This document shows positions 1 to 36,044 of a stretch of DNA of 36,044 nt, one piece after another. The translations under genes and the position numbers were made by a program. Origin of the DNA: Candidatus Undinarchaeales archaeon. GTDB taxonomy: Archaea; SpSt-1190; JASMDC01. The notes below the pieces were generated by a model, which saw only the letters and a list, made by a program, of their open reading frames with translations, made no database searches and had not been told where the DNA came from. The first letter of the stretch is position 1; the number at the start of each line of letters is the position of its first letter. The DNA lies in contig JASMDC010000035.1 in NCBI GenBank assembly GCA_030753015.1, positions 1 through 36,044 of the forward strand, in the 5' to 3' direction.

Positions 1-71
1 CCATGCAGATTTCCCTTTCGACTCCATCCCCTCCCTCTCGTAAGGGGACTTCCCGTCGAAACAAAAAAGAG

Positions 72-80
72 TTAAATATA
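72..80 (+). promoter_or_regulatory. TATA box of the NlpC/P60 surface protein gene
   Basis: TTAAATATA stands out in otherwise GC-rich sequence. A start about 27 nt from its centre would put transcription near position 103, giving a leader of about 40 nt before the ATG at 144. An AGGGGGTG stretch at 108-115 looks like a ribosome site but sits 28 nt from the ATG, too far to act normally. An in-frame TTG at 102 would suit a leaderless start and cannot be excluded. Confidence 0.5.
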
Positions 81-143
81 CGACGAACCATAGAATTTTC
101 ATTGAACAGGGGGTGCTCCGTCGGTCGACGGGGCGATGGGACG

Positions 144-3100
144 ATGGCTGGACGTATAGTTCGATCGGCAGCGGTGTTGCTCTGCGCATGGCTCGTACTT
201 GTCGCCATCGCTGCGGACGCTCCCGCTGGCAGCGATAACGTGTGCTGCGAGGGGTCCAGCGGCGCAAGCATGGCCACGCGCCAAGAGTGCACGTCCGGTG
301 GTGGTAAGGTCTCGTCCGACACGGTCCAGGCCCCCGCGAAGCCCGAGGACGATCTCATCTCCGGCAGCGGGACGGGTCCTGCTCCCCTGAACGTCGAGGA
401 CCTCAATTGCGACTCGTCCAAGATGGGCAACATCGATGCCCGTAACATGTGCGAGCATCTCAAGAAGATGGGCTCGTCCTACGATAGCATAGACGGTTTC
501 ATGTTCGGCAAGGACGGGACGGGAGGTCTTATGGGCCACCTGGAGGAGCTGCACGCCGCGCTCGTCAAGCAGTGCGCCAACTGCACCGATACGCACAAGG
601 ACTTCCAGGCGACCACGTACGATGACTGCGCCAAGACCGGCGGCGGTCGCGCCGGGAACCTCGCCTTCGATATCAATGCCATCGCCGCGGCCACCACCGA
701 CCAGTTCGGACCTGCCATCTGTGATGATGCGGGGAAGTTCGTCTGCCTCGCCAACGACGCTCGCAAGTGCATGGCCCGCGAGGGGAGTAAGAGCGGTGCG
801 CTCGAGGGCGCCCGCCAGTGCGGTGTATGTGTGGTGGTATCCTGCTGCGCGGGGAAGAAGGTCCTGCCCGGCGGGTTCGAGGACCCCGATGCCGCGGCCG
901 GAGCGTGCAACGAGGACAAGATAAATCCGAAGGAGGGTCCGTGCCCCGATTCCCGGACGTGGGAGTGCACCGTCAAGGACGGGCCTCTGAAGAAGAAGCA
1001 GAAGGACGATCTTGGGATCCATGGCGCCCGGGGCCTGTGCGATAAGCCCAGTGCCGCCGCCTCGTGCTCGAAGACGGGCCAGGGGAAGCCGCCTGCGGGG
1101 TGCACGTCCGCATCGTCCGGTGCCTGCTCATTGACGGGCAATCCTACCAGATGCAAAAATAAGATCTGGGGCGACAGCCCGTCCACCGATTCGGGGAAGA
1201 GCGACAACTCGGCGATGAAGTGGTGCGTGGACGACGGTGGCGACAAGAAGCGCCGACCGGCCATATGCAAGTACAAGGACGCGTGCAGTGGATGCAAATG
1301 GGAGGAGGGCGGCCCCAGCGAAACGCGCAGCAAGGACTACGACAAGAACGTCCTCGAATGCTACGGTTACAAGGACGCCAATCCCAGGTGCGAGCAGGAG
1401 GGTATCAGCGAGGACGAGGTGAAGAAGCACACATACTGCTTTGCCAACACCGACCAGTACCACCGGTACACGTGCGACAAGGACGGGAACTGCAAGGACA
1501 GGGACTCCGTGAGCGCCGTGGTGGAGGTGACGCCCGCGGAGAACGCCGTCGTGCTCCCTGCTGCCCTCGCCGAGTGCCAGGTGCGGGTGGCCAACCTCAA
1601 GGACGTGTGCACCGTCTCGGGCTCTAAGACCTTCGGCAAGGGCGGGACCGATATTACCCCCTGTGCCCTGGCCCCGATCGTCAAGGAGATGATGGAGTAC
1701 ATCGAGAACTTCCACTACCGTTACCTGGGCTCGGGAGGCGTGAAGGACCAGATCCAGACCATGTGGGGCAAGCTGAAGTGCAAGGGCGAGCTGGGCGGCC
1801 CCGGGGTCGATCCGAAGGCTGCGATGAAGGGGGGCGGGACGGACAACGGCCAGGTCGCCACCCAGGTGGCCGCGGACGAGAAGAAGAAGGAGGAGGAGCG
1901 GGCCAAGAAGGGCTCGGCCGACTCCAGCGCCATCGTCAGCGAGGCGAACACCTGGAAGGGTACGCCTTATGTGTTCGGAGGGAACACCCGCAGGGGTATC
2001 GACTGCTCCGGGTTCACCCAGCAGGTCATGCGCAAGAACGGCGTGAACATCCCACGGACGGCGGCCAGCCAGTGGGCGGCCTGCCAGCGTAGCGGCGGGA
2101 CGTACGTGAGCGCCAACGAGCTCCAGTCGGGCGACCTCCTCTACTTCCAGAATACCTACAAGAAGGGCGTCAGCCACACGGGTATCTACGTGGGCAACGA
2201 CCAGTACGTCCACGCACCCAAGACAGGTGACGTGGTGCGGACCGTGCGGTTCTCCACCTCGCGGCACTACAAGAGCCACTGGAAGGGCGCGTGCCGGTTC
2301 ACGGGCCTGAAGGGCGGCAGCCCGCCGGGCGGGACCACGGGCACGGGAGCCACGCCCGAGCAGATCAAGGCGAACACCATCACCACCGAGATGCGCACCG
2401 TGGGCTCGCTGCGGAAGGAACAGGCCGAGTTCGGTATCGGGATGAAGGAGTTCCAGGGCCGGGTGAAGAAGCTCATCACCCTCGCCAAGGCCGAAAAGGG
2501 GCTGCATTGGGACATCACGACCAAGCACGACGACTTCGGCAAGGCATTCGATCCGGCGACCTTCGTCACCAAGGAGGGCCACCTCCGGCCCACGATGAAC
2601 TCCGGCAAGGACAAGGACGCGCCCATGTACGAGGGGTACGCCTGGTCGATCGCCAAGGAGGACGAGACGTTGTGCCAACTGGAGGCCTCCAAATGCAAGG
2701 ACGCTGATGGCGGCGCCCTCGCTGACACCGAGAAGGCGCGGACCAAGCTCATCGAGCGGACCAAGGCCGCCGTGGAGAAGGACTGTAAGGGCTGCCACCT
2801 CCTGCCCCAGGTCATCGGCAAGTGCAAGAACCCGTCGAAGGCATGCCGGTCCGAGAAGGACAAGTGCGTGGAGGACGGGCTCTCCTCGTCCGTGGACTTC
2901 GACCGCCATCGCAACACGGACGCCTGGGGCGGCTCTGCGCTCAAGACCGTGGAGAACCTCAAGGGACTGCCCGACGAGGTGTTCACCAAGATCGACGGGT
3001 GCTACGATTACGCCATCGACAAGGTCGATCCCGCCCAGGAATGCAAGGGCAAGAACGACGGGTTCAAGTGCTCCGACGGCAAATGCTGCTCGGGCGAGTG

Positions 3101-6032
3101 CACCGATGCGACTGCGTGCAATGCGTACGGTCCCTCGGGCCCCGGCGGTCCCGGCCAGCAACCACCCGGCGGTCCCGCGCCCAGCCCCACTCCGCCCCCG
3201 GGTGAGGAGGAGGGAATGCCCGGTGGCGAGGAGGAAGAGCCGCTTCCCGGAGAGGAAGAGGGAGAGGAGCCTGGCGAGGAGGAAGAGGAAGATCCCGACG
3301 AGGAGGAAGAGGAAGATCCCGGCGAAGAGGAGGAAGAGGGTCCGGACGATCCCGAGGCCCGCCTCTCGTGCCACGATGCACGGCGCACCGATCCCTGCAC
3401 GCTCGACGACGAGGACGGATTGTGCTGCACCGGCGACGACAAGCTCTACTGCCTGGCTGGTGCGGACGAGTGCCCGGACGACCCGACCTTCGCCCAGGAG
3501 TGCGAGGGCCAGGACGACGGTGCTCCCTGCTTCGAGGAGCGCGGGAAGCCACAGGGCATTTGCTGCGTTCCGACGGACGGTGACGTGTCCGTATGCCGGC
3601 TCGGCGCATCCTACTGCCGGACGCGCTTCGACGAGGAGGACCTGGACGCCACCAATCCCGTCGAGTGCAACGAGGCCTGCCAGCAGTGCTTCGACACACC
3701 CAACTCACACTGCCAGGCCCGTGCAGGGGTCTGTGTGTGCGAGATGGGACGCGAGTGGCGGACCACCGGTCAGAAGTGTCCACAGAGCGTCCCCCCGCCC
3801 ATGAACGCCCGCTACCAGGCGTGCTGCGAGGCGCTGTTCGCTGACGTGCTGGTGATCGAGCCGCCCGAGGCCATGGACGGGCCCTTCATCGAGGGTGACG
3901 CGACCTACGCGGCAGGGACCGCCGTGACCCTCCGACTACGGAACCCGGACGCGTCATCGGTCCATGTGTGCGGCGAGTGGTGGCGCGCGTTCGCCTCCGT
4001 CGAGGGCTGGACCGAGGTGCAACAGGTAGAGAAGGACCTCCCTGTCGGGTGCATGGCCGTGCCATCGAGCGCCGCCGTAAACTGGGACCTGGAGGGCGTC
4101 ATCGACGAGGAGGACGAGCCCGGACCGCTGGGGGTCGGGAGCTACAAGGTGGAGATGTGCTACTGTACCGCGGTGGCCGGTGATGACTGCCTGACGGGCG
4201 CACGGCGGTGCGTCGAGCACAGGTTCCGCGTCGTGGACCCCGGGTCCACCTTCGGCGAGGGTGACCTGTCCATGTGCATGACGCCGTCGGGGCTCACCAC
4301 CGGCGTCAGCTACGACCGGTGCCGCACCGTCAGCTCGGGCACGGGATTCTGCTGCTCTCTAGGGTTCGAGGAACGGGCCCTGCCCCTGGACTGCAGCGGT
4401 GTCGAGGACGGGTACGAGGACCCGGTGCTCGACGAGTGCAACGTGCGGAACCCGGGAGAGACGCGGCTGGCCGAACGCTGCCGCGACCTCGCCCTGGAGG
4501 AGGACGTGGCCTGCGAGGAACGGTGCCTGGCCGATAACCCGGGACAATCCTCACAGGAGGTCTGCCTCCGCGACGAGTGCGGTGCTGACCCCCTCCTCAC
4601 CGAGCGTCTGGTCGGGTGCGGACCCTACGAGGAGTGCCTTAAGGTGGAGAAGGCCCTCCATCCCGACCTCAAGGTGACCGTGGACATGGTGAGGGGCAGT
4701 GAGTTCTCCACCACCTTCTACGCGGGTGAGCCCGCTCAGGTCGAGGTGGGGGTGTACAACGCCGGTCAGTTCGGCTTCTCGGGCGCAGTTGAGACCGCCA
4801 TTATCAACCTTGTCGCGTGCGACTGCCCGACCTGTCCCGCAGGCTACACATGCGATTGCGAATGCCAGGAGGAGCGCACCGCCACGGCAACCCGCGAGCT
4901 CACGCTCCTCCGACCGGGAGAGACCTTCCTGTACCGCACCGACACCATACCGCTCGCAGAGTCCCTGGCCAACGGGACCGTCCAGCCGGTAGCGACGGTG
5001 GCCCGGACCGGTTCGCCCGTGGCCGAGGCCCGGGGCGAGCTCGTCCACGTACTGGAGATGGGACAGCTGGAGGTCACCGAGGCCTGGTTCGAGATGGGCG
5101 GTGAGCGTGCCACAAGCGCCTATCCGGGCGCGGAGATAACTGGTATGGCCGAGCTATCCTCGCAATGGTTCCCGCTGAACGTGAGCCTCTACCTGGAGAT
5201 CGATGGTGTCGAGATCGAGGGCACCCGCACTACTGTGGAGGTCACTGAGCCCGTTAGCAGCCTGTCCATGACCACCCTACCCTGGGAGGTGGCCGCCGAT
5301 AGGATCGATGCGTTGGCACGCATGGGTGTCGAGGTGGTATCCCCTGACGGCGACGTCCTCATGAAGCGGACGCTGCTCGAGCAGGGGACGGGAGCAGCGG
5401 ACTGCGGTGGTTCGGTGATGACCACCGCCTGCTACGAGGGCAGGGGGAGCGTCCTCCGTTCCTACCCCGCAGGCTTCCTGGAGGTGCGACCCCTCAGGCT
5501 CCGCGTGACGGACGCGTACTTCATGAACCCCGACGGGAACGCTGTCAACACCCTCTACGAGGACACCGAGATGCGGGCCGTGGTGGTCGTCGACAACGGC
5601 GCCCCCCTCGCCTTCACCGGCGTCCTGGAGGCCATAGTCGCCGGGGACGACGGGGCCGATGTGGCCCAGGGACATGCCCTGGTCGATACCGAGCTCCCGG
5701 CCCGTGGTGGCACAAAGCGTCTAGAGACGCCATCGTTCCAGGCCACCAGGGGCTCGACCTACACCATCCGCGTCCGTGCGGCGGGGACGGACGGTACCGT
5801 CTGGAACGACCAGCTCGTCAGCAAGTATCTCTTTCCCCACGGGACGCTGGTGGTGATCGACGAGGAGGAGGTGGCCGACGAGCGCAACGACATCAGCACG
5901 CACCTCATCTTCACGGCGTGCGAGGTGCGGGTGTCGTGCGGAGCGTGCCTGCCGGTGTGCGAGCTCCATGTGGACCCTACGACCTGTTCCCTCTCGACCC
6001 AGCACTGCGGGTGCGAGTGCAAGCTCAGCTAG
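144..6032 (+). CDS. Giant secreted Cys-rich protein with NlpC/P60 domain
   Basis: A 1962-aa protein. I chose the ATG at 144 because it begins a clean signal peptide (basic MAGRIVR, then a hydrophobic run to about residue 24). The frame stays open upstream to position 3, but that part is not protein-like and contains the TATA box. Residues 25-590 are Cys-rich with no family I recognise. Residues about 600-720 are an NlpC/P60 papain-like cysteine peptidase domain: Cys621 in DCSGF, His678 in SHTGIYVG and His690 in HAP fit the Cys-His-His triad. A helical Cys-poor stretch follows. Residues about 995-1071 are a Pro/Gly then Glu/Asp-rich repetitive linker. The rest alternates Cys-rich segments with beta-sandwich-like segments and ends in a Cys cluster without a membrane helix, so it is probably secreted. 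NlpC/P60 enzymes usually cleave peptidoglycan peptides or related amide/thioester bonds; the substrate here is unknown. Confidence 0.85.
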   Translation: MAGRIVRSAAVLLCAWLVLVAIAADAPAGSDNVCCEGSSGASMATRQECTSGGGKVSSDTVQAPAKPEDDLISGSGTGPAPLNVEDLNCDSSKMGNIDARNMCEHLKKMGSSYDSIDGFMFGKDGTGGLMGHLEELHAALVKQCANCTDTHKDFQATTYDDCAKTGGGRAGNLAFDINAIAAATTDQFGPAICDDAGKFVCLANDARKCMAREGSKSGALEGARQCGVCVVVSCCAGKKVLPGGFEDPDAAAGACNEDKINPKEGPCPDSRTWECTVKDGPLKKKQKDDLGIHGARGLCDKPSAAASCSKTGQGKPPAGCTSASSGACSLTGNPTRCKNKIWGDSPSTDSGKSDNSAMKWCVDDGGDKKRRPAICKYKDACSGCKWEEGGPSETRSKDYDKNVLECYGYKDANPRCEQEGISEDEVKKHTYCFANTDQYHRYTCDKDGNCKDRDSVSAVVEVTPAENAVVLPAALAECQVRVANLKDVCTVSGSKTFGKGGTDITPCALAPIVKEMMEYIENFHYRYLGSGGVKDQIQTMWGKLKCKGELGGPGVDPKAAMKGGGTDNGQVATQVAADEKKKEEERAKKGSADSSAIVSEANTWKGTPYVFGGNTRRGIDCSGFTQQVMRKNGVNIPRTAASQWAACQRSGGTYVSANELQSGDLLYFQNTYKKGVSHTGIYVGNDQYVHAPKTGDVVRTVRFSTSRHYKSHWKGACRFTGLKGGSPPGGTTGTGATPEQIKANTITTEMRTVGSLRKEQAEFGIGMKEFQGRVKKLITLAKAEKGLHWDITTKHDDFGKAFDPATFVTKEGHLRPTMNSGKDKDAPMYEGYAWSIAKEDETLCQLEASKCKDADGGALADTEKARTKLIERTKAAVEKDCKGCHLLPQVIGKCKNPSKACRSEKDKCVEDGLSSSVDFDRHRNTDAWGGSALKTVENLKGLPDEVFTKIDGCYDYAIDKVDPAQECKGKNDGFKCSDGKCCSGECTDATACNAYGPSGPGGPGQQPPGGPAPSPTPPPGEEEGMPGGEEEEPLPGEEEGEEPGEEEEEDPDEEEEEDPGEEEEEGPDDPEARLSCHDARRTDPCTLDDEDGLCCTGDDKLYCLAGADECPDDPTFAQECEGQDDGAPCFEERGKPQGICCVPTDGDVSVCRLGASYCRTRFDEEDLDATNPVECNEACQQCFDTPNSHCQARAGVCVCEMGREWRTTGQKCPQSVPPPMNARYQACCEALFADVLVIEPPEAMDGPFIEGDATYAAGTAVTLRLRNPDASSVHVCGEWWRAFASVEGWTEVQQVEKDLPVGCMAVPSSAAVNWDLEGVIDEEDEPGPLGVGSYKVEMCYCTAVAGDDCLTGARRCVEHRFRVVDPGSTFGEGDLSMCMTPSGLTTGVSYDRCRTVSSGTGFCCSLGFEERALPLDCSGVEDGYEDPVLDECNVRNPGETRLAERCRDLALEEDVACEERCLADNPGQSSQEVCLRDECGADPLLTERLVGCGPYEECLKVEKALHPDLKVTVDMVRGSEFSTTFYAGEPAQVEVGVYNAGQFGFSGAVETAIINLVACDCPTCPAGYTCDCECQEERTATATRELTLLRPGETFLYRTDTIPLAESLANGTVQPVATVARTGSPVAEARGELVHVLEMGQLEVTEAWFEMGGERATSAYPGAEITGMAELSSQWFPLNVSLYLEIDGVEIEGTRTTVEVTEPVSSLSMTTLPWEVAADRIDALARMGVEVVSPDGDVLMKRTLLEQGTGAADCGGSVMTTACYEGRGSVLRSYPAGFLEVRPLRLRVTDAYFMNPDGNAVNTLYEDTEMRAVVVVDNGAPLAFTGVLEAIVAGDDGADVAQGHALVDTELPARGGTKRLETPSFQATRGSTYTIRVRAAGTDGTVWNDQLVSKYLFPHGTLVVIDEEEVADERNDISTHLIFTACEVRVSCGACLPVCELHVDPTTCSLSTQHCGCECKLS

Positions 6033-6225
6033 CAACCGGACCTATCGGGTATAAGATAAGAACGCAGAGAGACCGGGGAAGCCGGTGAAGAGCTAGCCAC
6101 GGAAGCGCTCTGAGGTCGCCCCCGATCCCCCTGCGATTAAATATTACGATTAGTCTATAGGTCGCTCTGCTATATAACCATTGTCATGGCGGACAGCATA
6201 CGTCGCGGACGAGAGCTCCCGGGAC
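6033..6225. other. Convergent intergenic region with small hairpins
   Basis: This is the 193-bp gap between two genes that end toward each other. It contains a 5-bp hairpin (ACCGG 6072-6076 with CCGGT 6082-6086), a second possible stem (AGAGC/GCTCT at about 6089-6111), and AT-rich patches including TATATAA near 6171. No T-run convincing enough for an archaeal terminator and no tRNA-like fold was seen. It may hold a small structured RNA or just the 3' ends of both transcripts. Confidence 0.3.
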
Positions 6226-7680
6226 CTATTTCGTTTCCTGGTCGCGCTCCAGCTCTTCGCGCCAGAGCCGAGCCGTGGCCTTGATGTGCCCCACGCTGTC
6301 GCCCAGTGTCGTCCAGTTCTCGGGCACCTGCCCGTCGTAGCGCTCACCTGTCCGCAGGACCAGGTCCTCGATGCCCTCGGCGACCTTTTCCAGTTCACCG
6401 GCCTCAGCGGGATCTGTGATGTTCTCGATGGCGTCGTCCCAGTCGCGACCGGTCCATACCTCGAGGGCGTGGGTCAGCGCGGCCACGTAGCCCTCACGCT
6501 TCACCTCCAGCTCCTCCCGGACCACCTTGTCGTGCCCCTGTGAGTACCCGTGCATCCGCTCGAGCGCACCGGTGTTCTCGACACGGAGCACCTCGAACAC
6601 GCGCGAGTAGTCAGCGTTGCGCTCCACCAGCTCGTCGAACACCGTGGCATCCTGGGCGTACACCCGGGCCATGGTGTCGGTGACCTCGTCGATGTCCTCG
6701 AGCATCTTGAAGGCTGCGTTCCCTGCCACCAGCAGCTCCTTGCCCTCGATCTCCTTGTTGGTGAGGGTGCCCAGCTCGTGGACATTGAGCCGGGTCATGA
6801 GGTCGGACACGCCCTCGTAGACGTCCTCGACAGCTCCCTTGTAGGGATCGAGCGCACCATCGAAGCTGGAGCGGAACACCTTCTTACCGATGGTCTTCCA
6901 CACCTTCAGGCCATCGCCGCCGTCCGCTTCGTTCTTGGTACGCCGCAGCGACTCCACGAGGTAGGTGTTGAAGTCGGCGGGGACGGTGAAGTCCAGCGCC
7001 TTCTGGGGGAGTGGGATGACGACATCGGCGTTCTGTGTCTTGCCGAAGCGCTCGGTCTTCACGTCCGAGAGCTGGAGATAGCCATCGCTGTAATCAGTGA
7101 GGATGCCACGGTACTCGCGACCACTTGGGTCCTTGACGGCAACGCCGTACCCGACCAGGTGCTCAAGGTTATCGTCCCAGCTACCGCCGATGTTATCGAA
7201 CACAGCCTGAGCGCCCTCGGTGGTCACCGAGCCACCCATGTACATGCTGGCGCCCATGGAGGTGGCGCGGCTCACGGCGTTCACGGAGTTCGCCAGGGGT
7301 GCCTTGGTCCGGTCCCAGAACTTGTGGAGCCAGCCCCGACCCGTCCCATGCTGCACGAGCTTGGAGAGCTCGGTGTCGCGCTTGGCGAGCTTCTTGTCGC
7401 CCAGGTCCTGCTCGAACCGGGTGACGGAGTACACCTCGCTGGGGGAGTAGATGGTCTGGTTGGCGGCCACGTAGGAGCCGTTGACGTCGAGAAGGATGTT
7501 GTCGTGGTCGTCGATCTGGAGTACCTTGCCTCGGATCTGGTAGTCCTCCGAGGCGGTGTTGAGGGATACGTAATCACCGTCGAAGTCGCCAAGGCACCTG
7601 TCGGTGCCGTTGTACAGGAACCCGCGCGCCAGTAGACCGGCTGTTACCGCGCCGAGCACGAAATGACCTGGATCGAGCAT
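6226..7680 (-). CDS. Hypothetical protein, possibly membrane-anchored
   Basis: A 484-aa protein of no family I recognise. The N-terminus (MLDPGHFVLGAVTAGLLARG) is hydrophobic enough to be a membrane anchor or uncleaved signal. Residues about 30-90 look beta-rich and alternate hydrophobic and polar residues. From about residue 270 the protein is strongly charged and helical, with possible coiled coil. It has only one Cys, unlike its two neighbours. The ATG at 7680 is preceded by GGTGAT at 7686-7691 and a TATA box at 7729-7736, so start and promoter are well supported. It lies between two giant surface-protein genes, converging on the first and in the same direction as the second, but with its own promoter. 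A role in assembling or tethering those proteins is only a guess. Confidence 0.75.
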   Translation of the reverse strand: MLDPGHFVLGAVTAGLLARGFLYNGTDRCLGDFDGDYVSLNTASEDYQIRGKVLQIDDHDNILLDVNGSYVAANQTIYSPSEVYSVTRFEQDLGDKKLAKRDTELSKLVQHGTGRGWLHKFWDRTKAPLANSVNAVSRATSMGASMYMGGSVTTEGAQAVFDNIGGSWDDNLEHLVGYGVAVKDPSGREYRGILTDYSDGYLQLSDVKTERFGKTQNADVVIPLPQKALDFTVPADFNTYLVESLRRTKNEADGGDGLKVWKTIGKKVFRSSFDGALDPYKGAVEDVYEGVSDLMTRLNVHELGTLTNKEIEGKELLVAGNAAFKMLEDIDEVTDTMARVYAQDATVFDELVERNADYSRVFEVLRVENTGALERMHGYSQGHDKVVREELEVKREGYVAALTHALEVWTGRDWDDAIENITDPAEAGELEKVAEGIEDLVLRTGERYDGQVPENWTTLGDSVGHIKATARLWREELERDQETK

Positions 7681-7728
7681 AATGCATCACCATTAATCTG
7701 TGAGTGATAGACCGCGCTCCGAAGCCTG

Positions 7729-7736
7729 TATTTATA
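7729..7736 (-). promoter_or_regulatory. TATA box of the 484-aa hypothetical gene
   Basis: On the minus strand this reads TATAAATA, about 50 nt upstream of the ATG at 7680. A purine-rich GGTGAT at 7686-7691 between them serves as ribosome binding site. The element lies in the 112-bp gap after the stop of the 2479-aa gene, suggesting independent transcription. Confidence 0.65.
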
Positions 7737-7792
7737 GTTTCCCCTGATGGTCTATCCCGGGGGAAGACGGTGCAGGGCCCCACCGTTCCGGC

Positions 7793-8190
7793 CTAGGGAT
7801 GGAATCCGTGCAGCCCCTTGTCCTCTCCCTCGTCCTTCTTCTTGGGCTTCCCCCCGGTCGTGTCCGGGGGCTGCTGCGGGGCTTGAGGTGGCTGCGGGAC
7901 CTGTGGTTGGCCCATGGCCCCGGGATGGAGACCGTGGGCTGCTTGCTGAGCACCCTGGTCGCTCGCCGGCTGCTGCCCTGACGGCCCCCACCCGTGCTGT
8001 TGCTGTTGCTGCTGACTTTGTATCTGCGGGGAATGGACGGTCTGGGCGCCGTAGTAGGCCCGCTGGCCGTAGTATTGGCTCCCACCGTAGTACTGCTGTT
8101 GCGGACCGTAGAACTGCTGTTGTCCCTGCTGGTATCCATCCATGGCAGCAGCGCCGGTCGCTTTGTCAATGCCCATACCGGGGAACACCT
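7793..8190 (-). other. Encoded Q/Y/P-rich low-complexity cytoplasmic tail
   Basis: The last 130 or so residues of the 2479-aa protein are dominated by Gln, Tyr, Gly and Pro, with runs such as QQQFYGPQQQYYGG and a six-Gln run. They end in a basic KPKKK segment. They follow a single membrane helix with Lys-Arg on the distal side, so they should lie in the cytoplasm. The composition resembles prion-like domains. Confidence 0.7.
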
Positions 8191-11100
8191 GCCGCTTGAG
8201 GGCGAGGGCGAGGGCGCCGATGATCACCAGAACCTCGATGAAGTCCTTGATGTTGGCGAGCTCACCGATCTTGTCGATCACAGCGACCGCCCCTACTTCG
8301 ACGGTGACCTTGTGTTCGATCGTGGCATTGGGCATGCCCACAGGCAGAACCTTGATGGTGAGCTCATGCTCCCCCGGTACGACCCCCTGGACGTCCACCG
8401 AGAGCGGTAGGGTGGCGTCCTCGTCGATTACCACCTTATGCCGGGCGGTCCACGATAGCCCTATGGCTTTGGTGTCCGCTTTCAGGGAGATGTCGAACGC
8501 TTCCCGTAATGAGCCCGTGTTCTTCACCGTGAAGGCCAGCAGCCGTGTCTCCTGCTCAACCATCTCGAGCGATCCCGGGCCCTCGATGTCGGCCGAGCAC
8601 ACGCAGTCGGGCGATGTGCGGCAGTCCTCGCCGACGCCCGGTTCGCACGTATCGTCGACGCACTGGTCGGGACCGCAGTCCAGAGCGCATGTCACGCACT
8701 CGGTGGCATTCTCGCACGTCCCGTCGCCGCATCCGCCACGGCAGGAATGGCTCTCCAGATCGCATGTCATGGTGCTCGGGCAGCCGCAGTCCTCGCAGCA
8801 TGAGCTCGAGCCTTCGTCAGGGCTGTCGCATTGACCGTCGCCGCAGGTGACCCGGTTGCATCCTATTTCGTTGGCACCGGCGCGGGACGAGTCGCAGATG
8901 AATCCGAGCATGCACAAGCAGTCCTTGGGGGCGAGGATACAGTCCTCGCCCAGTGCCGTGTCGCACACACCGTTCCCGCGGCAGTCCAGGATCGAGCAGT
9001 CGGCCGGGCATTGGCCGCACTCGTTCTGGCACTTGCCGTCACCGCACTCGGCGGTGGCGCATCGGTCGGATGCGTCACAGGTGAATCCCTTCTCGCACAT
9101 CCCCTCGCATGTGCATGAGTCGCCGCCGGCACCGCGGAGCACGCATCCCCCCGCGCCGTCACACACCCCCAGCTCGCACACGCTCCCGCACGACCGCATC
9201 TCGGGGATGCACTGGCCGCCAAAGCACTTGTCCTCGGTGCAGGGATTCCCGTCATCGCACCCACAATCTTCGGGACAGGTGTTGCAGTCCTCGGTGGCCT
9301 CGCACACGCTGTTGGGGCATTCGGCGGTGCAGGCGTTGTGCGGGTCGGAGGGGCAGGGGTCCTCGTCGTCCGGGATGCCGTCCAGGTCGCGGTCTGACAG
9401 GCACGCGTCGTCGGCACAGATGAACGTGACCTCGAACGCGGTCCTGCAGGCCGTGTCGGGTTCGGTCATATTGCCGCACCGTGCGCACCCGACGGACGGT
9501 TCGCACACGAGACCCTCGCTGGTGCACGCCCTCTCCAGACCGGGGGTGCACACGCCCTCCACGCACGAGAACGTGATGTGGGCGTTCTGGTGACAGAGCC
9601 CGGCGCAGTCGTCGTCGTTGGCGCAGGATTTGCAGGCATTCTTGGGATCGCGTGGGCACGGGTCCGTGTCGTCGCCGAACCCGTCGCCGTCGAAGTCCGG
9701 AGCACATCCCTTGGGTTTGTCCGAGGACGGATCGCACGTCTCGCCCTCCTGACACCCGCAGTCCTGGAGACATCGACCGCAGTTCTCGCTCGGGTCGCAC
9801 ACACCGTTCCCGCACAGCCGCTGACACTTGCCGTCGCGGCACCCGAAGGCCGAGCCGTAGGTGAATGAGGCCGTGCAGTTGATATCTGCTGTACATCCGA
9901 CGCATCCCTCCCGGGAGCACACGGCGCCCGACTCCGTGCAGTTGGTCGAAGGACGCTCCTTGCACACGTAGTTGTCGCATCCCTGCCCGCTGAACACGTT
10001 GTGCTCGCAGGAGTAGCGACAGTTCTCGTTACGGAAGCAGGAGGCCACCTTGCAGAAGAGGCCCTCGATGTCGCAAGCATAGTTGGGTCCGTACTGCGAC
10101 TGGCACTGCTCGTTGGAGATGCAGGAGAGGCAGCCGGACGGGAGCTGGCATACCTGGTTGATACCGGTGGCGGAACAGTCGTGGATGTTCTCTACCTGGA
10201 TCTCGCACCGCATGTCGCTACAGGAATAGTCGAGGAAGGAGTAGCGCTGGCAGGTGTCCTCACAATGGCCGTCCTCGAGGCAGGACACGCACCCGCGCTC
10301 GCTGTTGCACTGGAGGTCCAGATCGCCGCAGGACGACTCCGTCACGTTACAGACGCCAGCGCTGCAGGTGCTGTTGAGGTAGGTGCGTCCGTCCGTCCCG
10401 CCGCACTCGTCGGCGCACCCGGGCGCAGTGGCGCTGCATTCGCCCACCTCGGAGCACGCACCGGGCGCGTTCCCGGAGCAGCAGGGCTGGGCCAGGGAAG
10501 AGCACGCCAGCTGGGCTGTGTCCTGGGCGCACCGCACTTCACCCGCACATCCCGCGCTGCCGCACGCTTTCCCGGGCTCGAATCCCGGTGGCGGTGCCAC
10601 GCACTGGCCACTGCAGCAGAACCCGCTCCCCGAGGCGGTTACGCAGGGTGCGTGGTCGGGCTCGCACGAGCCCTTGCACAGCCAGTCCTTGTTGGGATCG
10701 TCCACGCACATAGGGGCCGCCTCACCGCAGTTGTCCACCTGGCCGTTGGGGCAAGTGACTGCCTGACTGCATGTCCCGGAACCGGGATCGCACACCAGTT
10801 CCCCGCCGCACTCGCAGTCCTTTGTGCACAGATCGCCCGCGCCCTTGGTCTGGATCGGGACGCATGCTCCCGCTACGCAGCACTGGGAGGCGCAATGGGT
10901 CTCGGACGAGCAACCGCTCATGCACGTGCCCACGGTGCCATCACAAACGTAGTCGCCGCACTCCTGCGCCGTCGTCCCGTCAAACGCGCCGAGACCGGTG
11001 CACGTGGAGGTCATGGTCCGCTCGTCGTTGCACACGTCACTGCCGGCGATGTCGCACTGCCATTCGTTGCTCTGGCATGCAACGAGGCCCCCGGGGCACG

Positions 11101-14100
11101 GTTCGGTCCCGCACGCCCCGCGTGGCGTCCATAGGAGGTCGGGCATCGACTGGCACCCGGTCCCGCAACAGTACCCTGCCGTGGACCCGTGCTCACAAGC
11201 GGCGGCGCCGAAGGCGGCGCACGAAGCGCAGCGGTCGAGGCCGCCGATACCGTCCGTATCGAGGCAAGGGAAGAGATCCTGGCAATCGCCGCTCGACGTG
11301 CAGCCCTCCCGGCACTGGCCAGCGGACGGATCGCAACGGTAGGGCGAGCAGTCGCCCCTGCTCTCGAAGGTCCCGGTGGTCGAGCACTGGCCCCGGCGGG
11401 CGAGGTCATCGGAGCATACAGGATCGTCCAGGGAGTCACAGGCCCAGGAGCCGTCCCTACAGGTCACCGCCCCGGTGCAGTTGCCCGCGCCGCACGCGTT
11501 GCTGGGCGTCCATGCGGGCAGCGGCATGCCTTGGCAAGAGTCACCGCAGCAGAATCCCGTCGCACCGTCCAGGTCGCACACAGATGCCTCGTGCTCGACG
11601 CATCCACTGCAGCTGTCGGGCGCTCTGTCGCCGTCCACGTCGATGCAGGCTGCGGGCGCTAGGCATTGCTCGTTGGATACGCACCCGGTGAGGCACTCTC
11701 CCGAGGCATCGTCGCACCGGTAGGGGGCGCACAACTTCGCCTGGGCAGCGTTGAACACACCCGTCAGGCTGCAGGTGGACGACTTGTCCTGGGAACAGGC
11801 CGCACGTCCCGCGGAGCTGCACTGCCAGCTTCCGGTCGCGCACGCCACTATACCGTCGCACGGGGCCTCCCCGCAGGCGACCCCTGGCGTCCAGTCGAAG
11901 ATGAGCATGCCCGCGCACTCTCCACCACAGCAGTACCCGGCCTGGATGCCTTCCTGGCACTGCTTTGTAGCATGGTTGGAGCAGGTGGAACAGGTGTCCA
12001 GCCCGCCCGTGCCGTCGGTGTCGATGCACGACAGTCCGTCCTGGCAATCGGTGTCCGAAGCGCATGCTGCGCCTTCCCCTGCCAGGTCCGTGCAGGTGTT
12101 GGTGTTGCTGTCGCAGAATCCGGCCGCGCACTCGCAGCCCTTCGCACAGTCGGCGCCGTTGGGGAGCTTGGTCACGTAGCACAGGTCGTTGCAGCAGGCA
12201 CCCTCGCCGTCCCCCGTGTAGCACAACCGGCCCGTCTCCATCCCCGCACAGGAGCTGCAAGTGTCAACGAGGCTGTCACCGTCGCTGTCCCGGCACACGT
12301 CGGCGCACAGCTGGCCCACGCAGCACACGCCGCTCTGGCCCATGTTGTCGGTGGCAGGATTGCCGTTGTCCTCACCAGGGTGGCAGGCGCCGCACTGGCC
12401 ACCGGCACCGGTCTTGTCGATGCACAGCCCGCTGGCGCACTGCCCGCCGTCGGTGCAGGTTTGGCCGTCGCGGAGGAGGCAGGAGCCCCCGATGCACTGG
12501 TAGCCGGCCTGGCAGGGGCAGTCAAGGAGGCAAGTGCCGCAGTCCTCGCCCGCCTCGCACTTCCCGTTGCCGCAGCAGACGAGGGCCGCCTCTCCGGCCT
12601 CGTTGCAGTCCGGGTCCGTCCCGAAACACTCGGACGACAGGCAGATGGCGTCGCAGACCGCGGGGCACGCGGTGCACTGGGGGGGCACCGTGGCGCAGAA
12701 CTCGCCCCCGCTGCAGGTGACGCACGTACCGCCCACGCAGGAGCAGGAGTTGGCACTGCCCTCGCACTCGCTGGAGTCGTCCGCGGTGCACGCACCACCG
12801 GAGCAGTCGCTGCACCCGGGGCAGGCGGTGTAGCCGCAGGTGGACGAGCAGGTCCCCTCCGTCGCGGAGCAGATGGCGCCACCGCCCACATCGAGTCCGT
12901 CGCACTGGGTGGACACGCTCGCTCCGTTCTGGCCGTTGCACTCGGCATGGCACTCCGTGTCGCCCTCGGCCGTCCCGTCGGCCTCGCAGCAGTCCTGGGG
13001 ACAGGAGGCGTGGTCCTCGCCCGTTCCGTCATCACAGGAGCCATCACCGCACATGGTCCCTTGCAGGTATGTGACGGTGACACCGTACAGATCGGGAGAG
13101 CTGGTATGGGGAGTGGACAGATCGAACCTGTACTGGAAGTACCGGTTGTCAGCAACACCCGGGGCCTGGGGCGAGGTAATGGCGATGGTCGTGAACTCCT
13201 CGCCCGTGCACGAGGGATCATCGCAGCTCCGCACCTTTGGCGTGAGCTCTAGGAAGCCCCGTGCGTAGTGGTCCTGGATCTCGGCGGCGGAGAGCGCCCT
13301 GTCGTAGATGGCCACCTCGTCGAACGTGTTGGTATCGTACCTGCCCACGAAGAGGTCGTACGAGTTGGTGACGATGGCCCCAGTGAGCTCTTTAGACTTC
13401 TGCATCTGGCCGTTGACGTATATCTTCTGCTGAGCGCCCGCGGGAGCGGTCCGGTCATAGGTGAGCGCCACGTGGTACCATCCGGACGACAGCGTGGTCG
13501 ATATCTTCTGTCGGTTGATCCTGCCGACGACCGAATCGGAGTCGATGGTGAGCGCGTAGGCCCCGGGCTTGACGATACCACGGTCCGGGGCCAACCACAC
13601 GGTCTGCAGGAACCCGTCGTCGTTCGGGCCGCGGTAGGCGATGGCGAACACGGTGTCGGTGACCGGGACGATGACCGGTCTTCGTGCGAATGTGCCCTCG
13701 AACTGATTGGAATTGATGACGGCAAGCCCGCTCGTCCCGTCCTCGCCGATGGATACCATCTTCACCACTCCATACGTGTTGTGATTGGAGTAGACGAGGG
13801 CGAACAGGTCGTGATCGATGTGGACGATGTCAGGCTCGTACCCTTTCTGGGAATCGGAGGCGAACTGCAGAAGGGCAAGGGTCTCGTCCCCGATCTGGCC
13901 GTTGTCGGCGATGGACACGGTCCTGATCTCTCCGTGGTCGCTGTCCCCCCGGTAGGCGATAGCGAACACGTTCCCCGCCACGTTGACGATCACAGGCTCA
14001 TAGACCTTGTAGCATGTGCCCTCGGCATCTGTGTTGATCGAGAGCGTGTCGATGACCGCGCCGATGGTCCCTTTTTTGTCGATGGACACGGTCTTGAGAT

Positions 14101-15232
14101 ACCCGCAGTCGTTGTCCCCCCGATAGACGATGGCGAACACGGTGCCGTCCACATGGCTGATGCGCGGCTCGTATCCCTTCGTTCCGTCGAACTCCAGGGA
14201 GGAGCCGGTCTTGGCCACTCCTGTGCCATCTGCAGAGATGGTCACGGTCTCGAGCACTCCTGCGTCGTTGTCCGTTCGGTAGACCACGGCGTACACGGTG
14301 CCTTTGACATGCACGATATCAGGGTCCAGACCGGTGTCGGCGAACTTCAGGTCACCAAGGACCTTGGAACCAATGGTCCCCGTAGGGCTGATGGACACTG
14401 TCTTGATCTTCCCGTCCTGGTTGTCGAACTTGCTGAACGCGATGGCATATATGTCGCCAGTCACATGAATGAGGACGGGCTGGTCGCCGTGGCCATCGAA
14501 CTCCTTGGTACCAAGTGCCTTGTTCCCGATCGGCCCGTCATCTGCAATGGACACGGTCTTCACGTACCCCTTGTCCGCGGAGGCGCCGCGATAGGCGATG
14601 GCATACACGTCGCCGTCCACGTGGATGATGTCCGCCCAAGAGCCTGCGCTCGTGTCGAACTCAAGGCCGCCCGCAACTGAATCGGGATGCTCCCATTCCG
14701 GTCCGAGCTTCACAAATGCTTCGATCGTAATGGCATCGGTGATGTCCAGGCTAGCAGCGTCCGCGATGGTGACCACGTCGTCCCATCCGCCGAACTGGAT
14801 GCCCGTGCCGAACCGGCCCTCGGCCTCGTACGTGGGACCGCCGGAAGCGGTACCGTGGTTCCCCTGGCCCGAGGCGTCCTGGGGCGCGCCCCCCGTTTCG
14901 TCCAGGTGGAGGAGGAGCACGTTCCCGGTCATGTCGGCACCACCGCGCATGGTCTCGATCCCCCTGTTGTCGGGGAACGGCTTGTCGTACGGCGCGCCCC
15001 GCTCCCACGCGATGGACTGCCACTGGGAGTCTGTCTGGGCGTCGAACACCTTGGATGTGTAGGTGCCGGATCCCCCCGAGGTGAGCTGGACGTGATCGGT
15101 GCTCCACAGGGTGCTTGAGTAGGTGCCCTCATCGAAGCTCTCCTTGTCGTCCGTCTCCCAGACGTCGGCCGCGGCAAGGGCAATGAGCAACAAGAGGACG
15201 ACCACAGGCCGGATATACCTCCCACTACTCAT
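7793..15232 (-). CDS. Giant Cys-rich surface protein: LamG, propeller, TSP3-like repeats, C-terminal anchor
   Basis: A 2479-aa protein. The start at 15232 begins a signal peptide (MSSGRYIRPVVVLLLLIALAAAD); the open frame extends 23 codons further but crosses the TATA box at 15256-15263. Residues about 100-190 are the first half of a LamG/concanavalin-like domain. About 190-560 are seven repeats of a blade-like unit with core VYAIAYRG and KTVSI. About 560-660 resume LamG (WYHVALTYD, FDEVAIYDRALS). A long Cys-rich region follows, with many CGDGxC...DC units, three tandem modules of about 127 aa, and two DxDGxxDxxDPCP segments (around 1844 and 1944) resembling calcium-binding thrombospondin type 3 repeats. 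A beta-sandwich (about 2215-2310), one membrane helix (about 2327-2347) and a Gln/Tyr/Pro-rich tail of about 130 aa end the protein. The expected topology is outside bulk and cytoplasmic tail. Adhesion or cell-contact function is inference. Confidence 0.85.
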   Translation of the reverse strand: MSSGRYIRPVVVLLLLIALAAADVWETDDKESFDEGTYSSTLWSTDHVQLTSGGSGTYTSKVFDAQTDSQWQSIAWERGAPYDKPFPDNRGIETMRGGADMTGNVLLLHLDETGGAPQDASGQGNHGTASGGPTYEAEGRFGTGIQFGGWDDVVTIADAASLDITDAITIEAFVKLGPEWEHPDSVAGGLEFDTSAGSWADIIHVDGDVYAIAYRGASADKGYVKTVSIADDGPIGNKALGTKEFDGHGDQPVLIHVTGDIYAIAFSKFDNQDGKIKTVSISPTGTIGSKVLGDLKFADTGLDPDIVHVKGTVYAVVYRTDNDAGVLETVTISADGTGVAKTGSSLEFDGTKGYEPRISHVDGTVFAIVYRGDNDCGYLKTVSIDKKGTIGAVIDTLSINTDAEGTCYKVYEPVIVNVAGNVFAIAYRGDSDHGEIRTVSIADNGQIGDETLALLQFASDSQKGYEPDIVHIDHDLFALVYSNHNTYGVVKMVSIGEDGTSGLAVINSNQFEGTFARRPVIVPVTDTVFAIAYRGPNDDGFLQTVWLAPDRGIVKPGAYALTIDSDSVVGRINRQKISTTLSSGWYHVALTYDRTAPAGAQQKIYVNGQMQKSKELTGAIVTNSYDLFVGRYDTNTFDEVAIYDRALSAAEIQDHYARGFLELTPKVRSCDDPSCTGEEFTTIAITSPQAPGVADNRYFQYRFDLSTPHTSSPDLYGVTVTYLQGTMCGDGSCDDGTGEDHASCPQDCCEADGTAEGDTECHAECNGQNGASVSTQCDGLDVGGGAICSATEGTCSSTCGYTACPGCSDCSGGACTADDSSECEGSANSCSCVGGTCVTCSGGEFCATVPPQCTACPAVCDAICLSSECFGTDPDCNEAGEAALVCCGNGKCEAGEDCGTCLLDCPCQAGYQCIGGSCLLRDGQTCTDGGQCASGLCIDKTGAGGQCGACHPGEDNGNPATDNMGQSGVCCVGQLCADVCRDSDGDSLVDTCSSCAGMETGRLCYTGDGEGACCNDLCYVTKLPNGADCAKGCECAAGFCDSNTNTCTDLAGEGAACASDTDCQDGLSCIDTDGTGGLDTCSTCSNHATKQCQEGIQAGYCCGGECAGMLIFDWTPGVACGEAPCDGIVACATGSWQCSSAGRAACSQDKSSTCSLTGVFNAAQAKLCAPYRCDDASGECLTGCVSNEQCLAPAACIDVDGDRAPDSCSGCVEHEASVCDLDGATGFCCGDSCQGMPLPAWTPSNACGAGNCTGAVTCRDGSWACDSLDDPVCSDDLARRGQCSTTGTFESRGDCSPYRCDPSAGQCREGCTSSGDCQDLFPCLDTDGIGGLDRCASCAAFGAAACEHGSTAGYCCGTGCQSMPDLLWTPRGACGTEPCPGGLVACQSNEWQCDIAGSDVCNDERTMTSTCTGLGAFDGTTAQECGDYVCDGTVGTCMSGCSSETHCASQCCVAGACVPIQTKGAGDLCTKDCECGGELVCDPGSGTCSQAVTCPNGQVDNCGEAAPMCVDDPNKDWLCKGSCEPDHAPCVTASGSGFCCSGQCVAPPPGFEPGKACGSAGCAGEVRCAQDTAQLACSSLAQPCCSGNAPGACSEVGECSATAPGCADECGGTDGRTYLNSTCSAGVCNVTESSCGDLDLQCNSERGCVSCLEDGHCEDTCQRYSFLDYSCSDMRCEIQVENIHDCSATGINQVCQLPSGCLSCISNEQCQSQYGPNYACDIEGLFCKVASCFRNENCRYSCEHNVFSGQGCDNYVCKERPSTNCTESGAVCSREGCVGCTADINCTASFTYGSAFGCRDGKCQRLCGNGVCDPSENCGRCLQDCGCQEGETCDPSSDKPKGCAPDFDGDGFGDDTDPCPRDPKNACKSCANDDDCAGLCHQNAHITFSCVEGVCTPGLERACTSEGLVCEPSVGCARCGNMTEPDTACRTAFEVTFICADDACLSDRDLDGIPDDEDPCPSDPHNACTAECPNSVCEATEDCNTCPEDCGCDDGNPCTEDKCFGGQCIPEMRSCGSVCELGVCDGAGGCVLRGAGGDSCTCEGMCEKGFTCDASDRCATAECGDGKCQNECGQCPADCSILDCRGNGVCDTALGEDCILAPKDCLCMLGFICDSSRAGANEIGCNRVTCGDGQCDSPDEGSSSCCEDCGCPSTMTCDLESHSCRGGCGDGTCENATECVTCALDCGPDQCVDDTCEPGVGEDCRTSPDCVCSADIEGPGSLEMVEQETRLLAFTVKNTGSLREAFDISLKADTKAIGLSWTARHKVVIDEDATLPLSVDVQGVVPGEHELTIKVLPVGMPNATIEHKVTVEVGAVAVIDKIGELANIKDFIEVLVIIGALALALKRQVFPGMGIDKATGAAAMDGYQQGQQQFYGPQQQYYGGSQYYGQRAYYGAQTVHSPQIQSQQQQQQHGWGPSGQQPASDQGAQQAAHGLHPGAMGQPQVPQPPQAPQQPPDTTGGKPKKKDEGEDKGLHGFHP
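10890..12000 (-). repeat. Three tandem Cys-rich modules in the 2479-aa protein
   Basis: Three protein-level repeats of about 127 aa (about 380 bp period) share an order of motifs: C..C....C...G..AGYCCG..C, then W-T-P...ACG...C.G...C....W.C, then a CSxTG-like stretch and C.PYRCD..GxC..GC. The W-T-P-xxxACG markers lie near 11880, 11500 and 11120. The spacing suggests internal duplication of a disulfide-rich extracellular domain. I do not recognise a named family. Confidence 0.7.
13585..14640 (-). repeat. Seven propeller-like repeats inside the LamG domain
   Basis: Seven protein repeats of about 45-55 aa each contain a HVxGxVYAIAYRG-like strand, then DxGxxKTVSI and a turn GxIG. They sit exactly between the two halves of the LamG domain. 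Seven such units would close a seven-bladed beta-propeller. The repeat is visible at protein level; the fold is inference. Confidence 0.75.
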
Positions 15233-15255
15233 GGGAAGATTTCTGTGCTTGACGA

Positions 15256-15263
15256 TTATTAAA
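15256..15263 (-). promoter_or_regulatory. TATA box of the 2479-aa surface protein (leaderless)
   Basis: Minus-strand TTTAATAA, whose centre lies 27.5 nt from the A of the ATG at 15232. There is no room for an untranslated leader, so the mRNA should be leaderless. This supports the chosen start over the longer frame. Confidence 0.65.
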
Positions 15264-15333
15264 GCTTGGGCCGGCAGGTCATCTGGGGGGCCCGTAAACA
15301 AGCATCCGGTGTCCGCGGTTCTTTTACTGAAGG

Positions 15334-15343
15334 TTTATCTATA
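15334..15343 (+). promoter_or_regulatory. TATA box of the GLUG-repeat protein gene
   Basis: Plus-strand TTTATCTATA ends 26 nt before the ATG at 15369. The transcript should begin within a few nucleotides of the start codon. A GGGAG directly touching the ATG is too close to act as a ribosome site. With the opposite TATA box at 15256-15263 it forms a compact divergent promoter pair. Confidence 0.6.
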
Positions 15344-15368
15344 GTGAAATTATCTACCGTATAGGGAG

Positions 15369-17453
15369 ATGGCTCAGGACCAGTCCTATTACTACCAGTA
15401 CCGACAGGACACTCCTCAGTACGCCTACGGTCAGTACAATCAGCAGTATCAACAGCAGGCGGCCTATGGCGCCCAGCAGGGCTACCAGCCGGGGCAAGGC
15501 TATCAGGCACAGGCGCCGCAGTATGATGGCCAGCAGGCCTATCCGGCCCAGCAGCCATATCCGGCCCAGCAGCCAGAGCCACCCGAGGAGCCACAAGAGT
15601 CGTCATCCGGTAGCGGGATGTGGCTTGGGCTCGCGCTCGTGCTCGTGGTCCTCGTCGCCGGAGGCTACTTCCTAATGGACAGCCAGGGTGTGGGGGCCGG
15701 GACGGGCACAGGGGGATCCCCAGGCAATGGCACAGGTACTGCCGGAGGTGAGCCGGATGTCAGCGGGAAACCAGGACCTGTCGGGGAAGCGACACCGACC
15801 GGAGGACCCGGGCCGACCGGTACACCGGTACCTTCGGATGGACCATCACCTACGGAGGGACCAACACCGACCGAGGATCCCGGCCTCGGGCTTCCTCTAG
15901 GGATAGGCCTTCCCATCATCGACTGCATGACATTACAGGCCATAGAGAACGACCTTGACGGCGACTATTTCCTCGCCATGGACATAGATTGCTCGGGGAC
16001 GAGGATCTGGAACGGTGGACTGGGGTTCGTTCCCCTCAGCAACTACAGGGGCAGCTTCAACGGCCGGGGACAAACGATATCGGGTCTGTACATAAACCGA
16101 CCAGAAGAGTACATCGGCCTCTTCGGGCAGACCCAACGCGCCACCATCACCGATCTCCGGCTGGAGGGCGTCGACGTGACCGGGACCAAGTACGTGGGGG
16201 GTTTGAGCGGCAAGGACGATGGGAGCGTCATTGAAGGCACGTCCGTTAGCGGTAGTGTGTCCGGGGATGAGCACGTCGGTGGCCTGGTGGGCGATGGTAT
16301 CAGGAGCAAGATAAAGGACTGTGAGGCTGACGTGGACGTGTCCGGTAGCACGAGCATTGCAGGCCTTGTCGGTCACTTCAGGGGCGAGTACATCGACGGA
16401 TCCTCCTCGAGCGGGAGCGTGATCGGCGACGATTACGTGGGGGGATTGGCCGGGGGTGTCTATGAGGGCACGATCAAGGGCTCGCACTCCACGGCCAGCG
16501 TCGTGAGCGAAGGAGCCCTCGCCTTCAAGGGCGAGACCGGGGGACTGGTCGGACGTAACTGGGGCGCCGAGATAATCGACTGCTACGCTACCGGGAACGT
16601 GAAGGGTCGTTTCACGACCGGCGGGCTGGTCGGAGCAAATCAGGACCTCATCGAAGGGTCCTATGCGACCGGGGACGTCATCGGTGAACGCTGGGTGGGA
16701 GGGCTCGTTGCCAGCCTGGCCAGCACCGGTACCATCAAGGACTCGTACGCCACGGGTAGCGTCACCGGGAACGACACGTTCGTGGGGGGTCTTGTGAGCT
16801 TCAGCGACGGCGGGATCGTCACCGGTTCATACGCGACAGGGAAGGTCACAGGGGCCGACAACGTGGGTGGGCTCATGGGCGACAACCTGGGTGACATCGA
16901 GAACTGCTACGCCACCGGCGTTGTGAGCGGCACCGAAGCGGTAGGCGGGCTGGTGGGCATCAACATCCCGGAACAGGGAGTGATACTCAACTCCTATGCT
17001 ACCGGCGGCGTGGCCGGTATCAACGTCACCGGGGGGCTCGTGGGTTCCGGGTACGGTACCATCACCAATTCGTTTTCAACAGGCAGCGTGAAGGGCGCAG
17101 CGCCTGTGGGTGGATTCGTGGGGATCACGTCCATGATATATGGACGGCTGGAGAACAACCACTGGTACGACCATGCCGGGAACCCGGGCGGAGGTTTTAC
17201 GTCCGACTGCATGATGCTATTCCAGGAATCCGCATGCACGCCCGAGGGCTGCACGTGGAAGGAGAAAGAGGGATTCAAGGGCCAGTTCTACTGCCAGGGG
17301 CAGTACCTGGGCAATGAGAACGCCGAGCCGGTTGAAGACAAGGCGAAGTTCTACGATCCGAAGAATCCACCTCTGGACACCTGGGACTTCGAGAAGGTTT
17401 GGCAGAAAAGAGACGATGATTATCCAGTTCTCAGGGCCATAGTTCAGGGATGA
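15369..17453 (+). CDS. GLUG-repeat adhesin-like protein with Q/Y-rich N-terminus
   Basis: A 694-aa protein. Residues 1-80 are Gln/Tyr/Pro/Ala-rich (YNQQYQQQ, AYGAQQGYQ) and should be cytoplasmic. One membrane helix covers about 84-103 (WLGLALVLVVLVAGGYFLM). A Gly/Thr/Pro linker with PTPTEDP-like repeats reaches about residue 180. From about 200 to 590 there are many GLUG-type repeats (YVGGLVG..., followed by SYATGxVxG), which usually build a beta-helix in extracellular adhesins. A C-terminal Cys-containing segment (CMMLFQESAC, CTPEGC) follows. GLUG modules are known from bacterial and archaeal surface proteins; the ligand is unknown. It is divergent from the 2479-aa surface protein, which has a compositionally similar low-complexity segment at its other end. 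Confidence 0.85.
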   Translation: MAQDQSYYYQYRQDTPQYAYGQYNQQYQQQAAYGAQQGYQPGQGYQAQAPQYDGQQAYPAQQPYPAQQPEPPEEPQESSSGSGMWLGLALVLVVLVAGGYFLMDSQGVGAGTGTGGSPGNGTGTAGGEPDVSGKPGPVGEATPTGGPGPTGTPVPSDGPSPTEGPTPTEDPGLGLPLGIGLPIIDCMTLQAIENDLDGDYFLAMDIDCSGTRIWNGGLGFVPLSNYRGSFNGRGQTISGLYINRPEEYIGLFGQTQRATITDLRLEGVDVTGTKYVGGLSGKDDGSVIEGTSVSGSVSGDEHVGGLVGDGIRSKIKDCEADVDVSGSTSIAGLVGHFRGEYIDGSSSSGSVIGDDYVGGLAGGVYEGTIKGSHSTASVVSEGALAFKGETGGLVGRNWGAEIIDCYATGNVKGRFTTGGLVGANQDLIEGSYATGDVIGERWVGGLVASLASTGTIKDSYATGSVTGNDTFVGGLVSFSDGGIVTGSYATGKVTGADNVGGLMGDNLGDIENCYATGVVSGTEAVGGLVGINIPEQGVILNSYATGGVAGINVTGGLVGSGYGTITNSFSTGSVKGAAPVGGFVGITSMIYGRLENNHWYDHAGNPGGGFTSDCMMLFQESACTPEGCTWKEKEGFKGQFYCQGQYLGNENAEPVEDKAKFYDPKNPPLDTWDFEKVWQKRDDDYPVLRAIVQG

Positions 17454-17585
17454 CCGTTGACCTGCCTGCCGTATCAGCAGAGCTTTAGATGATTCGAGTT
17501 AAGGCTACTACCTTCAGACTCCATCTACGAATATAGATGCCGTTTTCTACGAAGACGTGTCCCTAGCTCCGAGACATACAGAACC

Positions 17586-17948
17586 TCAGTCCCGTGTACA
17601 GAAGTCGCAAGTCTCAGGGACATCCTCAAGGCTGCGATGGATGTCACACAGGATTCTATCCTGCATCTCATGCTTGCAGATCTCGCACACTCTCATAAGG
17701 AATAGGGGCCTCTCCAGACCATCGTACATCTCGCGTGCGAGCGCCTTCACCTTGTCGGTCCCATTCTTAGAGAGCTTCAGCACCCCTCCTCGCTTATCCT
17801 TCAGGTAATGGGAGACCGCTGGTTGGGTGAAACCCAAGAGTTTCGCGATTTCCCTTTGGGATAGGCCGAGACGTTCGAGCTCCTTGGCGATCCCTCTGCG
17901 GATAGGTGGGAGGAGATACCTTATTGTGAGCTCACATGGAAGCAACAT
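17586..17948 (-). CDS. HTH transcriptional regulator with Cys/His cluster
   Basis: A 120-aa protein. I start it at the ATG at 17948, which follows a GGGGAGG site by about 2 nt; the frame is open 11 codons further but that part overlaps the ribosome site and operator. Residues about 27-50 form a helix-turn-helix (LSQREIAKLLGFTQPAVSHYL), of the small archaeal XRE-like type often annotated as COG2522-like. The C-terminal third has C88-x2-C91, C101, H104 and C114-x2-C117, a plausible zinc or iron-sulfur site that could sense metal or redox state. A perfect palindrome lies in its own promoter, suggesting autoregulation. It sits at the downstream end of the sulfur operon, but no direct link to those genes is shown. 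Confidence 0.8.
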   Translation of the reverse strand: MLLPCELTIRYLLPPIRRGIAKELERLGLSQREIAKLLGFTQPAVSHYLKDKRGGVLKLSKNGTDKVKALAREMYDGLERPLFLMRVCEICKHEMQDRILCDIHRSLEDVPETCDFCTRD

Positions 17949-17971
17949 GGTCCTCCCCTCAGAACTCCTCC

Positions 17972-17991
17972 AAAATAACAATTGTTATTTT
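17972..17991. promoter_or_regulatory. Perfect 20-bp palindrome, candidate operator
   Basis: Half-sites AAAATAACAA and TTGTTATTTT are exact reverse complements with no spacer. The palindrome lies between the AT-rich TATA-like tract (17988-17999) and the start at 17948 of the HTH gene, where a bound repressor would block RNA polymerase. It is too short a loop to be a good RNA hairpin, so a DNA operator is more likely. Confidence 0.6.
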
Positions 17992-17999
17992 TATTATTT
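17988..17999 (-). promoter_or_regulatory. TATA-like element of the HTH regulator
   Basis: The minus strand reads AATAATAAAAATA preceded by a purine-rich GGAAA that could act as BRE. It overlaps the edge of the palindromic operator. Predicted transcription start is near 17967, about 20 nt before the ATG. Confidence 0.5.
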
Positions 18000-18197
18000 C
18001 CTACCCGCGGTGTTTGCACCCTCATAAGGAGAACCGGGTCGGCCCCGCCGTTCGTAGGATGATCGCCGTGAACCGGAATGACTTGAACATCGTGGTCGAT
18101 GGTGCAACACTCCGAGAACGGGTATATAGACACGGTTCCCGGTTCCTAGATGGATGTGATATCGAGATCACATATCGCCAAGGGATTGCCTTGCAGT

Positions 18198-19583
18198 TCA
18201 CCTCGCGGCCTCGAGCTGGTTGACCGCCTCCACGACCTGGGCGATGACGGTGTCCGAGGAGATCGTCGCGCCGGTTATGGTGTCGAAATCATTATTCGCG
18301 ACGGGTGACGACGCACCGGTGAACTGGCTGGAGAAGGCAGCCTCCAGGATCCGTGCACCGATGCCCGGGGTCTCATGCTGCTCGAGGATCTTGATGCCGG
18401 TCACGGTTGCAGGAACGCCAGCTGAGACATCCATGCCCACAAGCATCTTTATCGATCCGTGGTATCCACTGGCTTCCATGAGGAGCGCGTACCCTGCGAC
18501 CTCCCCGCCAGAGTAGCCCGCGTATACCTGACGTACTCGTCCCCTGTCGCCGGGATACACAGGCTCGTCGGAGACGAGCTTGTGCTCCCCAAGCCCTTCA
18601 AAACGCTCGGCCAGCGGGTACACCTCTTTCAGGTCCACCTGTTTGACCTCCTCGATGGTTGGAAGGGGCGTTGGGATGGGAGTTGGAACTGGCGTCAGAG
18701 CTGGTGTGGGGCCGGTGGTGGTGGATGGAGCGGGCGTTGGTGATGGCGTCGGGACGGGAGTGGGTGCAGGTGTCGGCTCAGGCGTCGGTACAAATCCGAA
18801 GGGGGTACATGTGTTGGCATCCTTGAGGTCCGTGCATTCCACCGCTTCCGAGCGTTCGATATCGCCCGCACTCACCCACACACGTACCAATATACCCGTG
18901 CCGGTCCGAACGATATAGATGGTGGATGAGCCGTCCAGAACAGAGGTGACGACCTCGATGTCTTCCACTAGCGGGTAGGCCTCCTTCAGCGCCGTCATCA
19001 GCGCTTGAAACCTATCCCTTCCATCGGTCCCTGTAGCGCTACCGGGGGAAGGAGCCACGGTGGTGGCTGAGGGCGACGGCGTTCGCCCGGGTGTTGGCTC
19101 CGCCTTGATGGGAGTGCATGACCGGATTTCCGACGGGTCCGTGCATTGGACCACCTCCGAGCTGTCGATGCGACCATCTGTAGTCCGGATCCGCACCAGG
19201 CCGATCGTGTCGGCCCTTACAAGGTAGGTGCTCAATGGGCCTGCGTGGGCGGATGTCATGAGCTCGGAGTCCGAGGAAGCGTATCTCTGTGAGAGATGGT
19301 CAATGACCTCCGCCGGGATATCGTTCGCTCCCCAGAACAGGAAGACGAGGACGGCCGTGATGAAGAGCAGGATGAGACCCAGCATGGCTATGTCCAGCCG
19401 GCGGCCCGCCAAGGGGCTATCCGCGGCCACCTCGGCCGGGGGTGACGTCATCAAGGCCCGGTCGAGTGCGTCCTCGACGTCCTCGGGAGCGTACTCTTGG
19501 GAGAGCAGATACTCGCGGATCTGATCGCCGTCATAGCCCTGGGAGAGGTACGAAAGCACATATTCATCAAGCTCTGTACCCAA
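18198..19583 (-). CDS. Membrane-anchored RnfG-like FMN-binding protein
   Basis: A 461-aa protein starting at TTG (19583) with AGGGGG at 19595-19600; the next in-frame ATG (residue 45) would delete a conserved-looking helical segment. Residues 1-45 form a helical pair (YLSQGYDGDQIREYLLSQEY). A membrane helix spans about 64-85. Two related segments of about 45 aa (around 108-160 and 212-265) each end in CTD...CTP, separated by Thr/Pro linkers. The C-terminal 140 aa are an FMN-binding domain of the RnfG/NqrC type, with DTITGATISS; Thr440 matches the threonine that ApbE-type transferases link to FMN through phosphate. It should carry a flavin outside the membrane and move electrons. It is the last gene of the sulfur operon, 15 bp after the cysteine synthase gene, so an electron-transfer link to sulfur metabolism is possible but unproven. 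Confidence 0.8.
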   Translation of the reverse strand: MGTELDEYVLSYLSQGYDGDQIREYLLSQEYAPEDVEDALDRALMTSPPAEVAADSPLAGRRLDIAMLGLILLFITAVLVFLFWGANDIPAEVIDHLSQRYASSDSELMTSAHAGPLSTYLVRADTIGLVRIRTTDGRIDSSEVVQCTDPSEIRSCTPIKAEPTPGRTPSPSATTVAPSPGSATGTDGRDRFQALMTALKEAYPLVEDIEVVTSVLDGSSTIYIVRTGTGILVRVWVSAGDIERSEAVECTDLKDANTCTPFGFVPTPEPTPAPTPVPTPSPTPAPSTTTGPTPALTPVPTPIPTPLPTIEEVKQVDLKEVYPLAERFEGLGEHKLVSDEPVYPGDRGRVRQVYAGYSGGEVAGYALLMEASGYHGSIKMLVGMDVSAGVPATVTGIKILEQHETPGIGARILEAAFSSQFTGASSPVANNDFDTITGATISSDTVIAQVVEAVNQLEAAR

Positions 19584-19598
19584 GTATACTGTTGCCCC

Positions 19599-20561
19599 CT
19601 AAGTTTGTCCGTCAATGAATTTGATGTAAGTATTGATGTACTTGTAGATGTCGTCCGGGGAGATGGCTACCGCCAACCCCTTCTGCTCCTTTGCGCACTG
19701 CAGCGCGGCGAACAGAATCGCACCCGTTGTGGGTCCCACGAGAAGGCCCCCCTTCCTTGCTAAAAGGATTCCGGTCCTGTAGGCGTCCTCGTCCGAGACC
19801 GAGATGACCTCGTCAATAAGCGACATGTCAAGTATCTTCGGGACAAGGTCATCCCTCAGACCCGTTATCCTCTTCATCCCAGGCAGGTTGTGCTCTGCCG
19901 TTTCCGGCTCGATCCCTATCACTTTGATATCGGGTTTCTTCTCCTTTAGATACTTGCTCACACCAGTTATCGTCCCACACGTCCCGAACGCAGCGAAGAA
20001 ATAATCGATCTTGCCTCGTGTCTGTCGCCAGATCTCCGGACCCGTCGTCTCGTAGTGCGCTCGAACGTTCAGTTCGTTCTCATACTGGTTCGGGTAGACA
20101 TACGAGCCCTCGTTCCGTGGGCTCTCAGCGATGCTCTTTGCCAAGCCCCGTGCTCCCTCGTTCGGGAACAACGGACACAGGCCGTCGTCCGCCTCCCAGA
20201 GCTCGACGCCCAGGAGTCTCAACAGCTTCTTCTTCTCCTCCGGGATCCGATCAGGTACGGCGATCTCGACGGGGATGCCCCTGGCGTTCGCCAACGATGC
20301 CAAGGCGATGCCGGTATTACCTGAGGAGGGCTCGATCAAGGACTGGCCTTTCTTGATCCCGGCATGCTCCAACATCGATAAGGCGATCCTGTCCTTGACG
20401 GAACCGAAGGGATTGTACCGCTCCAGCTTGAGGTAAATCGGAAAGCCAGGATGTGGATTGATACCCTCGTTCACCCGTACCATCGGTGTCGGATTCTCCG
20501 GGTTCGAGATGAGGCCCTCTATGCTATCGTAGACCCTGAGCTGATCGTTCGGTCCTGTCAT
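19599..20561 (-). CDS. cysM: Cysteine synthase family PLP enzyme
   Basis: A 320-aa fold-type II PLP enzyme. Lys56 in NPFGSVKDR is the expected Schiff-base lysine. PSSGNTG binds substrate, GTCGTITG binds PLP phosphate, and GPTTGAIL replaces the usual G-S-S-G loop. It should join sulfide to an activated serine (O-acetylserine or O-phosphoserine) to make cysteine. No serine acetyltransferase is in the window, and archaeal O-phosphoserine sulfhydrylases use the same fold, so the donor is open. A cystathionine beta-synthase-like role is an alternative, but no CBS domains are present. The start at 20561 has AAGGAGGTG at 20567-20575. The gene lies 31 bp after the TusA-like gene. Confidence 0.85.
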   Translation of the reverse strand: MTGPNDQLRVYDSIEGLISNPENPTPMVRVNEGINPHPGFPIYLKLERYNPFGSVKDRIALSMLEHAGIKKGQSLIEPSSGNTGIALASLANARGIPVEIAVPDRIPEEKKKLLRLLGVELWEADDGLCPLFPNEGARGLAKSIAESPRNEGSYVYPNQYENELNVRAHYETTGPEIWRQTRGKIDYFFAAFGTCGTITGVSKYLKEKKPDIKVIGIEPETAEHNLPGMKRITGLRDDLVPKILDMSLIDEVISVSDEDAYRTGILLARKGGLLVGPTTGAILFAALQCAKEQKGLAVAISPDDIYKYINTYIKFIDGQT

Positions 20562-20592
20562 ACATACACCTCCTTGGTATAGAGAGCGGCAC

Positions 20593-20859
20593 CTAGCCCT
20601 TCTTGATGATTATTTTTCGGGAGGTCTTGTCCACGTCGGTGGTCTCGAGCACCGTGCACCCGAGCTTATCAGCGGCGCTGAGGATGGTCTCGAAGGACGG
20701 TACGTTGTCGGTAACCACCTCGAGCACATCCCCGGAGGAGAGCGTCTTCAAGGCCCTCCTCACAAGGACCTCAGGGTAGGGGCAGGAGTATCCCAACGCA
20801 TCCAGTGCGTACCGCCCCTTTTCAAGTTCCTCAAGACCGAGCTTTCCATGTGATGTCAT
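20593..20859 (-). CDS. tusA: TusA/SirA-like sulfurtransferase
   Basis: An 88-aa protein with the family signature ALGYSCPYPEVLVRRALK; Cys26 in C-P-x-P is the persulfide-carrying residue. The rest (GDVLEVVTDN, then a C-terminal strand) fits the small two-layer TusA fold. TusA proteins pass sulfur as a protein persulfide between partners. Position between sulfite reductase (1-bp gap) and cysteine synthase suggests it handles sulfide or sulfane sulfur made by this operon. GAGGTG at the 3' end of the sulfite reductase gene serves as ribosome site, so the two are probably translationally coupled. Confidence 0.85.
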   Translation of the reverse strand: MTSHGKLGLEELEKGRYALDALGYSCPYPEVLVRRALKTLSSGDVLEVVTDNVPSFETILSAADKLGCTVLETTDVDKTSRKIIIKKG

Positions 20860-20860
20860 C

Positions 20861-22357
20861 CTATTTCACCTCTAGTTGTACCATCGATCCCAGTTCCTCT
20901 GCTGAATGTGATGCGCAGAACTCTGCGAAGTCCGCAAAACCCTCCTTCAGACAGTAGTCCACGAGCCTCTCGATCACGTCCCTCACGTGCTCCGGGTCCA
21001 CCTTCTTCGCCACGAGCTTGCTGAGCTGCGCCTTCTCTCCAAGCCTGCCGCCGAGGTAGATGTGGTATAACTCCCTGGCCTCGCTCGCGCTCACCGGAAT
21101 GCCCATCAGGCCTATGTCCCCAGTCGTCCGCAAGCAACAATCGTTCGGGCACCCGGACACGTACAGCCTCAGCTTCAGGTCATCGAGAGCCGTGCCAAAG
21201 CGACGCTCTAGATGCTCGACGATCCCCCTCGCCATCTGCTTTGGATAGGGTTCTGCGGCTTTTCCACAGAAGTCGGCCGCGCAGCCGATTGCCGTCCATC
21301 GGAGCGGCGGGCCCCGAACTGGCAGGTCTATGTCCCCAAGCTGCTTCAGGGCGTCCTCCAGCCCGTCCTGGGGGATGTTCACGAGGATCATGTTCTGGAA
21401 CGTGGTGTTCCGAACCTCGCCGCTCCCGAACTCGTCGACGATGTCGGACACGCGCCGCATGCGCTCGCTGGAAAGGATCCCCCCGATCAGCGGGATGGTG
21501 ATGAAGTAGTTTCCGTCCTTCTGTTCCTGGATCCCGCTGTGCTCTTCGCCGCTTATCCTCGGGCGGACCTCGAGCGGCTCCAGCTTCCTGCCCAGCTTTT
21601 CTTCGAGCTTCTCCCTCACCTGCTGGACGCCCCAGTTCGCGACCAGGTACTTGAACCGCGCCTTCGCCTTGCTCTCGCGGTTGCCGTGGTCCCGGTGGAT
21701 CTCGGCCATGGCCCGGGTGACGTCGAAGACATCGGAGGGCTTGATGAACGCGCCCAGCGGCTCGGCGAGCCTCGGCCCCGGCTGCGTCGCCCCGACCCCT
21801 CCACCGATGAGGGCAGCGAATCCAACCTCACCCTCATGCTCCACGGCGAACAGCCCTATGTCCTGGACCTCGGGCTTGGTGCACCTGATATCACACCCCG
21901 TGATCGAGATCTTGAACTTCTTGGGCATGTCGAGGAAGTCCCGGTTGCCGATGAAGAAATCGTTCATCTTCTTGGCCAGCGGCCGGACGTCGATGAGCTC
22001 GTCCCTGTCGACGCCTGCTACCGGGCACACGACGATGTTCCGAACATCGCCGTACCGCGCCCCCGGAAAGGCCTGGCCGCATTTGTCGGTGGTGAATCCG
22101 AGCTTCTCCATCCGGGCAAAGGCCTTCGGCGCATGCTCACCCTCTATCCAGTGGAGCTGTATGTCCTGTCGATCCGTGATCTCCGTATAGCCGCGGCCGT
22201 AGTCGTCGGACATCTGGGCGATGGCGCGGAGCTGTTCAGATGTCAATGTCCCGGCCGGGACCTTTATCCTGAGGAACTGATGGGAGCCGAGCCCCCGGTC
22301 TCTTCCCAGAGAATATCTGTCCATGAACCGCATGAGGTCGTCGGTTTCTATCTCCAT
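20861..22357 (-). CDS. Siroheme-dependent sulfite (or nitrite) reductase
   Basis: A 498-aa protein with two pseudo-symmetric ferredoxin-like and siroheme/Fe-S halves, the usual layout of single-chain ferredoxin-dependent assimilatory sulfite/nitrite reductases. The first half has TDRQDIQLHW and ITGCDIRCTKPEVQDIGL. The cluster ligands in the second half are C359-x4-C364 (GCAADFC) and C403-x3-C407 (SGCPNDC). The first pair is one residue shorter than the normal C-x5-C. The reaction expected is six-electron reduction of sulfite to sulfide in the cytoplasm. Neighbours for siroheme synthesis, ATP sulfurylase, APS reductase and cysteine synthase point to sulfite rather than nitrite. ATG at 22357 is preceded by GGGGG. 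The electron donor is not identified. Confidence 0.88.
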   Translation of the reverse strand: MEIETDDLMRFMDRYSLGRDRGLGSHQFLRIKVPAGTLTSEQLRAIAQMSDDYGRGYTEITDRQDIQLHWIEGEHAPKAFARMEKLGFTTDKCGQAFPGARYGDVRNIVVCPVAGVDRDELIDVRPLAKKMNDFFIGNRDFLDMPKKFKISITGCDIRCTKPEVQDIGLFAVEHEGEVGFAALIGGGVGATQPGPRLAEPLGAFIKPSDVFDVTRAMAEIHRDHGNRESKAKARFKYLVANWGVQQVREKLEEKLGRKLEPLEVRPRISGEEHSGIQEQKDGNYFITIPLIGGILSSERMRRVSDIVDEFGSGEVRNTTFQNMILVNIPQDGLEDALKQLGDIDLPVRGPPLRWTAIGCAADFCGKAAEPYPKQMARGIVEHLERRFGTALDDLKLRLYVSGCPNDCCLRTTGDIGLMGIPVSASEARELYHIYLGGRLGEKAQLSKLVAKKVDPEHVRDVIERLVDYCLKEGFADFAEFCASHSAEELGSMVQLEVK

Positions 22358-22400
22358 TTCAGTGCCCCCTGCATCGTATGTCAGATTGAAACATCTATTG

Positions 22401-23369
22401 TCACACTTCCTTGAGCCATCGCGCAGCGTCTTTTGCGAAGTAGGTGATGATGAGGTCCGCTCCGGCCCGCTTGATGCTGGTCAGCACCTCCATGGCCGTC
22501 GCCCTCTCGTCCAGCCACCCGGATCTGGCCGCGGCCTTCACCATGGAGTACTCGCCGCTGACATTGTACGCTGCGGTTGGATGACCGAACCGTTCCTTCA
22601 CCCGCCGGATGATGTCCAGGTACGGTAGGGCCGGTTTGACCATGACGATATCGGCGCCCTCGTCGATGTCCAGGGCCACCTCCCGCAAAGCCTCCTCCCC
22701 GTTAGCAGGGTCCATCTGGTAGCTTCGTCGATCCCCGAATTGGGGAGTCGAGTACGCCGCCTCGCGAAAGGGACCGTAGAAGGAGGACGCGAACTTGGCA
22801 GCATAGGACATGATACCGATGTGCTCGTACCCTGCACCGTCGAGCGCGGTCCTGATGGCACCCACCCGCCCGTCCATCATGTCCGACGGCGCCACCATGT
22901 CAGCTCCCGCCTCTGCGTGGGACCGTGCGACCTTGGTAAGCAGGTCGAGAGAGGGATCGTTGAGCACGCTGCCGTCCGAGACCACGCCGCAGTGACCCGA
23001 TGTAGTGTACTGGCAGAGGCACACATCGGTGATGACCACCAGTCTGTCGCCGTAGGCCTCCTTGAGTGCGGTAACGGCCTGCTGCACTACACCCTCCGAA
23101 GACGAGGCAGAGGACGCATTTGGGTCCTTTTTCAGGGGGATGCCGAAGAGGAGCACCGCAGGGATTCCGAGGTCCACCACGGACCGGGCCTCTTCCACTA
23201 CGCCCTCGTATGGGACGTGGAAGACGCCCGGCATCGAGGGGATCTCGCTCTTCTCGGTGATGCCCTCCCGCACGAACAAGGGTGCGACCAGGTCGTTGAC
23301 GCTCAGCTGCGTCTCCCGCATCATCCTCCGGATGGCCTCCGAGCGGCGGAGCCTCCGGGGTCGTATCAC
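22401..23369 (-). CDS. hemB: Porphobilinogen synthase (ALA dehydratase)
   Basis: A 322-aa protein, typical length. It condenses two 5-aminolevulinate molecules to porphobilinogen. Active-site lysines are Lys192 ([16 protein letters not shown]) and Lys245 ([12 protein letters not shown]). C117, C119 and C127 ([14 protein letters not shown]) form the zinc site, so this is a zinc-type enzyme. I use the GTG at 23369 because the family begins with the RPRRLRR segment just after it; the next Met (residue 16) would remove it. No ribosome site is evident before the GTG. A TATA-like element at 23418-23425 may give it a separate promoter. Confidence 0.9.
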
Positions 23370-23417
23370 CGGGAAGCCGGACAGGACGATCCCCCCTTGG
23401 TAAAGATCACGTTCTCG

Positions 23418-23425
23418 TTATAATA
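23418..23425 (-). promoter_or_regulatory. Possible internal promoter before hemB
   Basis: The 70-bp gap between hemL and hemB contains minus-strand TATTATAA in an AT-rich patch. Its predicted start would give hemB a leader of about 25 nt. It could let hemB, sulfite reductase and the following genes be transcribed apart from the upstream operon. Confidence 0.4.
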
Positions 23426-23439
23426 CAAAATTGGCATGT

Positions 23440-24771
23440 TCACCCACCCCCTCCACTCACCATGCTCCCGAAAGCGCGGTCGGCGATGGCGATAGTCTCC
23501 TCGATGTCATGGTCCGAATGTGCAGTGGAGACGAACCCGGACTCGAACTGTGATGGTGCGAGGTTGACACCTGCGGACTGGAGCGCCCAGAAGAACCTTG
23601 CGTACCGTGCCGTGTCCGATCCTTTGGCAGTTGCATGGTCCCGGACCTCCGTTGTTGTGAAGAACATCGAGAACATGGACCCTACTCTGGTGGGGAAGAC
23701 ATCCACGCCATGTTCTTCGGCAGCAGCTGTCAGACCCTTGTCGAGAGTGGACGATGCCCGCTCGAGACGATCGTACACACCTTCACGTCCAAGGACCTCG
23801 AGGGTCTTGATACCTGCGCGCATCGCAACGGGATTCCCCGAGAGAGTCCCTGCTTGGTAGACCTTACCGATGGGTGCGACCTGTTCCATTATGTCCCTCC
23901 TTCCTCCGTAGGCCCCTACGGGGAATCCCCCGCCGATGACCTTTCCTAGACAAGTTAGGTCCGGGACAACGCCGAACCGGCCCTGCGCTCCGTTGTACCC
24001 GACCCGGAACCCTGTGATCACCTCGTCGAACACGAGCAGGATGTCCTCGCGGTCGCAGATCTCCCGTAGACCCTCCAGGAATCCCTCACGTGGCGGTACG
24101 ACACCCATGTTCCCGCACACGGGCTCGAGGATGATGCACGCGATCCTGCCACGGTGGTTCTTCACGACGGTGTCAACAGCGAGAAGGTCGTTATATGGGA
24201 GCGAGATGGTGTTCCTCGCAAAGTCAGCAGGCACGCCCTTGCTGTCGGGAACACCAAGGGTCAGTCCGCCTGATCCGGCCTGGATGAGGAGATGGTCCAC
24301 ATGACCGTGGTAACAGCCATCGAACTTGATGATAATGTCCCTGCCCGTGAATCCCCGGGCGAGACGGATCGCGGACATGGTGGCCTCGGTGCCGGAGTTG
24401 ACCATTCGCACAAGCTCCACGGCGGGCAGCGCTTCCACGATCATCCTGGCCAGTGTGGACTCCATCTCGGTGGGTGCACCATAGCTCACACCCCGCTCGG
24501 TCTGGTCCCGCACGCACGCCATCACCTCGGGGTGGGCATGGCCGAGGATGAGGGGACCCCAGGAGCACACATAGTCGATGTACTCCTTCCCGTCGACATC
24601 ATGGATCCTCGATCCCGTGGCCCGTGACACGAAGAACGGATTCCCCCCCACACCACTGAAGGCACGGACCGGGCTGTTGACTCCTCCTGGGATATAGCTT
24701 TTCGCAAGGTCGAACAACTTCTTCGAGCGTTCCCCACGTTCCGGGACATGAGTTCCTGTATCGTTCATCAT
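23440..24771 (-). CDS. hemL: Glutamate-1-semialdehyde 2,1-aminomutase
   Basis: A 443-aa PLP enzyme of the class III aminotransferase fold. It converts glutamate-1-semialdehyde to 5-aminolevulinate, the second step of the C5 pathway. Lys277 in GKVIGGGFPVGAYGG is the PLP lysine; the PLP-contacting FDEVITGFR and the entry motif SGTEATMSAIRLAR are intact. The ATG at 24771 overlaps the stop of the cobA-hemD fusion (ATGA), indicating translational coupling, and GGAGGGG lies about 8 nt upstream. Confidence 0.93.
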   Translation of the reverse strand: MMNDTGTHVPERGERSKKLFDLAKSYIPGGVNSPVRAFSGVGGNPFFVSRATGSRIHDVDGKEYIDYVCSWGPLILGHAHPEVMACVRDQTERGVSYGAPTEMESTLARMIVEALPAVELVRMVNSGTEATMSAIRLARGFTGRDIIIKFDGCYHGHVDHLLIQAGSGGLTLGVPDSKGVPADFARNTISLPYNDLLAVDTVVKNHRGRIACIILEPVCGNMGVVPPREGFLEGLREICDREDILLVFDEVITGFRVGYNGAQGRFGVVPDLTCLGKVIGGGFPVGAYGGRRDIMEQVAPIGKVYQAGTLSGNPVAMRAGIKTLEVLGREGVYDRLERASSTLDKGLTAAAEEHGVDVFPTRVGSMFSMFFTTTEVRDHATAKGSDTARYARFFWALQSAGVNLAPSQFESGFVSTAHSDHDIEETIAIADRAFGSMVSGGGG

Positions 24772-26321
24772 GGTACTCGTTCCCCTCCGTCCTCAGAGGT
24801 CGTATCTCGTAGATGGCTCTCGAGCGCTGCCACGAGGCCCTCCATGGTCGACGTCGTCGCTACAACATCAGACTCGATACCAAGTTCCCTGACCGCCGCA
24901 GCGGTCACAGGACCGATGCAGGCGATGGTGGCCGCGCCCCCTGCAAGGAGCTCGGTCCCCTGGCTCCCTATGCCCTTGAAGAACGTCTTGACCGCTGAAG
25001 GGCTCAGGAAGGTGATGGTGTGGAGCCCTCCCGACTCGAGTTGCGCGATGAGGCGTTCTCCGTCGAAGTCGCATTCCACGGTCCGGTAGACGGGGAGGTC
25101 ACGGACCTCGGCCCCCATCCGGGATAGCCCGTCCGGGAGCGCGGGGTTGGCCCCGGCTGCCCGTGGGATAAGGACCTTCTTCCCCTCCAGTGACCTTTCG
25201 CGCAGCACGGCCAAGAGTCCGTTCGATGTGAACACTTCTGGCACTACGGAAACGGTCACGCCTCGTGACTCCAGCTCTTTTGCGGTCACGGGTCCGATGG
25301 CCCCGACGGAGGACCGGGAGAGCGTTTGTGGCGAAACGCCGCAAGCATCCATCCTGTCAAGGAAGGTACGGACTCCGTTGACGCTTGTGAAGAGCACCCA
25401 ATCGTAGTGGTCGATCCGCAGGACCTCCTCCTCGATCGCCCTTGTATCGTCCAGACCCTCCACCGCGATGACCGGCACGACCTCGGGGACCGCACCAGCA
25501 CCGGTGAGGAGCCGGCTGAAGGTATCGGCCTGTGCTTTCGGTCTCGTTACGAGGACGGTCTTCCCGGCAAGCGGGCTTGGCACGAACCAACTCAGCCTCT
25601 CTCCCAGAGGTACCACGTCACCGATCACGATAACCGCCGGAGGTCGGATGCGTGCATTGGCAGCTTGTTCCACAAGCTCGCACAGGGGAGCATTGACGGT
25701 CCGCTGACGATGTGTCGTTCCGTCCTCTATGATCGCTGCGGGGGTGCCTGCATCGACACCCGCATCGAGGAGGTTCTGCACGATGTGTGAGAGGTTCGCC
25801 ACGCCCATGAGGATGACTAGGGTCTGGGCACGGTCGGTGAACTCGTTCCATCGGATGGACGGAACGGTCTTTATCGGGTCCTCGTGTCCTGTGAGGCAGA
25901 TGAAGGAGGAGGCATGTCGTCTATGTGTCAGAGGGATCCCTGCATAGGCGGGTACTGCGATGGCCGACGAGATGCCAGGGACTATCTCGAACTCGATCCC
26001 GGCCTCGACCAGACGTTCCGCCTCCTCACCGCCCCGACCGAACACGAAGGGATCGCCCCCTTTCAACCGGACAACTCGCTTTCCCTTTAATGCTAGGTCG
26101 ACGAGGATGTCGTTGATCTCCTTCTGGCTACGGCCTTCCCCTCCCGGAACCTTCCCGACATGGATGAGCTTGCATCCAGCTCCTACCTCGGAAAGGAGCA
26201 CAGGGTCCACCAGACGGTCGTACACGACGACGTCCGCGTTCCGGATCACCTCCATCCCCTTGACGGTGATGAGCCCGGGATCCCCCGGCCCCGCTCCTAC
26301 GAGATAGACCTTGCCAGCCAT
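24768..26321 (-). CDS. cobA-hemD: CobA-HemD fusion: uroporphyrinogen III methyltransferase and synthase
   Basis: A 517-aa two-domain protein. Residues about 1-245 are a SAM-dependent uroporphyrinogen III C-methyltransferase (VYLVGAGPGDPGLIT, LKGGDPFVFGRGGEE, VPGISSAIAVPAYAGIPLTHR), which makes precorrin-2. Residues about 250-505 are uroporphyrinogen III synthase (LAGKTVLVTRPKAQ, FTSVNGVRTF, ITFLSPSAVKTFF), which closes hydroxymethylbilane. Such fusions are known in several bacteria and join two consecutive steps toward siroheme. It lies 12 bp after hemC and overlaps hemL by 4 bp. The gene order matches pathway order around uroporphyrinogen III. Confidence 0.93.
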   Translation of the reverse strand: MAGKVYLVGAGPGDPGLITVKGMEVIRNADVVVYDRLVDPVLLSEVGAGCKLIHVGKVPGGEGRSQKEINDILVDLALKGKRVVRLKGGDPFVFGRGGEEAERLVEAGIEFEIVPGISSAIAVPAYAGIPLTHRRHASSFICLTGHEDPIKTVPSIRWNEFTDRAQTLVILMGVANLSHIVQNLLDAGVDAGTPAAIIEDGTTHRQRTVNAPLCELVEQAANARIRPPAVIVIGDVVPLGERLSWFVPSPLAGKTVLVTRPKAQADTFSRLLTGAGAVPEVVPVIAVEGLDDTRAIEEEVLRIDHYDWVLFTSVNGVRTFLDRMDACGVSPQTLSRSSVGAIGPVTAKELESRGVTVSVVPEVFTSNGLLAVLRERSLEGKKVLIPRAAGANPALPDGLSRMGAEVRDLPVYRTVECDFDGERLIAQLESGGLHTITFLSPSAVKTFFKGIGSQGTELLAGGAATIACIGPVTAAAVRELGIESDVVATTSTMEGLVAALESHLRDTTSEDGGERVP

Positions 26322-26333
26322 GTCAAACAGACC

Positions 26334-27266
26334 TCATGATCCTCCTTGTTGTTGTGGGGTTCCTTTGAGGAGGTCCAACCCCCCCAGTGAGACCAGTTTC
26401 TTTGCGAGCTTGCTTGCGGTCCCGGAACCGTCATCGGGAGATCCTTCACCCGCTAGGTCGATCCTCCATTTCCCGTCGGGGGATGCCACGGCCACCTGCA
26501 GACGAAGGACAGTGGAGGACATGCGGGCAAGCACGCCAATTGGGACCTGGCACCCTCCGCCAACCCCCTCAAGGAAGCAACGCTCCGCAGCAACCTCCTG
26601 CCGGCTCGAAAAGTGGTCCACCCTCTCCAGGATGGAACGTATCTCATCATCATCGGCTCTCGCCTCCACACCGATGGCGCCCTGCCCCGCAGCAGGCGTG
26701 ATGACGTCCTCGGGTATGACCGTGGTCCTGACATCTTCTGGTCGGAGCCGGAGGATGCCGGCCTGCGCCAGGATGACGGCGTCAAGCTCACCGGAGCGCA
26801 CCTTCTCGATCCGGGTGTCGACGTTACCCCTGATGTCCATGATGTTAAGGTCGGACCTTGCGTAGAGGGCAAGCGCTCGCCTCCTCAGGCTGCCGGTACC
26901 CACCTGAGCGGCGCTGTGGATATTCTCCAGGGTGCAACCATCCGTCGTGATGAGGGCATCCCGGGGATCCTCCCGCTCCAGGATGGCTCCAAGTGCGATC
27001 CCCTCGTCCCGCTCCACGGGGATGTCCTTCATGCTGTGCACGGCCACGTCCACACGGTCGTCCAGGAGCGCTCGGTCGATCTCCTTCACGAACATACCCT
27101 TGTCCTGCACCTTAGGTGTGCGATCACTCCCGACCGCATCCCCCGAGGTCCGTATCTTGACGATCTTTGTGTCCTGATCGGGGAACGCGCTACTCAGCTT
27201 TTCAACAAGGATCTCGGCCTGGCGCATGGCAAGCCTGCTACCTCGGGTCCCGATCCTCAATGTCAT
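26334..27266 (-). CDS. hemC: Porphobilinogen deaminase (hydroxymethylbilane synthase)
   Basis: A 310-aa protein that polymerises four porphobilinogens into hydroxymethylbilane. Cys239 in GGGCQVPIG carries the dipyrromethane cofactor. The N-terminal IGTRGSRLAMRQA, the catalytic aspartate in HSMKDIP (Asp81) and the GTGSLRRRA arginines are intact. Length is typical. Its ATG overlaps the hemA stop by 4 bp (27263-27266), so the two are translationally coupled. Confidence 0.94.
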   Translation of the reverse strand: MTLRIGTRGSRLAMRQAEILVEKLSSAFPDQDTKIVKIRTSGDAVGSDRTPKVQDKGMFVKEIDRALLDDRVDVAVHSMKDIPVERDEGIALGAILEREDPRDALITTDGCTLENIHSAAQVGTGSLRRRALALYARSDLNIMDIRGNVDTRIEKVRSGELDAVILAQAGILRLRPEDVRTTVIPEDVITPAAGQGAIGVEARADDDEIRSILERVDHFSSRQEVAAERCFLEGVGGGCQVPIGVLARMSSTVLRLQVAVASPDGKWRIDLAGEGSPDDGSGTASKLAKKLVSLGGLDLLKGTPQQQGGS

Positions 27267-28552
27267 CTTCGCATCCCCTCGATGAGAAGTCGCTGGTCGG
27301 GCGCAGCGTCCAGTTCGAAGAGGTCACGGACGGATTCCGCCTGCCGCTCACCCTCCGCGGAGGTCGCCTGCATCCTCAGGTTCCTGACAGGGTCCTCGAG
27401 AATCTTCTTGGTGAGGCTACGGCTCATGTCATGGATGATTCTTCTGTCTCGCTCGGAGAGCTCGCCCAGCATGGCGAGTGCCCGCCTGAGCTCGCGTGAC
27501 CTGATGTCCTCGATCCTCGAGTAGAGGGATGAGATGATCGGTTCGATGTGGATGCGGGAGAGCCGAGCGGTGAACGTGGCCACCTCGTCCTCGACGATGT
27601 GTTCCGCTCGATGGGATTCCTTCTGGCGGTTCAGACGGTTCTCCTCGGCGATCCGGTCCAGCGAGTCCATGTCGTGGAGATGTACGCCTTGGATCTCCGT
27701 GATGGCCGGATCGAAGTCCCGGGGGACCGCGATGTCGATGATGTGGAGGTCTCGCTCGTTCTCCTGCCCCACCCGTGCCTTGATGACCCGTTCCATATCC
27801 TCTCGTCGTACGATGTGGCGCGGGGCGGCGGTCGAGCTGATGACCAGGTCCGCTTCCACGAGAGCGTCCTGGAGACGGTCGAGCCGCTGGGCCGTCCCTC
27901 CAAAGCGCCGGGCGATCCGTTCCGCCTTCGTAAAGGTCCGGTTGGCAAAGATGATCGTCCCCACTCCTTTTTCCGCGAGAATGCCCGCGATCAACTCAGC
28001 GTTCTTACCTGCGCCGATCACGAGCACCTGCTGGAGCCCTGTGTCGTCGAACAATCCTTCCGCGAGCTTGACCGCGGCCGAGGCCACTGAGACGGTCCCC
28101 CGAGACACACCTGTGACGGTTCTAACCCGCTTCCCGACGCAGACCGCTTTCTGGAAGATACGACCCAGGACCGGGCCCGAGGTCCCGTTCTCCTCGGAGG
28201 ATGCGAGCGCATCCCGGACCTGGCCAAGTATCTGACCCTCCCCGACCATGAGCGAGTCCAGGCTGGATGCCACACGGAACAGGTGCCTGATCGCGTCCGC
28301 ACCCGAGTAGGTATAGACCACGTTCCTGAGGGCCTCCATATCCGTTCCTGACGCTTCTCGGATTATCTCGAGCGTCGTTGCGATCAGGTCATCCGCGCTC
28401 TCTCCGACCGAGTAGACCTCCAACCGGTTGCACGTTGCCACCACGACCGTCTCAGTCATCCTCTGGCATGGTAGGAGATCGTTGACGCGGCGCAGGGTGC
28501 GCTTGGATGTGAACCGTCCCCGGACCGAGAGGGGGGTGGTCAGGTGGCTCAT
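27263..28552 (-). CDS. hemA: Glutamyl-tRNA reductase
   Basis: It reduces glutamyl-tRNA to glutamate-1-semialdehyde with NADPH, the committed step of tetrapyrrole synthesis. From the ATG at 28552 the protein is 429 aa, with catalytic Cys41 in ATCNRLEVYS, a Rossmann motif VLVIGAGKNAELI and the C-terminal helical dimerisation domain. That start lacks the first beta strand of the family. In frame just upstream, the DNA encodes HIVVVG before MSHLTTPLSVR, matching that missing strand, but without ATG, GTG or TTG. An ATT at 28571-28573, 8 nt after GGAGG, would restore it and put the active Cys at residue 48. I report the conservative start here; the longer protein is likely the real one. Confidence 0.92.
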   Translation of the reverse strand: MSHLTTPLSVRGRFTSKRTLRRVNDLLPCQRMTETVVVATCNRLEVYSVGESADDLIATTLEIIREASGTDMEALRNVVYTYSGADAIRHLFRVASSLDSLMVGEGQILGQVRDALASSEENGTSGPVLGRIFQKAVCVGKRVRTVTGVSRGTVSVASAAVKLAEGLFDDTGLQQVLVIGAGKNAELIAGILAEKGVGTIIFANRTFTKAERIARRFGGTAQRLDRLQDALVEADLVISSTAAPRHIVRREDMERVIKARVGQENERDLHIIDIAVPRDFDPAITEIQGVHLHDMDSLDRIAEENRLNRQKESHRAEHIVEDEVATFTARLSRIHIEPIISSLYSRIEDIRSRELRRALAMLGELSERDRRIIHDMSRSLTKKILEDPVRNLRMQATSAEGERQAESVRDLFELDAAPDQRLLIEGMRR

Positions 28553-28554
28553 CC

Positions 28555-29190
28555 CTACGACGACGATGTGAATTCCTCAACCCTCCGTACGATCTCTGTC
28601 TCAGAGGCCCCGCCTTTGAGTAGGTCCAGTAGCACCTGGTGTGGGATGGCATTGAAGAACGCCATCCTCTCCTCGACGTTCACCAGCCTTCTCTTGACCG
28701 TTGGTCTCAGGCTACCAAGGATGTCGAGGAGCCTTCCGTACTCCTCTCCATACAAATCCCCCAGCTCCAGCCGTATGCTCCTGGCCAGGGCCGGGCTCTT
28801 CCCGTCCGTGCCGACGGCTATGGTGAGAGATCCCCTTCGGAGCACGGATGGCATGATAAAGTCGCTGTCATCGCGGGAGTCCGCGACGTTGACGATGGTT
28901 CCGTTGGCGCGGGCATCACGAGAGACGGCCGAGTTCATGGCCAGGTCATCGGTGGCAGCGATGACGAGGAATGCATCCCGGACGTGTTGTACCTTGTACT
29001 CCTCTCGGATGTGGATCACCCTGCCCTCGCCCTCAAGTTCCGCGATCCCCGGAGTAACGTCCGGGCTGACCACCGTCACCTGCTCAGTACAGCGAAGGAT
29101 GGAGCGGACCTTGCGTTCAGCGACCGTTCCGCCGCCGACAACGACACACCGCCGATCTTCAAGATGGAGATTGACCGGGAACGCGTCCAC
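28555..29190 (-). CDS. Precorrin-2 dehydrogenase / possible sirohydrochlorin ferrochelatase
   Basis: A 211-aa protein of the Met8p / CysG N-terminal type. It oxidises precorrin-2 to sirohydrochlorin with NAD and in some members also inserts iron. Residues 15-30 hold the NAD-binding VVVGGGTVAERKV. Asp104 in NVADSRDDSDF matches the catalytic aspartate numbered 104 in E. coli CysG. No separate ferrochelatase is in the window, which favours a bifunctional enzyme here. The start is GTG at 29190 preceded by GGTGAT; an ATG 4 nt upstream is out of frame. It lies 62 bp after the ATP sulfurylase gene. Confidence 0.9.
   Translation of the reverse strand: MDAFPVNLHLEDRRCVVVGGGTVAERKVRSILRCTEQVTVVSPDVTPGIAELEGEGRVIHIREEYKVQHVRDAFLVIAATDDLAMNSAVSRDARANGTIVNVADSRDDSDFIMPSVLRRGSLTIAVGTDGKSPALARSIRLELGDLYGEEYGRLLDILGSLRPTVKRRLVNVEERMAFFNAIPHQVLLDLLKGGASETEIVRRVEEFTSSS
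28571..28586 (-). promoter_or_regulatory. Ribosome site and candidate ATT start of hemA
   Basis: On the minus strand GGAGG (28582-28586) is followed after 8 nt by ATT (28571-28573), in frame with hemA and just after an in-frame TGA at 28577-28579. No ATG, GTG or TTG occurs between that stop and the ATG at 28552. The site lies inside the 3' end of the precorrin-2 dehydrogenase gene, whose stop is at 28555-28557. Confidence 0.5.
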
Positions 29191-29252
29191 GCATCACCCC
29201 CCCTCTCCAGGCTTCTAGTCCTGATGTGCCTCCGTGCTCGAACGATCTCAGC

Positions 29253-30416
29253 TCAGATCCCTCCTCCATCCTGGTAGTGCATCGCTAGGATCTCGGCGAC
29301 CTCGCCTCGTGTGCACTCCTTCGGCAGGGACGCTCCGATTCTCAGGAGTTCACGTACCTTCGTACCGCTTAAGAATATGTGGTCGCTCTTTGGATGCGGG
29401 CACGTTTTAGTTGTGGCCATGGCATCGCATCTCTTGCAGTAGAAAGCATGGTCGAACATAATGGGCGTGATCGAGAGCTCCTCCATGGTGAACTCCAGAA
29501 AGAGATTCTGCGCGTCGAACGTGCCGTAATAGTTACCCACACCCGCGTGATCCCTCCCAACGATGAAGTGGGTGCACCCGTAGTTCTTCCGAACGAGCGC
29601 GTGGAAGATGGCTTCCCGCGGTCCCGCGTATCTCATGGCCGCTGGGAACACGCTCAATTGGACCCTGTCCTTCGGGTAGTATTCCTCTATGGCGGACTCG
29701 TAGGAGTTCAATATGACGTTGGCAGGTACGTCCCCCTTCTTGGTCTGTCCGACAAGAGGGTGGATGAGGAGTCCGTCGACGGTCTCCAAGGCGCACTTCT
29801 GGATGTACTCGTGCCCCCTGTGGATGGGATTCCGCGTCTGGAATCCCACCACTGTCCTCCAGCCCTTCTGCTCGAAGGACTTCCGCGTCAGAGCCGGATC
29901 GAGACAGTACTTCTCCAAGGAACCGTGGCCTGGTCTGCGGAGCAGGGTTACCTTCCCCCCCACGAGCGTCTCGCTGTCCGAGTAGATCTTATTCACACCT
30001 GGGTGGTCGATGTCAGTGGTCCGGAAGACGAGACTGGCTTCCTTCTCCTTGTCGCGGGTGAACTTCTCCTCGATCCTGATCGTCCCGAGGATCTCGCCCG
30101 CAGGTGTTGAGAGGGCACGCTCGTCGCCGACATCGATCCCCTTCGCTACTGTTTTCGTCACGGGGAGCGTGATAGGCAGTGACCAGATGAGGCCGTTGGA
30201 CAGCCTCATTTCCTCCACCACGCTCAGATAGTCCTCCTGCGTCATGAAACCCTCAAGGGGACTGAAGGCGCCAACTGAAATGAGCTCGAGATCGGCGATG
30301 GACCACTCATCGAGCTCTATCCGTTGGAGCTCACCGGCCTCACGGCACGCCTCTTTCCCTTTTCTCTCTGATACGGTCCTGTCGATGAGCCGGCCGCCAT
30401 GCGGTGAGATCGTCAT
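29253..30416 (-). CDS. sat: ATP sulfurylase (sulfate adenylyltransferase)
   Basis: A 387-aa homomeric-type ATP sulfurylase, which activates sulfate with ATP to adenosine 5'-phosphosulfate. [12 protein letters not shown] holds the active-site HxGH-like motif, and GRDHAGVG and the basic MRYAGPREA loop are present. A C-terminal CKRC...C cluster may bind zinc, as in several archaeal and bacterial Sat proteins. I start at the ATG at 30416, 11 bp after the cysH stop. The frame is open 107 codons further, but that part overlaps cysH and is unlike the family. No APS kinase gene follows, in keeping with direct APS reduction. Confidence 0.93.
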
Positions 30417-30427
30417 TGCGTCACGTC

Positions 30428-31153
30428 CTAACACTGCTTTCTTCCCGGATGCAGACCGCATTCCTTGGTGTCGGGTGATTCCCACCACCAGCGACCAGCC
30501 CGGACGTTCTCTCCCGACTCGATCGCCCGGGTGCAGGGCTCGCATCCGATGCTCGGGAAGCCCTTGTCGTGGAGCTTGTTGTAAGGGATGTCGTTCTCCT
30601 TGATGTAGGCCCAGATCTCCTCCTCGCTCCAGTCGGCCAGCGGATTCAGCTTGACGAGCCCGTTCCCCTCGTCCCACTCCACCTTTGGCAGCCCCACCCG
30701 GGTGGTGGACTGGGCCCGGCGGAGGCCGGTGACCCACGCGTCAAGGACCGAGAGGGCCCTTTTGAGAGGTTCGACCTTCCTGATGACGCAGCATTCCCTT
30801 CGGTTGTCCACGCTCTCCTTGAAGGAGAAGAATCCCTTCTGCTCAGAGAGCTCTTGAAGGGCCTTCGTGTCGGGGGAGTAGACCACAAGCTCCTTGCCAT
30901 ACTTCTTCCTGACCTCCTCCATGACGGAGTAGGTATCCTCGTGGAGCCGTCCCGTGTCCAGGGTGAAAACCTTCACGTCAGGTCGGGCCTTCAGTGCCAG
31001 GTCCATCAGTACCACGTCCTCTGCCCCGAAGCTCGAGGCGATACCGATCTTGGGGGAGAAGCGGTCGATGGCCCATATAAGGACCTCCTTCGCGTCAGCA
31101 TTCTCAAGTTTTTTGTTCGCGGCTTCGATTTCTTCTTTGATTGATTCGTCCAT
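30428..31153 (-). CDS. cysH: APS reductase, CysH type with [4Fe-4S] motif
   Basis: A 241-aa PP-loop type reductase. The C121-C122 pair ([11 protein letters not shown]) and C204-x2-C207 (GCEPC) are the four ligands that mark APS-using enzymes. Cys232 in KECGLH is the catalytic nucleophile. The expected reaction reduces APS to sulfite and AMP, with electrons from thioredoxin or similar. The absence of APS kinase nearby agrees with APS rather than PAPS as substrate. ATG at 31153 has AGGTGAT upstream. It lies 18 bp after the second TauE gene and 11 bp before sat. Confidence 0.92.
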
Positions 31154-31171
31154 CTTGTATCACCTGTAATG

Positions 31172-31915
31172 TTAGATGAGCATGAGCTTGACTCCCGAGA
31201 GCGCGACCATCGAGCCGATGGCGAGGTTAATCCTCCTGTTCTCCATCGTTAGACAATAGTGGCTTCCGATCAACAATCCCGGTATGGCCCCCAGAGTGAG
31301 GTCGAACGTGAGGCTGTAGTCCACGATGCCCATTGAGATGAACGCCGCGGTGGCCGGGAGGGAGAGGAGCGCCATGATCATGAGGTTCGTGCCCACTGCC
31401 TTCCTCGGCTCGAGGCCGTTGATGTGTATGAGCGCTATGATGATGAACGGTCCGCCTATGGAGCTGATGCCCATGAGGAGGCCGATGAGGAGAAAGTACG
31501 ACACGAGGAGGACGTTCCTCCTAACGCTGAAATTCGACGGGTCGTGGGATTGATGCTTTTCTTCCTTCTTGAAGAGAAAGGACAGGGCCGCTGCGATGAG
31601 GATAACTCCGAGGAACTGACTAAGGAGCCATTCGGGGAGCGCTCCGAGAAGGCGGGCACCCACGAGGATCCCCGGGATCCCCCCGACCAGCACGGGCGGT
31701 ATGTACCGCAGGTCATAGTTGTCGTGCCCCATGTGCGTCATGGTCGCGATCGATTTCATGATGGTCCCGAAGAGCATGTTGGACGCGACGACGGTCCGGG
31801 GATCGATCCCGAAGATGGAGAAGAGGATGGCCATCCCTATGATTCCCATCCCGATGCTGGTCATCCCCACTACCCCCCCCACGAGGAAACCGACGAGCAC
31901 GTAGGCGGGATTCAC
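31172..31915 (-). CDS. TauE/SafE family permease, copy 2
   Basis: A 247-aa integral membrane protein with about eight hydrophobic segments in two pseudo-repeats. Typical TauE/SafE features are the glycine-rich GFLVGGVVGMTSIGMGIIG and GGIPGILVGARLLGALPE near the N-terminus and VGTNLM plus GAIPGLLIGS near the C-terminus. The family moves anions such as sulfite, sulfoacetate or other organosulfur compounds. Next to cysH it may take up sulfate or export toxic sulfite; direction cannot be read from sequence. It starts at GTG (31915) with GGTGATG upstream. It is clearly homologous to the next upstream gene. Confidence 0.87.
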   Translation of the reverse strand: MNPAYVLVGFLVGGVVGMTSIGMGIIGMAILFSIFGIDPRTVVASNMLFGTIMKSIATMTHMGHDNYDLRYIPPVLVGGIPGILVGARLLGALPEWLLSQFLGVILIAAALSFLFKKEEKHQSHDPSNFSVRRNVLLVSYFLLIGLLMGISSIGGPFIIIALIHINGLEPRKAVGTNLMIMALLSLPATAAFISMGIVDYSLTFDLTLGAIPGLLIGSHYCLTMENRRINLAIGSMVALSGVKLMLI

Positions 31916-32091
31916 GATCCGACATCACCACTCGATTGCCCGGACCCGCTCCCGGTGTCCAATGGGTCATTGTCCTGCGGAATGGAGATGGTCGGGCACA
32001 TTCTTCTCACCGAACCAATCCTACCACTCATCATCTTACTCCAGCCGCACACCTGTTTAAGAGGTTATCGTCCATGCCTTTCACCTTTCGG

Positions 32092-32841
32092 TCAGAAGAG
32101 CATGAGCTTCATGCCCGAGAGTGCGATCATCGAGCTGAGCGCAAGATGCATGTTCTCCTGCTTCGACCTAACACAGAAATGGCTCCCGATCAGCAGTCCG
32201 GGAAGGGAACCGAGCGTAAGGTTCATGGCGAGCGGTATGTCCACGAGGCCCATGTGAAGGAAGGCGAGCGTGGCCGGGATCGAGAGGAGTGTCGCGATCA
32301 CCAGGTTCGTGCCCACGGCTTTTTGCGGTTCGAGGCCAAGGCCTCCGACGAACATGAGGATGAAGAACGTTCCGCTCCCCATCGAGCTCAAGCCTATGAC
32401 GAGACCTATGGAGAGGCTGCTTGCCATTATGCTAATCCTCGTACGACGGTTCATCGTTGATAGTTCATGTGGGTGGCTCTCCCCCTTCTTCTTCAAGAAG
32501 AAGGCGAGCGCTGCCGTCATGAGGATCGCTCCGAGGGACCTTCTCAGGATCCATTCCGGGAGCGCTCCGAGCAGTTGGGTCCCTATGAGAACTCCGGGGA
32601 TCCCACCCATAAGGGCCGGAATGATAACTGCCTTTTCGAGGTTCTTATAGCTGGCATGCCTCAGCGCAGCTATCGACTTCATGAGGGTTCCAAAGAGCAT
32701 ATTTGAGGCCACCACGACCTTCGGATTGATACCGAAGACGAAGAGAAGTGACGAGGCTCCAATGGTACCTAGACCTATCCCGCTCAATCCCACGAGCCCT
32801 CCCACGAGGAAACCGAGGATCACTAATGCTGGTTCTATCAT
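32092..32841 (-). CDS. TauE/SafE family permease, copy 1
   Basis: A 249-aa membrane protein, first gene of the sulfur operon. It shares with copy 2 the same segments in the same order (VVVASNMLFGT, GGIPG, LGALPEW, KAVGTNL, LPGLLIGSH, and a final ALSG-KLML end). A tandem duplication followed by divergence is the simple explanation. It differs at residues 15-35, which could alter substrate choice. The ATG at 32841 is preceded by AGGTGATA at 32846-32853. A gap of 176 bp to copy 2 contains only a weak TATA-like patch, so I treat both as one operon. Confidence 0.87.
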   Translation of the reverse strand: MIEPALVILGFLVGGLVGLSGIGLGTIGASSLLFVFGINPKVVVASNMLFGTLMKSIAALRHASYKNLEKAVIIPALMGGIPGVLIGTQLLGALPEWILRRSLGAILMTAALAFFLKKKGESHPHELSTMNRRTRISIMASSLSIGLVIGLSSMGSGTFFILMFVGGLGLEPQKAVGTNLVIATLLSIPATLAFLHMGLVDIPLAMNLTLGSLPGLLIGSHFCVRSKQENMHLALSSMIALSGMKLMLF

Positions 32842-32867
32842 GTGGTATCACCTATCAGTATTCTTGT

Positions 32868-32879
32868 CAGAACGTTCTG
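32868..32879. promoter_or_regulatory. 12-bp perfect palindrome before the sulfur operon
   Basis: CAGAAC and GTTCTG are exact reverse complements with no spacer, ending 27 bp before the first permease ATG. It lies downstream of the predicted promoter and leader ORFs. It may be an operator for a dimeric regulator or a weak RNA hairpin. No TATA box is evident next to it. Confidence 0.4.
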
Positions 32880-33003
32880 CGCGCCTTGCCGCACTCTACT
32901 GAACGGCGGCAGACGGACATTGCTCCCACGAATCCCCGAAGGGGGTCGAGCGACCGCTCCCCGGATGTGAGGGCTCCGGGTCACTAAGAAGAAGAAATCG
33001 ACG

Positions 33004-33081
33004 CTACTGCTGGGATCCTTTGTGCTGCGACCGACAAAGGCACTCCCCCCAGGGGACCTTGCGATCGTTCACAGAGAGCAT
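33004..33081 (-). CDS. Leader mini-ORF 2 with GECLCRS
   Basis: A 25-codon ORF in the leader of the sulfur operon, starting MLSVND and containing GECLCRS before ending in a TAG at 33004-33006. Its Cys codons TGC-CTT-TGT form the 5' arm of a perfect 7-bp hairpin (33034-33040 with 33017-33023). The stop is followed by a pyrimidine-rich tract (32984-33003). The ribosome site is weak (GGCGGG next to the ATG). From the shared Glu codon to the stop it is exactly as long as mini-ORF 1. It is probably regulatory rather than enzymatic; coding is inferred from frame conservation between the two copies. Confidence 0.5.
   Translation of the reverse strand: MLSVNDRKVPWGECLCRSQHKGSQQ
33026..33050 (-). repeat. 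25-bp direct repeat, downstream copy
   Basis: It is identical over 25 bp to 33150-33174, at a distance of 124 bp, and embedded in a longer imperfect similarity of about 60 bp (both copies have a GAAGAAA tract and GCTACT on the plus strand before it). On the minus strand it encodes GECLCRS within mini-ORF 2. No third copy was noticed in the window. Confidence 0.85.
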
Positions 33082-33127
33082 ACCCGCCGGTAGCGAGAGG
33101 TGTTGTGCGTGGAAAGAAGAAAGGTTG

Positions 33128-33181
33128 CTACTCAGAAGGGGCCTGTGGATGCGACCGACAAAGGCACTCCCCCCGAGTCAT
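33128..33181 (-). CDS. Leader mini-ORF 1 (MTRGECLCRSHPQAPSE)
   Basis: A 17-codon ORF with ATG at 33181 and TAG at 33128-33130. The TATA box TTTATAAA at 33205-33212 has its centre 27.5 nt from the ATG, the same spacing as for the 2479-aa gene at 15232. That predicts a leaderless start directly on this ORF. Two Cys codons and an Arg codon lie at positions 6, 8 and 9. They form one arm of a predicted hairpin closed by GGGG/CCCC. The stop is followed by a pyrimidine-rich tract (33111-33127). It is the first ORF of the transcript that leads into the cysteine biosynthesis genes. Confidence 0.55.
   Translation of the reverse strand: MTRGECLCRSHPQAPSE
33150..33174 (-). repeat. 25-bp direct repeat, upstream copy
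   Basis: Same 25-bp unit as 33026-33050. In this copy it encodes GECLCRS in mini-ORF 1. The sequence after the unit differs from the other copy, yet both keep 24 nt to the stop codon and both keep pairing with the repeat's inner arm. Confidence 0.85.
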
Positions 33182-33196
33182 ATCACAATAGTTATG

Positions 33197-33213
33197 TTTT
33201 ATAATTTATAAAA
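33197..33213. promoter_or_regulatory. Symmetric TATA element serving both directions
   Basis: TTTTATAATTTATAAAA is a palindrome around a single central base. Its minus-strand TTTATAAA is placed for a leaderless start of mini-ORF 1 at 33181. Its plus-strand form would start transcription near 33236 toward the radical SAM gene. The strong AT content in a GC-rich window makes it the best candidate promoter of the whole sulfur operon. Confidence 0.65.
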
Positions 33214-33234
33214 GTTTCGAATTGCGCCCCCGTC

Positions 33235-33247
33235 GCTCTCAGAGAGC
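33235..33247. promoter_or_regulatory. 13-bp palindrome at the predicted radical SAM transcript start
   Basis: GCTCTC and GAGAGC flank a single A. It lies about 27 nt downstream of the plus-strand TATA element, where a bound repressor would block transcription of the radical SAM gene. An operator role is inference. Confidence 0.4.
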
Positions 33248-33296
33248 CTTGCACTGCTAGGTTAGTTGAGAATATAGGGGAAAGGAGTTTGTCTTT

Positions 33297-33329
33297 ATGC
33301 AGGATCGACGCGATCGGGAGAGAAGGTGA
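33297..33329 (+). CDS. 10-codon upstream ORF coupled to the radical SAM gene
   Basis: ATG at 33297 follows AAGGAG (33282-33286) at good spacing and reads MQDRRDRERR before a TGA at 33327-33329. That stop overlaps the GTG start of the radical SAM gene at 33326. The peptide itself, seven of ten residues being Arg or Asp, looks meaningless, so translational coupling is the likely role if it is translated. Confidence 0.35.
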   Translation: MQDRRDRERR

Positions 33330-34321
33330 GCATTGTGACGGTGGAGCCATCATTCCGTGACCTCTTCATCGAGATCACTGGTAAGTGCAACCTCAAATGC
33401 TGTCATTGCTTTCGGCCCGAATGTGAGGAGATCGATGTTCCCGTCAAGGAGCTTAAGGACCGGATTCACCAGGTCAAGTCCAACAACATCATCCTCACCG
33501 GAGGAGAACCGACACTACACCCGGACCTTCGTCACATCATTAGCATTGCAAAGGAGCGAGTTGGCGAGGATGGGAAGGTCATCCTGATCACGAATGCTGC
33601 AAGATGGTCCGAGGCGATCATGCGCACCATCTACGAGGCCGACGTGGTGAACGTATCACTCGACTGGGCTGATGACCGACATGACGAGAACAGGGGCATG
33701 AACGGGCTTCAAGAGAATGTTGGCAGGCTTATCGATCAGCTCACTACGATGACGATGCCGCACAAGGCTCGACCGAAGATAAACCTCTTGGTCACGATGT
33801 TCCATGAGAACATGGATGCCGATAACATAGACGCTATCGTCAGGTTCGCGCACGAGCACAACGTGGACGATATCGTCTTTGATAGGTATGTCCCTTGTTT
33901 CAGCAATCCTTCCGCTTTGACAACCGCGGAAATGAAAATCGCCCTCGAATCCCTCGACGCTCTGAGCTCGGAAGCAGACGCCTCCACGGGATCACCACAG
34001 ATCACAATATATGAAATCTTTGCCAACATACTCTACGGGTACTCGACACCGCGGTGCCGATGCAAGGGTAGGGTGTTCTGTGACATCTACGGGAAATGGT
34101 CGCCATGCCCCTTCTACCCGGTAAGGTTCGACAATCCATCGAAGGTGGTCCACGAGCGGGCACAGGAGGACCTTCCGGGAGCTTGCATCGGTTGTGAGCA
34201 TGCCGACAGCTGTCACGGTGGATGCCCTGCGACCCGTCTTGTCGTACATGGTACGCTTAAGAAACGAGATCCCCTGTGTCCGTTCAGGGTACCAATTGAT
34301 TTCCAGGAAAAAGGTGCCTAG
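33326..34321 (+). CDS. Radical SAM protein with SPASM-like C-terminal domain
   Basis: A 331-aa protein starting at GTG (33326), with GGGAG upstream. C21-x3-C25-x2-C28 (CNLKCCHC) binds the radical [4Fe-4S] cluster and LTGGEPTLHPD is the SAM-binding GGEP motif. The C-terminus has CDIYGKWSPC (C252, G-x4-C261) and C287-x2-C290-x5-C296-x3-C300, then C318, which matches the SPASM pattern that binds auxiliary Fe-S clusters. SPASM enzymes modify peptides or proteins, or act in heme and cofactor synthesis (AhbC/AhbD, NirJ, PqqE relatives). No RRE peptide-binding domain is visible. It is divergent from the siroheme/sulfur operon and faces two Cys-containing mini-ORFs; substrate is unknown. Confidence 0.85.
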   Translation: MSIVTVEPSFRDLFIEITGKCNLKCCHCFRPECEEIDVPVKELKDRIHQVKSNNIILTGGEPTLHPDLRHIISIAKERVGEDGKVILITNAARWSEAIMRTIYEADVVNVSLDWADDRHDENRGMNGLQENVGRLIDQLTTMTMPHKARPKINLLVTMFHENMDADNIDAIVRFAHEHNVDDIVFDRYVPCFSNPSALTTAEMKIALESLDALSSEADASTGSPQITIYEIFANILYGYSTPRCRCKGRVFCDIYGKWSPCPFYPVRFDNPSKVVHERAQEDLPGACIGCEHADSCHGGCPATRLVVHGTLKKRDPLCPFRVPIDFQEKGA

Positions 34322-34343
34322 AAATGACAGGTATCGATCGCCC

Positions 34344-34371
34344 GCCCGAACACCTTCTACATGAGTCGGGC
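34344..34371. terminator. Hairpin between convergent genes
   Basis: GCCCGA (34344-34349) and TCGGGC (34366-34371) form a 6-bp stem with a 16-nt loop in the 72-bp gap between the radical SAM gene and the convergent glutamate synthase-like gene. No T-run follows, so termination is only possible. Confidence 0.25.
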
Positions 34372-34393
34372 CCGCTTCAAAGCATGGCCGTCA

Positions 34394-35665
34394 TCATTCG
34401 TCCTCGCCGATGAGCGGCAGGTCAGCGACCCGGGAGGTCTCGACGGTGAGTGCGCGGACGTCCGAGCGGTCCAGGTCTGCAGTGTCGTACCTCTTCGTGG
34501 TGATGGTGGACATCTGGACCTCCTGGAGAAGTGCCCCTCCGTAGTTCTCCACCCCTTCCTCGCCGTTGAACCGCGCAGCGTTCACCCAGGGGCGACCCAT
34601 CCCTGCCGCGTCGGCGCCGAGAGCCAGAGATTTCACGACCTGTGAGCCCTTGTAGATGCCCCCGGCTATTATCAGCGTCGGCAGGTCATTCTCGGCGTCC
34701 GGGAACTCCTCCGCGTACGCATCGAGCTCTGAGCGGGTCTTCCTGAGGAGAGCCAGCGTGGGCAGACCTACCTCGTTCATGACATCGGTGGGGGCCATTC
34801 CGGTCCCACCCTCGGAGCCGTCCACCGTGATGTTGTCAACGCCGGCCTCAGCCAGCGCATACACGATCTCGTGCATGTCGTTGAACCCACCGAGCTTGGC
34901 CCATACCGGCATATCGTACGTCTCCTTGAGGACCTTCACCTGGTCTATGAGACCTTCAATGGAGGGGGCGCCCGCTGCCGAATGGCGGATCCATGTGCCG
35001 TCGCCCATATCCTCCACGTGGTAACCGAGCTTTCGGTAGCGATCCACCTCCTGCGCATCGGTCAGCCGCACGATGCCGCCCAGGCCCGGCTTGGCGCCCT
35101 GACCCAGCTTGATCTCTATGCCGTCGGCTCCGTAGGCTGCGGCCTTGTCGAAGATGCCCAGAGCGATCTCGTTCTCGTTACCCTCGACGAGGATACCGCC
35201 GTAGCCCGTCATCTGGTTGGTGTGGTAGAGGTCGATGAGTTCCTTGAGCCGGTCCTCCCCGTGCGTCACCATGACGTTCTCGCCGATGACATAGGGTACG
35301 CCCTGCCTGGCCGCAGCGACCACGATCTGGTCGGCGACGCCGTTCGCGGCCTTGGTAGAGCCAAGGGCGCAGACCGTGGCCGGTATGTACGACGTGAGGC
35401 CGCCTATCTCGGTTGCGGTGTCCACGTCGGTGTAGACGGGATCCCGTCCCAGCTCGACCCGCTTGTCGTGGCCGCCGAAGAGCCGGGGCATGATCTGGAG
35501 GTCGTCGAGCCCGGGATACCCTTTCCGTGAGCTCCACGGGTGACTGCCGTACTTCGGGAAGGGTGTCTCTCCCGTCTCGGCCATATGCTTGATGCGCTTA
35601 TACATCTCACCATGGTCCTTTTCCTTGTGGTGGACCTCTTCAGGATCAAGATATGACTCTATCAT
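34394..35665 (-). CDS. Glutamate synthase domain FMN protein
   Basis: A 423-aa protein covering the FMN-binding (beta/alpha)8 domain of the large glutamate synthase subunit. Markers are GIEIKLGQGAKPGLGG, the flavin-binding VDGSEGGTGMAP, and IIAGGIYKG with GADAAGMGRPW near the C-terminus. Glutaminase and C-terminal beta-helix domains are absent. Its only Cys is Cys99, so the [3Fe-4S] ligands of classical glutamate synthase are missing. Archaeal stand-alone relatives exist, and subunit C of methylamine-glutamate N-methyltransferase is of similar size, so the true reaction is open. The ATG at 35665 is about 28 nt from a TATA box, implying a nearly leaderless mRNA. Confidence 0.85.
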   Translation of the reverse strand: MIESYLDPEEVHHKEKDHGEMYKRIKHMAETGETPFPKYGSHPWSSRKGYPGLDDLQIMPRLFGGHDKRVELGRDPVYTDVDTATEIGGLTSYIPATVCALGSTKAANGVADQIVVAAARQGVPYVIGENVMVTHGEDRLKELIDLYHTNQMTGYGGILVEGNENEIALGIFDKAAAYGADGIEIKLGQGAKPGLGGIVRLTDAQEVDRYRKLGYHVEDMGDGTWIRHSAAGAPSIEGLIDQVKVLKETYDMPVWAKLGGFNDMHEIVYALAEAGVDNITVDGSEGGTGMAPTDVMNEVGLPTLALLRKTRSELDAYAEEFPDAENDLPTLIIAGGIYKGSQVVKSLALGADAAGMGRPWVNAARFNGEEGVENYGGALLQEVQMSTITTKRYDTADLDRSDVRALTVETSRVADLPLIGEDE

Positions 35666-35689
35666 GTGATGTCCGAGCCGGATAGCGGA

Positions 35690-35697
35690 TTAATATA
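35690..35697 (-). promoter_or_regulatory. TATA box of the glutamate synthase-like gene
   Basis: Minus-strand TATATTAA, centred 28.5 nt from the A of the ATG at 35665, so transcription should start at or within a base or two of the start codon. Confidence 0.6.
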
Positions 35698-35703
35698 GGT
35701 GCC

Positions 35704-35721
35704 GGTTTCCATTTGGAAACC
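35704..35721. promoter_or_regulatory. Inverted repeat upstream of the glutamate synthase-like gene
   Basis: GGTTTCC-ATTT-GGAAACC, perfect 7-bp arms with a 4-nt spacer, 6 bp upstream of the TATA box. The position next to BRE/TATA suggests an operator. The half-sites are in the opposite order to the GGAA-N6-TTCC operator known for the archaeal nitrogen repressor NrpR, so NrpR is not supported. Confidence 0.5.
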
Positions 35722-35904
35722 TTCATAGTCCGCCCTCGTTCCGAGGTGTAATCCCTGTGGTCCGGGCGGGCCATGACCACTTCCACCACACGTCCTACCT
35801 TATCTGACATGATGCCACATTTCTCCCCACGATTTCTTTCAAGGCCAGCAGCTCATCCTCACTGGGGCTCCTCGCGTTCATGAGGCCCGGGTCGAGGAGC
35901 TTCG
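35722..35904. other. Non-coding stretch
   Basis: No convincing gene, RNA or promoter was seen between the inverted repeat and the transposase-like fragment. Frames are short and interrupted by stops. It may include decayed remains of the mobile element's 5' part. Confidence 0.4.
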
Positions 35905-36044
35905 ATGAAGGGCGGAATCCTTGGATCTAGCGTCGTCCAGGGCCACCGCCCGCCGCCTCAGGGGAGAATACCGAAGTCCGCCACGCTGAAGGGGCGGATG
36001 GAGAGGAAGCTCCTGACAAAGAACGGACGGGAGATGTACAAGAA
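35905..36044 (+). pseudogene. Transposase-like fragment, cut by the window end
   Basis: An open frame after a TGA at 35881-35883 reads, near its end, RIPKSATLKGRMERKLLT and then KNGREMYKK. This resembles the region before the TVEPVFGQIK-type C-terminus of DDE transposases of the IS1182/IS5-like kind (basic, RM-x-RKL-x-T-x-x-G-x-x-x-YKKR). The N-terminal and DDE parts are not present upstream, so it looks like a truncated remnant, or a gene whose earlier part is frameshifted. Recognition rests on a short motif. Confidence 0.4.

Follow-up and report, generated by a model that had tools for sequence, protein, structure and literature searches.

A duplicated cysteine-codon leader precedes a sulfate-assimilation and cysteine operon in an Undinarchaeales archaeon and may control it

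A sulfate-assimilation and cysteine operon behind a very strong promoter

We analysed a 36,044-nucleotide stretch of DNA from a Candidatus Undinarchaeales archaeon (assembly GCA_030753015.1, contig JASMDC010000035.1), here called the window. Its minus strand carries an operon with the gene order tauE-tauE-cysH-sat-sirC-hemA-hemC-cobA/hemD-hemL-hemB-sir-tusA-cysK/M (19599-32841), assigned from Pfam matches and translations and, for cysH, sir and cysK/M, from NCBIfam. The sat ORF as listed (29253-30737, minus strand) starts too early: homologues align from about residue 104, which places the real start near 30461-30437, overlapping cysH. The window also encodes two very large Cys-rich ORFs (3-6032, plus strand, and 7793-15301, minus strand; about 110 and 240 Cys codons), which are perhaps surface proteins.

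The genome comprises 3.85 Mb, of which 1.66 Mb (43%) was sampled, with gene calls from a simple caller. It encodes CysRS and, as a mark of its archaeal nature, four TATA-binding proteins; among the control genomes this family occurs in archaea only. The TATA-binding protein genes lie on C44, C48, C53 and C65 of this genome (G000), whose 3.8 Mb compare with 0.6-1.1 Mb for the class-mates examined.

In the minus-strand intergenic region ahead of the operon (33219-32841), a single, very strong archaeal promoter is followed by a 340-nt leader. Scored with a BRE/TATA matrix built from leaderless genes in the sampled 1.66 Mb, the promoter CGAAACTTTTATAAAT (33204-33219, minus strand) reaches 19.5, the highest value in that sample, and the same matrix finds no further site scoring above 8 between this promoter and tauE. 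The predicted transcription start, 33181, is the A of the first of three short ORFs. The ATG of this mini-ORF 1 lies at offset 38 from the promoter, which is the peak offset of the genome's leaderless genes, whose promoters cluster clearly at this distance. A leaderless start behind a strong TATA box, as proposed in the initial annotation, is therefore predicted from promoter score and ATG offset with ideal geometry. tauE itself is preceded by a Shine-Dalgarno sequence, AGGTGAT (32847-32853, minus strand). Between the two tauE genes (32031-32068, minus strand) lies another, internal promoter that scores lower (9.1) and is accompanied by a small leaderless ORF.

Cys-containing mini-ORFs and a unique 25-bp repeat

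Mini-ORF 1 (33128-33181, minus strand) encodes MTRGECLCRSHPQAPSE, with Cys codons TGC and TGT. Mini-ORF 2 (33004-33081, minus strand) encodes MLSVNDRKVPWGECLCRSQHKGSQQ; its start is uncertain and lacks a clear Shine-Dalgarno sequence. The two share the peptide GECLCRS through a direct repeat of 25 bp, GGGGGGAGTGCCTTTGTCGGTCGCA, present at 33150-33174 (copy 1) and 33026-33050 (copy 2), both on the minus strand. This relationship had been noted previously, and it withstands scrutiny: the match is exact, zero such repeats are expected in shuffled sequence and the 3.85-Mb genome holds no third copy. Within the sampled 1.66 Mb (158 kb intergenic), it is the sole isolated intergenic repeat of its kind, the exceptions being short tandem arrays and one duplicated block on C37.

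Similarity between the copies extends beyond the identical core. On its 3' side both have AGTAGC at an identical offset and, one base off, TTTCTTCTT, a similarity that shuffled sequences reach in 1 of 300 cases. Upstream of the core we found no similarity between the copies, which makes the repeat unit about 65 nt long. The shared AGTAGC also explains why, as the initial annotation had pointed out, each ORF ends (TAG) 39 nt past the first base of the common Glu codon.

A third mini-ORF, overlooked earlier, lies between copy 2 and tauE (32867-32920, minus strand) and encodes MSVCRRSVECGKARRTF, with two Cys codons. Three such Cys mini-ORFs in one leader have a P of about 0.001, a figure that is inflated since two of them derive from the repeat. 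Two Cys in about 17 codons are common in this genome when taken on their own (binomial about 0.06), and a genome search of mini-ORFs found that Cys content alone fails to single out the window leader. A general search of the genome for mini-ORFs rich in any single amino acid likewise returned nothing above expectation.

Pyrimidine tracts without supporting RNA structure

The stop codons of the two repeat-bearing mini-ORFs are each followed by a pyrimidine tract: CCTTTCTTCTTTCC (33111-33124, minus strand) after mini-ORF 1 and TTTCTTCTTCTT (32986-32997, minus strand) after mini-ORF 2. Such C/U-rich tracts, already remarked on in the initial annotation, prove to be rare in this GC-rich genome: 101 kb of upstream DNA contain 10, and this leader holds two of those. 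The first tract, CCTTTCTTCTTTCC, is a possible U-rich termination-factor site. As a candidate for the usual terminator of this genome, the C/U tract was rejected, with no clear enrichment or U-tract signal at gene ends.

The hairpins that had been drawn at the Cys codons did not hold up: when the 3' part is shuffled, equally good ones arise by chance (p 0.17-0.81), and their z values are -1.1 and +0.7. The whole leader does not outdo its shuffled versions in folding, the segment that separates the copies is no more complementary to either repeat than shuffled sequence is (p 0.54 and 0.38) and no terminator-like site was found in the leader. We also modelled ribosomes at the Cys or stop codons in a simple folding model and rejected a translational switch at the Shine-Dalgarno sequences of tauE or of a second cysteine gene, cysK (see below), as neither changed usefully. 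The proposal that ribosomes control these hairpins, and with them readthrough into the operon, is left unsupported by the chance-level hairpins, the lack of a terminator-like site and the lack of a switch at tauE.

These results also bear on the idea that the leader contains tandem structured RNA elements, binding a metabolite or a protein, whose open reading frame is accidental. Such elements would fit a long and GC-rich leader with tandem units in which a variable part accompanies a conserved core. Covariance models from Rfam gave no match for the leader at gathering or relaxed thresholds, which together with the unremarkable folding makes this explanation distinctly unlikely.

A second cysteine unit has the same layout

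Blind to gene names, we searched the sampled 43% of the genome for strong promoters with an ATG at the leaderless distance, an ORF of 8-45 codons and a same-strand gene at most 600 nt further on, with thresholds chosen in the course of the analysis. Among about 692 upstream regions, this layout of a leaderless mini-ORF in a long leader occurs in 7 cases. By promoter score, the window operon and a cysK-cysE unit rank at the top, and the sampled portion yielded no further cysteine-biosynthesis unit. By simple arithmetic, the chance that both fall among the 7 is near 1e-4.

The cysK mini-ORF, MRWRDRFCHRQYLSLQCAPFGIKV, is predicted to be leaderless and lies at C34:6414, 240 nt ahead of cysK (C34:5242-6174; TIGR01139, 456.8 bits against a cut-off of 351), which is followed by a serine acetyltransferase-like gene (cysE). 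The cysK-cysE leader (locus L104, 6171-6450, minus strand) has a stable hairpin across the mini-ORF stop (z -3.8 for a 46-nt segment), and the cysK Shine-Dalgarno sequence is predicted to be paired. Both cysteine leaders contain the palindromic octamer GAACGTTC (window 32870-32877; L104 6236-6243), which has 6 intergenic copies in 158 kb and is a possible operator.

At least two Cys codons occur in five of the seven leaderless mini-ORFs (P 2.6e-5). At shifted control offsets, the corresponding counts are 0/4, 0/4 and 0/9 (together 0/17), and 2/6 at a fourth. The other three mini-ORFs with at least two Cys codons precede genes unrelated to cysteine (in two cases a ribokinase-like and a nitrilase-like gene), the third looking like a small zinc-binding protein, and Cys content by itself therefore marks no cysteine regulon.

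Leaders of homologous operons in another archaeal phylum

The closest homologous operons were found in G385 and G105, members of family f32 in another archaeal phylum, with the order tauE-aprA-aprB-sat-(sirC)-hemB-hemC-cobA/hemD-hemL-sir-tusA. These loci (L042 and L043) are assimilation-type operons, with tauE, siroheme genes, sir and tusA, and carry an aprAB-type APS reductase; the window operon has CysH.

The initial annotation had suggested searching related operons for short Cys ORFs, and the outcome is divided. In G385, a TATA-like sequence and a Shine-Dalgarno sequence, GGTGGTG, lead into MRDLLCGCCDCC, which immediately precedes tauE. This peptide packs five Cys into 12 codons (P 0.0045 or less), and after it, from 4391 of L043, comes a terminator-like hairpin with a U tract. 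The sister genome G105 retains ATGAGGGATTTANTTTGC, with the start and first Cys codon conserved, but its leader peptide, MRDLVCLNSD, contains a single Cys. Among 28 genomes of that phylum, we found no other carrier of the f32 leader motif. Ahead of sat, cysH or sir at 18 other archaeal loci, including the sir-tusA-aprAB-sat operons of family f10, we found no convincing Cys leader; the few ORFs at these loci have unusual starts or lack promoter support. Sulfite reductase searches in two more phyla, a DNA search of plasmids and a scan of viral contigs gave nothing useful, and a scan of named genomes returned one unrelated bacterial locus only. All four leaders (window, cysK, G385 and G105) share [DE]-x-[FLV]-C, a pattern noticed post hoc and serving as a lead only.

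Could the arrangement be devoid of regulatory meaning, a chance leaderless upstream ORF together with a recent short duplication? The ordinary frequency of two Cys in so few codons and the chance-level hairpins would agree with that. We nevertheless consider it unlikely, as cysK is preceded by the same layout, the layout is rare, the similarity of the copies runs past their identical core and a Cys-rich leader stands ahead of a homologous operon in another phylum.

TAACGCYGTTA-like palindromes are present at sulfur-operon promoters in two archaeal groups (L042 at about 870-890, L043 at about 4262-4282 and the sir promoters of L066-L068), and a transcription factor common to both groups is possible. 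Such palindromes close to promoters of other archaeal sulfur operons, together with the octamer in both cysteine leaders and nucleotide-level conservation over exactly 25 bp, would be expected if the window repeats were DNA operators for a repressor, at +8 and +132 of the transcription unit, with incidental reading frames. The 25-bp block, though, is not palindromic and has no other genomic copy, none before cysK, and a repressor leaves both the leaderless Cys mini-ORF before cysK and the G385 peptide unexplained. We thus assign operators a low probability.

A model for cysteine-responsive leader control

The window holds a promoter, leaderless geometry, ORFs and a repeat, and the genome holds a second operon of the same layout. 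We infer from this arrangement that the 340-nt leader is probably a cis-acting control region in which translated leader peptides respond to cysteine. The proposal of Cys leader peptides before archaeal cysteine genes thus gains from the cysK-cysE leader and from G385, and loses the control by hairpins and readthrough that was originally attached to it. Counting against a leader-peptide reading are the two Cys per mini-ORF without a Cys run, the chance-level hairpins, the lack of a terminator-like site and of a Shine-Dalgarno switch in the window leader, the lack of a clear U-tract signal at gene ends, the three Cys mini-ORFs before genes unrelated to cysteine, the single Cys in G105 and the lack of a comparable leader at the other archaeal sat/cysH loci scanned.

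Under leader-peptide control, transcription would begin at the A of mini-ORF 1, which would be translated as a leaderless message. Progress of the ribosome at the Cys codons, set by Cys-tRNA charged by CysRS, would report cysteine shortage, and shortage would favour expression of the operon (the sign of this response is assumed from physiology). The duplicated unit would act as a second sensor. Once translation of the mini-ORF ends and the ribosomes depart, the C/U-rich tract behind the stop would lie bare and could be exposed to a terminator specific for U-rich RNA, FttA/aCPSF1 for instance. With a ribosome held back at the Cys codons, this tract could be shielded or folded otherwise, and RNA polymerase would read on. 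For the step from ribosome position to output, we favour such translation-dependent premature termination on the strength of the leader's resemblance to a mycobacterial case, of the U-rich preference of FttA and of the hypothesis that it and ribosomes exclude each other, while regarding this step as rather doubtful.

More broadly, Cys leader peptides, leaderless or led by a Shine-Dalgarno sequence, might sense Cys-tRNA in archaea and govern a cysteine regulon through transcription-translation coupling and FttA-type termination, a generalization that we offer tentatively. Such control may have separate origins in two phyla, or may descend from one ancestral leader with [DE]-x-[FLV]-C.

Comparison with known systems

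Attenuation by leader peptides belongs to the textbook mechanisms of bacteria and relies on close coupling of transcription and translation. The window leader resembles attenuators of the trp/his type in placing a leader peptide with cognate codons before a biosynthetic operon. It differs from them in that our analysis showed neither an intrinsic terminator nor competing hairpins; the G385 leader comes closer. We found no described case of archaeal leader-peptide attenuation in the literature. If the model is true, the position of the ribosome serves archaea as a sensor of amino acids, and strong TATA boxes, leaderless mini-ORFs and cognate codons offer a route to search archaeal genomes.

In archaeal termination by FttA/aCPSF1, the recognised feature is U-rich nascent RNA (PMC11616081, PMC8716108), the feature that the tracts of the window leader would present. 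Mutual exclusion of FttA and ribosomes is a published hypothesis (PMC11616081). Our literature search found no regulated, amino-acid-specific use of this termination, and the leader would, if the model is true, be a natural test bed for whether the ribosome opens and closes it.

The nearest parallel is in mycobacteria, where the speed of ribosomes at the Cys codons of leaderless polycysteine short ORFs is described as controlling cysteine operons (Canestrari et al. 2020, as cited in PMC9031893 and PMC9094748). Polycysteine leader ORFs had been predicted earlier, and the Mycobacterium leaders lack conserved terminator hairpins, with pyrimidine-rich tracts proposed as Rho sites for factor-dependent termination (PMC1262725). 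The window leader differs in belonging to an archaeon, in having two spaced Cys codons per ORF, in its duplicated unit and in that its Cys response is a prediction. Mini-ORFs 1-3 and the cysK mini-ORF are short ORFs in cysteine-operon leaders, as in the polycysteine class. The contiguous Cys run near the stop that marks that class has its counterpart only in the dense run of G385, the window having C-x-C in mid-ORF. We do not claim membership for the window leader, because it has neither a Cys run nor a terminator. With the mycobacterial leaders it shares a short, predicted leaderless, Cys-containing ORF ahead of cysteine genes, the absence of an obvious terminator hairpin and the presence of pyrimidine-rich tracts, which in the window leader stand behind the stops of mini-ORFs 1 and 2, and by this analogy it most likely works as they do.
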